A stretch of 64,000 nt of DNA from Betaproteobacteria bacterium HGW-Betaproteobacteria-4. Its GTDB lineage: Bacteria > Pseudomonadota > Gammaproteobacteria > Burkholderiales > Rhodocyclaceae. How positions within the stretch are numbered: the stretch's first letter is position 1; every line of letters starts with the position of its first letter. A model generated the notes under the pieces. It was not told where the DNA came from and ran no database searches. It worked only from the letters and a program-made list of their open reading frames with translations. A program made the position numbers and the translations under genes. The stretch is taken from assembly GCA_002840785.1 (NCBI GenBank), contig PHCH01000005.1, positions 1 to 64,000 on the forward strand, in the 5' to 3' direction. This document shows, in pieces, positions 1 to 64,000 of the stretch.

Positions 1-3000
1 AATGAACAGGAATTGCGTCGCGCCCGACATTTTCTTGACCATCGTGCAGAAACGTTCGGTATTGCTGTCGTCAAGCGGCGCATCGACCTCGTCGAGCAGG
101 CAGAACGGCGCCGGATTGAGCTGGAACATCGAGAAGACCAGCGCAATCGCCGTCAGCGCCTTTTCGCCGCCGGACAGCAAATGGATGGTCGAATTCTTCT
201 TGCCCGGCGGCTGGGCGATGACCTGGACGCCGGCATCGAGAATTTCGTCGCCGGTCATGACCAGCTCGGCGCGGCCGCCACCGAAGAGTTCCGGGAAAAG
301 TCGCCCGAAATGGCCGTTGACCGTATCAAACGTGCTTTGCAACAGATCGCGCGTCTCGCGGTCGATGCGGCGGATGGCGTTTTCCAGCGTTTCCATGGCC
401 TCGGTCAGGTCGGCCGCCTGCATGTCGAGGTAACCCTTGCGCTCGGTCGCCGTTTCGAGTTCCTGCAAGGCGGCCATGTTGACGGCGCCGAGTTCGGCGA
501 TGGCGTTGGTCAGCCGGGTGATTTCGCCTTGCAGGGCCGGCGGCCGGGCGTTACCCAGTTCATTTTGTAGCGCCTCTTCATTGGCCCCGGCTTCAAGCAG
601 TTGCATGGCGAACTGCTCGGCATTGAGCGCCGCCGCCTGCTCCTTCAATTTGAGGTCGCCAATGCGCACGCGCAGCGGCTCAAGCCCCTGCTCAATGCGC
701 AGGCGCTGTTCCTCGAAGCCACGCAGGGCGTTGGTTGCCGCTTCGAGCGCATCGCGCTTGTCGGCCAGAATCTTTTCCGCTGCCTGCCGCGCTTCAAGCG
801 CCGCCTGCAAGGCGCCTTCCATTACATCCGGCGGTGCCGCCTCGACCTGCTCGGCGCACTGGGCGCGATCCTTTTCAATCCGGTTCAGTTCGCGCTGGGC
901 CATGGCCTGCTGGGCGAAGACGTCCTGCAGCTTGCCGTCGCATTCGCGCAGCGAGAACTGCGCTTCGCGCAGGGCGCGGTCGAAATCGGCGTTGCGCTCG
1001 CGCTCGGCACGCACGGCGCATTCGCACTCGTCGAGCCGGGTTTGCGCGCCATGGACCAGCACACGGATGCGGCCCAGACCGTCGCGGATTTCGGCGATGC
1101 GCTCGTCGGCCGCCATGTCGCGCTCGCGTTCGCTCTCTTCTTCCTCGGCCAGTTCGGCCAGTTGCTCCTGCAGACGCTCCTTCTGCTCCTTGTGGCGCTC
1201 AATGGCCTGCGACAGCTTGAGCACCTCGACCTGCACGGCATGCACGCGCTGCTGCCGGTCGGTGACGTACTGGCGGATTTCGCCCATTTCGGCCTGCTTG
1301 TCCTCGACCTGTTCATCGAGCATGACCAGCTGCTCGCGGATGGCGTCAGCCTTTTCCTCGGCCATGGCGATCCCGTCGCCCAACGCTTCAATTTCGCGCT
1401 GGCGTTCGAGCAGGCCGTGTTCGCCCTGATCCGGCGCAAAGAAGGTGACGCTAGCCGCGCTGACCAGATCGCCGCCGCGCGTCACGATGACCGCCCCCGG
1501 CGGCAGATCGGCGCGCTGCCCCAGCGCCTCGGCCAGCGTTTCCGCCGTGCGCACCTGGCCGAGCCAGTCGTCGAGCACGGCCTGGAGGGCCGGTTCGTCG
1601 CTGCGCACGCGCGCCGAGAGGACTCCTACGGTCAACCGGAAATTTTGGCCAAAATTGAAATCGCCCGGCAGCACCACGCTGAGCCGCGCGTCCGGCCGGT
1701 CGTGCAGCCAGGCGTCGAGCTTGGCCGGATCGTCGCAGGCGATGGCGCTCAAACGCTCGCGCAATACCGCTTCGACCGCCTCTTCCCAACCGGCTTCGAC
1801 ATGAATCTTCTGCCACAGCGCCGGCGCGTTTTCGAGCTCGTGGCGACGCAGCCATTCCGGCAATTTGCCGCTCTGCTGCGTGCGCGCCTGCATCTGCTCC
1901 AGCGCCGCCCGACGAGCCTGACCGGCGGCCAGTTCGCGTTCGATGCGCTGCACTTCGGCCTGCGCTTCCTTGCGCCGGGCTTCAAGCTGCGGCATTTCCT
2001 GCTGCAACTGCTGGAGCTGATCCTGATCGCCGGCCAGTTCCTCGCGCAGCAGGGCCAGTTCTTCTTCCTTCTCGGCGAGGTCCATTTCGTCCGGCGCGTC
2101 GTTGCCGCCGGTTTCCTCGCGCAGCCGTTCGCGGCGCAGCGTGATGGCCTGCAAGGCGCGCTGGGCGTGCGACTTGTTGGTCAGCTCGACTTCGAGTTTC
2201 TGCTCGCCGTTGGTCGACCGCGCCTTGAGGCGTTGCAGCTCTTCCTGCGCCTGGACGTGGTCTTCCTCGACCTGCGGCGCGATGTTCATCTGCTCGTGCA
2301 GCTTGGCCTCGGCCTCTTCGACGCGCAGCTTGGTGATTTCCTGCGTCTCTTCCCACTTCAGGCGATCTTCGGTCAGCTTCTCGGCCGTCTCGCCCCAGTG
2401 CTTGAGCTCGTCTTCCAGTTGCGTCAGGCGCGCCTCAAGCTGGCTGCGCGATTCGCGGCGATGGCGGATTTCCGCCTCCAGCCGGGCGACTTCGGCGTTG
2501 GCCGTGTACATGTCGCTCTGCGCGTTGTGCAAGGCGTCGCCGGCAGCAAAGTGCGCCTCGCGGGTTTCCTCGGCTCGTGCCTCGGTTTCGCGCAAGGCGG
2601 CGCTCTGCGCCTCCAGATCCGTCGTCGCCCGCTCGACGTCGAGCGACAGCCGCTGGCGCTCGGCCTCGGCTTCGCGCTTCCTGAGCAGCCACAGCACTTG
2701 CTGGCGCTGGACCAGCTGTTCGTTCAGGCCCTGATAACGGCGCGCTACTTCGGCCTGGGCTTCCAGTCGCTCCATCTGGTTGCCGAGTTCCTGGCGGATA
2801 TCCTCGACGCGCAGCAGGTTCTCCCGCGTATCTTCGAGCCGGCCGTTGGTTTCCTTGCGCCTTTCCTTGTAGCGCGTGACGCCGGCCGCTTCTTCGAGGA
2901 AAACCCGCAGGTCGTCCGGCCGCGCCTCGATGATCCGCGAAATCATGCCCTGGCCGATGATGGCGTAAGCACGCGGCCCGAGGCCGGTGCCGAGGAACAG

Positions 3001-3349
3001 GTCGGTAATGTCCTTGCGCCGGACCTTCAGGTTGTTGATGAAGTAATCGGACTGCCCCTGCCGCGTCAGCGTCCGCTTGACCGACAGTTCGGTGTATTGC
3101 GACCACTGGCCGAGGGCGCGACCGAGCAGGTTCTCGAAAATGAGTTCAACGGAAGCGCGCGACACCGGCTTGCGGTTCGACGAGCCGTTGAAGATAACGT
3201 CCATCATCGACTCGCCGCGCAGCTCCGAGGCTTTCGACTCGCCCAGCACCCAGCGCGCCGACGACGCCGACCAGTTGGCCGGGAACGGCCACCGCAGTGG
3301 GGTCGACGAAGGACTTGAAGCCGGAGAGTTTGAGTTTGGTAAGACGCAT
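1..3349 (-). pseudogene. smc: Chromosome segregation protein SMC, 3' end beyond window; reading frame broken near 3257 by loss of the Walker A segment
   Basis: Minus strand reads MRLTKLKLSGFKSFVDPTAVAVPGQLVGVVG then, in another frame, RWVLGESKASELRGESMMDVIFNG...GTGLGPRAYAIIGQGMISRIIEARPDDLRVFLEEAAGVTRYKERRKE... through LLSGGEKALTAIALVFSMFQLNPAPFCLLDEVDAPLDDSNTERF. No stop before window edge, which is why it is absent from the ORF track. Confidence 0.9.
1626..1661 (+). repeat. Interspersed repeat copy 1 (inside smc)
   Basis: CTACGGTCAACCGGAAATTTTGGCCAAAATTGAAAT. Confidence 0.85.
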
Positions 3350-3445
3350 GCCTGCTTGCGGCGCGGCCAATGCCGCCGCCATGACGGGGGCCGTATAATA
3401 ACATCGACTATTTGATCGCCCGGCCCTCAGGAAGGAAGGTTTCCG

Positions 3446-3919
3446 ATGAACCTCGACGACCAGTTTCTCGCCCGCGCCATCGAACTGGCCCGGCACGGCA
3501 GCGAAAGTGGCGAAGGCGGGCCGTTCGGCGCCGTCATCGTGCGCGACGGCAAGATCATCGCCGAAGGCTGGAACCGCGTCGTCGCCAGCCACGACCCGAC
3601 GGCCCACGCCGAGATCAGCGCTATCCGCACCGCCTGCGCCGGCGCCAACAGCTTCCACCTGCATGGCTGCACCCTCTACGCCTCGAGCGAACCCTGCCCG
3701 ATGTGCCTGTCCGCCGCATACTGGGCGCACATCGACCGCATCGTCTTCGCCAACAGTCGGGCCGAAGCCGCGGCCATCGGCTTCTGCGACGACGAGCTAT
3801 ACAGCGAACTGAACCGCCATTTTTCGTCGCGCAGCATCGTCATGGAACACCACCCGACACCGGGCGCGCTCGAACCGCTGGAACGCTGGGCGGCCAATCC
3901 GGGTCGAATCCCCTATTGA
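3446..3919 (+). CDS. Nucleoside (guanine/cytidine-type) deaminase
   Basis: HAEISAI and SSEPCPMCLSAAYW zinc deaminase motifs. Confidence 0.85.
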   Translation: MNLDDQFLARAIELARHGSESGEGGPFGAVIVRDGKIIAEGWNRVVASHDPTAHAEISAIRTACAGANSFHLHGCTLYASSEPCPMCLSAAYWAHIDRIVFANSRAEAAAIGFCDDELYSELNRHFSSRSIVMEHHPTPGALEPLERWAANPGRIPY

Positions 3920-3937
3920 GTCACCGGGGCCGCCCGC

Positions 3938-4255
3938 ATGCACTCCGAAGAAATTCCGCAACGTGCCGAAACCCTGCAGGTGCTGCGCCTGATCAGCGAG
4001 CATGAGCCCATCCTCATGCTCGGCAGCAACAATAATGGCTACGGCGAACGGTGGACGCTCTCCGGCCAGGAAGTCCAGCCGGCCATCGCCCAATTCCTGA
4101 TGAACAGCGGATTTATCGCCGAAATCGGCGAAACCGAACTCGGCGCCGTCAAGCTGGCCCTGACCGAAAAGGGCCGCGAATTCCGGGACAGGGGATTGGC
4201 CTGGTGGGCCGACCTCAACTTTCTCGAAAAGCTGAAAATCACGGTGTTCGGCTGA
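3938..4255 (+). CDS. Hypothetical protein (105 aa)
   Basis: ORF following the deaminase with plausible coding composition. Confidence 0.6.
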   Translation: MHSEEIPQRAETLQVLRLISEHEPILMLGSNNNGYGERWTLSGQEVQPAIAQFLMNSGFIAEIGETELGAVKLALTEKGREFRDRGLAWWADLNFLEKLKITVFG

Positions 4256-4444
4256 ACCGGCCGGGCAGGCCGAAAGCCGCATCCGGCTGTTTTACCCTGG
4301 CCGTAACCGCCACCATAAGCCGAAAGGACTAACTCTCGCGGCCAAGCGGCTACATCCGCTGAAACATTAGAAAATGATAATGGAACTCCATCTTGGCGCT
4401 TTGCACACGCAGGCGACGTCTTTCTATATTTGGAGTCCAATTTT

Positions 4445-4966
4445 ATGAACATCACGAAATCCGTAGCCGCCCTCGCCTTGGGCTTGGGTCTTGTTGCCAG
4501 CGCCCATGCTGCAACGCACGACTTGGGGACGGTCACTGCACCATCGACCTATTCCCAAGTAGTCCAGGTCGCCGTCGGCAGCTTTTCCGATCAATGGATA
4601 TTTGACGTCCCCACCACGTTGTTCTCCGGTGGCTCGGTCAGCAACCTGAACATTTCCATCCAGAATATCGGCGATCTATACAACATCAATGGCCTTTCCG
4701 TGCAGTTGTATGACAACGCCGATAGCTTGATCGCCAATCTCGATGGCAATGCAGGCAGTTCCGCCAACTACAAGGTCGGCTCCGGGGTGTTTGCGCCGGC
4801 CAACGACTATTACTTCACCGTCTCCGGCACGGCAACCGGCAGCCTCGGCGGTCAATACGTGTTCGCCGTATCGACCTTGCCGGTTCCTGAACCGGAATCC
4901 TACGCCATGCTGCTCGCCGGCTTGGGCCTCATCGGCGCCGTCGCCCGCCGCCGCGCTGGACGCTGA
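4445..4966 (+). CDS. PEP-CTERM sorting domain protein
   Basis: Signal peptide MNITKSVAALALGLGLVASAHAA; C-terminus PVPEPESYAMLLAGLGLIGAVARRRAGR. Confidence 0.9.
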   Translation: MNITKSVAALALGLGLVASAHAATHDLGTVTAPSTYSQVVQVAVGSFSDQWIFDVPTTLFSGGSVSNLNISIQNIGDLYNINGLSVQLYDNADSLIANLDGNAGSSANYKVGSGVFAPANDYYFTVSGTATGSLGGQYVFAVSTLPVPEPESYAMLLAGLGLIGAVARRRAGR

Positions 4967-4995
4967 TCCATAGCGGCTGTACCGAGCTGCGCGAC

Positions 4996-5023
4996 AAGAA
5001 GCCCGCCAACTGGCGGGCTTCTT
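4996..5023 (+). terminator. Rho-independent terminator after PEP-CTERM gene
   Basis: 13-bp stem AAGAAGCCCGCCA/TGGCGGGCTTCTT followed by T-rich tract. Confidence 0.85.
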
Positions 5024-5058
5024 CATTTTTGGTATCTGGGCAGCCCACAAGCAGACTG

Positions 5059-5094
5059 CTACGGTCAACCGGAAAAAATGCCCAATTTTCAACA
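5059..5094 (+). repeat. Interspersed repeat copy 2
   Basis: CTACGGTCAACCGGAAAAAATGCCCAATTTTCAACA. Confidence 0.8.
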
Positions 5095-5149
5095 GCCTCC
5101 TGGCTTGCTATGCTTATCTCATCGCAATGCCCCCAACCATCGGAACGCC

Positions 5150-5626
5150 ATGCTCGACAGCGACAACGCCGCCTTCATCCAGACCGGAGTCAGCATCAGC
5201 CTGGCCTCCTGCGCCGTTGATCGCCTGCCCTGCATGAGCCGCGGCCTGGGCTGCAAACTCATAGCCGGCGGGCATCAAATCGCGATATTCATCAAGCGCT
5301 CGCAGTCGGCCGAACTGCTCGACAACATCCGCAACACGGGCCGGGTCGCCAATGTCTTCAACCTGCCGAGCAGCAACCGCACCCTGCAGCTCAAAGGTGA
5401 CGACGCGCAGATCCTGCCTTTCGACCCGGCCGATCTGCCCGTGATCGAATCGCACATTCCCCATTTCCTCGACGAGGTCATCCCCTTCGGCATGCAGGAG
5501 AACATGGTTCGGGCGCTCTTTGCCTGCACGGTCGACGACCTGGTGACCGTGGTCTATACGCCAAACGCCGCCTTCACCCAGACGCCCGGGCCGAAAGCCG
5601 GCGACCCGCTGGGCACTGCGTCATGA
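5150..5626 (+). CDS. PNPOx-like FMN-binding family protein
   Basis: ATG at 5150; overlaps next gene; composition like pyridoxamine 5'-phosphate oxidase-like proteins. Confidence 0.5.
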   Translation: MLDSDNAAFIQTGVSISLASCAVDRLPCMSRGLGCKLIAGGHQIAIFIKRSQSAELLDNIRNTGRVANVFNLPSSNRTLQLKGDDAQILPFDPADLPVIESHIPHFLDEVIPFGMQENMVRALFACTVDDLVTVVYTPNAAFTQTPGPKAGDPLGTAS

Positions 5627-6960
5627 GCCTGCGCCTCGAGACCATCCGCGAATGCCTGGAGGGCATCATCCCGGGCCACATCGCCACCTGCGACCGGGCC
5701 GGAATGCCCAACCTGGCCTACCTCTCCCAGGTCGAATTCATCGACAACGAGCACGTCGCGCTGTCCTACCAGTTCTTCAACCGCACCCGGCAGAACATCC
5801 TGGCCGACTCGCCGGTGCGCCTGCTGCTGACCAGCCACCTGACCGGCGCCCAGTACCGGCTGACCCTGCACTACCTGCGCACCGAGGCGGCCGGGCCGCT
5901 CTTCGAGCGAATGCGGGCCAAACTGGCTGGAATCGCCTCGCACACCGGCATGGCCGGCATCTTCCAATTGCTCGGCGCCGACATCTACCACGTGCTGAAC
6001 ATCGAACAGCTGCCCGGCGAAACCGTGCCGCCGCCTCCGCCACCGGTCAATTGCCTGAACGCCCTGCGCCGGACGGTCGACCGCCTGGCCACCTGCAACA
6101 CGCTGGAATGCCTGCTCGAAAAGGCCGTCGACTGCCTGGAAAAAGAGTTCGGCATAGCTCACCTCATGCTGCTCATGCACGATGAGGCACGCGGCCGGCT
6201 GTACACTCTGGCCAGCCGCGGCTACCCGGAATCCGGCATCGGCTCGGAAATCCCGGTCGGCGCCGGCGTCATCGGCATCTGCGCCCGCGAACGCACGCCG
6301 ATCCGGATCGGCTTCACCAACAGCGAGTACGCCTACGGCCGCACCGTGCGCGACGGCATCGCGGCCGATGGCCAGGCCGACACTCTGGAAACGGCCATTC
6401 CCCTGCCCGGCCTGCCCGATGCAGCGAGCCAGATGGCCGTGCCGATCAGCGTCGCCGGCCGCCTGCTCGGTGTGCTCTACGTCGAGAGCGTGTCCGACCT
6501 GCATTTCGGCTACGACGAAGAAGACGCCCTCGTCGCTTTCGCCGCGCAACTGGGTCTCGCCATCGTCCACCACCAGCCGGCCGACGATCTGCCCGACGAG
6601 CCGGCCGCCAGCGAGGAAGCGGCGCCGGCCGTCGCCGGCACACCGCTGACCATTCGCCACTTCGCCGCCACCGACAGCGTTTTCATCGACGACGACTACC
6701 TGATCAAGGGCGTCGCCGGGGCCATACTCTGGGTGCTGCTCAGCGATTTTGCCGAACGTCGGCGCACCAGTTTCACCAACAAGGGCTTGCGGGTCGATCC
6801 CCGCATCCGCCTGCCGGGCGTCAGCGACAACCTCGAAGCGCGTCTGGTGCTGTTGCAGCGCCGCCTGGAAGAACGCGATGCCGGCATCCGGCTGACCAAG
6901 ACCGGGCGCGGCCGTTTTTCTCTGGCCGTAGACCACCCGCTGCAGCTCGTCGAAAGCTGA
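5623..6960 (+). CDS. PNPOx-like N-terminus fused to GAF domain and C-terminal region
   Basis: HIATCDRAGMPNLAYLSQVEFIDNEHVALSYQFFNRTRQNIL (PNPOx-like), GAF-like IPVGAGVIGICARERTPIRIG...MAVPISVAGRLLGVLYVES. Confidence 0.65.
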   Translation: MSLRLETIRECLEGIIPGHIATCDRAGMPNLAYLSQVEFIDNEHVALSYQFFNRTRQNILADSPVRLLLTSHLTGAQYRLTLHYLRTEAAGPLFERMRAKLAGIASHTGMAGIFQLLGADIYHVLNIEQLPGETVPPPPPPVNCLNALRRTVDRLATCNTLECLLEKAVDCLEKEFGIAHLMLLMHDEARGRLYTLASRGYPESGIGSEIPVGAGVIGICARERTPIRIGFTNSEYAYGRTVRDGIAADGQADTLETAIPLPGLPDAASQMAVPISVAGRLLGVLYVESVSDLHFGYDEEDALVAFAAQLGLAIVHHQPADDLPDEPAASEEAAPAVAGTPLTIRHFAATDSVFIDDDYLIKGVAGAILWVLLSDFAERRRTSFTNKGLRVDPRIRLPGVSDNLEARLVLLQRRLEERDAGIRLTKTGRGRFSLAVDHPLQLVES

Positions 6961-7096
6961 TTTTCGGGCGCTTCGCCCGCCTTTTCTTAAATGTTCATTC
7001 AGCGTTTCTTAAAAGAATCGTAAGCGGCCTCTGGCCGTCTTGTCAGCGTTTTCGGGCGGCCTAGACTACCTCCATCGCATAACGAATGGAGCGGTC

Positions 7097-8059
7097 ATGA
7101 CCCCGAAGCCCCCGGCAAAAAACCCGCAGCAACTGCTCGAACAGATGCTGCTCATCCGCGCCTATGAAGAGGCCATCGTCAACGGCAGCGCCGCCGGCAG
7201 GATGCCCGGCACCTGCACCTCGGTCGGCCAGGAAGCGGCCGCCGTCGGCGTAGTCAACGCGCTTGCCGCGGACGACCTGATCCTCACCAACCATCGCAGC
7301 GCCGGCCACCTGCTCGCCCGCGGCGCCGACCCCGGCCGCCTGCTGGCCGAAGTCATGGGCCGCCGCGACGGCTACTGCAAGGGCAAGAGCGGCTCGCTGC
7401 ACATTTCGGCCAAGGAACTCGGCGTCGTGCTGACCTCGACCATCGTTGGCGCCGAACTGTCGATGGCGCCCGGCGTCGCCTTGGCGCAGAGCATGCTCGG
7501 CCGCCCCGGCATCGTCGTCTGCTTCTTTGGCGACGGTGCCGCCTGCGAGGGCAGCTTTCACGAATCGCTAAATCTTGCCGCGCTGTGGAACCTGCCCATT
7601 CTCTACGTCTGTGAGAACAATCACTGGCAAGCCTTCGTCCATCGGCGCGAAGCGATGAGCCGGGAGCATGTAGCGGAGTGGGCCGCCGGCTACGGCATCC
7701 CGGCCCGGACGGTGGACGGCAACGATGTCTTCGCCGTGCTCGAAGCCGCCCAGGCCGCCGCCGCCCAGGTCCGCGAGAGCGGCCGACCCTACCTGCTGGA
7801 AACCCTGACCTACCGGACCCGCGGCCATCTCGAACCGGACGACCAGGCTTACGTCGACAAGGCCGAACTGGCCGCCTGGCTGGCCCGCGACCCGATCGCC
7901 AGCAGCCGCGCCCGCTTGCTCGCCGATGGCCTGCTGACCCAGGCCCAGGCAGCCGCCATGGCCGACAAAGTGGCCAGCCACATCGCCGTCGCCCAGGCCT
8001 TTGCCGAAGCCTCGCCCTTCCCTGCCGCGGATGAACTGACCCGCGACGTCTACGCCTGA
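7097..8059 (+). CDS. Thiamine-PP-dependent dehydrogenase E1 component, alpha subunit
   Basis: LIRAYEEAIVNG, GRRDGYCKGKSGSLHI, VVCFFGDGAACEGSFHESLNLAALWNLPILYVCENN. Confidence 0.9.
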   Translation: MTPKPPAKNPQQLLEQMLLIRAYEEAIVNGSAAGRMPGTCTSVGQEAAAVGVVNALAADDLILTNHRSAGHLLARGADPGRLLAEVMGRRDGYCKGKSGSLHISAKELGVVLTSTIVGAELSMAPGVALAQSMLGRPGIVVCFFGDGAACEGSFHESLNLAALWNLPILYVCENNHWQAFVHRREAMSREHVAEWAAGYGIPARTVDGNDVFAVLEAAQAAAAQVRESGRPYLLETLTYRTRGHLEPDDQAYVDKAELAAWLARDPIASSRARLLADGLLTQAQAAAMADKVASHIAVAQAFAEASPFPAADELTRDVYA

Positions 8060-8068
8060 GGATTCCCC

Positions 8069-8922
8069 ATGCCTACCCTGACCCTTTACGATGCTGTCGG
8101 CGCCGCGCTGACCGAAGAGATGCGCCGCGACCACAGCGTCATCGCCTTCGGCGAAGGCATCGCCACCAAACGCCACGAGCTGGTCGACGAATTCGGCGCC
8201 CTGCGTATCCGCAACACGCCGCTCGCCGAGGGCATCATTGCCGGCACGGCCGTCGGAGCTGCCGCCATGGGCCTGCGCCCGGTCGTCGACCTGCTCTTCG
8301 CGCCCTTTCTCTGCTACGCCATGGACGAGCTGGTCAACAGCGCCGGCAAGCTGCGCTACCTGTCCGGCGGCCAGTTCTCCTTCCCCCTCGTCACGCGGCC
8401 GACACCAAGGCCCTGCTCAAGACGGCCATTCGCGACGACAACCCGGTGCTCTTCTTCCTCGACATCGGGCTGCTCTACCAGCCGGGCGAGGTGCCCGCCG
8501 GCGAACATCTGCTGCCGCTCGGCCAGGCCGCCATCGTCCGCGAAGGCCGCGACGTGACGCTGGTTTCCTACGGCAAGACCGTGCACCACTGCCAGCAGGC
8601 GGCCGAGCAACTGGCCGGCCAGGGCATCGCCGCCGAAGTCATCGACCTGCGTAGCCTGAAGCCGCTTGATGAAACGACCATCCTCGGCTCGGTGCGGAAA
8701 ACCGGTCGCCTGGTCGTCGTGCACGAAGCCAACCGCCTGTGCGGCATCGGCGCCGAAATCGCCGCCCTGGTCGCCGAACACGCCTTCGCCGACCTCAAGG
8801 CACCGATTGTCCGATTGGGCGGCCCCGATGCCCCGGCCGCCGCCAGCTACCCGCTCGAACAGGCCTCGGTCCCGTCAGCCGAGGCAATCGCCGAGGCAGC
8901 CCGACGCCTCTGTTCCACCTAG
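8069..8922 (+). pseudogene. Thiamine-PP-dependent dehydrogenase E1 component, beta subunit, with internal frameshifting deletion near 8397
   Basis: N-terminal half 8069-8397 (IAFGEGIATKRHELVDEFG...YLSGGQFSFPLVTR) and C-terminal half from about 8398 (ADTKALLKTAIRDDNPVLFFLDIGLLY...) are in different frames; conserved middle segment absent. Confidence 0.8.
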
Positions 8923-8962
8923 AAACCAGCTTCAGCCTCAATTTTCAACAAGGAGAAAAACC

Positions 8963-9532
8963 ATGCACCCCAACCCCAAAACCCTGTTCGCCGCCACCCT
9001 CGCCTGCGCCCTGTTCAACACCAGTGCCCTGGCTGCAGATAGCAATTCGGTGCTGATCAAACGTGGCGAGAAACTGATCGCCTATGGTGGCTGCGTCGAT
9101 TGCCACACGCCTTTCAAAATGGGCGCCAACGGCCCCGAGAAGGACATGGCGCGCGGCCTTTCCGGCCATCCCGAAGAGCTTCGCCTGCCGCCTTCGCCCA
9201 AGCTCGACAATGCCTGGAACTGGGCTGGTTCGGCGACCATGACGGCCTTCACCGGCCCGTGGGGCACGACCTATGCCTCCAACCTGACGCCCGACCGCGA
9301 GACCGGCATAGGCGCCTGGCGCGAGCAGGATTTCATCCAGGCCATGCGCACCGGCAAGCATGTCGGCGTGGCCCGCCCGATCCTGCCGCCCATGCCCTGG
9401 CAGGCGGTCGCCTCGTTGTCGGAAAGGGATTTGCGGGCGATTTTCACCTACCTCAAGGCGCAGCCGGCCGTGAAGAACAAGGTGCCCGACTATCTGCCGC
9501 CCGCCACCAGCATCAGCAAAGCCGGCGGCTGA
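8963..9532 (+). CDS. c-type cytochrome (diheme-type family)
   Basis: Signal peptide; CVDCH heme motif; PILPPMPWQAVASLSERDLRAIFTYLKAQPAVKNKVP. Confidence 0.8.
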   Translation: MHPNPKTLFAATLACALFNTSALAADSNSVLIKRGEKLIAYGGCVDCHTPFKMGANGPEKDMARGLSGHPEELRLPPSPKLDNAWNWAGSATMTAFTGPWGTTYASNLTPDRETGIGAWREQDFIQAMRTGKHVGVARPILPPMPWQAVASLSERDLRAIFTYLKAQPAVKNKVPDYLPPATSISKAGG

Positions 9533-9710
9533 GCGGTTCCTCGGGATCCGGCCAGGTAGCAACGTAGCATTTGCTGCCTGGTGCGCGGTGGGATCTATGC
9601 CGCAAGATCGCGCGGGCGAAGCGCTGGCGGCTACGCCTTGCTTGCCCTTTGCATTAAACTGCCCCGCATATTTTCGATTCCCCCACCCCACCAGCGTACT
9701 GGAGAGCGTT

Positions 9711-11270
9711 ATGGCACGGCTGAGCATCGGACATCATTTCATCGGCGGACTGTTGGCGACAGTCATGGTGTTTCCTGCCCTTGCCGACTACAACGCCGGC
9801 AATTATCGGCGCGATGCGGACGAGGCCAATCGCCAACGAATGATGAACAGTTTCCGGCGCGATGCCGAAGTGACCAGTCGGCGCAACGATGAGCTACGAC
9901 GCAGCAATGCCTACCAGGCGCCATCGCAAGGCTCCGCCTCGGGCAGCAAGGCGGGTGAATCCAGGGGCGGCGCTTCTGGCAGCGCCTATTCGCCGAGTGT
10001 CGACAGCGGCCCCAGAGCCATCGAAAGCACCACTACGGTCACTGTCCGGGTCAAGGAAAGCGAACAGGACACGGTGGCCCGCATCGTGAAGGAGGCCGAA
10101 GCCGGCAGCGTCGACGCGCAGTGGAACGTGGGACGCCTTTATTACACGGGCGGCTTCGGTGGAGTCAGTCGCAATGACGCCACGGCTGCACAGTGGTTCA
10201 GGAAAGCGGCCCTGGCCGGCCATGCCGAAGCAGGGCTGGCGTATGGCGAAATTCTCTTCAATGCCAAGGGCGCGGACGAGAACCCGGTTGAAGTGGCCCG
10301 CTGGTTCAAATTCGCCGCAGAAAAGGGCATCCCCAGAGCGATGTTTTTCTGGGGCACCCTGCTGGAGGTAGGACATGGCACGAGCCAGGACTTTCCTGCC
10401 GCCTTTGGCTGGATCAGGAAAGCAGCAGAACAGGGCGAAACCAACGCCTATGCCTCGCTCGGCTCGATGTATGCGCAGGGACGTGGCACACCGGCGGATT
10501 TCGCCGCCGCGCACACCTGGCTGCTCAAGGGCGCCGAGCATGGCGACGGGACGGCATGTGTCGATCTGGGCACCCTGTACCTGAAGGGACAAGGCGTTGC
10601 CAAGGACGAGCAAGCGGCAGCGCACTGGTTCCTCAAGGGCGCGGAAGCGGGTAACCGCAACGGCATGTTCAACGCCGGGCTGCTCTACGAAAAAGGCATG
10701 TTTGGGGTCACGCAGGATGTCGACAAGGCGCGCGCCTGGTTCACCAAGGCCGCGGCTGCCGGCATGCCCGCGGCACAACAGGCGCTGGCCCGACTGGGGG
10801 CGACAGGCCCGGCGAGCAACCCCGGGGTGCCTGAAGCGCCGGCTGCCGCCACGGCGAACGGAAAATATTCGGGCCTGTTGCAGACCATTCACTGCCCGCG
10901 CGACCAAGGGGAATACGGCCAGTTCACCGATTACGGGTACTGGGGCGGCGGCGCGTGGTGCGGACAGACCGGCAAGGGCGGTTACTGGGTGTGGGTCGCG
11001 CCGTCGTGGTATGTATGGTCGCAAAGCGGCGGATCGGCCGGCGCAACCGCCAAGGCCCCCGAAGCAAGCATTCCCGAATCGGCCTCGGTGAACGGGAAAT
11101 ATGCCGGACTGTTGCAGACCATCCACTGCCCGCGCGATCAGGGGGAATACGGCCGGTTTACCGATTACGGGTACTGGGAAGGCGGTGCATGGTGCGGACA
11201 GACCGGCAAGGGCGGACACTGGGTCTGGGTGGCACCCTCCTGGTACGTCTGGTCGACCAAGACCCGGTAA
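9711..11270 (+). CDS. Sel1-repeat (TPR-like) exported protein with duplicated C-terminal module
   Basis: Multiple A..W..KAA..G...A...LG..Y..G Sel1 repeats; signal peptide at ATG 9711; two copies of NGKYxGLLQTIHCPRDQGEYGxFTDYGYW. Confidence 0.85.
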   Translation: MARLSIGHHFIGGLLATVMVFPALADYNAGNYRRDADEANRQRMMNSFRRDAEVTSRRNDELRRSNAYQAPSQGSASGSKAGESRGGASGSAYSPSVDSGPRAIESTTTVTVRVKESEQDTVARIVKEAEAGSVDAQWNVGRLYYTGGFGGVSRNDATAAQWFRKAALAGHAEAGLAYGEILFNAKGADENPVEVARWFKFAAEKGIPRAMFFWGTLLEVGHGTSQDFPAAFGWIRKAAEQGETNAYASLGSMYAQGRGTPADFAAAHTWLLKGAEHGDGTACVDLGTLYLKGQGVAKDEQAAAHWFLKGAEAGNRNGMFNAGLLYEKGMFGVTQDVDKARAWFTKAAAAGMPAAQQALARLGATGPASNPGVPEAPAAATANGKYSGLLQTIHCPRDQGEYGQFTDYGYWGGGAWCGQTGKGGYWVWVAPSWYVWSQSGGSAGATAKAPEASIPESASVNGKYAGLLQTIHCPRDQGEYGRFTDYGYWEGGAWCGQTGKGGHWVWVAPSWYVWSTKTR

Positions 11271-11368
11271 TCGCCTTCCGCGCTGGAATTTGCGACCGGT
11301 AGCGCCAAGCCGGTCGAACGGTGCCGATTCCGGATTCGGGGTACGTGCTTGAGGTTGGCCAATCATCT

Positions 11369-11404
11369 CCACGGTCAACCGGAAAAAACGGCCAAAATCA
11401 AAAT
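11369..11404 (+). repeat. Interspersed repeat copy 3
   Basis: CCACGGTCAACCGGAAAAAACGGCCAAAATCAAAAT. Confidence 0.85.
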
Positions 11405-11481
11405 AGCTTGCGCGCACGCCAGCCGGCCGCGATCCACGGCAATGCCGCTAAAATGGCCCTGCCTCCACCTCAACGCGCCCG

Positions 11482-12729
11482 ATGACCCGTCCCTCGCTCA
11501 ACACCCAGATCCTGATCGGCTGCCTGCTCGGCATCGCCGGCGGGCTGTGGCTGGCCACCCAGCCGGCTGCGGCGCCCATCGTCGGCAACACGCTGTACGG
11601 CGCCAAGATGCTCGGCAACCTGTTTCTCGACCTGCTGCGCATGGTGCTCGTGCCGCTGGTCTTTTCGTCGATTGTCGTCGGCGTTGCCAATCTACGCGCC
11701 CATCAGCAGATGCATCGGGTGTGGACGACAACGCTGGCCTTTTTCGCGCTGACCATGGGCGTCGCCATCGTCCTCGGCCTGGGCGCTGCCAACCTCTTCC
11801 GCCCCGGAGAAGGCCTGCAACTGGCGATGTTCGCCGACGCCACGCGGGATTTCCAGGCACGCCAGATGCCGCTGCCCGACTACATTGCCCAATTCATGCG
11901 CGGCCTGTTCCAGAATCCGTTCAAGGCGCTGGCCCAGGGCGAGATCCTGGCCGTCGTCATCATTGCCCTGTTTCTCGGCATTGCGCTGGTCATCGGCGGC
12001 GAGCGCTACAAGAACCTGCGCGTGCTGATCCAGGAATTGCAGGAACTCTGCCTGCTCGTCGTCGGCTGGATCATGCACCTCGCCCCGTTCGGCCTCGCCG
12101 CGCTGCTGCTGCAACTGGTCGCCACGCAAAATGCCGATCTGCTCGCCAGCCTGGCACATTTCATCAGCGTCGTCGTCGGCACCACGCTGTTCCACGGCAT
12201 CGTCGTCCTGCCGCTGCTACTCTGGCTGGTCACCCGGATGTCGCCGCTACGTTTCTGGAAAGGCGCCAAGGAAGCGCTGATCACCGCCTTCGCCACGAGT
12301 TCGAGCGCCGCCACGCTGCCCATCACGCTGCGCTGCGCCGAGCAGCATTTGCACGTCAAGAAGGACATCGCCAACTTCGTCGTGCCGCTCGGCGCCACCG
12401 CCAACATGGACGGCACGGCGCTCTACGAAGCGGCCGCCGCGCTGTTCGTCGCCCGCCTGGCCGGCATTGAACTCGATCTCGCCCACCAGCTCATCATCTT
12501 CTTCGTCGCCATGCTCAGTTCCATCGGCGCCCCCGGCATCCCCAGCGTCGGCATGCTGAGCATGGTACTGGTCCTTGAATCGGTCGGCCTGCCCACCGCG
12601 GCGATTGCCATCCTGCTGCCCATCGACCGCATCCTCGACACCGTGCGCACGGCGGTCAATGTCGAAGGCGACATGGTTGGCAGCCTGGTCGTACAGAAGC
12701 TGAGCGAATCGGCTCGGGCCGATCGCTAA
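11482..12729 (+). CDS. Dicarboxylate/amino acid:cation symporter (DAACS family)
   Basis: Multispan; MLGNLFLDLLRMVLVPLVFSSIVVGVANL; AFATSSSAATLPITLRCAEQHLHVKKDIANFVVPLGATANMDGTALYEA. Confidence 0.9.
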   Translation: MTRPSLNTQILIGCLLGIAGGLWLATQPAAAPIVGNTLYGAKMLGNLFLDLLRMVLVPLVFSSIVVGVANLRAHQQMHRVWTTTLAFFALTMGVAIVLGLGAANLFRPGEGLQLAMFADATRDFQARQMPLPDYIAQFMRGLFQNPFKALAQGEILAVVIIALFLGIALVIGGERYKNLRVLIQELQELCLLVVGWIMHLAPFGLAALLLQLVATQNADLLASLAHFISVVVGTTLFHGIVVLPLLLWLVTRMSPLRFWKGAKEALITAFATSSSAATLPITLRCAEQHLHVKKDIANFVVPLGATANMDGTALYEAAAALFVARLAGIELDLAHQLIIFFVAMLSSIGAPGIPSVGMLSMVLVLESVGLPTAAIAILLPIDRILDTVRTAVNVEGDMVGSLVVQKLSESARADR

Positions 12730-12732
12730 ACC

Positions 12733-13116
12733 CTACCTGCTACGGTCAACCCGAAAAATCAGCCGATTTCCAAATCGGTCCTCGCCGCTGCCCTCGAATG
12801 AGCGGCAGGTGATCGCCGTCCACCGCACCGCCACCTCGCGGCCGTCGCTGCAGCGGACGACGCCGGTTCCGGACTCGCCGGCGCAACTGCCCGGCCGGGG
12901 CGAAGTCTCGGGGGGCGCCAACTGCCCGTCGCAGTGCAGGCGCCCGTCGCCATCGGCCAGGATGAAACTGCCGCCACCGTTCGCGTCACCGGGAAAGCCC
13001 TTGCCGCGCAGCTCGCCCGGCACGTCGCTCAGGCTGCCGCGCGCCTGGTAGCCGAAGGCACACGCGGCGAGCAGCGAGGCGGCGACGATGAGCAGGGAAA
13101 TTCCGCGTTTGTTCAC
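12733..13116 (-). CDS. Small lipoprotein, hypothetical
   Basis: MNKRGISLLIVAASLLAAC lipobox; C-terminus lies in interspersed repeat copy 4. Confidence 0.65.
   Translation of the reverse strand: MNKRGISLLIVAASLLAACAFGYQARGSLSDVPGELRGKGFPGDANGGGSFILADGDGRLHCDGQLAPPETSPRPGSCAGESGTGVVRCSDGREVAVRWTAITCRSFEGSGEDRFGNRLIFRVDRSR
12740..12775 (+). repeat. Interspersed repeat copy 4
   Basis: CTACGGTCAACCCGAAAAATCAGCCGATTTCCAAAT. Confidence 0.8.
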
Positions 13117-13175
13117 AAGGCAGGCAAAGCGTTTTCGGGGATAATCCGCATTTTTACACCCATTCGACGCCCGAC

Positions 13176-14351
13176 GTGAATTCGCATCTCGCCCAACTCC
13201 AGCCCTACCCCTTCGAAAAGCTGCGCGTCACGCCCAACCCGGACTACAAGGAAATCAAGCTCTCCATCGGCGAGCCGCAGCACCCGACGCCGGCTTTCAT
13301 CATCGAAGCGCTGGCCAACGGCCTGAAGGGTTTGGCCAATTACCCGACGACGCAGGGCATTCCGGCATTGCGTCAAGCCATCGCCGCCTGGTGCCAGCGC
13401 CGCTACGACCTGGCGCTCAATCCGGAAACCGAAACCCTGCCGGTCAACGGCTCACGCGAAGCGCTTTTTTCCTTCGCGCAAACAGTCATCGATACCAGCC
13501 GCGGCCACGTTCCGCTGGTGGTCAGCCCGAACCCGTTCTACCAGATCTACGAAGGCGCCGCCTATCTGTCCGGCGCCGAGCCGCGCTTCCTCAACAACCT
13601 GCCCGACAACGATTTCGCCTTCGACTACGCCAGCCTGAGCGAAGAAGAATGGGCCCGCGTCCAGCTCTTCTACGTCTGCTCGCCGGGCAACCCGACCGGC
13701 AAGGTGCTATCGCTGGCCGACTGGAAAACGCTGTTCGCCCTCTCCGACAAGTACGGTTTCGTCATCGCCTCCGACGAGTGCTATTCGGAAATCTATTTCG
13801 ACGAAGCCAACCCGCCCATCGGCGGCCTCCAGGCAGCCAAGCTGCTCGGCCGCTCGAACGAACGGCTGGTCATGTTCTCCAGCCTGTCCAAGCGCTCCAA
13901 CGTGCCGGGCATGCGTTCCGGCTTCGTCGCCGGCGACGCCGCCATCCTCAAGAAATACCTGCTGTTCCGCACCTACCAGGGTTGCGCCATGGCGCCGCCG
14001 GTGCAGACCGCCTCCATCGCCGCCTGGAACGACGAGGCGCATGTCCTCGACAACCGCAACCAGTATCGCGAGAAATTCACCGCCTGCACGCCGCTGATTT
14101 CCGAAGTGCTCGGCACCAGCATGCCCGACGCCAGCTTCTATCTGTGGGCCAAGACGCCCATCGCCGACACCGAGTTTTCCCGCGGCCTGCTCGAACACTA
14201 TAATGTCGTGGTCCTGCCCGGCAGCTTCCTGGCGCGCGAAGTCCGCGGCGTCAATCCGGGGGCCAATTTCATTCGTATCGCGCTGGTTGCCTCACTCGAC
14301 GAGTGTCTGGAAGCGACCCGGCGCATTCGCCAATTCGCACAACAACTGTAA
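13176..14351 (+). CDS. dapC: Succinyldiaminopimelate transaminase
   Basis: PLP aminotransferase motifs (SPGNPTG, SSLSKRSNVPGMRSGF) directly upstream of dapD. Confidence 0.9.
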   Translation: MNSHLAQLQPYPFEKLRVTPNPDYKEIKLSIGEPQHPTPAFIIEALANGLKGLANYPTTQGIPALRQAIAAWCQRRYDLALNPETETLPVNGSREALFSFAQTVIDTSRGHVPLVVSPNPFYQIYEGAAYLSGAEPRFLNNLPDNDFAFDYASLSEEEWARVQLFYVCSPGNPTGKVLSLADWKTLFALSDKYGFVIASDECYSEIYFDEANPPIGGLQAAKLLGRSNERLVMFSSLSKRSNVPGMRSGFVAGDAAILKKYLLFRTYQGCAMAPPVQTASIAAWNDEAHVLDNRNQYREKFTACTPLISEVLGTSMPDASFYLWAKTPIADTEFSRGLLEHYNVVVLPGSFLAREVRGVNPGANFIRIALVASLDECLEATRRIRQFAQQL

Positions 14352-14366
14352 ACAGAGAGAACATCC

Positions 14367-15185
14367 ATGAGCCATCCCCTGCAAGCCATCATCGAAGAAC
14401 TCTGGGAACGCCGCACCGAGCTGTCCCCGCAATCCCCGGTCGATACCGTCGCCGCCATCAACCAGGTGGTCGGCATGCTCGACTCCGGCGCCCTGCGCGT
14501 CGCCGAGAAGATCGACGGTGACTGGGTCACCCACCAGTGGATCAAGAAGGCCGTGCTGCTGTCCTTCCGCGTGCGCGACAACCGCGTCCAGGAATCCGGC
14601 GACGTTCGCTTCTACGACAAGGTCGACACCAAGTTCGAAGGCTGGACTGAAGAGCAGTTCCGTCAAGGTGGCTTCCGCGTAGTGCCGGGCACCATCGTCC
14701 GCAAGGGTTCTTTCGTTGCCAAGAACGCCGTGCTCATGCCCTCCTTCGTCAACATCGGCGCCTACGTTGATGAAGCGACGATGGTCGATACCTGGGTCAC
14801 CGTCGGTTCCTGCGCGCAGATCGGCAAGAACGTGCACCTCTCCGGCGGCGTCGGCATCGGCGGCGTCCTTGAGCCGCTACAGGCCAACCCGACCATCATC
14901 GAAGACAACTGCTTCATCGGCGCCCGTTCCGAAGTCGTCGAAGGCGTCATCATCGGCGAGAACTCCGTTCTTTCGATGGGCGTATACATTGGCCAAAGCA
15001 CGCCAATCTACGACCGCGAAACCGGCGAAGTAACCTACGGCCGCGTGCCGCCAGGCTCCGTCGTGATCAGCGGCACCTTGCCGAAGGCCAACGGCGCGTA
15101 TAGCCTGTATGCCGCGATCATCGTCAAGAAGGTCGACGCGCAAACCCGCTCGAAGACCAGCATCAACGAACTGCTGCGCCCGTAA
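14367..15185 (+). CDS. dapD: 2,3,4,5-tetrahydropyridine-2,6-dicarboxylate N-succinyltransferase
   Basis: Left-handed beta-helix hexapeptides; [67 protein letters not shown]. Confidence 0.96.
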
Positions 15186-15212
15186 GCCCCACCACTCCAC
15201 GAAGGTCTTGTC

Positions 15213-17539
<2,327 letters not shown>

Positions 17540-17593
17540 TTACTAGCAAACGCTCCCCGCTATCAACTAACAACTAATCACTACCGACTACCA

Positions 17594-18490
17594 ATGACTA
17601 CTGCCGCCAAAACCGAACTGTTCACCGTTCGCGACTACATCCGTTACGCCGTCAGCCGCTTCAACGCCGCCCATCTCTTCTTCGGCCATGGCAGCGACAA
17701 CGCCTGGGACGAAGCCGTGTACCTGACACTGCACACGCTCAACCTGCCGCTCGACCGCCTCGAACCCTTCATCGATGCCCGTCTGCTACCGCATGAGCGC
17801 GAACTGCTGCTCGACGTCTACACCCGCCGTTGCCAGGACCGTCTGCCGGCCGCCTACCTGACCCACGAAGCCTGGCTCGGCGAGCATCGTTTTTACGTTG
17901 ACGACCGCGTCATCGTGCCGCGCTCCTTCATCGCCGAATTGCTCGACGAACAGCTCACGCCGTGGATCGACGATCCCTGGGCGATCGAGTCCGCCCTCGA
18001 CCTGTGCACCGGTTCCGGGTGCCTGGCCATCCTGACCGCCCTCGCCTTCCCGAATGCTGAGGTTGCTGCGGTCGACCTCTCCGAAGATGCCCTTTCCGTT
18101 GCCGAGCGCAATGTCGCCGACTACCACCTGACCGACCGCGTCGAACTGATCCAGTCCGACGCCTTCGCCAAGCTGGCTGGCCGCAAATTCGACCTGATCA
18201 TTTCCAACCCGCCCTACGTCAATGCCGAATCGGTCGCCGCGCTGCCGCCGGAATACCTGCACGAGCCGGAACTGGCGCTCGGCTCGGGCGAAGACGGCCT
18301 CGATTTCACGCGCATCATCCTGCGCGAAGCGAAGAAGCACCTGACTGAAAACGGCATCCTGATCGTCGAAATCGGCCACAACCGCGACGACCTCGAAGCC
18401 GCCTACCCGACGCTGCCCTTCACCTGGCTCGACACCGCTGCCGGCGACGAATTCGTCTTCCTGCTCCACGCCGCCGATCTGCCGGATTGA
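17594..18490 (+). CDS. prmB: 50S ribosomal protein L3 N5-glutamine methyltransferase
   Basis: SAM motif LDLCTGSGCLAI and catalytic NPPY (ISNPPYVNAESVAALPPEYLHEPELALGSGEDGLD). Confidence 0.93.
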   Translation: MTTAAKTELFTVRDYIRYAVSRFNAAHLFFGHGSDNAWDEAVYLTLHTLNLPLDRLEPFIDARLLPHERELLLDVYTRRCQDRLPAAYLTHEAWLGEHRFYVDDRVIVPRSFIAELLDEQLTPWIDDPWAIESALDLCTGSGCLAILTALAFPNAEVAAVDLSEDALSVAERNVADYHLTDRVELIQSDAFAKLAGRKFDLIISNPPYVNAESVAALPPEYLHEPELALGSGEDGLDFTRIILREAKKHLTENGILIVEIGHNRDDLEAAYPTLPFTWLDTAAGDEFVFLLHAADLPD

Positions 18491-19356
18491 CCAAGCTGTT
18501 TGAAATGCCCAGCCCGTTCGAAATCGAAATGGGCACGGTCCTCATGCACGAGCCGTCGTGGGCGCGGGAGGGCGAACTGCGCGCCCAGTTGCTCGACGAA
18601 AGCTACCCCAAGCCCTTCGTCATCGACGACGGCAAATCGCGCTTTCTCTATTTCAACGTCCGCCTCATGCAGAGCGAAATGTCGCTCAAGGCGCCGCACG
18701 ACCTGGCCATCCGCTACACGCAGAAAATGATGGCCTTCCTGCTCTTCCAGCCACGCCCGAAACGCATCGTCCTGATCGGCCTCGGTGGCGGCTCGCTGAT
18801 CAAGTTCTGCTACCAGCGCATGCCCGGCACCCAGCTGACGGCCGTCGAACTCGACCCCAACGTCATCGCCTTCCGCGACACCTTTCTCATGCCGCCCGAC
18901 GATGACCGCCTGCAGGTGCTTGAAGCCGACGGCGCTGAATTCCTCGAAAACACCGAAAAAGGCATCGATGCCCTGCTCGTCGACGCCTTCGACAAAACCG
19001 GCTTCGCACCCAGCCTGGCCAACCGCGAATTCTTCGACAACGCCTACGCCAAGCTCTCGGGCAACGGCGTGCTGGTCATCAACCTGGCCGGCGAAAAGGA
19101 AACCTACGCCGGCCTGATCGGCGAAGCGATGCACGTTTTCGACGACCAGGTCATTGTCATTTCGGTCCCGGACGACGGCAACCACGTGCTCTACGCTTTC
19201 AAGGAACGCCATTTCGAGCCGCGCTGGCGCTGGCTGCACAACTACGCCAAGGAACTGCGCGCCAAGTTCGGCCTCGACTTCCCGGCCTTCGTGCAAAAGA
19301 TGGAACGCTCAACCAAGCTCGGCCTGGCCCGCCGTGAGGCGATTCGCCGGCGCTAG
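18487..19356 (+). CDS. Spermidine synthase-like (SpeE family) protein
   Basis: IVLIGLGGGSLIKFCYQRMPGTQLTAVELDPNVIA; DALLVDAFDKTG. Confidence 0.75.
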   Translation: MTKLFEMPSPFEIEMGTVLMHEPSWAREGELRAQLLDESYPKPFVIDDGKSRFLYFNVRLMQSEMSLKAPHDLAIRYTQKMMAFLLFQPRPKRIVLIGLGGGSLIKFCYQRMPGTQLTAVELDPNVIAFRDTFLMPPDDDRLQVLEADGAEFLENTEKGIDALLVDAFDKTGFAPSLANREFFDNAYAKLSGNGVLVINLAGEKETYAGLIGEAMHVFDDQVIVISVPDDGNHVLYAFKERHFEPRWRWLHNYAKELRAKFGLDFPAFVQKMERSTKLGLARREAIRRR

Positions 19357-19375
19357 CCAGCAATTTTTCCAGTTG

Positions 19376-19411
19376 CTACGGTCAACCGTAAAAAACGGCC
19401 AAAATTGAAAT
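19376..19411 (+). repeat. Interspersed repeat copy 5
   Basis: CTACGGTCAACCGTAAAAAACGGCCAAAATTGAAAT. Confidence 0.85.
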
Positions 19412-19418
19412 GTGGCTG

Positions 19419-20873
19419 CTAAGCGATTTCCTGCAAAATCGCCCGCAACAAACGCCAGCACCGCTCGACCGAAGCAATCTCGACCCGCTCGCCCGGCGCA
19501 TGCGCGCCACGGATGGTCGGGCCAAAGGACACGATATCCATCCCCGGATACTTGTCGCCGATGATGCCGCACTCCAGCCCGGCATGAATGACCTGAACCT
19601 TCGAATCCGCAGCAAAATCCCGCCGATAAACCGATTGACACAACTTGAGCAATTCAGACGCCGGATTCGGCGCCCAGCCCGGATAAAAACCGGATTTTTC
19701 AGCCGACGTTCCACTCAGCGCCCACAAACTGACAATCTCGTCGGCCAGCGCCAGGCTGCCGCTACCGATCAACGAACGCACCATAAAGTTGCACGATCCC
19801 CCATTCGGGTGCACATCGACCATGCCCAGATTGTTCGACGTCTCGACCACGCCCGGCACCTGCCGGCTCATTCGCCGCACGCCATGCGGTGACGCATGCA
19901 GCGAGCCGAGCCAGACCTCCTGCTCGGCCACCGCCATGACCTGCGTTGCCTCGGCCACTGAAACTGCGAGGCTCACACCCTCGTCAATCCCGTGCAACTC
20001 CGCACGCAAGCTGGCTTCCATCCCGCCCAGCCAACTCGCCAGACGCCCGCCCCGACCACCGGGCACGGCCACCGTCGCCACCGCCTCACGCGGCAAGGCA
20101 TTGCGCGCCGAGCCACCGACCAGATCGACCAGCCGAAGCGGCGTCACGCCCTCCAGCTCGCGCAGGACACGAACCAGCAACTTGATCGCATTGCCCCGCT
20201 CCTCGTGAATATCGACGCCGGAATGTCCGCCCCGCAAGCCGCTCAGGGTAATCCTGACCACCTCGAAGCCTGCCGTAACCGGCTCCGCCACGCCGCTGCG
20301 CTCGACATTCACATCCAGCCCGCCAGCACAACCGAGGTAAAACTCACCCCATTCCTCGGTATCGAGATTCAGCATCAGCCGCCCCTGGAGAACGCCCGGC
20401 TCCAGGCCGCGTGCCCCACCCATGCCAGCCTCTTCATCAATAGTCAGCAAGGCTTCGAGCGGCCCATGCACAAGGCTTTCATCGGCAAGCGCCGCCAGAA
20501 TCAACGCCACGCCTATCCCGTTATCGGCCCCCAGCGTTGTCTTTTCCGCCACCAGCCAGCCATCGCGCAGTTCGGGAACAATCGGATCACGGGAAAAATC
20601 ATGGCTACTGTCCGCGTTCTTCTGGCACACCATGTCGAGATGCGCCTGCAGCACGACACCCGGCCGGCCTTCGCCACCAGCGCTCGCCGGCTTGCGGATA
20701 ATCAGATTACCCGCAGCATCCACCACAGTTGCCAACCCCTGCGCCAAAGCCCACTGCAGCAAGGAATCACGCAGCCCAGCCTCCGCCTTCGAAGCGCGCG
20801 GCGTCGCACACAACGTCGCAAAATGAGCCCAGATGGGCGCTGGATCAAGACCGGAAAACACCGAGTTGCTCAC
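19419..20873 (-). CDS. pepD: Aminoacyl-histidine dipeptidase (cytosol nonspecific dipeptidase)
   Basis: LQAHLDMVCQKN, TTLGADNGIGVA, IDEEAGMGGARGL; GTG start at 20873 preferred, as ORF-track start 20966 lies inside attL. Confidence 0.92.
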   Translation of the reverse strand: MSNSVFSGLDPAPIWAHFATLCATPRASKAEAGLRDSLLQWALAQGLATVVDAAGNLIIRKPASAGGEGRPGVVLQAHLDMVCQKNADSSHDFSRDPIVPELRDGWLVAEKTTLGADNGIGVALILAALADESLVHGPLEALLTIDEEAGMGGARGLEPGVLQGRLMLNLDTEEWGEFYLGCAGGLDVNVERSGVAEPVTAGFEVVRITLSGLRGGHSGVDIHEERGNAIKLLVRVLRELEGVTPLRLVDLVGGSARNALPREAVATVAVPGGRGGRLASWLGGMEASLRAELHGIDEGVSLAVSVAEATQVMAVAEQEVWLGSLHASPHGVRRMSRQVPGVVETSNNLGMVDVHPNGGSCNFMVRSLIGSGSLALADEIVSLWALSGTSAEKSGFYPGWAPNPASELLKLCQSVYRRDFAADSKVQVIHAGLECGIIGDKYPGMDIVSFGPTIRGAHAPGERVEIASVERCWRLLRAILQEIA

Positions 20874-20895
20874 GTCGCAGAACTCCAAAAGTGAA

Positions 20896-20927
20896 AACCC
20901 CCGCAGACCTTGCGGTGTGCGGGGGTT
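20896..20927 (-). terminator. Hairpin outside attL, probably the original tRNA-His terminator
   Basis: AACCCCCGCA/TGCGGGGGTT 10-bp stem; T-run on minus strand. Confidence 0.7.
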
Positions 20928-20932
20928 AAATT

Positions 20933-20977
20933 CTGGGGCGACTGATGGGGCTCGAACCCACGACAACCGGAATCACA
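20933..20977. repeat. attL (remnant of tRNA-His 3' end)
   Basis: CTGGGGCGACTGATGGGGCTCGAACCCACGACAACCGGAATCACA identical to 62480..62524. Confidence 0.95.
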
Positions 20978-21275
20978 GAATAGACAGTCACTTACCAGAC
21001 AACTTTCCTAAGATGGCATCGAGCCGGAGGCCGTGGATTCGAGGCCGTGTGCGCCAATCTTAGGAAAAATCCGCCATCACAAGACCCTCACACACGCGTA
21101 TGCATGCGCCTGATGTGCGCGATGCTGTTGCCGGTAAAACTAGTGGTATTCGGAAATAGGTAATAAAGGTAACTAAGAATATAAATTCTACCGTATTGAC
21201 CAACTGACGCACCTTTCGACAAATTGCTTATTGGTGATTTTTTAGTGACATAAAGGTAACAGGATTACCGAATCG

Positions 21276-21328
21276 AAAGGTCATGAAGAAGAAAAATAAA
21301 TCATCTAATAATCAATGACATGACCTTT
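21276..21328. other. Long-loop dyad AAAGGTCATG...CATGACCTTT in AT-rich island
   Basis: 10-bp perfect inverted repeat followed by T tract. Confidence 0.55.
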
Positions 21329-21451
21329 TTTGCCATTTCAGATCACCTTAAATTACCTATGTTCGGTAACTTAATTTCTCCATATAAATCAGCAAGATAA
21401 ATCAGTTCCTCTCGTCGGATTACCAATGTCACCTGGTTCCGGTTACCCCAC

Positions 21452-21676
21452 TCATCTATGAGGCGTTCTCGCCTGCTTGAGGCGCTCTGTGAGTTGGTGC
21501 AAGTCCACGGCGCAAGGATTCGCGTCGTTTTTCCTGACCGACAACCGCCGCCCGGCCCCGCCTGTGGATATCGGCCGTGCCTTCTGCACACTGCACTCTT
21601 TCCCACACACAAAGCGGGCGGGCGGGGCGGGGTCCCGACCGCGCGCCAAGGGGATGAATAGGGTTGTTTTGCTCAT
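21452..21676 (-). CDS. Possible small phage ORF (Ash/Icd-like?), uncertain
   Basis: RFVCGKECSVQKARPISTGGAGRRLSVRKNDANPCAVDLHQLTERLKQARTPHR resembles small prophage ORFs from memory only; overlapping frames are also open. Confidence 0.25.
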   Translation of the reverse strand: MSKTTLFIPLARGRDPAPPARFVCGKECSVQKARPISTGGAGRRLSVRKNDANPCAVDLHQLTERLKQARTPHR

Positions 21677-21693
21677 TTTTTAGGCAAAAATCA

Positions 21694-21722
21694 GGCGGCT
21701 GCCTATTTTTTAGGCAGCCGCC
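21694..21722. terminator. Perfect 12-bp hairpin, candidate bidirectional terminator
   Basis: GGCGGCTGCCTA-TTTTT-TAGGCAGCCGCC. Confidence 0.65.
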
Positions 21723-21806
21723 AACCCCCGGCACGATCCCGTTGGCGAAAAAAAGCCGCCCGGGTGGGGCGGCTGAAGGCAGCCGGGGCCGCTTAGGAGA
21801 AGTCGG

Positions 21807-22574
21807 TCAGAAGTTTCGGATGATCAGTTCATGGCGCTTGGCGCCATTCCCTGAGCCGCCTACTGTGTAGGTAATGTCGACGGTGGTCATGGTTAGGCCG
21901 GCGAAAGCCTGACGCATTTCGGGGATGTCGTTGACAGAAATGATCATGTTTCCCTTGATTGATCTGGCGATCTCTGCCATGCGGTCGTATTGATCGAGGT
22001 TGAAGTCGACGCTGTAGCCTTCTGTGCCCCAGTACGGCGGGTCGCAGTAGAACAGGGTGTGCGGGCGGTCGTAGCGGCGGATGCACTCAGCCCATTCAAG
22101 ATGCTCGATGTAGGTCCGCGACAGTCGAAGATGCGCTGCCGACAAGTCCTCTTCGATGCGCATCAGGTTGATGCGTGGCGGGCTGGTGGTTGCTGTACCG
22201 AATGTGCGGCCGTTGACCTTGCCGCCAAAGCCTAGCTTCTGCAGGTAAAAGAACCGAGCAGCGCGCTGAATGTCCGTCAATGGCTCGACCGGCGTCGCCT
22301 TCAGCCAGTCATACATCTGCCGGCTGGTCAGCGAATACTTGAACTGCCGGATGAACTCCTCCAGATGGTTCTTCACCACCCGGTAAAGCGACACCAGGTC
22401 GCCGTTGATATCGTTCAACACCTCGACATCGACCGGCGCCTTCATGAAAAACAGCGCCGCGGCGCCGCAGAAAGGTTCGACATAGCACGAATGCTCCGGA
22501 AACAACGGCAGCAAATGCTTTGCCAGCCGGCGTTTCCCGCCGATCCAAGGAACAAGGGGGCTTACTTTCGTCAT
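21807..22574 (-). CDS. D12-class (Dam-like) DNA adenine methyltransferase
   Basis: PLVPWIGGKRRLAKHLLPLFPEHSCYVEPFCGAAALFF; FYCDPPYWGTEGY (DPPY). Confidence 0.93.
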   Translation of the reverse strand: MTKVSPLVPWIGGKRRLAKHLLPLFPEHSCYVEPFCGAAALFFMKAPVDVEVLNDINGDLVSLYRVVKNHLEEFIRQFKYSLTSRQMYDWLKATPVEPLTDIQRAARFFYLQKLGFGGKVNGRTFGTATTSPPRINLMRIEEDLSAAHLRLSRTYIEHLEWAECIRRYDRPHTLFYCDPPYWGTEGYSVDFNLDQYDRMAEIARSIKGNMIISVNDIPEMRQAFAGLTMTTVDITYTVGGSGNGAKRHELIIRNF

Positions 22575-22710
22575 ATTTCAACTGCCTTCAAGGAATGATA
22601 GCCTTCGCCCCGCCGTGTGCACGGTGCGGTGCCTTGGCTGAAAGCAGCTCACTCTGCTGGAAGTGGCCTGGCCGGGTGTTGACGCACTCGACCAGGTCGC
22701 ACCGTCTTAA

Positions 22711-23751
22711 CTACGCCGCCGCCTTCGCCAGCTCATAAGGCTTGAACTTGATCACCTCATCCCCCAGCCACTCGTTCAGCTCCCGCATGCGGCCCTGGTA
22801 ATAGCCGATCTCATTGGCGTTGAACACCGCCGCCGCCTTCTCGGCATCGCCGAATCCGCCGGTATTGTTCGGCACGATCCCCATCAACTGGGGCGGAACA
22901 CGATGCATCGCCAGCTGGTCATCGCGGGTGATGTTCTTGATGCCCGCGAACTCATCCTTCGCCGCCACCTCGCTCACCGGAATCAGCTGCAGGCCGTCCT
23001 TCTTGCCGTTCGGCGCATACATGAACAGGTTGCGGAAATTCCCCGGCCCCTTCGAATCCCGCAGCGCCTTGCGCAGCGCCTCGACATCAGCGTCCGAATG
23101 CGCCGGATCGGTCATATATAAAATGAACCCGGCGTGCGACCCGTTCTTGTAGTACTTGCGCCGGAACAGCGTCGCCGCCTCGTTCAACCAGGCCGAATGC
23201 AGCGCCGGTATGTACTCCGGCAACCCGTAAATCTCCTGATCGATGTCCGGCTCCATCAAGTGGAACACTTTTCCCTTCTTGAACTTGTGCTCCTCGTTCC
23301 ACTTCGGAACAAAGTAGTAAGTCTCCATATCGATCCCGCGCCGCGTGAACTTCGCCTTCGCCGGCTTCATCCGCATCGGCTCGCGCAACATCGAATCCCG
23401 CCGCTCAAGATAGGCATTCCCGAACACCAGGAACTCATGGGCGAAAATGGAAAAATCCGTCCGCGACAGCAGCGGGTGCGGCTCATAGCACGACACCAGA
23501 ATATTCCGCTTCACGTACATCGCCGACGCGTGATGCACCGCCGACCGGCTCGATCGCGACAGCCCATCCATTGAAATCGGCGGCTCGTACCACTTCCCGT
23601 TATCCGGGCACTCCAGCAGGCTCAGAATGTCGCGCCGGTCCAAAACCCCCTCCGGATCGCCAAACGTAAAAGCCTCAACCCGGCCACCGCCCGCAGTCGA
23701 AGCAACCTCAGCCTTGTCCGAAAACAAAGGCGCCATCAGATCCTTGCTCAT
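22711..23751 (-). CDS. Q: Phage portal protein, P2 gpQ-like
   Basis: GIVPNNTGGFGDAEKAAAVFNANEI; adjacent to terminase in P2 order. Confidence 0.92.
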   Translation of the reverse strand: MSKDLMAPLFSDKAEVASTAGGGRVEAFTFGDPEGVLDRRDILSLLECPDNGKWYEPPISMDGLSRSSRSAVHHASAMYVKRNILVSCYEPHPLLSRTDFSIFAHEFLVFGNAYLERRDSMLREPMRMKPAKAKFTRRGIDMETYYFVPKWNEEHKFKKGKVFHLMEPDIDQEIYGLPEYIPALHSAWLNEAATLFRRKYYKNGSHAGFILYMTDPAHSDADVEALRKALRDSKGPGNFRNLFMYAPNGKKDGLQLIPVSEVAAKDEFAGIKNITRDDQLAMHRVPPQLMGIVPNNTGGFGDAEKAAAVFNANEIGYYQGRMRELNEWLGDEVIKFKPYELAKAAA

Positions 23752-25538
23752 CCGAAAATCTCCATCCGTGATTGATTGGTAGCCGATCGGCCTTCCAGCG
23801 GCTCGTTCGCCAGCGCGTGCATCGTTGCCCACGCCAGATCGGCATGGCTCGTCGCTTCCGACCGCCCTGCCTCAAAAGTCATCTGGCCGCCGCCGGCCGT
23901 CGTTGTCTTCTTGATCGCCATGAAAGCCGCCGCCATGTCCGTCCAGCCAGCGTCGAACTCCATCCGGCCCTTGCCGATCACATCCATCGCCTTCAACACC
24001 AGCCGCGTCTTCACCATCGGGCTGTACTGAAAGCCACGCACCCCCGGGTAAAAGTTCTGCACCAGCTCATAGACCAGGTCGCCGATCCCCGTCCGGTCGA
24101 TGCCGATGAACGTCACGTTGTAAGCCTCGGTCACCCGCTTGATCCGCTCCGCCTGCTCCTCATAGCGCATCCCGGAAAACTGCACCCGGTCAAGAATCCG
24201 GAACTTCCCGCCCTCGACCATCGGTGGCGCAATCACCACCAGCGCCGCATTGTCACCAGAGCGCGACGGGTCATAGCCGACCCACACCTCGCGATACCCC
24301 ATCGGCCGCGCCGCGAACGGCTTGAAGTCATCCCACAGCGTCCAGCTATCCACCATGCAGCGCTGCATCGTCGCCAGGGGGAAAACCGACTCCCCGTCGT
24401 CGATGAACATGCACATCAGCAGGTTCATGAATTCGTCCGGCGAATACTCTCGCCGCAGCTGCTCGATATCGAACAGATTGCATCCACCACCCAGCGCATC
24501 GAGCACCGTCACAATCTGGCGCCACTGGAAGTCCTCGCACAGCCGCCCATTCTTCAAGGCCGCATGCGATACATCGACCTTCACCTTATCGGCCGTCGAC
24601 CTACCCTTGTTGAACAGATCGCCCGTCCAGAACGGGTAAGCCTCATGCGACACAGCCGACGGCGTCGAAAAGTAAGTCAGGCGCCAATGCTTGTGCATCG
24701 CCATCCCGGAAGCCACCTTGCGGAACTCCTGGAATTTCTGAATCCAGAAATACTCGTCCATGTACACATTGCCGTGATACGACTGGGCCGTCCGGCTATT
24801 GGTCCCAAGGAAATACAGCGTCGCCCCGTTCGGCAACACGAAATGCTCGCCCTGCAGCTCAACGTCCGCCGTATCAGCCGCGAACTGCTTGATATACCCC
24901 TTGAACACATGCGCCTGTGCCCGCGACGCGCTCAAGAAAATCTGGTTCCTCCCCGTCTCCAGCGCATCGATAAATCCCTCACGGGCGAAATACCACGTTG
25001 CCCCGATCTGCCGGCTCTTCAACAGATTGCGCACACGATGCTTCAGCCCAGCCCGGTACCAGCACTCCTGATACGGAAACAGCGACTTCATAAACGCAGC
25101 AACCAGCTCCTCCTGCTGCGCCTCGCTGATCGCATTCCGTGCCGGCTGCTTCCTCGTCCCCGCCCGCGTCTTCGCGTTTCGGTTCTCCACCGCCGGATTC
25201 AAATCCGCCTCATTACCGCCACCCGTCGAATACTTCTTAACCCGCGCCAACCGCTCCATCTGCCGGCCAAGCAAGTCGATTTCCTTGTAGTCAGCCCCCT
25301 CCTTCGGCTCCTTCCACAGCAGTTGGATGTAGCGCGCCTCCGTGCTAGATTCAGCCCGCTCGACAGGTGAATACTCATCCCACTTGTCCCGCCGCTTCCA
25401 GCTGTGGATCGTCGTCGCCTTCTCCCCTAGGTGCTCCGAAATGCGGATCACCCGCCAGCCCTGCCAATAAAGGTCACGGGCACGGCGACGCGGATCAAGG
25501 TCCGGAGAAACAGCAGAAGGAGGAAGCGCAGCGTTCAT
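23748..25538 (-). CDS. P: Terminase ATPase subunit, P2 gpP-like
   Basis: DLYWQGWRVIRISEHLGEKATTIHSWKRRDKW; SRQIGATWYFAREGFIDAL; WVGYDPSRSGDNAALVVIAPP; start chosen at MNAALPPSAV. Confidence 0.93.
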   Translation of the reverse strand: MNAALPPSAVSPDLDPRRRARDLYWQGWRVIRISEHLGEKATTIHSWKRRDKWDEYSPVERAESSTEARYIQLLWKEPKEGADYKEIDLLGRQMERLARVKKYSTGGGNEADLNPAVENRNAKTRAGTRKQPARNAISEAQQEELVAAFMKSLFPYQECWYRAGLKHRVRNLLKSRQIGATWYFAREGFIDALETGRNQIFLSASRAQAHVFKGYIKQFAADTADVELQGEHFVLPNGATLYFLGTNSRTAQSYHGNVYMDEYFWIQKFQEFRKVASGMAMHKHWRLTYFSTPSAVSHEAYPFWTGDLFNKGRSTADKVKVDVSHAALKNGRLCEDFQWRQIVTVLDALGGGCNLFDIEQLRREYSPDEFMNLLMCMFIDDGESVFPLATMQRCMVDSWTLWDDFKPFAARPMGYREVWVGYDPSRSGDNAALVVIAPPMVEGGKFRILDRVQFSGMRYEEQAERIKRVTEAYNVTFIGIDRTGIGDLVYELVQNFYPGVRGFQYSPMVKTRLVLKAMDVIGKGRMEFDAGWTDMAAAFMAIKKTTTAGGGQMTFEAGRSEATSHADLAWATMHALANEPLEGRSATNQSRMEIFG

Positions 25539-25552
25539 GGAAGCCGAGGCTA

Positions 25553-25562
25553 CCCGCGCGCG
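25553..25562. promoter_or_regulatory. CCCGCGCGCG motif in divergent P/O leader
   Basis: Exact 10-mer shared with 31521, 35364 and 39891. Confidence 0.6.
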
Positions 25563-25696
25563 AGAAACTCGAAGCGCAACGCCGGAAGTAAGACCAAGCC
25601 CTACACCCACAAGCCTTTGCCCCGCGCGAAAGGCCGCTCCAAACTGGCTCGGCATCGTTTACCACACGACCCGAACAACGTCAGGAGCAAGACACC

Positions 25697-26530
25697 ATGC
25701 CGATTTCCAAGCCTTTCGCCATCGCCACCGAAGGCGCCACCACCGACGGTCGCGTCATCACCGCCGAATGGATCAAACAGATGGCCGAGACCTACGACCC
25801 CAAGGCCTACACCGCCCTCGGCAACCTCGAACACTACATGTCGATGATGCCCGACAGCGTCTTCGGCGCCTACGGCAAGGTCGTCTCCCTGAGCACCCGC
25901 TTCGCTGACATCCTCGGCGAAAAGAAACTGCAGCTCATGTGCGTATTTGATGCCAGCGACGCCCTGGTCGCCCTGCAAAAAGCCGGACAGAAAATGTTCG
26001 CCTCGATGGAAGTCAATCCCAACTTCGCCAAGACCTCCAAGGCCTACCTCGAAGGCCTCGGCTTCACCAACAAGCCCGCCAGCCTCGGCACCGAAATCAT
26101 GCAGTTCGCTGCCCAGGCCAAAGAAAACCCCTTCGCCGGCCGCAAACGCAACCCCGAGAACCTCTTTACCGTCGCCGAAGAAGTCACCCTTGAATGGGAA
26201 ACTGAAAAGTCTTCTGGCGACACCCTGTTCAGCAAGGTCAAGGATTTGCTCGGCATGGGCAAAAAGGAAACCGACGCCAACTTCGCCGACATCAGTAAGG
26301 CAATCGAAGCGATTGCCCAGTCGCAGAAGGAAATCCTCGACCGCTTCTCCGGTGAAGTTCTTGACAAATTCAGCGTCAGCGAGCGCGACATCAAAACCCT
26401 GCGCGAAGAACAAGCCAAGTTCGCCGCCGACTTCGCCGCCCTCAAGGAAACCCTCGGCAAGACCGACGGCGACGACAAGAACCGCGGCACCGCCACCGGC
26501 GGCGACGGCACCATCACCACCGACTGCTAA
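25697..26530 (+). CDS. O: Capsid scaffolding protein, P2 gpO-like
   Basis: FAIATEGATTDGRVITAEWIKQMAETYDPKAYTA; synteny. Confidence 0.93.
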   Translation: MPISKPFAIATEGATTDGRVITAEWIKQMAETYDPKAYTALGNLEHYMSMMPDSVFGAYGKVVSLSTRFADILGEKKLQLMCVFDASDALVALQKAGQKMFASMEVNPNFAKTSKAYLEGLGFTNKPASLGTEIMQFAAQAKENPFAGRKRNPENLFTVAEEVTLEWETEKSSGDTLFSKVKDLLGMGKKETDANFADISKAIEAIAQSQKEILDRFSGEVLDKFSVSERDIKTLREEQAKFAADFAALKETLGKTDGDDKNRGTATGGDGTITTDC

Positions 26531-26566
26531 CCCGCAACACCACACCCCGAACCTACGGAGCACACC

Positions 26567-27583
26567 ATGCGCAAAGAAACCCGCCTAGCCTTCAACGCCT
26601 ACACTGCGGCCATCGCCCAACTCAACGGCGTCCCCTCGGCCTGCGAAAAATTCACCGCTACCCCGAGCGTCCAGCAAACGCTGGAAACCAAGATTCAGGA
26701 ATCCAGCCAGTTCCTGAGCAGCATCAACATGCCACTCGTCACCGACCAAACCGGTGAAAAGATCGGCCTCGGCATCGGCAGCAGCGTCGCCAGCACCACC
26801 GACACCACCTCCGCCGACCGCGTCCCGACCGACCCGTCCTCGCTCGACACCAACGGCTACGCCTGCACCCAGACCAACTACGACACCGCCCTCAAGTACT
26901 CCAAGATCGACGCCTGGGCAAAGTTCCCCGACTTCCAGACCCGCCTGCGCGACGCCATCGTCCGCCGCCAGGCCCTCGACCGCATCACCATCGGCTTCAA
27001 CGGCACCAGCCGCGCCGCCACCTCCAACCGTGGTACCAACCCGCTGCTGCAAGACGTCAATATCGGCTGGCTGCAAAAAATGCGCACCAATGCCGCCGCC
27101 CGCGTCATGACACAGATCCTCGCCACCGGCAAGATCCAGATCGGTGATGCCGTCGCCTTGACGGCCGGCTACAAGAACCTCGACGCCCTCGTCTTCGACA
27201 TGGTCAACAACCTGCTCGACCCGTGGTACCGCGAAGACACCGAACTGGTCGTCATCCTCGGCCGCGACCTCTTCGCCGACAAATACTTCCCGCTGATCAA
27301 CAAGGCCCAGGACAACACGCAAAAGATCGCCGCCGACCTCATCGTCAGCCAGGCCCGCGTCGGTGGCCTGCAAGCCGTCCGCGCGCCATTCTTCCCGGCC
27401 AACAAGCTCATGGTCACCCGCCTCGACAACCTGTCGATCTACGCGCAAGAAGGCGCCCGCCGCCGCGCCATCATCGACAACCCGAAGCGCGACCAGATCG
27501 AGAACTACGAGTCCTCCAACGACGCCTACGTCATCGAAGACTACGGCCTGGCATGCCTGGCTGAAAACATCGAAATCGTCTAA
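26567..27583 (+). CDS. N: Major capsid protein, P2 gpN-like
   Basis: MRKETRLAFNAYTAAIAQLNG...IGLGIGSSVASTTDT; synteny. Confidence 0.93.
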   Translation: MRKETRLAFNAYTAAIAQLNGVPSACEKFTATPSVQQTLETKIQESSQFLSSINMPLVTDQTGEKIGLGIGSSVASTTDTTSADRVPTDPSSLDTNGYACTQTNYDTALKYSKIDAWAKFPDFQTRLRDAIVRRQALDRITIGFNGTSRAATSNRGTNPLLQDVNIGWLQKMRTNAAARVMTQILATGKIQIGDAVALTAGYKNLDALVFDMVNNLLDPWYREDTELVVILGRDLFADKYFPLINKAQDNTQKIAADLIVSQARVGGLQAVRAPFFPANKLMVTRLDNLSIYAQEGARRRAIIDNPKRDQIENYESSNDAYVIEDYGLACLAENIEIV

Positions 27584-27644
27584 CCGACACCCAGCAGCAA
27601 GACGGCGGCCCCCAAAGCCGCCGTCAGTCCCTAAGGAGAACCCC

Positions 27645-28352
27645 ATGCGCCACAGCCCCTGCCGCGCCCACTACGAACAAACCATGGCCGCCGCCCAGCC
27701 TGCCGACACCGCCGCCCAGCCGCGCGACCAGCACGCCGCCAACGCCTACGAACTCGTCCTCCTCAAGCTCGCCGAAGACAAACGCCGGCTCAAGGAAGTC
27801 AAATCCATGGAGCGCAAGGCCGAAGTCAAAGCCCATCTCCTCCCCGAATACCTGCCGTGGATCGCCGGCGTCCTCGAATCCGAAGCCGGCCGGCAAGACG
27901 ACGTCCTCATGACCGTCTTCGTCTGGGCCATCGACATCGGCAACTTCGACCTAGCCCTGCAGATCGGCGCCTACGCCATCGAGCACAAGCTCGTCATGCC
28001 AGACCAGTACCAGCGCGACGTCCCCTCAGTGCTGGCCGAAGAAATCGCCGACGTCGCCATTAAGGCCGACGACGAACGACGCATTGCCATGCTCTCGTCC
28101 CTCGCCATCACCCTCGACCTGACCGCCGGCTGCGACATGCACGACGTCATCCGCGCCAAGATCCATAAAGCCTGCGGCTACGCCCTGCGCGCCGCCGGCA
28201 ACCTCGAAAAAGCCAGAACCACCCTCGCCCGCGCCCTCGATCTCGACCAGCGCGTCGGCGTCAAAAAAGACATCGAGCGACTCGACGTGCTCATCAAGAA
28301 CTCGCCTGCCACGGTCGACGCCGAAAAAGCGCCGAAAACCGAATCCGGCTGA
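27645..28352 (+). CDS. M: Terminase endonuclease/small subunit, P2 gpM-like
   Basis: LPEYLPWIAGVLE...GRQDDVLMTVFVWAIDIGNFDLALQIGAYAI. Confidence 0.9.
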   Translation: MRHSPCRAHYEQTMAAAQPADTAAQPRDQHAANAYELVLLKLAEDKRRLKEVKSMERKAEVKAHLLPEYLPWIAGVLESEAGRQDDVLMTVFVWAIDIGNFDLALQIGAYAIEHKLVMPDQYQRDVPSVLAEEIADVAIKADDERRIAMLSSLAITLDLTAGCDMHDVIRAKIHKACGYALRAAGNLEKARTTLARALDLDQRVGVKKDIERLDVLIKNSPATVDAEKAPKTESG

Positions 28353-28459
28353 CACCGAGCGGACCCCGCACCCTGGCGGCTCGGGCGGCACCACTGGCTA
28401 CCTCCTTGACCAGCGGCCCGCCGCCCGACCACCGCCACCACAGACAAACGGAGCCAACC

Positions 28460-28972
28460 ATGAAATCAACCAGACAAATCATTACCAGCCTACTGGTATC
28501 TGCCATGTGCGTTATTGGCGGATATTCTCAAGCCGGCGCCCTCACCGACTACGCCGAAAACAAATCTGTAGACTCCATGCTGCGCGGCCAGGCGCTCGGC
28601 GCCCCGGCCACCATGTACATTGGGCTCGCGACCGACACCTGCACTGATTCCGGCTCCGGAACCGAGCCGTCCGGCAATGCATACGCCCGGGTAGCCGTCA
28701 CCAGTTCGCTGACTAACTGGGCCGGCACGCAATCGGCCGGAAGCACTACCGCATCCAGCGGAACTGGCGGTACGACCAGCAACAACGCAGCCATCACATG
28801 GCCGGCCAGTACAGGGGCGTGGGGCACGCTACAGAGCGTGCGCTGGTACGACGCGGCAAGCGCCGGCAATACGTGGATCTGCATCGACCTCTCAGCCCCC
28901 CTGTCCGTCTCCGGCGCCGGCTTCACAGTCCAATTCACCGCCGGCCAATTGCAGTTCCAGATCGACAATTAA
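28460..28972 (+). CDS. Phage structural/tail-fibre-like domain protein with predicted signal-like N-terminus
   Basis: ALTDYAENKSVDSMLRGQALGAPATMYIGLATDTCTDSGSGTEPSGNAYARVAVTSSLTNWAGTQ; N-terminal MKSTRQIITSLLVSAMCVIGGYSQAG. Confidence 0.6.
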   Translation: MKSTRQIITSLLVSAMCVIGGYSQAGALTDYAENKSVDSMLRGQALGAPATMYIGLATDTCTDSGSGTEPSGNAYARVAVTSSLTNWAGTQSAGSTTASSGTGGTTSNNAAITWPASTGAWGTLQSVRWYDAASAGNTWICIDLSAPLSVSGAGFTVQFTAGQLQFQIDN

Positions 28973-28973
28973 C

Positions 28974-29840
28974 ATGCTCGGCAACTGGATCAAGCAGACG
29001 ACGACGAGCATCGGCGCTGGCGACATCGTTGTCGCCGGTGTAACGGGATTCCCCGGATTTCACGACCTTTTCGGCCTGCTTAAATATTTCAGCTACACGA
29101 TCCTGGATGACGCCAGCGGATATCCCATCGAGACCGGCATCGGTCACATGTCGGACAGCAGTACGCTGGTGCGCGACCGGATCACGGCGACCTACATAGC
29201 CGGCGTTTATAACGCTACGACGCCAGTTGCCGCAGCGTTACCGGCCGGCACGAAGCGGGTCATCTGCTCCGGCGATGCATCCATGTTCGACATGACGATC
29301 CCGGCAATCGAGGATTGCGGTGGTGCCGACGGTCGCCGCGTTGCCGTCACCCCGTCCGGAACGCTGGGTACGCTCACCCTGACGGCAGACAGGTTGTATC
29401 AGTTCCCACTGTATTTCCCCGCCGGACTGACGTTTGACACGCTCTACGCCGACATTTCGACCGCCGCCGCCGGCGCGCACATCCAATTCGGCGTCGCGGC
29501 CTGTAAACCGGACGGTTCGGCCGGCGCATTGCTGCTGACCAGTGGTGAGCAGCCGGCATCGGCAGCCGCCATGCTGGCCGCAGATGTTGGCGTACAGCGC
29601 CTGGCCCCTGGCTATTACTGGGGCTTGATGATCTGCGATGCGAACGTCGGCGTCAGATCCTGCGCGATGGTGGTTGAGGCACATGCAGGCTATCAGACCT
29701 CAACCGCGCGATACAGAAACTCGCATGGATATGTCGAGCAGACCTACGGAGCACTGCCGAGCGCGATACCAGCAATGACCACCCGCATCTCAAACGCGAC
29801 ATCCGGGCAAACCCCTCTGCTGTGGGCTGGAGGCATATGA
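28974..29840 (+). CDS. Putative phage structural protein
   Basis: 288-aa ORF in same cassette, coding-like composition. Confidence 0.6.
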   Translation: MLGNWIKQTTTSIGAGDIVVAGVTGFPGFHDLFGLLKYFSYTILDDASGYPIETGIGHMSDSSTLVRDRITATYIAGVYNATTPVAAALPAGTKRVICSGDASMFDMTIPAIEDCGGADGRRVAVTPSGTLGTLTLTADRLYQFPLYFPAGLTFDTLYADISTAAAGAHIQFGVAACKPDGSAGALLLTSGEQPASAAAMLAADVGVQRLAPGYYWGLMICDANVGVRSCAMVVEAHAGYQTSTARYRNSHGYVEQTYGALPSAIPAMTTRISNATSGQTPLLWAGGI

Positions 29841-30334
29841 TCGATTTAAAAAACAAGGGCGCCTTTGCCGGACTTTTCGCCGCCATCGCCGCGGCAGGGC
29901 ACTCCTGCGTCATCCGCAACAGCCTGCCGATATCGTCGGACGATACCGCCGTCCAGGCCATCGTCGACGGATACACCCTGGACGATGCGCGCGCCGAGGT
30001 CACCGAGCGCATCGACGCCCTGGCCAAAGCCAAGCGCGACGCCGTTGTAGCCTCGATATCGCCGGCCGAAATGGCCTCGTGGTCAATCAAACGCGCCGAG
30101 GCTGGCGCCTACGACGGCACCGACGTCAGCGCGCCATTTCTCGCCGCAGAAGCGGCGGCCAGGGGCGTGACGACGGCCGCTTTGGTCGCCAAGGTCATAC
30201 AAAAAGGCGCCATGCTGTCCGGGCTTGAGGCGGCTATATCCGGCACCTCCGGCCGTCATGGCGACGCTGTCAAGGGGCTCGACACATTCGAGGCCATCGC
30301 GGCCTACGATTACTCAACCGGCTGGACTGTCTGA
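29837..30334 (+). CDS. Putative phage protein (DUF4376-like composition)
   Basis: ATGA overlap with upstream gene; translation from M at 29837. Confidence 0.55.
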   Translation: MIDLKNKGAFAGLFAAIAAAGHSCVIRNSLPISSDDTAVQAIVDGYTLDDARAEVTERIDALAKAKRDAVVASISPAEMASWSIKRAEAGAYDGTDVSAPFLAAEAAARGVTTAALVAKVIQKGAMLSGLEAAISGTSGRHGDAVKGLDTFEAIAAYDYSTGWTV

Positions 30335-31197
30335 TGATCGGCGCCGAATCAATCGGGTTATCGCCAGTCGGCCTATGGGGCGATGTCGCCACCGCCGGTG
30401 GCGGATCAACCCTCAACGCCAGCGCCACCGGCCAAGCGCAATCAACCGGCTCGGCCACGCTCGCTGCCCAGGTCGCCCTATCCGCCGTCGGCGTATCCAT
30501 CGCCGACGGCTCTGCCAACCCCGCCGTAACAATCCCGCTTTCCGCCGCCGGCCTCGCCGTGTCTGATGGCAGCGCTAACGGCACCGCCACTGTCACCATC
30601 AGCGCCGCCGCCCTCGCTTCCGCTGCCGGAATCGCCGGTCTGTCGGCCACTGTGCTGCTGGCCGGCGCCGGCGCCGCGCAAGCCGCCGGGAACGCCGACC
30701 TGGCCGCCCAGCTAACTGCACTGGCTACCGGGTCAGCGCAGGCGTCTGGCACCGCCAATCTGACCGGTGGCGCCCCGGGCGCCTTATCGGCATCCGGTGC
30801 GGCTGTCGCCAGCGGGGCGGCTGTGCTGTCGATCACGGTCGGCCTCGTCGCCACGGGAGGCGCTCACTCCGCCGGATCCGCCACGGCACAGGCCAGCGCG
30901 CCCGGCGCCATCAGTGCTGCCGGCAGCGCCAACGCCTCCGGCTGGGCATCACTGTCCAGCCTGGTCACCATCACCGCCGCCGGATTCGCCCAAGCCATGG
31001 GCTCCGGCGCCATCACCGTCGACGTCTCGCTATCCGCTACCGGGGCCGCTCAATCCGCTGGCTTGGCGTCGGCAACCATGGCCGGCCTGGTCCGAAACTA
31101 CTGCCTATCTGCCGCCGCTGCGCGCCGCATCACCCGCATAACCCATAGCGCCGACCGGCTGACCACGATCCATCACGGAGTAACCCATGGCCGCTGA
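30334..31197 (+). CDS. Ala/Ser/Gly-rich repeat protein
   Basis: About ten imperfect ~20-aa units with the pattern ASGxAQAxGxAxLxA.V.LSA. Confidence 0.7.
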   Translation: MIGAESIGLSPVGLWGDVATAGGGSTLNASATGQAQSTGSATLAAQVALSAVGVSIADGSANPAVTIPLSAAGLAVSDGSANGTATVTISAAALASAAGIAGLSATVLLAGAGAAQAAGNADLAAQLTALATGSAQASGTANLTGGAPGALSASGAAVASGAAVLSITVGLVATGGAHSAGSATAQASAPGAISAAGSANASGWASLSSLVTITAAGFAQAMGSGAITVDVSLSATGAAQSAGLASATMAGLVRNYCLSAAAARRITRITHSADRLTTIHHGVTHGR

Positions 31198-31492
31198 ACC
31201 GTTTATCCCGGGCGAAGTCGCCACGCTGACGATGCGTGTTACCACGCTCGACGGCATCTCCGCCGACCCTGGCACCATCACCCTGAAAATAGAGTCACCC
31301 GCTTCCGGCGTCGCCGACTACATCTACGGCGTCGCCGCAGAAATCGTCCGTGACGGCGAAGGCCTGTACCGCGCCGAGATTCCGCTTAACGTCGCCGGCC
31401 GCTGGTACTACCGCTGGGATCTCGCATCACCCAACGCCGGCGCCGTCGAGGGAAGCATCGAAGTCAAGCGCTCCCGCTTCGTTCAGTCCTAG
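31187..31492 (+). CDS. Putative phage Ig-like/beta-sandwich protein
   Basis: PGEVATLTMRVTTLDGISADPGTITLKIESP...GLYRAEIPLNVAGRWYYRW. Confidence 0.6.
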   Translation: MAAEPFIPGEVATLTMRVTTLDGISADPGTITLKIESPASGVADYIYGVAAEIVRDGEGLYRAEIPLNVAGRWYYRWDLASPNAGAVEGSIEVKRSRFVQS

Positions 31493-31520
31493 CCCGCCGC
31501 CATACATCCGACCGCCCTTT

Positions 31521-31530
31521 CCCGCGCGCG
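31521..31530. promoter_or_regulatory. CCCGCGCGCG motif upstream of gpL
   Basis: Exact 10-mer shared with the other late-operon leaders. Confidence 0.55.
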
Positions 31531-31578
31531 AACGGCACAGCACCATGCCGTCATCACCTTCCACCAGGCCGCGCCGAC

Positions 31579-32040
31579 ATGATCGTCAATGCCCCAAGCA
31601 CCCCTGAATCAGAGACGCCTATCACCATCGGCGCCTTCTGGCCTGACATCGAACCCTTTGAAATCCGCGAAGCTCAGCGCCTCGACAACACCGTCACCCC
31701 GCCCCGCCTGCGCAGCGCCATCATCGAATCCGCCTCTACAACCATCGAAGCCCTGGCCGCCTGGAAGATCGCCCAGATCGCCATCGGCTACACCACGCTA
31801 TCGGTCGTTCCCTCAGACGAAATAGACGGATCCACCATCATCGAGCACCGCTTCAAGCGCGCCGTCGGCTCCCTCGCCAAAGCCCTGCTCATGGAGCGCT
31901 ACCGCGATTTCGACGCCTCCGCCAAAGGCGACAAGCGCGCCGAAGCCCTCACCGACCCCATCGACGACTGCCGGCGCGACCACCTCAACGCCATCGCCGA
32001 CATCACCGGCCGCACCCGCTGCACCATCGAGCTCATCTGA
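31579..32040 (+). CDS. L: Head completion protein, P2 gpL-like
   Basis: FWPDIEPFEIREAQRLDNTVTPPRLRSAIIES...ERYRDFDAS. Confidence 0.9.
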   Translation: MIVNAPSTPESETPITIGAFWPDIEPFEIREAQRLDNTVTPPRLRSAIIESASTTIEALAAWKIAQIAIGYTTLSVVPSDEIDGSTIIEHRFKRAVGSLAKALLMERYRDFDASAKGDKRAEALTDPIDDCRRDHLNAIADITGRTRCTIELI

Positions 32041-32246
32041 TGCAAGTCCGAGCACACCAGGGCGACACCCTCGACAACCTCTGCCACCGCCACCTCGGCA
32101 GCAGCGCCTATGTCGAAGCCGCGCTTGAACTAAACCCCGGCCTCGCTGCCGTTGGCCCCATTCTCGCCAATGGACAGGCAGTCACCCTGCCCGAAGAAAC
32201 TACCGCCACCCCGGCCAATACCAACCTGATTCAACTCTGGGACTAG
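32040..32246 (+). CDS. X: Tail protein, P2 gpX-like
   Basis: VRAHQGDTLDNLCHRHLG...VEAALELNPGLAAVGPILANGQAVTLPE. Confidence 0.92.
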   Translation: MQVRAHQGDTLDNLCHRHLGSSAYVEAALELNPGLAAVGPILANGQAVTLPEETTATPANTNLIQLWD

Positions 32247-32253
32247 ACCCGCC

Positions 32254-32613
32254 ATGTCCGAACCGACCACCCCCCTCCTCGCCACTGGCGGCCTCACCCT
32301 GCTCGGCTTCGCCACCGGTCTGCACCCCATGCTCCTCGTCGCCGGCTTCGTCGGCTGCTGGTGGTACAACAGCTACCTCCCCGAAATCACCCTTGGCCAG
32401 CGCATCGCCAGCGGTATCATCGCCGCCCTCGTCGCCAGTTGGGTCACCCCGCCCGTCATCACCTGGCTGACCGGCCTCGCCTGGTGGCCTCCTACCGTAC
32501 CGGCGCTCACCGTCGGTTTCCCCGGCGCGCTCGCCGTCGGATTTTTGACCCACAAGGTCCTCGGCCCCCAGCTCCTGCGCATCGCCCAGAAAAAAGCGGA
32601 GGACATAGCATGA
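32254..32613 (+). CDS. Putative holin / membrane protein
   Basis: Several hydrophobic segments at the lysis-module position. Confidence 0.6.
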   Translation: MSEPTTPLLATGGLTLLGFATGLHPMLLVAGFVGCWWYNSYLPEITLGQRIASGIIAALVASWVTPPVITWLTGLAWWPPTVPALTVGFPGALAVGFLTHKVLGPQLLRIAQKKAEDIA

Positions 32614-32903
32614 CCACCCCCCTGGCCAACATCATCCTCAACCTCGCCGCCATCGCCTGCGCCGCGCTCATCCTCTACCGCGCCGAGCCGGCCATAGCCC
32701 GCATGGGCCGCGGCACCCAGACCCTCATCCGCTACGCCATGCTTCTCCTCGCCGGCGGCGCCCTCGCCATCATCCTAACTATCCTCTCCGGCGCCAGCGT
32801 CGACCTCCCAACCCTGCTCCTGCTCGCCGGCATCGCCCTGCTCCTCATCTGCGAACGCCGCCTGCGCTACCTCATCACCCGCCCGGGAGACCGCCATGCA
32901 TAA
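32610..32903 (+). CDS. Small membrane protein, putative holin-associated
   Basis: Hydrophobic segments; ATG at 32610 overlaps upstream stop. Confidence 0.6.
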   Translation: MTTPLANIILNLAAIACAALILYRAEPAIARMGRGTQTLIRYAMLLLAGGALAIILTILSGASVDLPTLLLLAGIALLLICERRLRYLITRPGDRHA

Positions 32904-33696
32904 CGGAGACACCGGCGCCGCCGTCGCCACCCTGCAACGCCAGCTCAACGACGCCGGCTTCAAACTCACCGTCGACGGCTGGTTCGGACTATCCACCGAA
33001 CAAGCCCTAATCGCCTTCCAGCGCCGCGCCAACCTCGTCGCCGACGGCATCGCCGGCCCCAAGACCATCGCCGCCCTCACCAGCCGCGACCGCGACCACC
33101 GCCTCCTCTCCGAATACGACCTCGAAGCCGCCGCCATCCGCCTCGGCATCCCCGTCGCCGCCATCAAAGCCGTCAACCTCGTCGAAAGTCGTGGCCCTGG
33201 CTTCGGCGTCAATGGCAAGCCCGTCATCCTCTACGAACGCCACGTCGCCTATCGACTACTTGCCGAAGCCGAACTCGAACCCGACATATTCGGCAAAAAA
33301 TTCCCGAACTTGATCAACCCAAAGCGCGGTGGCTATGCCGGCGGCAGTGCCGAATGGTCAAGGCTATCCAGCGCCCGCCAGATCATGCCCGTCGAAATAG
33401 CCGACGCCGCCTGCAGCTGGGGCCAGTACCAGATCATGGGCTACCACTGGCAGCTTCTCGGCTACGACAGCATCGAACAATTCGTCGCCGCCATGCACCG
33501 CAGCGAAGCCGACCAGCTCGACGCCTTCTGCCGCTACATCGAAGCCGCCCCCGCCATCCACAAAGCCATCAAAGCCAAAAAGTGGGCCACCTTCGCCAGC
33601 CTCTACAACGGCCCGGCCTACAAAGACAACCTCTACGACGTCAAACTCGCCCGCGCCTTCGAGCGCTTCACCCCGTCCGAACAGGCCGCCGCATGA
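32896..33696 (+). CDS. Endolysin: peptidoglycan-binding domain + N-acetylmuramidase
   Basis: GDTGAAVATLQRQLNDAGFKLTVDGWFGLSTEQALIAFQ (PGBD); ILYERHVAYRLL...SWGQYQIMGYHW. Confidence 0.9.
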   Translation: MHNGDTGAAVATLQRQLNDAGFKLTVDGWFGLSTEQALIAFQRRANLVADGIAGPKTIAALTSRDRDHRLLSEYDLEAAAIRLGIPVAAIKAVNLVESRGPGFGVNGKPVILYERHVAYRLLAEAELEPDIFGKKFPNLINPKRGGYAGGSAEWSRLSSARQIMPVEIADAACSWGQYQIMGYHWQLLGYDSIEQFVAAMHRSEADQLDAFCRYIEAAPAIHKAIKAKKWATFASLYNGPAYKDNLYDVKLARAFERFTPSEQAAA

Positions 33697-33896
33697 AACC
33701 CCTTCTCCGCGACGAACTCATCGCCCTCCTCCTCGACGACCAGCAAAACCACCCAGCCGACAACTGGCCCATCGAGATCCGCGACCGCTGGGTCGTCAGC
33801 CCGCCGCAAGTCCTCAAGCGCTGCACCATCGACCGCGTCATCGTCCTGCGCGGCGAACCCCCCATCACCCTCGTGCACCCCAACTACCGAGGCTGA
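33693..33896 (+). CDS. Small hypothetical phage protein
   Basis: ATGA overlap, 67 aa. Confidence 0.5.
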   Translation: MKPLLRDELIALLLDDQQNHPADNWPIEIRDRWVVSPPQVLKRCTIDRVIVLRGEPPITLVHPNYRG

Positions 33897-33897
33897 C

Positions 33898-34434
33898 ATG
33901 CTCCCCTCGCCCACCCTCTTCGGCATCAATACCGCCGTCCTCAAATGGACGGTCATCGCCGCCCTCGTCGCCGCTGCCGTCCTCGCCACCTACCGCCACG
34001 GCCACCACGTCTGCCAAGGCGAAGTTGCCGCCGCCCAACTCGACATCGCCCTCGCCTACGCCGAGAAGATCGTCGCCAATGGCGAAAAAGCCGACAAACT
34101 AGCCGCCGAAAACAACGCCCTGCGCGCCGCCCAGGCCCCCAAAGACCGCACCATCATCAAAGAGGTCACCCGTTATGAATTTCTCGAACCGCCTGGCAAC
34201 CGCTGCACTCTGCCTGGCACTTGGCGCCTGCTCCACGATGCCGCTGCCACCGGCCAGCCCCCCGCCACCGAAGCCGGACCCCTGGCTGCTCGAGCCGCCG
34301 ACCCCGTTGAAGACACTGCCGCCCTCCAAACGCTTGCCGACAACTACATCGCCTGCCGCAACGACGCCGCCAAACTAGAAGCCTGGCAGCGCCGCTACAA
34401 AGCCATCGAGGCCGCCCATGAAAAAACCGACTGA
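33898..34434 (+). CDS. Inner-membrane spanin (Rz-like)
   Basis: N-terminal TM segment, coiled-coil-like body, lysis-module position. Confidence 0.75.
   Translation: MLPSPTLFGINTAVLKWTVIAALVAAAVLATYRHGHHVCQGEVAAAQLDIALAYAEKIVANGEKADKLAAENNALRAAQAPKDRTIIKEVTRYEFLEPPGNRCTLPGTWRLLHDAAATGQPPATEAGPLAARAADPVEDTAALQTLADNYIACRNDAAKLEAWQRRYKAIEAAHEKTD
34175..34378 (+). CDS. Outer-membrane spanin lipoprotein (Rz1-like) embedded in the Rz gene
   Basis: MNFSNRLATAALCLALGACSTMPLPPASPPPPKP: lipobox LGAC, proline-rich; nested in another frame. Confidence 0.82.
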   Translation: MNFSNRLATAALCLALGACSTMPLPPASPPPPKPDPWLLEPPTPLKTLPPSKRLPTTTSPAATTPPN

Positions 34435-34888
34435 ACTCCGCGCCCACCTCACCCAGTGGGTGCCAGACCTCGCCGCCAACCCCGACAAGTTGCACGTCTT
34501 CATCGAGCGCGGCGCCATCGCCACCAAGATCGGCGCCGGCCTCGGCTACCAGTACGCCTACACCGTCCAGATCATCATCACCGACTTCGCCGAACCCGCC
34601 GACGTCCTCATGGTCCCGCTCCTCGTCTGGCTGCAGACCAACCAGCCCGACCTCCTGCAGGACCCAGTCCGCCGCGACAAGGCCATCGCCTTCGAAGCCG
34701 AAATCGTCAATCACGAAGAGATCGACATCGCCATCACTATCGACCTCTCCGAGCGCGTCATCGTCAGCCCCGTCCTCGGCGGCTACCAATGCACCCACCT
34801 CGGCGAACCGCAACTCCCGGACGAGACCGGCACCATTCCCTGGCAGAGCTACCTGCAAGGAGAACTGATCGCCGCCACCGATGGCTGA
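34418..34888 (+). CDS. R: Tail completion protein, P2 gpR-like
   Basis: KPTELRAHLTQWVPDLAANPDKLHVFIERGAI...YAYTVQIIITDFAE. Confidence 0.92.
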   Translation: MKKPTELRAHLTQWVPDLAANPDKLHVFIERGAIATKIGAGLGYQYAYTVQIIITDFAEPADVLMVPLLVWLQTNQPDLLQDPVRRDKAIAFEAEIVNHEEIDIAITIDLSERVIVSPVLGGYQCTHLGEPQLPDETGTIPWQSYLQGELIAATDG

Positions 34889-35336
34889 CATCGACGCCCT
34901 CGACGCCTACGCCGCCGACCTCATCGCCAGCCTGCAGCCGGACGCCCGGCGCGAACTCGCCCTGCGCATCGCCAAAGAACTGCGCCCGCGCAACCAGAAA
35001 CGCATCGCCGCCCAGACCAACCCCGACGGCACCCCATTCGAGCCGAGAAAACCGCAGCTGCGCCACAAGACCGGCAAGATCAAGCGCCAGATGTTTAGCA
35101 AGCTGCGCACCGCCAAATACCTCAAAGCCACCGCCACCGAAAACGAAGCCATCGTCGGCTTCACCCGCGAGGTATCGCGCATCGCCCTCGTCCATCACCA
35201 CGGCCTGCGCGATCGCGTCAACAAAAAGACCGGCCTCGAAGCCAAGTATCCCGAGCGCCAGCTCCTCGGCATCCCCGACGACGACCAGGCCCTGATCGCC
35301 GAAATCGTCACCGCCCATCTAGCCGACCGGCTGTAA
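34881..35336 (+). CDS. S: Tail completion protein, P2 gpS-like
   Basis: LARRIAKELR-type motif; NQKRIAAQTNPDGTPFEPRKPQLR...MFSKLRTAKYLK. Confidence 0.9.
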   Translation: MADIDALDAYAADLIASLQPDARRELALRIAKELRPRNQKRIAAQTNPDGTPFEPRKPQLRHKTGKIKRQMFSKLRTAKYLKATATENEAIVGFTREVSRIALVHHHGLRDRVNKKTGLEAKYPERQLLGIPDDDQALIAEIVTAHLADRL

Positions 35337-35363
35337 CCGCCACCCCTACACTCGCCCGCTCGC

Positions 35364-35373
35364 CCCGCGCGCG
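35364..35373. promoter_or_regulatory. CCCGCGCGCG motif upstream of gpV (P2 PV position)
   Basis: Exact 10-mer; 34 nt upstream of the V start. Confidence 0.6.
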
Positions 35374-35397
35374 CAAAGCCCCGGCATCATCGGCCCC

Positions 35398-36054
35398 ATG
35401 GACCTGATCGAACTCTCCCGCCGGATGGAAAACGTCATCCGCATCGGCACCATCCACAGCATTGACCACGCTGCGGTCCGCGTTGTCGTCAAAATCGGCA
35501 AGATCGAAACAGAATGGCTCCCCTGGCTCGAACACCGCGCCGGCCAAACCACCACCTGGGACCCGCCCACCGTCGGCGAACAAGTCACCGTGCTCTCCCC
35601 GAGCGGAGAACTCGCCGGCGGCATCGTCCTGCGCGGCCTCAACAGCACCGCCATCCAGCCGCCCAGTCACAGCCCGGACACCCACGTCATCCGCTTCCCC
35701 GACGGCGCCGTCATCAGCTACGACCACGCCGCCAGCCACCTCGACGCTAGCGGCATCCAGACAGCCCGCATCGAAGCCGCCGTCAGCATCACCCTCGACA
35801 CGCCCCTGACCCACATCACCGGCCAGTGCGTCATCGACGACCTGCTCACCTACCACAACGGCCTCGCCGGCTTCGGCGGCACCGAAGGCAACGGCAGCGT
35901 CATCACCGGCGACATCCGCCACGTCAACGGCGAGCACGAACAAACCAACGTCACCCAGGTCGGCACCGGCGGCGAGATCACCAGCAACGGCAAAACCCTG
36001 CACACCCACACCCACCCGGGTGATTCCGGCGGCACGACAGGGGCTCCGTCATGA
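35398..36054 (+). CDS. V: Baseplate assembly/spike protein, P2 gpV-like
   Basis: IRIGTIHSIDHAAVRVVVKIGKIETEWLPWLEHRAG...TWDPPTVGEQVTVLSPSGEL. Confidence 0.93.
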   Translation: MDLIELSRRMENVIRIGTIHSIDHAAVRVVVKIGKIETEWLPWLEHRAGQTTTWDPPTVGEQVTVLSPSGELAGGIVLRGLNSTAIQPPSHSPDTHVIRFPDGAVISYDHAASHLDASGIQTARIEAAVSITLDTPLTHITGQCVIDDLLTYHNGLAGFGGTEGNGSVITGDIRHVNGEHEQTNVTQVGTGGEITSNGKTLHTHTHPGDSGGTTGAPS

Positions 36055-36395
36055 CCGGCATGTCCCGCGAAACCGGCCAGGCGCTCGACGAAGCCGCCCA
36101 CATCAGCCAGTCCATCCGCGACATCCTGACCACCCCGGTCGGCTCCCGCCTCATGCGCCGCACCTACGGCTCGCTGCTCCCCGAACTCATCGACCAGCCC
36201 GCCAACCCAGCCAACCGCCTGCGCCTCATGGCCGCCGCCGTCATGGCCATCATCCAGTGGGAACCGCGCGTCACCATCAGCAACGTCAGCCTGCAGCTCG
36301 CCATGGACGGCACCGCCACCATTGATCTCACCGCCACCCGGCGCGGCGGCCAGCGCAGCGGCAACCGCCTCAATATCTCGGTACCCATCCAGTGA
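36051..36395 (+). CDS. W: Baseplate wedge protein, P2 gpW-like
   Basis: HISQSIRDILTTPVGSRLMRRTYGSLLPELIDQP. Confidence 0.93.
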   Translation: MTGMSRETGQALDEAAHISQSIRDILTTPVGSRLMRRTYGSLLPELIDQPANPANRLRLMAAAVMAIIQWEPRVTISNVSLQLAMDGTATIDLTATRRGGQRSGNRLNISVPIQ

Positions 36396-37285
36396 CCATC
36401 GATCTCGCCAGCCTCGCCGCCCCGGAAGTCGTCGAAACCATCGTCTTCGAAACCATCGTCCAGCAGATCAAGGACGACTTCATCGCCCGCGAGCCCGATT
36501 TCGCCGAAATCCTCGACCTAGAATCAGAGCCCATCGTCAAGCTCATCGAAGCCTACGCCTACCGAGAAATGCTCGTTCGCGCCCGTTACAACGACGAAGC
36601 CCGCGCCCTGCTCCTGCCTTTTGCCATGGGCGGAAACCTCGACCACATCGGCGCCACCTACTACCAGGAAGAGCGCCTCGTCGTCACCCCGGCCGACAAC
36701 ACCACCATCCCGCCGACGCCAGCGGTCATGGAAAGCAACGCCGACTACCGCAACCGCCTGGCCTTGAAGCCAGAAAGCTGGTCCGTCGCCGGCCCGCGCG
36801 ACGCCTTCAAGTTCCACGCCATCAGCGCCGACGGCCAGATCAAGGACGCCAGCGTCACCAGCCCCGAAGGCGGCACCACCGAAGTCTTCATCCTCACCCG
36901 CACCGGCAACGGCCTGCCCACCGCCCCGCAGATCGCCACCGTCCTCGCCGCCCTCAACGGCGAAACCGTCCGCCCGCTCTCCGAAGCCGTCATCGTCACC
37001 GCCCCGACCATCGTCGACTACACCCTTGAGCTGTCGCTCACCCTCTTCCCCGGCCCCAGCACCGAGCTCGTCACCAGCGCCGTGCAAACCGCCCTCGCCG
37101 CCTTCGCCGCCAACAGCCACCGCCTCGGTACCGACATCATCCGCAGCGCCATCGACGCCGCCGCCCACGTCGCCGGCGTCAAGAAGGTCGTCATCACCGC
37201 CCCGGCCGCCGACATCGTCTGCACCGCCGGGCAAGCCCCCTACTGCACCGCCATCACCGTCGCCATCGCCGGCATCGAATCCTGA
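36392..37285 (+). CDS. J: Baseplate protein, P2 gpJ-like
   Basis: EILDLESEPIVKLIEAYAYREMLVRARYNDEARALLLPFAMGGNLDHIGA. Confidence 0.93.
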   Translation: MTIDLASLAAPEVVETIVFETIVQQIKDDFIAREPDFAEILDLESEPIVKLIEAYAYREMLVRARYNDEARALLLPFAMGGNLDHIGATYYQEERLVVTPADNTTIPPTPAVMESNADYRNRLALKPESWSVAGPRDAFKFHAISADGQIKDASVTSPEGGTTEVFILTRTGNGLPTAPQIATVLAALNGETVRPLSEAVIVTAPTIVDYTLELSLTLFPGPSTELVTSAVQTALAAFAANSHRLGTDIIRSAIDAAAHVAGVKKVVITAPAADIVCTAGQAPYCTAITVAIAGIES

Positions 37286-37287
37286 CC

Positions 37288-37869
37288 ATGGCCGACACCG
37301 ATCTCCTGCCGCCATCCAGCACCCCGCTCGAACGCGCCATCGCCCGCAGCGCCGGCGCCCGCTTCGCCGCCCTGCCCGCCGTCGTCGCCAGTCTGTGGAA
37401 CGCCCAGACCTGCCCGCCGGCCATCCTCCCATGGCTCGCCTGGGCCATGTCCGTCGACGAATGGAACGAACAGTGGGGCGTCGACAAAAAGCGCGCCGTC
37501 ATCGCCGAGTCGCGCCTCATCCACCAGCAGAAAGGCACGGTCGCTGCTATCCGCCGCGCCCTCACCGCCATCGGCCAGCCCGACGCCATCATCATCGAGC
37601 GCGGAAACTACGTGAGATACAACGGTGCAGTTTCCTACGATGGATCATCGAACCACCAGGGATCAGGCGGCTGGGCTAGCTACCGCGTAATCCTGAAATC
37701 CGCCTGCACCATAGAACAGGCCTACCAGATAAAGCGCCTTCTCAACGCCGTCCAGCGCAACTGCATTGTTCTTACCGCCATCGATTTCCGCGCCGCCACC
37801 AACAGTTACAACGGCGCTATTACCCACAACGGTGCTTATACCCACGGCGTCGTCGACACCACGCTATAG
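37288..37869 (+). CDS. I: Tail protein, P2 gpI-like
   Basis: [16 protein letters not shown]...[17 protein letters not shown]. Confidence 0.92.
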
Positions 37870-37877
37870 GAGTTTTC

Positions 37878-38858
37878 ATGTCAGATCTCTCAGAAACCTC
37901 AGTTTGGGAAGCAGGTATCCGCCAATTGGATGAAGCAGACCCAGTCCAGGGCGGCCCGGGCGGAGTTAGCAACCTCCAGCCCCGCCAGCTCGCCAACCGC
38001 ACCCTGTATCTGAAAAACATCGTCGAAGCGCTCGGTGCCGGCAAGCTCGACCTCTCCGCCATCGCCAGCCAGGCGCAAGCCGAAGCCGGCGCCGACAACA
38101 CCAAGTGGATGACCCCGCTGCGTGTCGCCCAGGCCATCGCCGCCCTCGCCTCGATCGCCATGGCTACCGACACCTCAGCCGGCAAGGTCGAACTGGCTAC
38201 CAACGCCGAAACCATCACCGGCACCGACACCACCCGCGCCACCCACCCGGCCGGCGTCAAGGCCGCCATCGCCGCCGCCGTCGCCGCCGTAGTCAATTCG
38301 TCGCCGCCCACCCTTGATACGCTCAACGAACTGGCCGCCGCCCTCGGCAACGACCCCAACTTCGCCACATCGATCGCTACCCTGATCGCCGGCAAACAGG
38401 CCTCCGACGCCACCCTGACCGCCCTGTCCGGACTCACCACCGCCGCCAACCAGATGCCCTACAGCACCGGCGCCGACGCCTTTGCCATGACGTCCCTGAC
38501 CGCCTTCGCCCGTACCCTGCTCGATGACGCCGATGCAGCCACCGCACGTGCCACGCTTGGTCTGTCAGGAAGACCGGGGCATACATATGCAGCAAATGAT
38601 TGGATGCCGCTGGGCGACGGAATAATTCTTCAGTGGGGAACGACCGCATCCATTGCAAGTAACGCCAGTTCGGGAACCATAACTTTCCCGATAGCCTTCC
38701 CTTCAAATGCAGCCTACGTAAACATAATCGGCGTTGGCGCAGTCACTGCGGGTTCAAATACGAACCTCAGCTTGGCAACAAAGACGGCGGCGAATTTTTC
38801 TTTCATTAATTCATACCTGAGCACCGAAGCATTTAACTGGATTGCCATTGGCTATTAA
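37878..38858 (+). CDS. H: Tail fibre protein, P2 gpH-like
   Basis: [42 protein letters not shown]; tail-tip GIILQWGT. Confidence 0.9.
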
Positions 38859-38868
38859 GGAGAAATTA

Positions 38869-39330
38869 ATGTTCTACTCAAAATCAACAGGCGGCTTCTA
38901 CTCCACTGGAATTCACAGCCAGAACATCCCCGCCGACGCCGTCGAAATAACCGACCAGGAACATAAAGACCTGCTCGCCGGCCAGTCAGCCGGAAAGCGC
39001 ATAGTTCCGGGTCAGTCCGGCCATCCCGTCCTGGCCGATCAACTTCCACCCACCCCGGAACAAGTCGCCGCCACCTACGCCGCTGCCGTCCAGTCGCACA
39101 TGGACGCCGCCGCCGTCGCTGCCGGCTACGACGACATCAAGACCGCCGTCACCTACGCCGACGAAGCTGCCGTCGCCCGCTTCCAGACCGAAGGCGCCGC
39201 CTTCCGTGCCTGGCGCTCGCTGTGCTGGGACTACTGCTACACCCAGCTTGCCGCCGTCCAGTCCGCCACGCGCACCCAGCCGACCGTCGCCGAACTCATC
39301 GCCGAACTGCCGGACCTGGTCCTGCCATGA
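38869..39330 (+). CDS. Tail fibre assembly-type protein (gpG position)
   Basis: MFYSKSTGGFYSTGIHSQNIPADAVEITDQEHKDLLAGQ. Confidence 0.75.
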   Translation: MFYSKSTGGFYSTGIHSQNIPADAVEITDQEHKDLLAGQSAGKRIVPGQSGHPVLADQLPPTPEQVAATYAAAVQSHMDAAAVAAGYDDIKTAVTYADEAAVARFQTEGAAFRAWRSLCWDYCYTQLAAVQSATRTQPTVAELIAELPDLVLP

Positions 39331-39845
39331 TCTGGCTCGTCTATCTCATCGTCGCCATCTGGCTGGCCGTCTGGATCGGCTCCGTCGCCTTCGCCTTCCA
39401 CATCAACGGCCGCGCCGCCTGGCACTACGCCCTGCGCTCGCCCTTCTTCTGGCTCGTCATCCTCGCCCGCTACCTCGTCGCCTTCCCGGCCGTAAAGTGG
39501 TTCTCGAAAGATTTCAAGCTGCTCACCCCCTTCCGTTGGCTAGACACCATCGACAACGACCTGCGCGGCGACCATGGCCACCAGACCGAGCACATCATCG
39601 GCCAAGACCCGGGCGCCTGGTGGAATCAAGTCCTCTGGCTGTGGCGCAACGGCGGCAACCATTTCAACTACTTCACCATCGGCGTCGCTGATGCCACGGC
39701 GCCACCCTGGGCATTCTGGAACAAGGTCGCCATCCCGCTGCCCTTCGGCTGGTTTCTCGACTTCCGCACCGGCTGGTCGCCCGAAGGCCCCAAGCAAGGC
39801 CGCCGCAAATACGTCATGACCGTCCGCTTCAAGACCAAACCATGA
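39327..39845 (+). CDS. Hypothetical phage membrane protein
   Basis: N-terminal TM; ATG at 39327 overlaps upstream stop. Confidence 0.55.
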   Translation: MIWLVYLIVAIWLAVWIGSVAFAFHINGRAAWHYALRSPFFWLVILARYLVAFPAVKWFSKDFKLLTPFRWLDTIDNDLRGDHGHQTEHIIGQDPGAWWNQVLWLWRNGGNHFNYFTIGVADATAPPWAFWNKVAIPLPFGWFLDFRTGWSPEGPKQGRRKYVMTVRFKTKP

Positions 39846-39850
39846 CCGGC

Positions 39851-39866
39851 CGGGCGTAAGCGCCCG
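39851..39866. terminator. Small GC hairpin between tail-fibre module and FI
   Basis: CGGGCG-TAAG-CGCCCG. Confidence 0.35.
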
Positions 39867-39890
39867 ACCTACACCCGCCGACCAGCGACA

Positions 39891-39900
39891 CCCGCGCGCG
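39891..39900. promoter_or_regulatory. CCCGCGCGCG motif upstream of gpFI (P2 PF position)
   Basis: Exact 10-mer; 51 nt upstream of the FI start. Confidence 0.6.
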
Positions 39901-39941
39901 CGTTCGGCACCATGGGCAGCGTCACCTCAAAGGAGCTGCCC

Positions 39942-41114
39942 ATGCCCACCGAATACCACCACGGCGTCCGCGTCGTCGAACTCTCCGACGGCCGCCGTCC
40001 GATCCGCGTCATTGAAACCGCCGTCATCGGCCTCGTCGCCACCTCGTCCGACGCCGACGCCGCCTTCTTCCCGCTCGATACCCCGGTCCTCGTCACCGAC
40101 ATCCTCGCCGCCATCGGCAAGGCCGGCACCAACGGCACCCTGGCCGCCGCCCTCGATGCCATCGCCGACCACGGCGGCGCCGTGGTCGTCGTCGTCCGCG
40201 TCGCCGCCGGCGTCGATGAAGCCGCCACCAACACCGCCCTCATCGGCACCGTCACCGTCGACGGCCAATACACCGGTATGAAAGCCCTGCTCGCCGCCCA
40301 GGCCAAGCTCGGCGTCAAGCCGCGCATCCTCGGTATCCCCGGCCTCGACACCCTGCCCGTCGCCACCGAACTCGCCCTCATTGCCAAGCAGCTGCGCGCC
40401 TTCGCCTACGTCAGCGTCAACGGCTGCGCCACCAAAGAAGCCGCCGTCGCTTACCGCGACAACTTCGGCGACCGCGAAGTCATGGTCATCTGGCCTGACT
40501 TCATCGGCTGGGACACCGTCACCAGCGCCAATGCCACCTTCCCCGCCGTCGCCCGCGCCCTCGGCCTGCGCGCCAAGCTCGATGAAGAGCAAGGCTGGCA
40601 CAAGACCCTGTCCAACATCGAAGTCAGCGGCGTCACCGGCATCAGCAAGGACGTCTTCTTCGACCTGCAGGACCCGGCCACCGACGCCGGCTACCTCAAC
40701 AGCAACGAGGTGACAACCCTGATCCGTCGCGAAGGCTTCCGTTTCTGGGGCTCGCGCACCTGCAGCGCCGACCCGCTCTTCGCCTTCGAAAACTACACCC
40801 GCACCGCCCAGGTCCTCGCCGACACCATCGCCGAAGCCCACATGTGGGCCGTCGACAAGCCGATGAACCCGACGCTGGTCAAAGACATCATCGAAGGCAT
40901 CAACGCCAAGGGCCGCGAACTCGTCGCCCTCGGCTACCTGATCGGCTTCAACTGCTGGTACGACCCCACGGTCAACGACGAAGTCACCCTCAAGGCCGGA
41001 CAGCTGTATCTCGACTACGACTACACCCCCGTCCCCCCGCTCGAAAACCTCATGTTCCGCCAGCGCATCACCGATCGCTACCTGGCCGACTTCGCCGCCC
41101 GCATCGGCGCCTGA
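39942..41114 (+). CDS. FI: Tail sheath protein, P2 gpFI-like
   Basis: [35 protein letters not shown]...RFWGSRTCS. Confidence 0.95.
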
Positions 41115-41126
41115 TAGGAGCACACC

Positions 41127-41642
41127 ATGGCACTCCCCCACCAGCTCAAGAACCTCAACGTCTACGCCGACGGCAACAGCCTCATGGGCGTCATCGAAGA
41201 AGTCGCCCTGCCCAAGCTCGCCCGCAAGATGGAAGCCTTCCAGGGCGGCGGCATGGTCGCCCCGGTCGACGTCGATCTCGGCCTCGAAAAGCTCGAACTC
41301 GGCCTCACCTGCGGCGGCGGCTACGTCCTTGAGATCATCAAGCAGTTCGGCCTCGGCAAAGCCAACGGCGCCCTCGTCCGCTACGCCGGCGCCTACCAGC
41401 GCGACGACACCGGCGACGTCGCATCCGTCGAAATCGTCACCCGCGGCCGCTACAGCGAAATCGACTTCGGCAGCGCCAAGGTCGGCGACAAGAGCACCGT
41501 CAAGGCCACCGTCAGCCTGAGCTACTACAAGCTGATCGTCGACGGTGTCGTCCTCATCGAAGTCGACGCCCTGGCCTTCATCTACATCGTCAACGGCGTC
41601 GACATGCTCGACAAGCAACGCAAGGCCATCGGCCTGGCTTAA
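41127..41642 (+). CDS. FII: Tail tube protein, P2 gpFII-like
   Basis: LPHQLKNLNVYADGNSLMGVIEEVALPKLARKMEAFQGGGMVAPVDVDLGLEKLELGLTCGG. Confidence 0.95.
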   Translation: MALPHQLKNLNVYADGNSLMGVIEEVALPKLARKMEAFQGGGMVAPVDVDLGLEKLELGLTCGGGYVLEIIKQFGLGKANGALVRYAGAYQRDDTGDVASVEIVTRGRYSEIDFGSAKVGDKSTVKATVSLSYYKLIVDGVVLIEVDALAFIYIVNGVDMLDKQRKAIGLA

Positions 41643-41654
41643 CGCCGCCTAACC

Positions 41655-41684
41655 GATGTCTCCGACATTGATGTCGGAGACATC
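41655..41684. terminator. 13-bp stem hairpin between FII and E
   Basis: GATGTCTCCGACA-TTGA-TGTCGGAGACATC. Confidence 0.55.
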
Positions 41685-41706
41685 GCGCACCACCCAAGGA
41701 GACCCC

Positions 41707-42015
41707 ATGCACCTCGCCACCATCGAACTCGGCTTCCCGCTCAAGCGCGGCGAAACCGAAATCACCACCATCACCCTGCACAAGCCGAATTCCGGCCACC
41801 TGCGCGGCGTCAACCTGCGCGCCTGCATGGAGATGGACGCCGACTCCACCGTTACCCTCGTCCCGCGCATCAGCGACCCCAAGATCCTGCCGCAGGAAAT
41901 GATCGCCATCGACCCCAGCGACCTCCTGCAGATGGCCGCGGCCATTGCAAATTTTGTCTTGCCGCCTTCCTTGATTGCGGAGGCGGCGAAGAGCGTCCAG
42001 TCACCGACCGAGTAG
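41707..42015 (+). CDS. E: Tail assembly protein, P2 gpE-like
   Basis: Position FII-E-T; ATG with AAGGAGACCCC Shine-Dalgarno. Confidence 0.88.
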   Translation: MHLATIELGFPLKRGETEITTITLHKPNSGHLRGVNLRACMEMDADSTVTLVPRISDPKILPQEMIAIDPSDLLQMAAAIANFVLPPSLIAEAAKSVQSPTE

Positions 42016-42143
42016 AAACCTTTATGGCCGACATCGCCGCCGTCTTCCACTGGTCGCTGGAAAGCATGGAGGCCATGTCCCTTGAAGAACTCATCGACTG
42101 GCGTCAGCAAGCCGCCGAACGCAGCCCCGGAGCAGAGCAATGA
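41707..42143 (+). CDS. gpE+E' -1 frameshift product (join 41707..41955, 41955..42143)
   Basis: Slippery A AAT TTT at 41949-41955 in the X XXY YYZ register, 5-nt spacer, hairpin 41961-41987; -1 frame open to TGA 42141-42143. Confidence 0.85.
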
Positions 42144-44350
42144 GCAGCACCCTTGAACTGAAAGTCGTCTTCGCGGCCATCGACAAGTTTCTCAAGCCGG
42201 TCAACGCCATCACCAAGGGCGCCAGCGCGGCGGCCAAAGCCATGCGCGACAACACCGCGCGCATGAAAGAGTTCAACAAGACCGTCGACAACATCGACGC
42301 CTTCAAGAAGCTCGAAAAAGACGCGGCCATCGCCGCCAACACCTTCGCCAAGAACCAGCGCGCCGTCGACGAACTCAAGGCCGCCATCGCCAAGGCCGGC
42401 GTCCCGACCAAGGCCATGGCCAGCGAACTCGCCACCCTGACCAAACGCAGCGAAGAACTCCGCCAGAAACACCAGTCACTGACCCGCGGCGAACAGGCCC
42501 TCTTCGAAAAACTCAAGGCCGCCGGCATCGACACCGGCAAACTCGCCGAACACCGCCGCCAGCTCGCCAGCGCCAGCGCCGACGCCGCCAACCAGAGCCG
42601 CCGCCTGGCCAGTGCCCTCGACGCCGAAAACCAGAAAATGCGCCGCCTGCGCGCCGCCCAGGCCGACATGGCCAAAGCCCGCCAGCGCGCCGGACAACTC
42701 GCCGTCACCGGCGCCGGCATTGCCGCCGCCGGCGCTGCCGTGGGTCTGCCGGCCGGCAAAGCCGCCAAGGACTTCGCCGACTTCGAAACCGCCATGCTCG
42801 GCGTCGCCCGCCAGATGGACGGCGCCCGCGACGACAGCGGCAAAGTCACCCGCACCTACTGGGAAATGGCCGCCGCCATCAAGGCCATGAGCGAACGCCT
42901 GCCCGGTACCGCCAACGACATCGCCAGGATCGTCGAAGGCGGCGCCCGCATGGGCATTCAAGGCAAAGAAAACCTGCTCATCTACGCTGAAACAACCGCC
43001 ATCATGGCCAGCGCCTTCGACCTCCCCGTCGACCAGGTCGGCGAAGACGTCGGCAAGATCAGCCAGCTCTATAAAGTCCCCATCAAGGACATCAAGGCGC
43101 TGGGCGACACCATCAACTGGCTCGACGACAACGCCCTGTCCAAGGGCGGCGACATCATCGACGTCATGAAGCGCATCGCCGGTACCGCCGACATGGCCAA
43201 GATGTCCTTCAAGGAAGCCGCCGCCCTCGGCTCCACCTTCCTGAGCCTCGGCGCCAACAGCGAAGTCGCCGCCAGCGCCAGCAACGCCATGATTCGCGAA
43301 CTCGCCGTCGCCAACATGCAGAGCAAGCGCTTCAAGGGCGGGCTGGCCATGCTCGGCCTCGACAGCAACACCGTCCAGTCCGGCATGGGCAAGAACGCCA
43401 CCGGCACCCTGATCAGCGTCCTCGAAAAGATCAAGGCCCTCTCCGGCGACAAGCAGCTCGAAGCCGCCACCCGCCTTTTCGGCAAGGAATTCGGCGACGA
43501 CGCCGCCAAGCTGGCCAGCAACCTCGGCGAATACCGCCGCCAGCTCGAACTGGTCAACGCCGCCAACGCCAAAGGCTCGATGGACCGCGAGAACCAATCC
43601 CGCGCCGACACCCTCAACCAGCGCATCGAGAACGCCAGGGATTCCTTCACCAACCTCTCCACCGACCTCGGCAAGCACCTCAAACCGGCCATCGCCGACA
43701 CCCTAGAAAAGACGCTCTCCGTCGTCCAGGCCGTGCGCGAATGGTCAGCCGAAAACCCGCGCCTGTCTGGCGGCATCATGACCACCATCAAGTGGCTGGC
43801 CATCGCTTTGACGGCCATTGGCGGCCTCACCGTCGCCGCCGGCGCCATCCTCGTCCCGCTCGCCGCCCTCAAGTTCTCCATGGTCACCCTGGGCCTGTCC
43901 GGTGCCGGCGCCTTCGGCATGATCGCCACCGGCATCCGTATCGTCAGCGCGGCCCTGCTCACCAACCCCATCGGCCTAACCCTGACCGGAATCGCCACCG
44001 CCGCCATCTTGATTTACAAAAACTGGGACTGGCTGAAAGGCAAATTCGCCGCCATCCTCGACAGCCTCATCGCCCGCATCAACAAGTTCAAGGAAAACAT
44101 GCGGATTCTGTCGGGCGGGTTTCTCTTCGGCGACTCCAAAAGCACCCCGACCCGCAGCTCGGTAACCTCGACCCTATCCGCCTCGCCCATCCTCAAGCAG
44201 GCCGCCGCCGGCGCCTCCTACCAGCTCAATTTCCATACCCCACCGGGTACCGACAACCGCGACCTCGCCGCCCAGGTCGGCCGCGAACTCGAACGCATCG
44301 AAGCCCGTAAAGCCGCCCGCCAGCGCGGCGCCCTCAGAGACACGGAGTAA
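42140..44350 (+). CDS. T: Tail tape measure protein, P2 gpT-like
   Basis: Long helical N-terminus, Gly/Ala TM region, TMP signature; position after E/E'. Confidence 0.92.
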   Translation: MSSTLELKVVFAAIDKFLKPVNAITKGASAAAKAMRDNTARMKEFNKTVDNIDAFKKLEKDAAIAANTFAKNQRAVDELKAAIAKAGVPTKAMASELATLTKRSEELRQKHQSLTRGEQALFEKLKAAGIDTGKLAEHRRQLASASADAANQSRRLASALDAENQKMRRLRAAQADMAKARQRAGQLAVTGAGIAAAGAAVGLPAGKAAKDFADFETAMLGVARQMDGARDDSGKVTRTYWEMAAAIKAMSERLPGTANDIARIVEGGARMGIQGKENLLIYAETTAIMASAFDLPVDQVGEDVGKISQLYKVPIKDIKALGDTINWLDDNALSKGGDIIDVMKRIAGTADMAKMSFKEAAALGSTFLSLGANSEVAASASNAMIRELAVANMQSKRFKGGLAMLGLDSNTVQSGMGKNATGTLISVLEKIKALSGDKQLEAATRLFGKEFGDDAAKLASNLGEYRRQLELVNAANAKGSMDRENQSRADTLNQRIENARDSFTNLSTDLGKHLKPAIADTLEKTLSVVQAVREWSAENPRLSGGIMTTIKWLAIALTAIGGLTVAAGAILVPLAALKFSMVTLGLSGAGAFGMIATGIRIVSAALLTNPIGLTLTGIATAAILIYKNWDWLKGKFAAILDSLIARINKFKENMRILSGGFLFGDSKSTPTRSSVTSTLSASPILKQAAAGASYQLNFHTPPGTDNRDLAAQVGRELERIEARKAARQRGALRDTE

Positions 44351-44352
44351 GC

Positions 44353-44502
44353 ATGAGCCCGTCTGACATCGCCCTTGGAATAAAGGCCCTCGCCGTCGTC
44401 ATCGGCACCGTCGGCCTCATGGCCGTCCTCTACTTCGTCGGCCAATACCTCGCCGACGACCAGTCCGACCGCCTCATCCGCAAGCTCGACCGGTACAACT
44501 GA
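44353..44502 (+). CDS. Small membrane protein between T and U
   Basis: MSPSDIALGIKALAVVIGTVGLMAVLYFVGQYLADDQSDRLIRKLDRYN, 49 aa, not in ORF track. Confidence 0.55.
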   Translation: MSPSDIALGIKALAVVIGTVGLMAVLYFVGQYLADDQSDRLIRKLDRYN

Positions 44503-44503
44503 C

Positions 44504-44962
44504 ATGTACGGCCTCCCCCAAGTCTCCATGATGATGGCCCTCGGCCTCTTCGTCTTCGGCCTGCACACCGCGCCCTACCAGCAGCTGCAGCGCCAGGTAT
44601 CGTGGCGCCACCCGTCCGCCTCCCGCGTCGGCGCCCGGCCCTCCCGTCAGTTCGCGGGTCCCGGCGACGACATCATCACCCTCTCCGGCGTTCTATACCC
44701 CGAGCTGACCGGCGGCAAACTCACGCTAGAAGCCATCAAGGCCATGGCCGACGAAGGCATGGCCTGGCCGCTCATCGAAGGCACCGGCCTCGTCTACGGC
44801 CTCTTCGTCATCGAAGACGTCAGCGAAACGCACAGCGAATTCTTCCCCGACGGCGCCCCGCGCAAGATCGAGTTCTCCCTGCGCCTCGCCCGCACCGACG
44901 ACAACCCCAGCCTCATGGGCACCCTCGGCAAGCAGCTCCTCAGCCTGCTCAACCTCAAGTAA
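44504..44962 (+). CDS. U: Tail protein, P2 gpU-like
   Basis: LFVFGLHTAPYQQLQRQVSWRHPSASRVG. Confidence 0.93.
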   Translation: MYGLPQVSMMMALGLFVFGLHTAPYQQLQRQVSWRHPSASRVGARPSRQFAGPGDDIITLSGVLYPELTGGKLTLEAIKAMADEGMAWPLIEGTGLVYGLFVIEDVSETHSEFFPDGAPRKIEFSLRLARTDDNPSLMGTLGKQLLSLLNLK

Positions 44963-44967
44963 GCACC

Positions 44968-46320
44968 GTGCTCGATCCCCGCGCCCTCCTCAAGACCGAA
45001 CCCCACCCGCGCGCCGTCGTCGAACTCACCGTCGACGGCGTCAGCCTGACCAGCATCATCCGCCAGCGCCTCATCCAGCTCACCCACACCGACAACCGCG
45101 GCTTCGAAGCCGATACCGTCGAAATCGAACTCGACGACACCGACGGCAAACTCGACCTTCCCCCGCGCGGCGCCACCATCACCCTTGCCCTCGGCTGGGC
45201 CGCCAGCGGCCTCGTCCCCAAAGGCACCTACACCGTCGACGAAGTCGCCCACCGCGGCGCCCCAGACACCCTGAGCATCCGCGCCCGCAGCGCCGACCTC
45301 GCCGCCGGACTCACCACCCAGCGCGAACGCTCCTGGCACAACATCACCCTCGGCGCCCTGATCCAGACCATCGCCATCGAGAACGACCTCAAATCCTCCA
45401 TCCACGGCAGCTACTTCGCCATCGTCATCGACCACCTCGACCAGACCAACGAATCCGCCGCCAACCTGCTCACCCGCCTGGCGCAAATGCACGACGCCAT
45501 CGCCACCGTCAAGAACGGCACCCTCCTCTTCACCCCGGCCGGCGCCGGCGTCACCGCCAGCGGCAAGCGCATCCCGGCCGTCACCATCACCCGCCAGAGC
45601 GGCGACAGCCACGACTTCACCCTCGCCGACCGCCAGACCTACCAGGCCGTCATCGCCCACTACCACGACATCGGCGGCGCCATCAAAGGCAAAGTCACCT
45701 GGGGCGACGTCGAAGACAGCGCCGAACGCGGCAAACTCCCCGTCCAGACCCCGGCAGTCACCGGCCAGCACAAAGCCCTGAGCAAAACAAGCCCGACCCG
45801 CGCCAAAGCCCTGCGCGCCGCCCGCCTAGCATGGCAAGCCCTCAAGAAAAACAAGGCCGCCCGCGCCGCCTACGTCGGCATCAAAGCCAAATACGACGAC
45901 CGCAACCTCAACGTCAGCGGCGAAGTCACCTACGGCCAGGCCGACGACGACAAGAAACTCACCGCCGCCCAGCGCCGCGCCGCCGCCGACGCCGGCAAAC
46001 CCGGCAGCACCAACGCCTTCGAGCGCACCGCCGACAACGCCAAAACCCTGCGCCACGTCTATTCCAGCCGTGCCAACGCCATCCGCGCCGCCCGTGCCGA
46101 ATGGCGCCGCCTGCAACGCGGCATGGCCACCTTCAGAATCACCAAAGCCGAAGGCGACCCCACCCTCTTCCCCGAAACCCCGGCCACCGTCAGCGGCTTC
46201 AAACCGCAGATCGATAACACCGACTGGATCATCGCCCGCGTCACCAACACCCTCACCGCCGACGCCGGCTACACCCAGCGCCTCGAATTCGAAATCAAGG
46301 CCACCGAGATCCCCGATTGA
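44968..46320 (+). CDS. D: Late control / tail protein, P2 gpD-like (GTG start)
   Basis: GYDFTLADR-type; VTWGDVEDSAERGKLPVQ; FRITKAEGDPTLFPETPATVSGFKPQID. Confidence 0.92.
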   Translation: MLDPRALLKTEPHPRAVVELTVDGVSLTSIIRQRLIQLTHTDNRGFEADTVEIELDDTDGKLDLPPRGATITLALGWAASGLVPKGTYTVDEVAHRGAPDTLSIRARSADLAAGLTTQRERSWHNITLGALIQTIAIENDLKSSIHGSYFAIVIDHLDQTNESAANLLTRLAQMHDAIATVKNGTLLFTPAGAGVTASGKRIPAVTITRQSGDSHDFTLADRQTYQAVIAHYHDIGGAIKGKVTWGDVEDSAERGKLPVQTPAVTGQHKALSKTSPTRAKALRAARLAWQALKKNKAARAAYVGIKAKYDDRNLNVSGEVTYGQADDDKKLTAAQRRAAADAGKPGSTNAFERTADNAKTLRHVYSSRANAIRAARAEWRRLQRGMATFRITKAEGDPTLFPETPATVSGFKPQIDNTDWIIARVTNTLTADAGYTQRLEFEIKATEIPD

Positions 46321-46358
46321 TCCCCAGAAAACCTGAACAACCCTGTGGATAAGACAAA

Positions 46359-46389
46359 AAAAAGCCCGGCCATCAATGCGATGCCGGGC
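46359..46389 (+). terminator. Terminator after gpD
   Basis: AGCCCGGC...GCCGGGCT stem with flanking A and T tracts. Confidence 0.75.
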
Positions 46390-46390
46390 T

Positions 46391-46426
46391 GTTTCATTTT
46401 TGGGCGTTATTTCCGGTTGACCGTAG
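46391..46426 (-). repeat. Interspersed repeat copy 6 (in prophage)
   Basis: Minus: CTACGGTCAACCGGAAATAACGCCCAAAAATGAAAC. Confidence 0.85.
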
Positions 46427-46862
46427 CAGCCCAATTCCCCCGCAGGGTTTCCGAATCTCTCCGCTTGCCTCGCCACTCAGCATAGCCTGGGCCATCGAAC
46501 GGCACCAACCGCAGTCGTCCGAAGAACTCAGCCACGAGCGCGGCGCATACCGACTGCTGCGGGCGCCACAGCGCGGGATCGCGTCCGTCCAGCGTCGCCC
46601 AGTCATCCAGCGACTCGTACCAGATCAGCGCGATTGAGGCGCCATCATGGGCTGTGCTGATCTGTTTTACGACGGCATCGATAGCCGCCTGCCGCCATTC
46701 GAGCAGGCCACCTATCTTTTTTTCGACATCGGACGGCACGGCGCGATTGCCAGCCTCCCAGCGCCGCCAGGCCTGTTCGCTGGTTCCGCTGATCATTGCC
46801 GCGGCCTCGGGCTGAGAGAAGAAAAGAAGGCGGCGAGCCGCCTCCAGTTGGCAAGGAATCAT
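46407..46862 (-). CDS. HTH protein (DUF1870-like)
   Basis: FSQPEAAAMISGTSEQAWRRWEAGNRAVPSDVEKKI; C-terminus ATVNRK* encoded by interspersed repeat copy 6. Confidence 0.6.
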   Translation of the reverse strand: MIPCQLEAARRLLFFSQPEAAAMISGTSEQAWRRWEAGNRAVPSDVEKKIGGLLEWRQAAIDAVVKQISTAHDGASIALIWYESLDDWATLDGRDPALWRPQQSVCAALVAEFFGRLRLVPFDGPGYAEWRGKRRDSETLRGNWAATVNRK

Positions 46863-47140
46863 TTTGTGAAAAACCCTTCCTGGTGGGCTCCGGCGAGAAA
46901 GTGGCGGGCTGCGGGTTCGGTCTCGCCACCCCTGTACACCGAGCCGAGATTGCCGGAAGAAAACACCGTGCCGCGCGGCGTTCCGTTGATCATGCCTTCG
47001 ATGCGGTAGCCGCCGCAGAAATAAAGGTCAGCCGGCTGGTCATAAACATCAATTGCCTCGCAGGCGTCCATCGGATGGATTTCCAGATCAACCTTGACCT
47101 GGCCATGGATGGTATTGAATAGGTGGGTTGCGAGTTTCAT
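46859..47140 (-). CDS. Hypothetical phage protein
   Basis: MKLATHLFNTIHGQVKVDLEIHPMDACEAIDVYDQPADLYFCGGYRIEGMI. Confidence 0.5.
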   Translation of the reverse strand: MKLATHLFNTIHGQVKVDLEIHPMDACEAIDVYDQPADLYFCGGYRIEGMINGTPRGTVFSSGNLGSVYRGGETEPAARHFLAGAHQEGFFTK

Positions 47141-47197
47141 GGTGTAGCTCCTGAGAGTTCCGGCCTGGCCTGATTGCCTACCGTGTGAATTCATTAT

Positions 47198-47213
47198 GGT
47201 TCGTTTTCGAACC
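47198..47213. promoter_or_regulatory. Candidate operator GGTTCGTTTTCGAACC
   Basis: Perfect 6-bp dyad with 4-nt centre upstream of the minus-strand gene pair. Confidence 0.4.
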
Positions 47214-47229
47214 GGAGTCAACGGTTTTT

Positions 47230-48141
47230 TCAAACTCCAGAAAACAAAACATAGAACTCCGCCTCGTCGATCACCTCGGCCCCGACCTCCTCCGCCCGCT
47301 CAAGCTTCTTCGGCCCGGCGTTTTTCCCGGCCACCAGGTGCGTCAGCCCCTCTGTCACCGACTGCCGTACCAGCATGTCTGCGCTGTGCGCCATGCCCTC
47401 AAGCCGCAGCTTGTCGGCCTTTGAAAACCCGGTAAAACATACCTCGATCATCCCCACATCGGCTTCGGCGTCGATACCGTCAAAACCTTCATCCTCATCG
47501 TCATCCCGCCCGACGGAAATACTTCCAGGATCATTCAGAGGATGCCGTCGAGCCGCTGCCGCCCAGGCCTTCGGCGCCAGCAGCTCGCCTGTTTCGCGGT
47601 CAAGCACCTTGCCGCGCACCCGGCCAATGACGAAAGTCCGTGTCGCATCCGCCTTGTGGCAATGCCCCTGGAAGTATTCACGGTCGACAGCCTCCACATC
47701 GACCCGGCGATGGCTGTCGGCGCCCTGTGCGTTGCGGTAATCGAATTCGATGTCAGCGATGGGGCATCGGCGTTCTGCCTTGTCATGCCAGCGCTGCAGA
47801 TCTTCGTGCGGTTCGTCGCTTGCATCGTAGATCGCCTGCGCCGTCGGCGACAGCGCGAACCCGACAGCAATTGCCGGCACCGTATCTGTGGCCGCTGCTC
47901 CCGGCACCGGCTCCCGAAAAGCCATGATCACCCCGGCGACCAGCAGCCAGCCGGCCAGCGTCCACCCATTAACATCGCCGAGCAACATGAACGCCAGGAT
48001 CACGCCGACCGCCAGCGCCCCGAATCCGGCGATAAAGTTCCGCGCCAGCCACCCCTTTCCGGCTGCAGCCAACTGGCGCGCGGTTCGGATCCACGTCAGC
48101 ACGATGCACAACAGCACCGCCAGAACTCCGATTTCGTTCAT
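47230..48141 (-). CDS. Membrane-anchored WYL-like + BRCT domain protein
   Basis: Two N-terminal TM segments; IEFDYRNAQGADSHRRVDVEAVDREYFQGHCHKADATRTFVIGRV (WYL-like); VCFTGFSKADKLRLEGMAHSADMLVRQSVTEGLTHLVAGKNAGPKKLERAEEVGAEVIDEAEFYVLF (BRCT). Confidence 0.75.
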   Translation of the reverse strand: MNEIGVLAVLLCIVLTWIRTARQLAAAGKGWLARNFIAGFGALAVGVILAFMLLGDVNGWTLAGWLLVAGVIMAFREPVPGAAATDTVPAIAVGFALSPTAQAIYDASDEPHEDLQRWHDKAERRCPIADIEFDYRNAQGADSHRRVDVEAVDREYFQGHCHKADATRTFVIGRVRGKVLDRETGELLAPKAWAAAARRHPLNDPGSISVGRDDDEDEGFDGIDAEADVGMIEVCFTGFSKADKLRLEGMAHSADMLVRQSVTEGLTHLVAGKNAGPKKLERAEEVGAEVIDEAEFYVLFSGV

Positions 48142-48171
48142 TCCCAACCCCCGAGAAAATACAGGGGTCAT

Positions 48172-48182
48172 AGTGTAACACT
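48172..48182. promoter_or_regulatory. Candidate repressor operator AGTGTAACACT
   Basis: Odd-centred perfect palindrome; core shared with 48566. Confidence 0.5.
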
Positions 48183-48186
48183 TGGC

Positions 48187-48543
48187 CTATTTGGCCAGCC
48201 GTACAGCCAAACACCTGAGAATGTCGGCATCCTCCTCGCTCAGGTTCATTTTCGATATTTCCAGAGCCAGGCGGTCCCTTGGCAAGTAAGCGGCAACATC
48301 CTGGCGAACGGACAGAGGCAGGCGCTCGCCGGTGAGAATGTAGATCACGTCGGCACCATGGCCGCGAAACAATTCCAACTGATCGGCGCGAGGGGAAGTT
48401 TTGTTCTCTTCGTAGTAGCGAACAACTTTTCTGTCGACGTCGAAAATATCGCCAAGATCGGCTTGTGACAAGGAAAGGCGGACGCGCTCCTCCCTCAATC
48501 GCTGGCCGATTGATGATTTTTCTTCCCTGTTGCCTGTTGACAT
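48187..48543 (-). CDS. XRE-family prophage repressor (CI-like)
   Basis: IGQRLREERVRLSLSQADLGDIFDVDRKVVRYYEENKTSPRADQL. Confidence 0.88.
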   Translation of the reverse strand: MSTGNREEKSSIGQRLREERVRLSLSQADLGDIFDVDRKVVRYYEENKTSPRADQLELFRGHGADVIYILTGERLPLSVRQDVAAYLPRDRLALEISKMNLSEEDADILRCLAVRLAK

Positions 48544-48565
48544 GGGTATTTTTCACCCCTACGAT

Positions 48566-48574
48566 GTGTAACAC
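48566..48574. promoter_or_regulatory. Candidate repressor operator GTGTAACAC
   Basis: Same palindrome core between divergent repressor and early operon. Confidence 0.5.
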
Positions 48575-48598
48575 TTACTCAGAGATCGCATCATCCCC

Positions 48599-48871
48599 AT
48601 GGAACCAATCAAGCGCAACCCCGACGGACTAGTCAGCAACAAGCCCATCGCCCTGCGGCTGATGCAGGCTGAATTGGCCGATGCCGATAAGATTTCCCGG
48701 GATCTCAATATCTCGAAGTCGCTGCTCGCACGTCAGGCCTATCTCGTCGGTCTCCCTATCGTTGTCTCCTCTGCTGCCGGCAACACCTCCCCCACCCCTC
48801 GGCTGGCGGCAGACTTTTCCGGCGGGGATGCTCCCCCCATCCCCGCCGGCCTTTCTTCGCAGACAGAATAG
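48599..48871 (+). CDS. Small phage regulatory-type protein
   Basis: First gene of the rightward early operon. Confidence 0.45.
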   Translation: MEPIKRNPDGLVSNKPIALRLMQAELADADKISRDLNISKSLLARQAYLVGLPIVVSSAAGNTSPTPRLAADFSGGDAPPIPAGLSSQTE

Positions 48872-48885
48872 GGAGACGGGAAGAA

Positions 48886-49467
48886 ATGGTCATGCAGCGC
48901 GCAACGCACCCCAGCCCCCTCGCCATCGTCCGCGAGCACATTGAAGCCTGGCGCCGGGAAAACCGATGGTCCCGCGAGACCGTCACTGATCAGTTCGTCC
49001 AGTCGCATATCCGCATCGGCGGGCCGACCTTCACCGAAATCCGCTTCGAGCCGCCGACCACCGACACCTTCGAACGCATGCGCGTAAATGCCGACAAGCT
49101 GTTCCGCTGGCTCGACGACAGCACCAAGGACAAGAACCTCCTACCCTTCAATTTCATCCTGTCCATCCTCGCCGGACTGCCGGAAGAACGCCGCGTGCTG
49201 CTGCTCAACGACCTGCTGGCGCCGCTCTGCCTGCATGTCGAAGCCGGCCACGACGACGACAGCGAGGTTACCCATGCCGAACTGGTCGAAACCTTCCAGG
49301 CCTTCGTCGATCACGGCGCCGCCGCCACCATCGCCGCCAGCCGGCTGCTCGATGGCATCCATGCCGGCGAGATCGAGCACGCCGAGAAGAAGCTCGGCCT
49401 GATCGCCTCAACCGTCAAGAAAGCGCGCGGCCTGATGGCCCGCCTGCGCAAAGGGAGAAAGGCATGA
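48886..49467 (+). CDS. Phage CII-like/early regulatory protein (tentative)
   Basis: 193-aa ORF in early operon. Confidence 0.45.
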   Translation: MVMQRATHPSPLAIVREHIEAWRRENRWSRETVTDQFVQSHIRIGGPTFTEIRFEPPTTDTFERMRVNADKLFRWLDDSTKDKNLLPFNFILSILAGLPEERRVLLLNDLLAPLCLHVEAGHDDDSEVTHAELVETFQAFVDHGAAATIAASRLLDGIHAGEIEHAEKKLGLIASTVKKARGLMARLRKGRKA

Positions 49468-49766
49468 GCGAATTCAATCAATGGCGCGTCGTCTGCCCGC
49501 ATTGCGGCGACACCTCCACCGTCCGCAGCTCAAAGCAGATGTGCGACACCGTCCGCGAAGCCACCGTCACCTGCGACAACCCGCAATGCATGCACAGCTG
49601 GGTCGCCCAGCTCGTCGCCGTCCGCACCATCGCGCCGTCCATCAACCCCAAGCCCGGCGTCTTTATCCCCCTCTCCCAGCGCTCTCAAGCCGCGGCACAG
49701 CAGGCAGCCAGCGCTCAAATGGAGCTTGGCATGGAACACCCGCCGCCCCGCCTGGCCACCGGCTGA
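49464..49766 (+). CDS. ogr: Ogr/Delta-type zinc-finger late transcription activator
   Basis: CPHCGDTSTVRSSKQMCDTVREATVTCDNPQCMHSW: C-x2-C...C-x4-C Ogr/Delta signature. Confidence 0.85.
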   Translation: MSEFNQWRVVCPHCGDTSTVRSSKQMCDTVREATVTCDNPQCMHSWVAQLVAVRTIAPSINPKPGVFIPLSQRSQAAAQQAASAQMELGMEHPPPRLATG

Positions 49767-49853
49767 CGCCCTAGCCACCCCCAATTCATCCACCCGCCAG
49801 CACGCTGAAAACAGCGCGCAGGGAATTTTTTTGCCCAAATTTCGGAGCCAACC

Positions 49854-50069
49854 ATGGCAACACAGACACCGGTCAGAGCAATAAAGGAAGCCAAGAAGAT
49901 GGCCAGCGACTACGGCATGTTCGTCGTCGAGAAACCAGGCCGCTTCCTCCTCTACCGCCAGAGCACGCCGCGCAACGTCTATCTCGGCTTCCGCTCCGAT
50001 GTCGCCGCCTTCCGCCGCTTCGTCGAAGCCTGTGCCTATAACAAGAACAAGAAGGCCGTGGCCAACTGA
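49854..50069 (+). CDS. Hypothetical phage protein
   Basis: 71-aa ORF overlapping next start. Confidence 0.5.
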   Translation: MATQTPVRAIKEAKKMASDYGMFVVEKPGRFLLYRQSTPRNVYLGFRSDVAAFRRFVEACAYNKNKKAVAN

Positions 50070-52756
50070 TGAAAGACGAACTCCTCCCAGAAGTCCTGCG
50101 CCGCATCGAGGCCGACTTCAAGTTCAAAAAGGCCTCCGGTGGCTGGCTACAAGGTGGCACCTGCCCGAAGTGCAGCAAGAAGGAACTCTTCGCCAAAGCC
50201 GACAATCCGTGGGTGTTGAAGTGCGGCCGTTACAACAAGTGCGGCCATACGGTCTATGTCAAAGAAGAATACCCGGACATCTTCGACGACTGGTCGAAGC
50301 GCTACGTCCAGACCACCGAGGCGCCCAACGCGGCGGCCGACGCCTACCTGCGCAACGCCCGCGGCTTCGACATCGCGCCGCTCCAGGGCCTCTACACCCA
50401 GGAGTACTACCACGACCGCGACAAGAACATCGGCTCGGCGACGGTGCGTTTTCCCATCGCCAACGGCGGCTACTGGGAAAGGATCATCGACCAGCCAGAG
50501 CGCTTCGGCAAAAAGAAGGCGCACTTCAACTTTCACGCCAACTACCAGGGCACGGCCTGGGAACCGCCGATGCCGCAGCCGGATGACGAAATCTGGTTCG
50601 TCGAGGGCATCTTCGACAGCCTGTCGATGATGGCGCGCGGCACCTTCGCCGCCTCTCCGTTGAGCTGCAACAACTACCCCTACCTCTACCTGCAGGCCAT
50701 CGCCGAGCGCTGCGTGCAGGCCGAAAAGAAGCGCCCGAAGCTCGTTTTCGCCTACGACGACGGCAAGGCCGGCTGCGACTACATGAAGCGCCACGTCGCC
50801 CGGGCCCAGGCCGAAGGCTGGGAGGCCAGCGCCGCCTACATCCGCTTCGAGAGCGGCCGCAAGCGCGACTGGAACGACTACCACCTGGCCGGCGGCATCA
50901 CCGACGAGCTGATCGAGGACGCCCGCTACCGCGGCGCCCTGCTCACCGCCCGCAGCGCCGCCGACAAGGCCGGCATCATGTTTTCCCGCAAGACATGGAA
51001 CTCGTTTTTCTTCGGCTTCGACAACCGCCTGTACTGGTTCGAGATCGACTTTAAAAAGCTCAACGAGGCCAAGACCGCCATCCGCGAAATGGCCGACAAC
51101 GCCCAAAAGACCGACCAGCAGATCCTCGACATGGCGATGGAACAGTCCCGCTCGGTGATCGAGATCGCCAACTGTCTGCCCACCGCTCTCTACTACCAGT
51201 CCAGCGCCCTGACCGATGAGGCCTGGTATTACCTGCGCGTCGATTTCCCGCACGACGGCCCCAGCCTCAAGGCCGCCTTCAACGGCCGCCAGCTACGCGT
51301 CGCCGGCGAGTTCTCCAACCGCCTCATCCACGTCGCCCCGGGCGCCCTCTACACCGGCAACCAGCGCCACCTCGACCTCTGGCTCAAGTCGCAGATGTTC
51401 GGCATCAAGACGGTCGATTCCATCGACTTCATCGGCTACAGCAAGGAGCACAAGGCGTGGATCTTCGACAAGCTGGCCGTCGCCGACGGCAAGCTCATCG
51501 AGCTCAACGAAGAAGACTTCTTCGACATCGGCAAGCGCTCGGTCAATTCCCGCAACAAGACCGTCAACCTCGCCATCAATCCAGACCTCACCGAGTACGA
51601 CGGAAGGTGGGCCAAGATCCTCTGGGACTGCTTCGGCCCCAAAGGCATCGTCGCCCTCGCCTACTGGCTGGGCAGCTTCTTCGCCGAGCAGATCCGCGAA
51701 CCGCACTTCCACGAGTCCTACCCCTTCCTCGAAGTCACCGGCGAACCGAACGCCGGCAAGAGCACGCTCATCGAATTCTTCTGGAAGCTCTGCGGCCGCA
51801 CCGCCTATGAAGGTTTCGACCCGGCCAAGTCCTCCGCCGCCGGCCGCTCGCGCAACCTGGTGCAGGTCTCCAACCTGCCCATCGTGCTCATCGAATCCGA
51901 CCGCGACAAGGGCGAATCGGACAAACTCAAACAGCGCAGCTTCGACTGGGACGAGTTCAAGACCGCCTTCAACGGCCGCAGCGTGCGTAGCCTGGGCGTC
52001 AAGAACAGCGGTACCGACACCTACGAGCCGCCCTTCCGCGGCGCGCTGGTGATCAGCCAGAACGCCAAGGTCGTCGCCTCCGACGCCTTCATGCAGCGCA
52101 TCGTGCACATCTGGCTCGAGGCAACGCCCGTCACCACCACCAGCCGCGCCCACTTCAAGGCGCTCACCGGCTTCCCGGTCAAGGCCTGCAGCGGCTTCAT
52201 CGTCAAGGCCTGCAAGGCCGAGGCTGAGATCCTCAAGACGGTGGCCGAGCGCTACACGGATTACGTCGAGGCACTCGACCTCAACCCGCTGATCCGCCAG
52301 CAGCGCGTCAAGCACAACCACGCCCAACTCATGGCCCTGGTCGACGCCCTGCGCCTGATCGTCAATTTCAGCGATGACGCCTACGCCATGGTCATCAACG
52401 AAATCGTCGCCATGGCCATCGAGCGCCAGGAAACCATCAACGACGACCCGCCGGCCGTCCAGGAATTCTGGGACGTCGTCGACTACATCGAAGACCGCGA
52501 CCAGGACAAGCCGCTGCTCAACCACAGCCGAAACGAGCACGAAATCGCCATCAACCTCAACGAGTTCATCGCCAAGGCCGACGCCTTCCGCCAGCCGATC
52601 CCCGACATGCGCGAGCTCAAGAAACAGCTGCGCCAGAGCCGCAACCGCCAGTTTGTATCCGCCAACGTCACCGTCAATTCGGCCATCACCGGCACTTCAA
52701 AGAAGTGCTGGGTCTTCCGCTGCGAAGACAAGGGCCGCAAGCGCGGCGACGACTGA
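50069..52756 (+). CDS. Bifunctional primase (zinc-finger/toprim) - helicase replication protein
   Basis: CPKCSKKELFAKADNPWVLKCGRYNKCGH; toprim-like IWFVEGIFDSLSMMA and FAYDDGKAG; Walker A VTGEPNAGKSTLIEF. Confidence 0.88.
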   Translation: MKDELLPEVLRRIEADFKFKKASGGWLQGGTCPKCSKKELFAKADNPWVLKCGRYNKCGHTVYVKEEYPDIFDDWSKRYVQTTEAPNAAADAYLRNARGFDIAPLQGLYTQEYYHDRDKNIGSATVRFPIANGGYWERIIDQPERFGKKKAHFNFHANYQGTAWEPPMPQPDDEIWFVEGIFDSLSMMARGTFAASPLSCNNYPYLYLQAIAERCVQAEKKRPKLVFAYDDGKAGCDYMKRHVARAQAEGWEASAAYIRFESGRKRDWNDYHLAGGITDELIEDARYRGALLTARSAADKAGIMFSRKTWNSFFFGFDNRLYWFEIDFKKLNEAKTAIREMADNAQKTDQQILDMAMEQSRSVIEIANCLPTALYYQSSALTDEAWYYLRVDFPHDGPSLKAAFNGRQLRVAGEFSNRLIHVAPGALYTGNQRHLDLWLKSQMFGIKTVDSIDFIGYSKEHKAWIFDKLAVADGKLIELNEEDFFDIGKRSVNSRNKTVNLAINPDLTEYDGRWAKILWDCFGPKGIVALAYWLGSFFAEQIREPHFHESYPFLEVTGEPNAGKSTLIEFFWKLCGRTAYEGFDPAKSSAAGRSRNLVQVSNLPIVLIESDRDKGESDKLKQRSFDWDEFKTAFNGRSVRSLGVKNSGTDTYEPPFRGALVISQNAKVVASDAFMQRIVHIWLEATPVTTTSRAHFKALTGFPVKACSGFIVKACKAEAEILKTVAERYTDYVEALDLNPLIRQQRVKHNHAQLMALVDALRLIVNFSDDAYAMVINEIVAMAIERQETINDDPPAVQEFWDVVDYIEDRDQDKPLLNHSRNEHEIAINLNEFIAKADAFRQPIPDMRELKKQLRQSRNRQFVSANVTVNSAITGTSKKCWVFRCEDKGRKRGDD

Positions 52757-52791
52757 CCCGTATCACCGCATCACAACCAAGGAGATCTACC

Positions 52792-53253
52792 ATGAGCAAT
52801 ACCATCGTCACCAGCCACAAGCTGCAGCGCCTGATCGGCGCCGCCGCCAATATCCAGAGCCTCATGCACGACGGTACCCTCACCGCCGCCTGGGGCGAAG
52901 GCGACGCAGACCAGGTCCACGCCGCAGTCACTGCCTTCGACGCGCTCACCGATGCAGCTGACAAGGTGCGCGCCGAGCAGAGGGCCGCCAGCCCGTTCCT
53001 CCTCTACCGCCGGGAAATCATGGCCGCCACGCCGGCCGGCATGGCCCTGCGCTTTCTGGTCATGTCGCTGTACGGCAGACAGGCCGTGCCACTGCGCGAT
53101 CTGATCGAATACTTCGGCGACCACGAAAAACGCATCGCCATCGAATGCATCACCTGCTTCACCATCAACGGCGACCGCGACAGCCAGTTCATGAGTCTCG
53201 GGATTGAACTCGTCGAAGACGCCTGCAACGAAGCGAGCGAGGTGGCAGCATGA
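52792..53253 (+). CDS. Hypothetical phage protein
   Basis: ATG at 52792 with AAGGAG Shine-Dalgarno. Confidence 0.55.
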   Translation: MSNTIVTSHKLQRLIGAAANIQSLMHDGTLTAAWGEGDADQVHAAVTAFDALTDAADKVRAEQRAASPFLLYRREIMAATPAGMALRFLVMSLYGRQAVPLRDLIEYFGDHEKRIAIECITCFTINGDRDSQFMSLGIELVEDACNEASEVAA

Positions 53254-53648
53254 GCACCAGCAACCTCGACGGAAGCCGCGACACGGCCGCTGACCGCATG
53301 CTCTCCGACTGGCGCAAGGATCTGGTGGAAAGAAACGCCAGGATGAAGGCCGACCGCCCCGCCGGCGAAGCCGCCCTGCGCCGCCTGCTTCCTATCGCCC
53401 AGCGTGACACCGACCAAAGCGGCAGGGTCGCCCGCATCCTGCTCGGACTCTACAACGGCCACCGCTTCCCGCTCAACCTGACCAACCTGCGCAGCCTCGA
53501 CGACGCCATCTTTGAAGACGTCATCGCTGTCCTCCGCATGGACGCCAACGCCTATCAGGAAGTGCACCTCTACTTCGAAAACGGCGGCCGGATATTCGAA
53601 AAGCTGGCTGACGACTGGGGCATGAACGAGAAAGCGAGGGAATCGTGA
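53250..53648 (+). CDS. Hypothetical phage protein
   Basis: ATGA overlap. Confidence 0.55.
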   Translation: MSTSNLDGSRDTAADRMLSDWRKDLVERNARMKADRPAGEAALRRLLPIAQRDTDQSGRVARILLGLYNGHRFPLNLTNLRSLDDAIFEDVIAVLRMDANAYQEVHLYFENGGRIFEKLADDWGMNEKARES

Positions 53649-53818
53649 AAGTCCGTCACCTCATCGCATTGCTACAAGAAATGCCAGAGGACGCCGACGT
53701 CCTCGCTGAAACCATCCGATATGAAACCGGACAGCCAGAACTATTCGCAATCGAGCGCGTCGCCACGGCCGAATCGCCGGTCTACGGCACCGCCGTCGTC
53801 ATCGAACTGGAGGACTGA
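53645..53818 (+). CDS. Small hypothetical phage protein (GTG start)
   Basis: VKVRHLIALLQEMPEDADVLAETIRYETGQPELFAIERVATAESPVYGTAVVIELED; not in ORF track. Confidence 0.5.
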   Translation: MKVRHLIALLQEMPEDADVLAETIRYETGQPELFAIERVATAESPVYGTAVVIELED

Positions 53819-53821
53819 ACC

Positions 53822-54220
53822 ATGCAGATCTTACCCGCTCACAACGTCAGCCTCGTCATCACCGGCCTCACCAACCTGGCCGACGAACTCGAACTGGCCG
53901 AAATGCCGCAATGGCACGCCGTAGCCAGCGCGGCCGCCTGCATTGAACACCTGCTGCACGGCGAAACGCCGACCGACATCGCTGACGTTACCGCCAGCCT
54001 CAAGGATCTGGGTATCAAGAACCCTGGCGTTCGGCGCTGCGGGCAATTCACCTTCCTGCTAATTGACCTGTCTATCACCATGATCGACGCCATCCGCCTT
54101 GGCCTGCTCGACATCCAGCCAAAGCTAGAACGTCCAAAAATCCAGCCACTCTGGATCGGCATCGACATGGCCAAGCCCGGCAAGGACACCACCGTCTTCC
54201 GCGGAGACTGCCATGCGTAA
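53822..54220 (+). CDS. Hypothetical phage protein
   Basis: ORF in operon. Confidence 0.5.
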   Translation: MQILPAHNVSLVITGLTNLADELELAEMPQWHAVASAAACIEHLLHGETPTDIADVTASLKDLGIKNPGVRRCGQFTFLLIDLSITMIDAIRLGLLDIQPKLERPKIQPLWIGIDMAKPGKDTTVFRGDCHA

Positions 54221-54641
54221 GCACTGCAAACGCACCGTCCGCCGCCAGGTCGCGCCCACCCTCGTCGCCTACCTGCTCAATCCGGAAGTCAGCACTCAGG
54301 AGCGCCTGTCCGTCGTCGCCATCCGCAGCGGCTATGCCACCACCGCCCACTTCGACGTTCTCGCCGACTGCCGCGACATGCTTGCCCTCGCCGCCGCCGA
54401 GAAAAACGACAGCCAAACCATGACCATCTGCGAACTGGGCTTCATCGCCCTGCAGAACATCAAGGAGCGCTACCTCGAACGCCAGCGCATCGGCGCCAGC
54501 GGTGACGAGCTGCAAGCCCTGCAAGCCCTCGTCGACATCTCCGAAGACTTCTGGAAACGCCAGTCCGGTGCCCTCTTCATCGACGCCGAAGCCGCCCTCG
54601 GCAAGGCCCGCGCCGAATACCGCGAAAGGAAAGCCGCATGA
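54213..54641 (+). CDS. Hypothetical phage protein
   Basis: ORF in operon. Confidence 0.5.
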   Translation: MRKHCKRTVRRQVAPTLVAYLLNPEVSTQERLSVVAIRSGYATTAHFDVLADCRDMLALAAAEKNDSQTMTICELGFIALQNIKERYLERQRIGASGDELQALQALVDISEDFWKRQSGALFIDAEAALGKARAEYRERKAA

Positions 54642-54904
54642 CCGCCCTCGCCCTCTTCGCCGCCACCTTCTTCCTGGTCCTCTTCCTCGGCCTGCAAAGC
54701 CTCAACGTCAACGGCGGTCACAAGCTGCTCGCCGCCATCACCAGCCTCGGAATCAGCACCGCCAACATCGTTGTCCTAAAAACCATGCCCGGCCCAACCG
54801 GCCTCATGGAAGTCGCCGCCTACTGCCTCGGCGGACCGGCCGGCATCCTCGTCTCCATGGTCATCCACCCGTGGATGGTCACCAAGTTCGGGAGAAAGCA
54901 ATGA
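54638..54904 (+). CDS. Small membrane protein
   Basis: Three hydrophobic segments; overlaps neighbours by ATGA. Confidence 0.55.
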   Translation: MTALALFAATFFLVLFLGLQSLNVNGGHKLLAAITSLGISTANIVVLKTMPGPTGLMEVAAYCLGGPAGILVSMVIHPWMVTKFGRKQ

Positions 54905-55299
54905 CCACAGAAAACATAGCCAAAGCCTTCAACATCGATCCGGCCACCATTGAACTGGTCAACTCCACGGTCAACCGGAAAAACGAGCCAAAAACGGAAA
55001 GCTGCGACTGCCTCAACGACTGCGGCGACGACCCAAGGCTGGACAGCGGCAAGGTCGACTACTGCGACTACCACAAGAAACGCATCGCCATGCTCGCCAT
55101 GATCGAACGGATCCACTGGCTGAAGCCCGCCGACCGCCTTCCCGACGCCGACGAAACCGTCATGATCGTCACCCCGACCCATGACGACCCCGTCTGGCTC
55201 GGCTACTACGACGGCACCACCTGGATAACCGTCGAAGGCCTCCCCCTCGCCGACAACGCGGTCACCGAATGGGCACCCATGCCGCGAGGCCCGCAATGA
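54901..55299 (+). CDS. DUF551-like phage protein carrying an in-frame interspersed repeat
   Basis: IHWLKPADRLPDADETVMIVTPTHDDPVWLGYYDGTTWI; STVNRKNEPKTE from repeat copy 7. Confidence 0.65.
   Translation: MTTENIAKAFNIDPATIELVNSTVNRKNEPKTESCDCLNDCGDDPRLDSGKVDYCDYHKKRIAMLAMIERIHWLKPADRLPDADETVMIVTPTHDDPVWLGYYDGTTWITVEGLPLADNAVTEWAPMPRGPQ
54965..55000 (+). repeat. Interspersed repeat copy 7 (in phage gene)
   Basis: CCACGGTCAACCGGAAAAACGAGCCAAAAACGGAAA. Confidence 0.8.
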
Positions 55300-57077
55300 T
55301 CAACCATCGCGAAATCCGCCACTTCCACATGTGCGGCGCCATCGGTGGCGGCGCCAAGGGCTTCAACCGCGGCCAGGCGCGCGTCGGCAACCTGGTCGCC
55401 AAGTTCCGCTGCCTCGGCTCGGTCGATGTCGACGCCGCAGCCAACCGCGACTTCCAGCGCCTGGTCGGCGTGCCGGCGACGACGCTGGACCTCTTCGACC
55501 GCGACCAGTACCTCGCCTTCCACGGCAAGGAACCGCCGGCCGGCTGGCGCGAGGCCACCCCGGCGGACATCCGCGCCGCCGCCGGCCATGAGTTCCCGCA
55601 CATCGTCTTCACCAGCATGCCGTGCAAGGGCTTCAGCGGCCTGCTCAACGAGACCAAGAGCAAGACCTCGAAATACCAGGCGCTCAACCGCCTGACGCTG
55701 CGCGGCATGTGGCTGATGCTCGAAGCCTTCGCCGAGGATCCGCCCGAGCTGATCCTGTTCGAGAACGTCCCGCGCATCGCCACCCGGGGCCGCCACCTGC
55801 TCGACCAGATCAACAGCCTGCTGACCTCCTACGGCTACGCTGTCGCCGAGACCACCCACGACTGCGGCGAACTCGGCGGACTGGCCGAGAGCCGCAAGCG
55901 CTTCCTGCTCGTCGCCCGCCACATCGCCAAGGTGCCGCCCTTCCTCTACGAACCGGAGAAGAAGCGCCTGCAGGGCGTCGGCACGGTGCTCGGCCGCATG
56001 CCGCTGCCCGGCGACCTCACCGCCGGCCCCATGCACCGCGTGCCCAACCTGCAATGGAAAACGTGGGTCCGCCTCGCCTTCGTCGAAGCCGGCAGCGACT
56101 GGCGCAGCCTGAACAAGCTGGCGGTCGACAACGGCCACCTGCGCGATTTCCTGATCGTGCCGGAATTCAACCGTGGCTACCTCGGCGTCAATCGCTGGGA
56201 CGAGCCGGCCGGCACTATCACCGGAAACACCAGGGCCACCAACGGAAACTTCTCCGTCGCCGATCCGCGCTTCCCGGCCGGCGGCGAATACGGCCAGCTC
56301 GGTGTCCGCGCCTGGGACGAACCGACCGGCGCCATCACCGGCCAGCGCAGCCCCATCCAGGGCGGCTTCTCGGTCGCCGACCCGCGCCACTTCGGCCCGG
56401 CCAAGCACAGCAACGAATTCCGCATCGTGCCCTGGCACCAGAACGCCCAGACCGTCACCGGCGCCCACGGCACCGGCCAGTGCGTCGCCGACCCGCGCCG
56501 CGCCGGCGACGGCTTCGGCAAATACCTGGTCACCCCCTGGGACAGCCCCTCCGGCGCCGTCATTTCCGGCAGCACCACCGGCCAGGGCGCCTACGCCGTC
56601 GCCGACCCGCGCACCGGCCTCGATCGCGCCAAGGGCGACCACTACCTGACCGCCGGCCACTACGGCGTCACCCCGTGGGATAGCCCGAGCGGCGCCGTCT
56701 CGGCCGCCGCCGGACACGACAACGGCCGCTGGTCCGTCGCCGACCCGCGCATGCCGGAACAGACCGACAAACTGGTCGCCCGCATCCGCGCCCTCGACGG
56801 CACCTGGCACCGCCCCTTCACCACCCTCGAACTCGCCGCCCTGCAAAGCCTCGTCGATCCCGAAGAACACCTCGAACTCGACGGCCTCAGCGACAGCGAC
56901 TGGCGCGAACGCATCGGCAACGCCGTCCCGCCCGCAGCTGCCGAAGCAATCGCCGGCGTAATGGGCGTCACGCTGCTGCTGGCGTGGTCAGGCGAGACTT
57001 TCCTGCTCTCGTCCATGCCCATCTGGGTGCGGCCGGTAGCGATGGCACTGAGCGTTGCACAGGGAGGTGCAGCATGA
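55296..57077 (+). CDS. Divergent C5-cytosine DNA methyltransferase with internal repeats
   Basis: FHMCGAIGGGAKGFNRG, TSMPCKGFSGL, LFENVPRI, ESRKRFLLVAR, IGNAVPPAAAEAI; five VADPR-ending units. Confidence 0.85.
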   Translation: MINHREIRHFHMCGAIGGGAKGFNRGQARVGNLVAKFRCLGSVDVDAAANRDFQRLVGVPATTLDLFDRDQYLAFHGKEPPAGWREATPADIRAAAGHEFPHIVFTSMPCKGFSGLLNETKSKTSKYQALNRLTLRGMWLMLEAFAEDPPELILFENVPRIATRGRHLLDQINSLLTSYGYAVAETTHDCGELGGLAESRKRFLLVARHIAKVPPFLYEPEKKRLQGVGTVLGRMPLPGDLTAGPMHRVPNLQWKTWVRLAFVEAGSDWRSLNKLAVDNGHLRDFLIVPEFNRGYLGVNRWDEPAGTITGNTRATNGNFSVADPRFPAGGEYGQLGVRAWDEPTGAITGQRSPIQGGFSVADPRHFGPAKHSNEFRIVPWHQNAQTVTGAHGTGQCVADPRRAGDGFGKYLVTPWDSPSGAVISGSTTGQGAYAVADPRTGLDRAKGDHYLTAGHYGVTPWDSPSGAVSAAAGHDNGRWSVADPRMPEQTDKLVARIRALDGTWHRPFTTLELAALQSLVDPEEHLELDGLSDSDWRERIGNAVPPAAAEAIAGVMGVTLLLAWSGETFLLSSMPIWVRPVAMALSVAQGGAA

Positions 57078-57661
57078 GCGACCTCTTCTATCTGCAGGAC
57101 AGCCGCGGCTTGACTGGCGAAAATATGATGTTTTGGGCTTTCGGCGGTGGATACACCTCTGATATTCGCCAGGCGGAAGTTTTCTCTAAAGAGGCCGCCG
57201 TTCGTCAGCACCAAAGCCGAGAGTCCGACATTCCTTGGCCTGCTGAGTACATCAAAGGCCGCTTTTACACGCCCGTTGATATGCAGCACTTACGGCACGC
57301 CGATGGCAACAGCAGGGATGTGGCTTTTTACGAACAAGTTCCAGGTCGCTGGATCGGCAACGACTGTCTGTGGGTTTATGGCAGCACGGAAACAACTGAT
57401 CTACGGCTGGCCAGCGTGTTCGCCAGTCTGCAGCCGGGGTGCGTGATGTGGCCTGTTGAAGAAATTCAGAAGCTGGCGAGGCCGGCAGTGCGGGCTAGTG
57501 ACGTTTCGATAAAGGAAGCGCTGGATGGATCTGGAATCGTTATCAACAAACCCAAGCGCACCAAACGCGAAGTGTTCAACTGCCACCAGTGCGGACGCTT
57601 CATAAGCGAGGACCAGCGTTTCTTTGACTGCCCGAACTGCGGCGCGGAGAACCGGCCATGA
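57074..57661 (+). CDS. Hypothetical phage protein with C-terminal zinc ribbon
   Basis: FNCHQCGRFISEDQRFFDCPNCGAE. Confidence 0.6.
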   Translation: MSDLFYLQDSRGLTGENMMFWAFGGGYTSDIRQAEVFSKEAAVRQHQSRESDIPWPAEYIKGRFYTPVDMQHLRHADGNSRDVAFYEQVPGRWIGNDCLWVYGSTETTDLRLASVFASLQPGCVMWPVEEIQKLARPAVRASDVSIKEALDGSGIVINKPKRTKREVFNCHQCGRFISEDQRFFDCPNCGAENRP

Positions 57662-58041
57662 TCGCCCTATCCATCCGCCAGCCCTGGGCCTGGCTCATCC
57701 TAAACGCCGGCAAGGACATCGAAAACCGCGACTGGAAAACCCCCTACCGCGGCCCCTGCCTGATCCACGCCTCGAAGTCGGCCACCAAGCAGGACTACCA
57801 GGACGCCATCGACTTCATTAACTGCCGCCTTGACCACCCGATTATCGAAGTCCCGCCCATCGACCAGTTCGACCGCGGCGGCATCGTCGGCATGGTCGAC
57901 ATCGTCGGCTGCACCGACACCTCCGACTCCCCCTGGTTCGTCGGCGACTACGGCTTCGTCCTGCGCAACCCGAAACCCTTGCCCTTCACCCCCTACAAAG
58001 GCCGCCTCGGCTTCTTCAACGTCCCGGAGATCAAACCATGA
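57658..58041 (+). CDS. ASCH-domain protein
   Basis: ALSIRQPWAWLILNAGKDIENRDWKTPYRGPCLIHASK. Confidence 0.85.
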   Translation: MIALSIRQPWAWLILNAGKDIENRDWKTPYRGPCLIHASKSATKQDYQDAIDFINCRLDHPIIEVPPIDQFDRGGIVGMVDIVGCTDTSDSPWFVGDYGFVLRNPKPLPFTPYKGRLGFFNVPEIKP

Positions 58042-58385
58042 GCCAAGCAATCTACCCGGCCACCCTGGCCGCCATGACCGCCAAGCGCGCCGGCGAAAAA
58101 TACCGCCCCAGCAACGGCACCGAAGGCGACCTCTTCTTCGCCGCTTGGTGCGGCAAATGCCAGCGCGACAAAGCCATGCGCGAAGGCTGCGCCATCGAAG
58201 AGTGCGACGACAGCGAACGATGCGACCTCATCGCCTCCACCATGATGTTCGACATCGACGAACCGGGCTACCCGACCGAATGGCAATACGACAAAACCGG
58301 CCAGCCCAGCTGCACCGCCTACATCCCCGCCGGCGACCTGCTCCCACCGCAACGCTGCGAGCACACCCAGGACCTGTTCGCATGA
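58038..58385 (+). CDS. Hypothetical phage protein, Cys-rich
   Basis: AAWCGKCQRDKAMREGCAIEECDDSERCDL; last gene before integron. Confidence 0.6.
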   Translation: MSQAIYPATLAAMTAKRAGEKYRPSNGTEGDLFFAAWCGKCQRDKAMREGCAIEECDDSERCDLIASTMMFDIDEPGYPTEWQYDKTGQPSCTAYIPAGDLLPPQRCEHTQDLFA

Positions 58386-58395
58386 TCGCGACAGG

Positions 58396-58462
58396 ATTTA
58401 ACGCTTAGGTAAGCGGCCGAGCGGCGTAGCCGCGAAGGTCGCGCTTGACCGCCGTGTTCGGC
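58396..58462 (-). repeat. attC site A
   Basis: Minus: GCCGAACACGGCGGTCAAGCGCGACC...CCGCTTACCTAAGCGTTAAAT; arms GGTCAAGCG/CGCTTACC with extra C. Confidence 0.82.
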
Positions 58463-58488
58463 GGCGCTTTACGGACAAGGAGAACGAA

Positions 58489-58803
58489 ATGGAACACATG
58501 GAAATAGTGGATATGAGCACCGAAGAGGGACGCGCAACGGTTGAGGAATACGATCGCGACAAGGCCGAGACGGTGCGCTTTGGGCAGCAGCTTTTCGCAA
58601 AGATCAAGCGCAGCAGCAAGTATTACAACCAGAACGAATGGGCGGAGGCCGAACCGAAACGCTGGGGAGGATTTCCGTTCAAGGTGCGGGTCGATCCGAC
58701 CTACGGCGAATACTGCATTCAGGGCGGCCCCGGCGGGCAATACCGGCTGGCCGACGTGAATCTCTTCGTTGTCGAGGGCGGCCGCGAGCTGCGGATTTCG
58801 TGA
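58489..58803 (+). CDS. Cassette-borne hypothetical protein
   Basis: AAGGAGAACGAA Shine-Dalgarno then ATG; 104 aa, coding-like. Confidence 0.7.
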   Translation: MEHMEIVDMSTEEGRATVEEYDRDKAETVRFGQQLFAKIKRSSKYYNQNEWAEAEPKRWGGFPFKVRVDPTYGEYCIQGGPGGQYRLADVNLFVVEGGRELRIS

Positions 58804-58804
58804 C

Positions 58805-58866
58805 GCCGAACGCTGGCGGTAACGCGACTGAGCGTAGCGAAGGTCGCGTTGACCGCAATGTTGGAC
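58805..58866 (-). repeat. attC site B
   Basis: Minus: GTCCAACATTGCGGTCAACGCGACC...TCGCGTTACCGCCAGCGTTCGGC; arms GGTCAACGCGA/TCGCGTTACC with extra C. Confidence 0.82.
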
Positions 58867-58879
58867 GGCTGACGCCACC

Positions 58880-59365
58880 ATGCTGATACCACTTGTGACC
58901 TTCGAGGAAATTGACCTGGCGGCGGCCAATGAGTGCTTGGCCGCCTGGGGCCACAAGATGGGGCCGCTTGAGCGCGGGAACAAGGCCGGCGTTCACTACG
59001 CACTGTGCCACGACGGGCGGCCGGTGGCGGTGGCGATGACCTCGACGCTGATTCGTGAGCGGGTAGGCGGTGGATTGGGACACCTGACGCGCGAGAATGC
59101 CTGCGAGCTTTCGAGGCTTTGCGCCGAGCGCGCCGGACTCTGCCGGGTTGCACTGCGGCTATGGCGGGAGTTCGTTTTCCCGGCGACGGGTTACGAGTAT
59201 GCGATCAGCTACCAAGATGCGGACATTCACAACGGGAACACCTACCGCTTCGACGGCTGGACGCGAGAGGCGTTTTCTCGCAGCGGAACCGACAGCCGGA
59301 GTGGCCGCCGGGGAAGAAACAAATGGATATGGGTATGGCGCAACCCAAAGGCGCCCAACGCTTAG
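58880..59365 (+). CDS. Cassette-borne Mom-like (GNAT-fold DNA modification) protein
   Basis: CHDGRPVAVAMTS...ELSRLCAERAGLCRVALRLWREFVFPATGYEYAISYQDADIHNGNTYRFDGWTREAFSRSG. Confidence 0.55.
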   Translation: MLIPLVTFEEIDLAAANECLAAWGHKMGPLERGNKAGVHYALCHDGRPVAVAMTSTLIRERVGGGLGHLTRENACELSRLCAERAGLCRVALRLWREFVFPATGYEYAISYQDADIHNGNTYRFDGWTREAFSRSGTDSRSGRRGRNKWIWVWRNPKAPNA

Positions 59366-59435
59366 GTGATGGGCCGAGGCAACGCCAGTTGCCGAAGGTC
59401 CAGCGCGAAGCGCGACATCGACCGGAGTGTTAGAA
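59353..59435 (-). repeat. attC site C
   Basis: Minus: TTCTAACACTCCGGTCGATGTCGCGC...CATCACCTAAGCGTTGGGC; arms GGTCGATG/CATCACC with extra C. Confidence 0.8.
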
Positions 59436-59467
59436 GGCTGCGGTCAACAAGGAAAAGAGGTGAAAAA

Positions 59468-59698
59468 ATGGGGCAAGCAAAACAACGAGGAACGTTCTTG
59501 CAGCGCAAGGTCGAAGGTGAGGCAAGACGTATTGCCGAAGAACTGCGCCGCCGGGAAGAGGAAGCGGCGCGCGAGGCGGCATTGACGCCAGCACAAAAAG
59601 AAGCGCGCCGAAAACTGCAAATGGCGATTGGGTTTGTGACGGCCATTACACCGCCAGAAGTGCTGGCGGCTGCGAAATTCGGAAGGGCATTGTTTTGA
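59468..59698 (+). CDS. Cassette-borne small charged helical protein
   Basis: MGQAKQRGTFLQRKVEGEARRIAEELRRREEEAARE with AAGAGG ribosome-binding site. Confidence 0.65.
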   Translation: MGQAKQRGTFLQRKVEGEARRIAEELRRREEEAAREAALTPAQKEARRKLQMAIGFVTAITPPEVLAAAKFGRALF

Positions 59699-59699
59699 C

Positions 59700-59786
59700 T
59701 TCTAACTTGAATTCAACGACACCCGATGTCGCGCCACCCGGCCGCGATGTCGCTTAAGACAAACCGAATCTCCGGAGGACAGCACC
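59700..59786 (-). other. attI candidate
   Basis: Between intI start and first cassette; minus end TTGAATTCAAGTTAGAA; direct repeats GATGTCGC at 59725 and 59746. Confidence 0.55.
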
Positions 59787-60812
59787 ATGCCTGCCGTTAT
59801 TGAAAAAAACGCGACACACGAAACCGCCAAACGCGACATCGTTCCGGTGGCTCAACAGCCCCGCCTGCTCGACCAGGTTCGGGCCCGCATCTGCGTCCTG
59901 CACTACAGCCGGTCGACCGAGAAAACCTACATCCACTGGATTCTCGACTTCATCCGCTTTAGTGACCGGCGCCACCCGAAAGATATGGGCGCGCAGGAAG
60001 TTGAAGCCTACCTGTCGCACCTGGCTACCGACCGCGATGTCGCTGGCGGAACGCAGAACCAGGCCATGCATGCCATCCTGTTTCTCTACAAGCAGGTGCT
60101 CGGCATTGACCTACCCTGGCTGGACGGCGTCACACGAGCCAAGGAAAGCAAGCGCATTCCGACCGTCCTGACGCAGTCTGAGACACGGGCGCTACTCGAT
60201 CAGACCAGCGGACTGCCCGGACTAGTCATCCGCCTACTCTACGGTACCGGCATGCGCCTGATGGAAGGCCTGCGCCTGCGAGTCAAGGACATCGATTTTC
60301 ACGGCCGTGCTATCACCGTCCGTGCGGGCAAAGGAGACAAGGATCGCATCGTCCCGCTGCCGGAATGCCTGATCGAACCGCTTAAGGCCAGGCTCGACGA
60401 GCGGCGAAAGATGCATGACGTCGATCTCGCCAAAGGCATGGCCGACGTCGAACTGCCGCACGCTCTTGAACGGAAATACCGCAACGCCGGCAAGGAGTTC
60501 GGCTGGCAATACATCTTCGCCGCTGCCGACTACTCGACCGACCCGCGCACCGGCGTCATCCGCCGCCACCACCTGCACGAAAAGACTATCCAGCGCCACG
60601 TCAAGGAAGCCGCCCGGCGCGCCGGCATCCTGAAACCGACACACCCGCACACCCTACGCCACAGCTTCGCCACCCACCTGCTCGAATCCGGTGCCGACAT
60701 CCGCACCGTGCAGGAACTGCTGGGCCACGCCGACGTCTCGACAACGATGATCTACACCCATGTTCTCAACCGCGGCGGCCGCGGCGTCATCAGCCCGCTG
60801 GATAGGATCTGA
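59787..60812 (+). CDS. intI: Integron integrase (IntI-family tyrosine recombinase)
   Basis: [13 protein letters not shown]-like N-terminus; IntI-specific insert [63 protein letters not shown] catalytic region [39 protein letters not shown]. Confidence 0.95.
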
Positions 60813-60814
60813 TC

Positions 60815-60889
60815 ATGCCCGCCATCGACAACGATTCCCTGCTGGCCATCACCTCCGGCCTGCTCTACCTGGCCATCGTCTGGCAATGA
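60815..60889 (+). CDS. Putative micro-ORF after intI (24 aa, hydrophobic)
   Basis: MPAIDNDSLLAITSGLLYLAIVWQ; TGA overlaps next ATG. Confidence 0.3.
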   Translation: MPAIDNDSLLAITSGLLYLAIVWQ

Positions 60890-61125
60890 CCTCCTACGCC
60901 GCCCAGAAAGGCCGCGCCGCGCCAGTAGCAAAATCCGCGACGGATACTTTGCCACCACCCCTTACCGAGGTAGCTGAAGCCAGAATAGAGGCCAATAAGG
61001 GGTTCGTGCTCAATCACATGCCCGAGCTACTGCAGACCATCCGAGCATTGCACGCGGATGGAATGATCGACGGATGGCGTTCGGTGTTGCTGTGCACGCT
61101 GCTTGACGAATCGGGTAATGAGTAG
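60886..61125 (+). CDS. Small hypothetical phage protein
   Basis: 79-aa ORF upstream of the integrase module. Confidence 0.5.
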   Translation: MTSYAAQKGRAAPVAKSATDTLPPPLTEVAEARIEANKGFVLNHMPELLQTIRALHADGMIDGWRSVLLCTLLDESGNE

Positions 61126-61504
61126 TTTCCTGACAACCGCCGAGATTGCGGACCTGACGGATCGCCAGTTGCCGAGCAAGCAGATTGCCTGGCTGGCCGA
61201 AAACCGCTGGAAGTTCGCCGTCTCGGCCGCCGGCAGACCGAAGGTGGCGCGGTCATTCTATGATTTCATGCTCGGGACAGCGACGAAAGAACCCGACGAA
61301 CAACAAGAACCTGATTTCTCTGGCTGGGTGAACAAGCATGGTGGGGCGACGGAAAAGCAATCTGGAACTCGGCATGAGCCGGCTCTACGTCTACGAGGGA
61401 AAACGGACGACGACCTATTACACAATCGACCGCCACAACAAATACATCAACCTCGGCAAGGACCTTCGCTCAGCCAAAAAACAGCTGCTCGAGCTGGAAG
61501 GTGA
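61118..61504 (+). CDS. DUF4224-type protein, overlaps integrase
   Basis: SSFLTTAEIADLTDRQLPSKQIAWLAENRWKFAVSAAGRPKVARSFYDFMLG. Confidence 0.7.
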   Translation: MSSFLTTAEIADLTDRQLPSKQIAWLAENRWKFAVSAAGRPKVARSFYDFMLGTATKEPDEQQEPDFSGWVNKHGGATEKQSGTRHEPALRLRGKTDDDLLHNRPPQQIHQPRQGPSLSQKTAARAGR

Positions 61505-62366
61505 AGCGCCAGAACCCGGTACCATCGCCGACTACCTGGACGACCTGATCAAGGCGCGCTGGAAGCTGGTCGCGAAAAAGAAACTGGCCACTCGCACCGT
61601 CGAAACGAACGAATCGGAGGCAGAGAAGCTAAAAGACTTCTTCGGCAATATGAAGCCGGAGGCCGTCAAGCCATCCCACGTCTGGCTCTACCTGCACAAA
61701 TACCGCGGAGCCGAAAGCCCTGTCCGCGCCAACCGCGAAATTGCCCTTTTATCGACCCTGTTCAACGGCCTGCTCGGCGCCGGTATCGTCGACAGAAACC
61801 CGTGCGTCGGCGTCGAGCGAAACACCGAGACCCCGCGCGACAGACTGGTCAGCGATATAGAGTTCAAATCATTCCTGAAATACTGCTGGCGCCACGGCGA
61901 CGCCGGCCGCCGCATCGCCCTGGCCGGCTACATCGCCTACATCACCGGCAAGGCCCAGGGCCAAATCCTGAGACTCAACCGGGGCCAGCTAACCAAGGAC
62001 GGAATCGCGTTCGCCAAACGCAAGCGCGGCGCCGAAACGCTAGTCCTCTGGACCCCGCTACTGCGCAAGCTGATCAAGGCCTCGATAGACATGCCATGCA
62101 CCATCGATCCGCTCTACGTCATTCACAGCCAGGCCGGCACACCCTACACGACATCGGGATTCAAGGCCCTGTGGCATCGCCGCATGGGCGAATGGTGCGC
62201 CCTCGGCCACGAACGCTTCACCTTCCACGACCTTCGCGCCAAAGCCGTCACCGACATGACCGAGCAGGGCCGAAAAGCCAGCGACCTAACCGGCCACCGC
62301 CAGGAATCAACCATCGCCAGCGTCTACGACCGCCGCCGAGTCCGAAAATCCCACGCCGTGAAGTAA
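61338..62366 (+). CDS. int: Phage integrase (tyrosine recombinase)
   Basis: FTFHDLRAKAVTDMTEQGRKASDLTGHRQESTIASVYDRRRV; adjacent to attR/tRNA-His. Confidence 0.93.
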   Translation: MVGRRKSNLELGMSRLYVYEGKRTTTYYTIDRHNKYINLGKDLRSAKKQLLELEGEAPEPGTIADYLDDLIKARWKLVAKKKLATRTVETNESEAEKLKDFFGNMKPEAVKPSHVWLYLHKYRGAESPVRANREIALLSTLFNGLLGAGIVDRNPCVGVERNTETPRDRLVSDIEFKSFLKYCWRHGDAGRRIALAGYIAYITGKAQGQILRLNRGQLTKDGIAFAKRKRGAETLVLWTPLLRKLIKASIDMPCTIDPLYVIHSQAGTPYTTSGFKALWHRRMGEWCALGHERFTFHDLRAKAVTDMTEQGRKASDLTGHRQESTIASVYDRRRVRKSHAVK

Positions 62367-62442
62367 CCATCTTAGGAAAACCGGCCATTCATCTTTAGAA
62401 GTTTCCCAACGCCGGTCACTCTGCATAACAGCCAAAAAGCGA

Positions 62443-62474
62443 AAAGCCCCGCCAGTCATAGACCGCGGGGCTTT
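62443..62474 (-). terminator. Phage-borne terminator for reconstituted tRNA-His
   Basis: AAAGCCCCGC/GCGGGGCTTT stem just inside attR. Confidence 0.7.
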
Positions 62475-62479
62475 GAATA

Positions 62480-62524
62480 CTGGGGCGACTGATGGGGCTC
62501 GAACCCACGACAACCGGAATCACA
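62480..62524. repeat. attR
   Basis: 45 bp identical to attL 20933..20977. Confidence 0.95.
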
Positions 62525-62557
62525 ATCCGGGACTCTACCAACTGAGCTACAGCCGCC
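62481..62557 (-). tRNA. tRNA-His (GTG)
   Basis: GGCGGCTGTAGCTCAGTTGGTAGAGTCCCGGATTGTGATTCCGGTTGTCGTGGGTTCGAGCCCCATCAGTCGCCCCA; G-1:C73 pair; encoded CCA. Confidence 0.97.
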
Positions 62558-62699
62558 GCTGAAGAAGGCGCGCATTGTAAGCGTCTGTCTACAGCCAATC
62601 GGGCCTATTCTCGCTGTTCGGCAGAAGCCTCCGGCATTCGACCTGCCGTGATATTATTGTCTGCTTTATTTTTCGGCTCCGAAGTCACAAGGAACTCTC

Positions 62700-64000
62700 A
62701 TGGAAGCAACTACTGCACAAGCTAACGAACTTGAACGCCGCATCGACCTCTCCATCGCCATTGCCGATGTTGAAAAGGTCATGGAACAGCGCCTGAAGCG
62801 CATGGGCAAGAACATGAAGGTACCGGGTTTCCGTCCGGGCAAGGTACCGTTCAACATCGTCAAGCAGCAGTACGGCGACCAGGCGCGCCACGAAGTGCTG
62901 TCCGAGGAACTCGACCGTGTTTTCGGCGAAACCGTCACCGAAAAGAAGCTGCGCGTTGCCGGTTACCCGCGCATCGAGCCGAAGACGACCGAAAGCACCA
63001 CGCACATCGAGTTCTCTGCCATTTTCGAGATCTACCCGGAATTCACCCCGGGCGAGCTGTCGACCGCAGAAATCGAACGCCCGATTCTCGAAGTCAGCGC
63101 CGCCGAAGTCGACAAGACCTTGGACATCCTGCGCAAGCAACGCGTGTCCTATGAAGATGCCGACCGCGCCGCCGCCAAGGAAGACCGTGTTGTCATCGAC
63201 TTTCTCGGCAAGAAGGATGGCGTACCATTCCAGGGCGGAGAAGCCAAGGATTACCCGTTCGTGCTCGGCCAGGGCCAGATGCTGCCTGACTTCGAAACCG
63301 CTGTTGAAGGTACCAAGGCCGGCGAAACCAAGACTTTCGACCTGACCTTCCCGGCCGATTACCACGCCAAGGATCTGGCTGGCCAGACAGTCCAGTTCGA
63401 CATCACCGTCAAGCAGGTTCAGGCGCCGGTACTACCCGAACTCAACGCCGAATTTGCCTCCAGCATGGGCATTGCCGATGGCGACGTGACCAAGATGCGC
63501 GCCGAAATCGAAGCCAACTTGAAGCGTGAAGTGAAACGCCGCATCGAAGGCAAGCTCAAGGATCAGGTCATGGAAGCCCTGATCAAGGCCAACCCGATCT
63601 CCATTCCGACCTCACTGATCGACATGGAAATCCAGCGCCTCATGCAGGCCGCCCGCCAGGACATGGAACAGCGCGGCATGAAGATCAAGGACATGCCGAT
63701 TCAACCCGAGTGGTTTGCCGACCAGGCAAAACGCCGCGTCACGCTTGGCCTGATCCTTGCTGAGGTAGTGAAAACGGAGAAGCTTCAGGCAAGCCCCGAA
63801 CAGGTTCGTGCGATGGTTGAAGAAAACGCCCAGAGCTACGAGCACCCGGAAGAAGTCATCCGCTGGTATTACGCTCAACCGCAGCGCCTGCAGGAAGTTG
63901 AAGGCGTCGCCATTGAAAACAACGTGGTTGCGTGGGTCCTGGGCAAAGCCAAGGTCACCGACAAGGCCGCAGTTTTTGATGAACTGATGGGTCAGAAGCA
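62700..64000 (+). CDS. tig: Trigger factor, 3' end beyond window
   Basis: MEATTAQANELERRIDLSIAIADVEKVMEQRLKRMGKNMKVPGFRPGKVPFNIVKQQYG; FKBP domain VIDFLGKKDGVPFQGGEAKDYPFVLGQGQMLPDFE. Confidence 0.97.
   Translation, partial: MEATTAQANELERRIDLSIAIADVEKVMEQRLKRMGKNMKVPGFRPGKVPFNIVKQQYGDQARHEVLSEELDRVFGETVTEKKLRVAGYPRIEPKTTESTTHIEFSAIFEIYPEFTPGELSTAEIERPILEVSAAEVDKTLDILRKQRVSYEDADRAAAKEDRVVIDFLGKKDGVPFQGGEAKDYPFVLGQGQMLPDFETAVEGTKAGETKTFDLTFPADYHAKDLAGQTVQFDITVKQVQAPVLPELNAEFASSMGIADGDVTKMRAEIEANLKREVKRRIEGKLKDQVMEALIKANPISIPTSLIDMEIQRLMQAARQDMEQRGMKIKDMPIQPEWFADQAKRRVTLGLILAEVVKTEKLQASPEQVRAMVEENAQSYEHPEEVIRWYYAQPQRLQEVEGVAIENNVVAWVLGKAKVTDKAAVFDELMGQK

Follow-up and report, generated by a model that had tools for sequence, protein, structure and literature searches.

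What role does a membrane-anchored protein with a WYL and a BRCT domain have in a P2-like prophage, where its gene is located directly behind the repressor gene on the same strand? Such a gene is present in the window, which here means the whole 64,000-nt stretch of contig PHCH01000005.1 that was analysed. The minus-strand open reading frame described by an earlier, sequence-only reading was confirmed at 47230-48171, and in its maximal form it encodes a TM3-WYL-BRCT protein of 313 aa (ORF list, Pfam, AlphaFold, Foldseek). The first, annotated ATG has only a palindrome in front of it and no Shine-Dalgarno sequence. Because Met11 (48141) is preceded by a GGGGG Shine-Dalgarno-like run and aligns with the start region of the chromosomal relative L008, it is the likely true start. 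The gap from the repressor gene measures 15 nt to the annotated ATG and 45 nt to the likely start. The repressor itself (48187-48543, minus strand) has 118 aa and an HTH_3 domain without a peptidase domain (Pfam, PHROG), while a small Arc-like regulator (48599-48871, plus strand; phrog_3431, 6.7e-8) is the first gene of the early operon. The closest prophage in viral_contigs, L007, was rejected as an independent relative, since it represents the same phage and is 100% identical across the gene.

The WYL-like region and the C-terminal BRCT domain had both been named from the sequence, and these names proved correct, since AlphaFold, Foldseek, VIA-align and the subfamily profile agree. The WYL domain, with an Sm fold, comprises residues 139-208 (47548-47757, minus strand). 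Pfam alone detects it at residues 141-186 with an E-value of 0.004, which is under its cut-off, and a WYL subfamily profile matches PafBC with an E-value of 9e-8. The BRCT domain, of the RFC1/LigA type, comprises residues 241-312 (47236-47451, minus strand), and its Pfam match at 243-307 is above the curated cut-off (E 7e-7). In the AlphaFold model, which was built from an alignment of 26 sequences, both domains exceed a pLDDT of 90 and are joined by a low-confidence linker. Foldseek searches against the PDB placed PafBC first for the WYL part (4.8e-4), with BrxR, CapW and DriD lower, and returned RFC1, LigA and Rad4 for the BRCT part. The BRCT fold was also recognized by VIA-align, with Z scores up to 11.8 and of 11.4 for RFC1; these rows concern the BRCT part only, and missing WYL rows there carry no information on the WYL domain. 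Matches in PADLOC were limited to single domains, namely a generic WYL and the C-terminus of PDC-S48, of which profile positions 337-405 of 411 are covered and not the full length.

The conserved residues of the two domains give hints about possible ligands. T247, K289 and the NAG motif of the BRCT domain are invariant in 26/26 aligned sequences. T247, after strand 1, and K289, at the start of helix 2, align with the FTG and GPKK motifs of RFC1, and we take both to be residues of the predicted BRCT phosphate pocket. The single BRCT domains of RFC1 and LigA thus resemble that of the window protein in fold and in these motifs, but the clamp-loader or ligase body is missing here. The BRCT domain of RFC1 has been modelled on 5'-phosphorylated dsDNA (PMC5333041). 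The WYL domain of PafBC binds ssDNA through R211 and R214, and mutation of both abolishes binding (PMC11804915); DriD also binds ssDNA (PMC12340889). In the window protein, F180 and R184 correspond to PafB F210 and R214, and V181 stands in place of R211, so that one of the two arginines is kept. This replacement makes ssDNA less sure as the ligand, and the WYL domain may bind another one. The WYL fold is common to PafBC, DriD, BrxR and CapW, but these are soluble transcription factors with a wHTH, whereas the window protein gave no match to an HTH and has hydrophobic helices at its N-terminus (Pfam, AlphaFold, hydrophobicity).

The annotation of this family points in another direction. Residues 142-310 of the window protein match PHROG 2561, named 'DNA ligase', with an E-value of 2e-27, and the protein has the features of that family, a WYL followed by a C-terminal BRCT and a gene behind the repressor in a lysogeny operon. 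The RefSeq name is 'BRCT domain-containing protein', and public phage records call soluble relatives (e.g., L002 5013-5495) 'DNA ligase' or 'putative exonuclease', although WYL and BRCT are the only domains that were found in these proteins. Both activities were rejected, for lack of a catalytic domain. With NAD-dependent DNA ligases the window protein shares the BRCT part only, which is the part that matches LigA models; the nucleotidyltransferase with its KxDG motif, the OB and the HhH were all absent from the 313 aa. It is nevertheless conceivable that the protein helps DNA metabolism as a ligase accessory, binding or protecting ends during replication, circularization or integration, as its BRCT is closest to LigA and RFC1 and the gene is often found beside int. 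Such a role is distinctly unlikely: in addition to the missing catalytic domain and KxDG motif, the protein carries a membrane anchor, and the gene resides in the lysogeny operon and not among the replication genes. Moreover, the related P2-like prophage L142, with the same primase family, has other genes in this slot and no WYL-BRCT; the gene is therefore accessory.

The membrane anchor differs from what the sequence-only reading had described. Instead of two N-terminal transmembrane segments, three hydrophobic segments were found at residues 9-25, 47-63 and 69-85 (47917-48147, minus strand; AlphaFold, hydrophobicity), and the N-terminal helices of the AlphaFold model extend over residues 11-36, 40-64 and 72-84. 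The loop between segments 1 and 2 is rich in K/R, and the short loop between segments 2 and 3 has none. This positive-inside distribution predicts an N-terminus outside, the first loop inside, the second loop outside and a cytoplasmic WYL-BRCT part. Of eight anchored proteins that were examined, most, including the window protein, fit the same pattern, which is kept although the N-termini of the window protein, L132 and L133 are just 22-34% identical; L133 has a weak third segment and an unclear topology pattern. L042 has two segments only, with five K/R right after the second, which would leave its C-terminus inside as well. Membrane insertion and topology of the anchored proteins are thus predictions from sequence.

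The window protein forms one subfamily with those of the prophages L132, L133 and L143, which are 52-79% identical in WYL-BRCT. All four genes lie in P2-like prophages between gpD and the repressor gene, and at least four such prophages, divergent from one another, contain the anchored form. Other anchored WYL-BRCT proteins are encoded in L042 and L009. Between L132 and L133, dN is 0.13 and dS is 1.18, and therefore the protein is maintained, with purifying selection on its WYL-BRCT part. Where PafB has TFRLSR, 4/4 members of the subfamily carry TFVIGR; the loop is conserved and therefore does not reflect decay. An anchor with a WYL domain, but without BRCT, is present in L008 and in gp02 of the Yersinia phage vB_YenM_201.16, whose gene is located between repressor and integrase.

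Searches with tblastn and with patterns recovered a large family of WYL-BRCT proteins from P2-like phages, among them Mannheimia PHL101, Vibrio PV94, Escherichia Cartapus and many IMG/VR prophages. Two alignments, A2 and A3, diverged too strongly to serve in pattern scans. Most members are soluble proteins of 160-190 aa, and a single soluble form is present in 172/5426 complete E. coli genomes. The anchor is therefore not needed for the basic function. PHL101 ORF34, PV94 gp04 and Cartapus CARTA_32 share both domains and their order with the window protein, and their genes lie in the corresponding slot of the lysogeny strand, usually directly behind the repressor. Compared with this soluble family, which has 'TFRKDR' in the WYL loop, the window protein adds the three-segment anchor and the 'TFVIGR' loop. 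A membrane-tethered BRCT domain had been considered unusual in a phage immunity region; BRCT in combination with WYL is common beside phage repressors, and what is rare is the membrane anchor.

Behind the WYL-BRCT gene, variable genes follow, and then the integrase or gpD. This interval is a cargo slot that carries defence genes in other phages. Examples are a KAP NTPase corresponding to PADLOC PDC-S20 (2e-178) and a GHKL-ATPase protein matching type II restriction enzymes (2e-94) with an adjoining cytosine methyltransferase, and a HipA-like protein and a T5orf172 protein have also been found. The defence cargo beside WYL-BRCT is an association only. The two could be linked if the protein were a sensor or partner of its neighbour, switching the adjoining defence gene on or off, as WYL domains regulate defence systems (BrxR, CapW; PMC4012209) and the cargo stands directly behind the gene. 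This partnership is very unlikely, since the cargo changes between phages while WYL-BRCT stays, L044 and L047 have no cargo before int, and WYL-BRCT has no HTH. In L143, the anchored WYL-BRCT gene is separated from gpD by two ORFs of 131 and 251 aa with no clear family match (3644-4778); by eye, the shorter one looks HEPN-like.

In the window, the neighbouring cargo would be of a different kind. The region 46407-47213 looks like a candidate acr-aca2 operon, separate from the WYL-BRCT gene. An Aca2/YdiL-like HTH regulator (46407-46862, minus strand; PF08965, 1.6e-17) is preceded by an orphan ORF of 93 aa (46862-47140, minus strand) that overlaps its start and is a candidate anti-CRISPR. Apart from the same phage, the orphan had no match in Pfam, NCBIfam, PADLOC, phages or IMG/VR. 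An inverted repeat, GGTTCG-TTTT-CGAACC (GGTTCGTTTTCGAACC, 47198-47213), is located between the -35 (47221-47216) and the -10 (47198-47193) of an acr-aca promoter-like site, and acrIF8-aca2 has the same arrangement of genes and inverted repeat (PMC8434428). SMI1/KNR4 is other cargo known beside Aca2-like genes. The host genome, which is 93% complete, contains Cas1 and gave no match for Csy2 and Cas5d. Elsewhere in the window, the early region of the prophage includes a protein of 602 aa with a C-5 cytosine methylase domain (55269-57077), and two integrase genes stand in tandem (59787-60812 and 61338-62366; span 59787-62366) before a tRNA-His (62481-62556), which suggests either a compound insertion or two adjacent elements.

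Among 22 dereplicated loci of the WYL-BRCT family with more than 1 kb of upstream sequence, 18 have a repressor gene ahead of WYL-BRCT on its own strand, at a distance within 130 nt in 13, and of the neighbours scanned by PHROG, 10/10 were repressors. This same-strand position next to the repressor, the same in most relatives, makes expression in the lysogen a well-supported inference. It also raises the alternative that the protein is a damage-responsive regulator of lysogeny, in which WYL senses ssDNA and BRCT senses broken ends, and which alters repressor activity or induction where a short repressor cannot cleave itself. PafBC and DriD are WYL sensors that signal DNA damage through ssDNA binding (PMC11804915, PMC12340889), and in the window the gene is operonic with a short repressor without a peptidase domain. 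However, the repressors beside WYL-BRCT genes include self-cleaving S24 proteins (L003, L051, L121, L006) and 186-type CI in addition to short HTH proteins. The gene is therefore not a substitute for cleavage, and a direct interaction with partners of such different classes is unlikely; nor does such a regulator need a membrane anchor. The DNA-damage function proposed from the sequence is thus disfavoured in its pure form, a SOS switch solely for non-cleavable repressors, and the broader damage-responsive role is somewhat unlikely.

The sequence-only reading had also described an operator-like palindrome that the gene shares with the repressor. The operator-like element AGTGTAACACT does occur between the repressor and the TM-WYL-BRCT gene (48172-48182; sequence search), and with the start at Met11 it is intergenic, 31 nt ahead of that start. 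A second copy (TGTGTAACACT, 48565-48575; sequence search) directly follows the -10 of an early (lytic) promoter-like site, TTGACA-17-TACGAT (48537-48565, plus strand; consensus match only), which faces the Arc-like gene. The core GTGTAACAC is found exactly twice in 64 kb (48173 and 48566-48574), with 0.07 expected, and 0/100 shuffles reach two. As in the window, about 23 nt separate the element from the Arc-like start in L133, where it lies between the repressor and the Arc-like gene. In L142, TAACACTATAGTGTTA, a perfect palindrome of 16 nt, precedes a related P2-like repressor gene (6725-6810) and shares its half-site with AGTGTTACACT of the window. These copies make the element look like a putative early-region operator of this phage group, to which either the repressor or the Arc-like protein may bind. 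The sharing is not conserved at the junction: no element matching the WYL-BRCT leader was found there in L132 or L133, and its presence at the leader was seen only in the window. A shared operator as a conserved feature of this leader was rejected, as the element of L133 is present only in the early promoter region and L132 and L143 have none.

The explanation that we tentatively prefer is that of a lysogen-expressed DNA-structure sensor in the inner membrane, serving superinfection exclusion or defence, in line with part of what the sequence-only reading had proposed. According to this explanation, an accessory lysogeny gene would be expressed from the repressor operon, and its product would sit in the inner membrane with the WYL and BRCT pair facing the cytoplasm. 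By analogy with characterized relatives, the pair would most likely recognize ssDNA and/or a 5'-phosphorylated DNA end and, in the lysogen, might serve to exclude incoming phage DNA or to defend against it, either on its own or as the sensor on which effectors depend. We infer DNA as the ligand and exclusion or defence as the outcome. This outcome is favoured because those relatives bind ssDNA (PafBC, DriD) or 5'-phosphorylated DNA (RFC1) and because defence genes (PDC-S20, the type II restriction enzyme) are present in the slot. A more specific version, which is rather improbable, is a membrane-tethered trap for DNA ends or ssDNA. In this version, the anchored WYL-BRCT would catch phage DNA by its single-stranded, 5'-phosphorylated cohesive ends during passage across the inner membrane and would block circularization or entry. 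If true, this would be a superinfection exclusion aimed at the structure of the DNA end, and neither at a receptor nor at a sequence.

Fusions of WYL and BRCT were already listed by Makarova and co-workers in 2014, without further study (PMC4012209). In the literature searched, no description was found of the phage WYL-BRCT family, its anchored form or any role for it, and there was no mention of PDC-S48 and nothing tying BRCT to lysogenic defence hotspots of P2-like phages. The fusion is therefore known, and the anchored form is one for which that literature gave no earlier description. Under the misnomers 'DNA ligase' and 'exonuclease', WYL-BRCT proteins constitute a widespread family whose genes occupy a conserved position in the lysogeny operons of P2-like phages. 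The existence of an anchored variant suggests that the sensing of DNA at the inner membrane is of importance to lysogens.

What the first reader, a model, noticed from the sequence alone, without database searches (positions are those of the whole stretch)
58396..59706. Cassette genes appear antisense to the polarity of their attC sites
In canonical attC sites (e.g. aadA) the coding strand reads RYYYAAC...GTTCAAGCC (extra base in the 5' arm)...GGCTTAAC...GTTRRRY. Here all three sites show that pattern on the minus strand (extra C in GGTCAAGCG, GGTCAACGCGA, GGTCGATG), which is the standard geometry relative to intI on +. The three convincing ORFs (58489-58803, 58880-59365, 59468-59698) are on the plus strand, each starting about 14-33 nt after one site and stopping at the next. 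The plus strand is also the direction of the upstream phage operon. Inference: either cassettes inverted to be read by phage transcription, or a reversed integron type.
Basis: partly seen in the sequence, partly recalled or inferred. Interest (0 to 1): 0.8.

Follow-up and report, generated by a model that had tools for sequence, protein, structure and literature searches.

The report
Phage integron with back-to-front gene cassettes
A virus lying dormant in a bacterial chromosome carries a gene-capture device (an integron) whose captured genes all point the opposite way to normal, and about 30 other phage sequences with the same family of integrase do the same, which suggests phages have re-tooled integrons so that swapped-in genes, many for DNA modification, are read by the phage's own operon.

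Summary
Three attC sites (58396-58462, 58805-58866, 59353-59435) have standard polarity for an intI on +. A covariance model built only from cellular integrons with normal cassettes places all three on the minus strand (41, 36 and 28 bits; best plus-strand hit 7). The cassette genes nevertheless lie on the plus strand, antisense to attC. The locus lies in a P2-like prophage (20933-62519, exact att repeats) at the end of its early operon. IntI belongs to a strongly supported phage clade (37 sequences, 100/99). Across related loci, cassette strand is 81 antisense: 5 sense in phage contigs (plus two related prophage-like MAG contigs) and 13: 69 in cellular ones. Antisense ORFs match 74 phage protein families, the opposite strand 2. 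Near-identical phages differ by whole cassettes with junctions exactly at the integron crossover; the mobile unit carries attC upstream of the gene. This is not the known 'reverse integron', in which intI points at attI and cassettes are normal. Best explanation: a phage-adapted integron whose cassettes are transcribed by the phage operon toward attI and intI. Expression, IntI activity and the counter-defence role are inferred, not shown. New variant of a known kind.

The parts
58396..58462 (-). attC site 1 (distal). Left end ATTTAAC joins the constant phage flank.
   Evidence: CM R1 35.8 bits on minus; extra C in minus L'' arm.
58489..58803 (+). Cassette gene A, 104 aa, antisense to attC; phage family of unknown function
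   Evidence: phrog_18597 1e-17; codon score 35 vs 0; 58-61% identical homologues in phage arrays L006/L007/L008/L020.
58805..58866 (-). attC site 2
   Evidence: CM R1 41.2 bits on minus.
58880..59365 (+). Cassette gene B, 161 aa, weak Mom-like DNA-modification / acetyltransferase similarity; stop codon TAG lies inside attC 3
   Evidence: phrog_1384 1.7e-6; codon score 12.6 vs 0.
59353..59435 (-). attC site 3 (attI-proximal)
   Evidence: CM R1 28.2 bits on minus.
59468..59698 (+). Cassette gene C, 76 aa, unknown; codon model uninformative
   Evidence: Open frame after attC 3, stops just before the attI box.
59700..59786 (-). attI of the phage integron; crossover between 59705 (A) and 59706 (C) on plus, G^TT on minus; AACTTGAATTCAACGACA core conserved through the phage clade; direct repeats of GATGTCGC
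   Evidence: Related phages share everything from this C rightward and differ to its left.
59787..60812 (+). Integron integrase IntI, 341 aa, member of the phage IntI clade
   Evidence: TIGR02249 integrase_gron 465 bits, cut-off 265; clade of 37, support 100/99.
61338..62366 (+). Phage tyrosine integrase (prophage insertion), not an IntI
   Evidence: PF00589 1.9e-8, phrog_1 9e-29.
62480..62519 (.). attR, at the 3' end of a tRNA gene (62484-62556, minus; anticodon apparently His by eye)
   Evidence: 40-bp exact repeat with 20933-20972; Rfam tRNA.
20933..20972 (.). attL, left end of the prophage
   Evidence: 40-bp exact repeat.
48187..48543 (-). Phage repressor-like regulator, divergent from the early operon
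   Evidence: phrog_4836, phrog_8 and phrog_4 regulators.
48599..58385 (+). Early phage operon that reads into the array: CII-like activator, primase 50069-52756, DNA methylase 55269-57077, ASCH protein 57658-58041 and others
   Evidence: PHROG and Pfam matches; all called genes on +.

Best explanation
This is a complete integron (intI, attI, three attC cassettes) built into the end of the early operon of a P2-like temperate phage, of a phage-specific lineage in which cassette genes are inverted relative to attC. Shown by sequence: attC polarity and attI position are canonical, so IntI should insert cassettes at attI in the normal orientation; the genes are in the opposite sense inside each cassette, so attC precedes the gene. 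Shown by comparison: whole antisense cassettes have been gained or lost at exact G^TT crossover points in near-identical phages. Inferred: transcription comes from the phage early promoter, passes through all cassettes toward attI and then into intI and the phage integrase, so each captured gene is expressed together with the early genes; no Pc is needed. Inferred: the array is a swappable set of early accessory genes, in part DNA modification and nucleotide metabolism, most likely used against host restriction. Inferred, weaker: transcription in this direction displaces the attC bottom strand as the non-template strand, which may help it fold for recombination.
For: Polarity by independent CM (163 hits in 41 loci, all opposite in strand to intI). 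Codon-model strand calls: phage set 81 antisense: 5 sense, cellular 13: 69; by locus 30: 1 and 3: 30 (earlier version). Family matches of the ORFs in phage arrays: 74 PHROG and 13 Pfam families on the antisense strand, 2 and 1 on the sense strand. Shared cassettes diverge mainly at third positions of the plus frame, 240/201/555. Cassette gain/loss in L006 versus L007 with junction RYYYAA|C, twice, the moved unit being attC plus the gene to its right. Near-identical pairs L006/L007, L031/L034 and L004/L005 share attI and what lies right of it and differ just left of it. Phage IntI clade 100/99. Coding left of the arrays is 104 kb on + against 6 kb on -. No sigma-70-like promoter in 58300-60100. 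DNA folds: the plus strand, which is the attC bottom strand here, is the more stable at all three sites.
Against: No transcript, proteome or recombination data. A few cassettes in the phage loci are scored sense (L042 has a real HTH cassette in sense). The codon model leaves many short cassettes undecided. The promoter scan knows only sigma-70 consensus, so a Pc cannot be excluded. IntI activity is inferred from turnover in relatives, not from this phage. Of the three window cassettes only two have recognisable protein relatives.
Confidence: 0.85

Rival explanations
1. It is a 'reverse integron' of the Treponema kind, with intI and cassettes co-directional because intI is flipped.
For: [quoted passage not shown]
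Against: In Treponema intI is transcribed toward attI (PMC3607928), and the label rests on a flipped intI rather than flipped cassettes. Here attI lies at the 5' end of intI and the cassettes are antisense to attC.
Confidence: 0.03
2. Ordinary integron: the plus-strand ORFs are spurious and the real cassette genes are on minus or absent.
For: attC polarity would be normal; long overlapping ORFs occur on minus in this GC-rich DNA.
Against: Codon score, phage family matches and synonymous divergence all favour plus.
Confidence: 0.03
3. Chance: a normal integron that happens to hold some of the minority of antisense cassettes found in chromosomal integrons, seen here three times by luck.
For: Cellular loci do hold antisense cassettes (13 of 82 called), including the host's own chromosomal integron near attI.
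Against: 30 of 31 decided phage loci are mainly antisense against 3 of 33 cellular loci; most of the phage loci share one IntI clade.
Confidence: 0.05
4. Same anatomy, different cause: the inversion reflects how phage cassettes are made (attC joined to the 5' side of a gene) rather than selection for co-transcription.
For: attC types in phage and host are shared, and one host attC type occurs with a sense gene in one place and an apparent antisense one in another; the origin of cassettes is unknown.
Against: Arrays are co-directional with the long operon upstream in nearly all loci, which making alone would not require. Virus Rctr41k seems to reach co-direction by another layout, with intI pointing at the attCs and sense cassettes.
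Confidence: 0.2

Closest known systems
Chromosomal (sedentary) integrons of Proteobacteria
   Same: IntI family TIGR02249, attI beside the 5' end of intI, attC sites of canonical structure and polarity, cassette turnover at G^TT.
   Different: Cassette genes antisense to attC; located in a phage early operon and read by it (inferred); separate IntI clade; no recognised Pc.
Reverse integrons of Treponema
   Different: There intI points toward attI and the cassettes lie beyond attI; here intI points away from attI and cassettes point toward it, antisense to attC (PMC3607928, PMC7691350).
Integrons and CALINs reported in phages (Qi et al. 2023, PMC9892861), e.g. Shewanella phage M16-3, P1 derivative, Vibrio phages
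   Same: Integron parts within phage genomes; attCs usable by IntI1 in their assay.
   Different: M16-3 looks like a bacterial integron picked up by a phage (IntI 95% identical to the Shewanella one; cassettes sense in our reading). I found no mention there of antisense cassettes or of a phage IntI clade; their survey covered NCBI phage genomes, not IMG/VR.
Virus Rctr41k (KX853513)
   Same: Phage IntI relative (46% identical) with attC-like sites and one-directional genes.
   Different: attC-like sites are on + downstream of intI with sense genes: reverse-integron layout.

Membership tests
Integron | Integron integrase (IntI family) | tested here: met
   TIGR02249 465 bits against a cut-off of 265.
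Integron | attC sites with R/L boxes and asymmetric extra base | tested here: met
   CM R1 hits.
Integron | attI adjacent to intI as insertion point | tested here: met
   Conserved site; related phages diverge exactly there.
Integron | Cassettes gained or lost as whole units at G^TT | tested here: met
   In relatives L006/L007; not observed for this phage itself.
Integron | Cassette promoter Pc reading into the array from the intI side | tested here: inconclusive
   No sigma-70-like site; other promoter types not covered.
Integron, classical cassette arrangement | Cassette genes in the same sense as attC | tested here: not met
   Antisense.
Reverse integron (Treponema) | intI transcribed toward attI | tested here: not met
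   attI lies at the 5' end of intI.
Reverse integron (Treponema) | intI and cassettes co-directional | tested here: met
   All on +.
P2-like temperate phage | P2-type head and contractile tail genes, att repeats | tested here: met
   phrog_70, 73, 23, 28, P2 type by my knowledge of these families; 40-bp repeats.

The most novel reading that the evidence does not exclude
Phages of several types share a dedicated integron class, defined by its own IntI clade and inverted cassettes, that works as a swappable library of early counter-defence genes and trades cassettes with the chromosomal integrons of its hosts, which are themselves known as anti-phage libraries.
Probability: 0.5. Interest if true: 0.92.

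Novelty: new variant of a known kind. Interest (0 to 1): 0.82.

Why it matters
Cassette orientation relative to attC is treated as fixed by the recombination chemistry and by Pc. A whole clade with the opposite arrangement separates the two: the recombination rules are kept while the expression rules are turned round. It makes testable how cassettes acquire their attC, since one attC type occurs with genes in either sense. It also adds a phage-side counterpart to recent reports (cited in PMC12444791) that bacterial integrons store anti-phage genes: phage arrays rich in methyltransferases, Mom and nucleotide enzymes, with one cassette gene shared between a phage array and the window strain's chromosomal integron.

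Tried and rejected
Rfam gave no attC match, only the tRNA. Using R-box complementarity to decide polarity failed in principle: segment ends pair equally under either polarity; it only supports that these are real cassettes. A P2-type capsid test on the other phage contigs was negative except for L001, so the integron does not appear confined to P2-like phages (fragments limit this); a second PHROG search (phrog_2, taken for a large-terminase family from memory) hit only 5 of 28 and is uninformative about the rest. A LexA-type box (CTG-N10-CAG) was not found in 59500-60000. The first version of the codon model was poor (72% frame test) and was retrained to 90%. Literature searches gave no description of antisense cassette arrays in phages; subscription papers and preprints are not held, so absence is not proven.

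Full report
What is there. The window holds a prophage bounded by a 40-bp exact repeat of a tRNA 3' end at 20933-20972 and 62480-62519. Its head, tail and tape-measure genes match PHROG families of P2 type (the P2 label is my knowledge of those families), and it appears to be the same phage as IMG/VR contig L001 (IntI 100% identical; all three cassette proteins 100% identical). Behind a divergent repressor-like gene (48187-48543, minus) an early operon runs on + from 48599 to 58385. It continues through three attC-bounded genes, an integron integrase (59787-60812, TIGR02249 465 bits) and the phage's own integrase (61338-62366).

attC polarity. The extra base of the L'' arm is on minus at all three sites. 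For an independent test I took attC sites only from cellular integrons whose cassette genes are sense, oriented them by those genes, and built a covariance model. It hits the three window sites on minus at 41.2, 35.8 and 28.2 bits; the best plus-strand score is 7.3 bits with filters off. In 41 loci all 163 hits lie on the strand opposite to intI. The training sites were first picked by my scanner, which requires the extra base in L''; their agreement with gene sense in cellular loci is what makes the model a polarity test. As single-stranded DNA the plus strand folds more stably at each site (-20.6/-18.4, -15.0/-14.1, -17.7/-15.3 kcal/mol), as expected if it is the recombining bottom strand; the differences are small.

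Gene strand. ORF A matches phrog_18597 (1e-17) and ORF B a Mom-like family (1.7e-6). The codon model gives 35 and 12.6 on plus against 0 on minus; ORF C gives no signal on either strand.

A class, not a single case. Sixty-one viral contigs encode relatives of this IntI. With CM-defined attCs and redundancy removed, segments between sites are called antisense 81 times and sense 5 times in 35 phage loci (these include the window and the MAG contigs L073 and L074), against 13 and 69 in 40 cellular loci. By locus the majority is antisense in 30 phage loci and sense in 1; in cellular loci 3 and 30. The method does not force the result: the published Shewanella phage M16-3 integron and L038 come out sense. 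The longest antisense ORFs of the phage arrays (112) match 74 PHROG and 13 Pfam families; the longest sense ORFs (90) match 2 and 1. In nine pairs of related antisense cassette genes, differences fall at codon positions 1/2/3 as 240/201/555. In an IntI tree, 35 phage sequences (the window among them) and the two MAG contigs form one group with support 100/99; L030 shows that antisense arrays also occur outside it.

Recombination is real and its unit is known. L006 and L007 have nearly identical intI and right flank, but L007 has extra cassettes. At two junctions the sequence switches exactly between RYYYAA and C on plus, G^TT on minus, and the moved unit is an attC plus the gene to its right. 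In L006/L031 a cassette is shared at 86% identity: the shared block starts in the left attC and stops at the right one, although the left attC itself is only 60% alike over the printed stretch. L006/L007, L031/L034 and L004/L005 share attI and the sequence right of it and differ immediately left of it. These are comparisons of natural genomes, not assays.

Why inverted. Coding DNA left of the arrays is 104 kb on + and 6 kb on minus, within arrays 46 kb and 2.4 kb (near-copies not removed). So the arrays sit at the end of long operons that read toward intI. With canonical cassettes the genes would face that transcription; inverted ones join the operon. Virus Rctr41k seems to reach co-direction differently, with attC-like sites on + downstream of intI and sense genes. 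That the operon really expresses the cassettes, and that selection for this caused the inversion, is inference. A further inference is that read-through exposes the attC bottom strand as non-template strand.

What the cassettes do. Matches include C5, N6/N4 and Dam methylases, Mom, PAPS-reductase-like proteins, DHH and a dATP/dGTP pyrophosphohydrolase; three members match the defence-database family SspD. This suggests DNA modification and counter-defence, but most cassettes have no known function.

Exchange with the host. The same genome has a chromosomal integron near genes that read as serS and rarA (L070; IntI 59% identical). Its attI-proximal cassettes score antisense, and one encodes a 152-aa protein 86% identical to an antisense cassette of phage L007. 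Other arrays of the genome, on C80 and C169, carry sense cassettes. An attC nearly identical to one in L070 follows a sense gene on C169. This fits movement of cassettes between phage and chromosome; the direction is not shown.

Known or new. Published reverse integrons are defined by intI transcribed toward attI and co-directionally with the cassettes (PMC3607928, PMC7691350); the first part is not met. Phage integrons were reported in 2023 (PMC9892861); in the parts of that text I read or searched I found no antisense arrays. I therefore file this as an integron of a new variant arrangement, with the caveat that paywalled work and preprints were not searchable.

Noticed in passing
L070 (G000:C73:14000-26080), 9760-11973: Chromosomal integron of the same strain: cassettes nearest attI score antisense and one gene is 86% identical (protein) to a phage cassette in L007, while other arrays of the genome (L198, L199) carry sense cassettes.
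   Followed up: partly
L071 (KX853513.1) 4680-9434: Virus Rctr41k: IntI-like 'xerD' followed by attC-like sites on + with sense genes, an apparent phage integron in reverse layout, annotated only as hypothetical and general proteins.
   Followed up: partly
L002 5634-9038: attC sites on both sides of intI (7610-9038 lie downstream of it), with plus-strand genes between them.
   Followed up: no
L042 4596-5561: Exception in the phage clade: a duplicated cassette with a sense HTH-like gene (PF13560).
   Followed up: partly
L075 3454-7835: Gallionella MAG contig with flanking ABC-transporter-like genes (judged by eye), probably chromosomal, scored mainly antisense and including a phage-like gene.
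   Followed up: no
window 59353-59365: The stop codon of cassette gene B lies inside attC 3 (AAC GCT TAG); the same attC motif could end antisense genes generally.
   Followed up: no
window 21807-22574: A minus-strand gene at the left end of the prophage that looks like a Dam-type methylase by eye, not searched.
   Followed up: no

Follow-up and report, generated by a model that had tools for sequence, protein, structure and literature searches.

Integrons are bacterial devices known for spreading resistance genes. The base modification carried out by Mom in phage Mu is made on adenine. That phages have Mom families, and that these act against restriction, is already established (PMC7824862; PMC6483171), and the Mom domains of jumbo phages are fused to nuclease domains, with a protective role proposed (PMC7824862). 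Integrons in phages have also been described. Qi et al. 2023 (PMC9892861) reported three complete integrons (one a chromosomal piece from Vibrio, one a class 1 mosaic within P1 and one in a Shewanella prophage) together with 17 CALINs, counted five methyltransferase cassettes, and proposed an anti-host-defence role. In the literature consulted, mostly outside subscription journals, we did not find a phage IntI clade, reversed phage cassettes or Mom cassettes described.

The window analyzed here is a 64-kb stretch of DNA that contains a prophage, an integron and a Mom-like gene. As in the integrons and CALINs that Qi et al. 2023 describe in phages, an integrase, attC sites and cassettes lie in a phage genome, and DNA methyltransferases are among the cargo of the group; the lineage to which the window belongs differs in its separate phage IntI clade, its attC-reversed cassettes, its Mom cargo and its observed turnover. 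The locus shares a TIGR02249 IntI, the attC structure and an upstream array with the sedentary chromosomal integrons of Betaproteobacteria, and the host's own chromosomal integron carries a related Mom cassette. Those integrons, however, have IntI of bacterial branches, ORFs mostly along attC polarity and no adjoining phage integrase. The product of the Mom-like gene compares with Mu Mom (PF25680, PHROG 1384, structure 8bv8) in being encoded by a phage, in its predicted GNAT fold, in about 130 apparently homologous residues and in shared E, R, S, D, G and Y positions. It differs in length (161 aa and no C-terminal extension, against 231 aa), in having Arg for the catalytic Ser, in the absence of a visible Com partner gene and in being cassette-borne. 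The jumbo-phage proteins are likewise Mom family members in phages, but the window protein is a single domain on a mobile cassette.

Taken together, the explanation that we favor, with confidence slightly above even, is a phage integron that trades Mom-superfamily DNA-modifying cassettes against restriction. The Mom-like protein would be a divergent Mom-superfamily acyl-type transferase acting on a DNA base; modification before packaging would let the phage resist restriction enzymes; IntI would swap anti-restriction cassettes among related phages and the host chromosomal integron; and selection would retain those cassettes whose gene lies along the direction of phage transcription. If this is correct, a phage lineage that swaps DNA-modification cassettes with its own integrase would explain fast changes of restriction resistance in temperate phages, integrons would also serve phages in the arms race, and a route of cassette traffic would run between phages and bacterial chromosomes.

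The prophage is P2-like, measures 41.5 kb and is flanked by a 45-bp tRNA-His repeat. Its integron lies at the 3′ end of the rightward early operon, beside the phage integrase, and the features of the window are as follows.

20933..20977, no strand: attL, left prophage end; 45-bp direct repeat, 3′ part of tRNA-His
22711..27583, no strand: P2-type portal, terminase large subunit and major head protein
39912-41114: prophage tail sheath
42140-44350: prophage tape measure
58038..58385, plus: ORF of 115 aa upstream of attC site 1; 48% homologue inside a cassette of phage contig L063
58396..58462, minus (conventional polarity): attC site 1, from covariance models and polarity controls
58489..58803, plus: cassette ORF of 104 aa, phrog_18597; 61% identical to cassette ORFs of L055 and L056 (phage contigs)
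58805..58866, minus: attC site 2, upstream flank of the Mom-like gene, from covariance models and a canonical stem fold
58880..59365, plus: cassette gene for the Mom-like GNAT protein, 161 aa, ATG start
59353..59435, minus: attC site 3, downstream flank of the Mom-like gene, from covariance models
59468..59698, plus: attI-proximal cassette ORF of about 76 aa, no assigned function
59704..59732, minus: predicted attI, AAC|TTGAATTCAACGACACCCGATGTCGC, a 29-bp conserved stretch
59787..60812, plus: intI, integron integrase, 341 aa, intact; TIGR02249 at 465 bits (cut-off 265), positions 1-315
61338..62366, plus: phage tyrosine integrase adjoining intI
62480..62524, no strand: attR, right prophage end; 45-bp direct repeat inside tRNA-His 62481-62556 (minus)

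Two more DNA methyltransferase genes lie in the prophage outside the integron, at 21807-22574 (minus; phrog_56) and 55269-57077 (plus; phrog_116/32684). An ASCH-domain protein (phrog_3193) is encoded at 57658-58041, in the same operon and just 5′ of the array.

Simple attC motif scans were too loose and were replaced by covariance models. Because the training set of one model (R1) included sites of the window, a second model (R2), built only from bacterial sites (class 1 plasmid integrons and the chromosomal integrons of relatives), was used as the test. R2 recovered the three attC sites at E = 5e-10, 5e-9 and 8e-7, and no others in the 64 kb. Site 2 folds on the minus strand into a canonical stem with one extrahelical base, and the Mom-like gene takes its final codons and stop from site 3. 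The predicted attI is kept 5′ of intI in most phage relatives, where the bases to the left of the conserved stretch vary with the cassette. The initial annotation had described the gene as an integron cassette, and it is indeed placed between two of the three attC sites, near attI and an intact intI. By sequence, the array of the prophage includes the Mom-like gene as a cassette, and the integron looks complete (intI, attI and three attC), with integrase activity and recombination predicted.

The orientation of the cassettes is unusual, since genes along attC polarity are customary in integrons, although they do not strictly define them. Plasmid integrons of class 1 and class 3 that carry known resistance ORFs served as controls: in them the attC model matches the intI strand and the cassette genes run opposite to it. 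In the window the attC model also matches the intI strand, yet the cassette genes run along intI, so that both full cassettes, like most in phage relatives, are reversed with respect to attC polarity. The Mom-like gene therefore runs against the polarity that attC conventionally sets and shares the direction of the phage operon on its left. An inverted integrase as the cause was considered and dropped, since the controls show that the relation of intI to attC is normal and that the ORFs are reversed. Codon-scored cassette ORFs in phage arrays are reversed in 63 cases and normal in 13 (6 of the 13 in the divergent isolate contig L087), against 13 reversed and 37 normal in bacterial arrays (Fisher 2e-10), in counts that rely on codon scores for short ORFs of GC-rich DNA and exclude weak calls (19 phage, 33 bacterial). 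All checked phage cassette genes with family matches, namely Mom, methyltransferases and PAPS reductases, lie along intI. Since the cassette genes face intI, the phage operon rather than the usual integron promoter would read them, which makes a simple, testable prediction about expression.

Homology of the cassette protein to Mom is supported by profile searches. The PHROG family annotated as "Mom-like DNA modification protein" (phrog_1384) was matched by the window protein at E = 1.7e-6 and by all 24 members of its subfamily (best E 1.1e-9); Mu Mom itself (from AF083977) falls into the same PHROG at 7e-84. The Pfam Mom model PF25680 did not detect the window protein, and searches with it against Pfam, NCBIfam and PDB sequences gave no usable match. 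Aligning the subfamily to the lone Mu Mom sequence with hhalign also returned nothing, and a Mom alignment was therefore needed; profile-profile comparison with 13 phage Moms then gave E = 5.5e-8 (probability 94.8) over 131 columns. Mom is thus the only GNAT family to which sequence profiles tie the protein.

The quoted motifs of the initial annotation are present in the 161-aa translation, and its claim of a GNAT-like layout is borne out by an AlphaFold2 model (pLDDT 85, pTM 0.79) in which strands and helices follow the GNAT order. The comparison with the Mom structure that it had suggested placed Mu Mom (8bv8) first in VIA-align, at Z 12.9 over 150 residues and 2.9 A, with other GNATs at 12.6 and below; Foldseek of the same model listed GNATs, with 8bv8 at rank 7 (E = 7.5e-5). 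Because GNAT folds are so alike, a structural match alone cannot separate Mom from other GNATs, and the predicted fold agrees with Mom homology without being decisive. The proposed resemblance to Mom accordingly holds as homology, in family match, profile-profile alignment and fold; a plain identification as Mom does not, as conservation of the active site is mixed.

Six positions agree: E76, R79, S110, D113, G119 and Y122 correspond to Mom E98, R101, S136, D139, G146 and Y149, and the SYxD-G-Y motif conserved in the subfamily is common to Mom. Conservation of the Mom active site fails at the catalytic serine. The solved structure 8bv8 is titled "inactive mutant S124A", the mutated residue being S114 in the numbering of the 231-aa Mu Mom by sequence comparison. 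Its column holds Arg93 in 24 of 24 subfamily members and Ser in all nine other compared Moms with a residue there. The His-Tyr pair that follows the first helix of Mom (H48, Y49) is at best partly matched, with the invariant H25 aligned to Y49, one residue off H48. Given the Arg throughout the subfamily, the protein is best placed as a divergent branch of the Mom superfamily, whose chemistry may differ from that of Mom.

The same substitution is the main argument for a different target. A Mom-superfamily GNAT that acylates a host protein, a tRNA or a small molecule, in host takeover or superinfection control, would accommodate both the invariant Arg in place of the catalytic Ser and the nearly equal scores of GNAT folds with many functions. 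We regard this as a tentative alternative, clearly the less probable one, in view of the exclusive profile link to Mom, the shared SYxD-G-Y motif and the DNA methyltransferase genes that recur as company. Modification of DNA by the Mom-like protein is judged likely.

The Mom-like gene has relatives in 33 viral contigs (50-100% identity) and on one plasmid (52%), and the ORF at 58880-59365 is therefore a real gene; tblastn against cultured phages found no match. One relative, in L002, is an identical copy, as the contig is the same prophage in IMG/VR, perhaps from the same sample; another, in a 62-kb virus (L003), is 83-85% identical. The window member is the only one of the subfamily in a clear cassette, since 30 of the 32 other viral loci show no attC and two have weak sites. 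These attC-like sites, perhaps cassette remnants, stand directly 3′ of subfamily members in L004 (5447-5546) and L011 (2598-2658), at E of about 2e-4 and 1e-3. Some non-cassette relatives adjoin DNA methyltransferases (L004, L025) or the terminase small subunit (L003). At L003 3859-5510 the 85% relative overlaps the end of the terminase small-subunit gene, an arrangement that would fit modification shortly before packaging.

That the gene is a degenerate or non-expressed cassette, captured by chance and drifting, seems improbable. Many cassettes of integrons are regarded as silent, the start codon has no obvious strong ribosome-binding site 5′ of it, and the codon score is modest (17.4); against this, the frame is intact, the subfamily alignment keeps 40 invariant columns among 24 members and 42 among 23, and the copy in the 62-kb phage has stayed closely similar.

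The favored reading, in which Mom-type cassettes are traded by a phage integron, draws further on other arrays. Mom-family genes occur in arrays or at the attI end in L070, L060, L071 and L056, the L070 gene matching at 1.3e-46 in PHROG and 1.1e-39 with Pfam Mom; Mom profiles found no Mom gene outside the arrays at these loci. Searches with these genes led to further viral contigs with Mom genes beside attC in the same reversed sense (L235, L315, L316, L338 and others); of 14 such contigs, 8 carry terminase and none an IntI above the family cut-off. Other array cargo comprises C5, Dam, MT-A70 and N6/N4 methyltransferases. The initial annotation had offered a Mom cargo as a selective reason for a prophage integron, and this idea gains from the recurrence of other, clearer Mom genes as cassettes.

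Turnover can be followed between L055 and L056, which are 99.9% identical over the 4 kb shared from intI onward. A 757-bp unit bearing a Mom gene is present in L056 and absent from L055, and its removal at two crossover points restores the L055 site with 498 of 500 bases identical. Two nearly identical phages thus differ, to judge from the alignment, by the exact gain or loss of a 757-bp Mom cassette. The comparisons of L053 with L054 and of L080 with L083 reveal differences of whole array stretches. Mom-family cassettes in this IntI clade are evidently gained and lost at exact attC crossover points, and their repeated gain and loss suggests that viruses trade anti-defence genes through integrons. 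Both base differences across the empty site (L055 4327-4395, L056 4381-4449) belong to one paired change in the attC stem, from T/A to A/T, which hints at selection on the stem.

Exchange extends to the host. Its chromosomal integron (contig C73; L139 8046-8576, minus) holds an attC-bounded, reversed Mom cassette near intI, with a PHROG match of 1.8e-32 and 90.9% identity over 470 bp to the cassette of phage L315; phages and chromosome therefore share cassettes. We consider it fairly probable that a dedicated phage-integron lineage serves as a platform for anti-restriction exchange, with inverted cassettes read from the phage operon, Mom as recurrent cargo and a cassette pool shared with the host.

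The window IntI retrieved 61 loci in viral contigs. A model trained on 29 sites, some of them from these loci, places attC at E 0.01 or better in 37 of the 61, nearly all 5′ of intI. Several contigs have in common the order of early operon, cassettes, intI and phage integrase, and their structural genes differ from those of the P2-like window phage. IMG/VR contigs may hold misassigned pieces, though terminase, tail or lysis genes are present on several of the contigs. Among cultured phages, only 9 of 50,697 records contain a comparable IntI match, and none reaches 60% identity. Phylogenetically, 41 phage IntI form one clade without any sampled bacterial IntI (SH-aLRT 100), and when 24 matches from 84,980 species genomes were added, only two sequences, both from MAGs, fell inside it (SH-aLRT 96). 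Because sampling began from the window IntI, the clade is shown only to be phage-rich, and phage-only status is not proven.

A reading of the integron as a chance passenger, in which imprecise prophage events trapped part of the host chromosomal integron and it has no phage role, is very improbable: such capture is reported for Vibrio phages (PMC9892861) and contig C73 carries a second integron of the host, but the phage IntI shares only 59% identity with that of the host and sits in the separate phage clade, and the layout recurs across phage types with a conserved attI and cassette turnover. Descent as a fragment of the host's own integron was rejected on the same IntI identity and tree. In the closest relative of the window integron (L051 5312-9038, IntI 90% identical), attC sites occur on both sides of intI, which thus lies inside the array, and this phage ends at a different tRNA from the window prophage.
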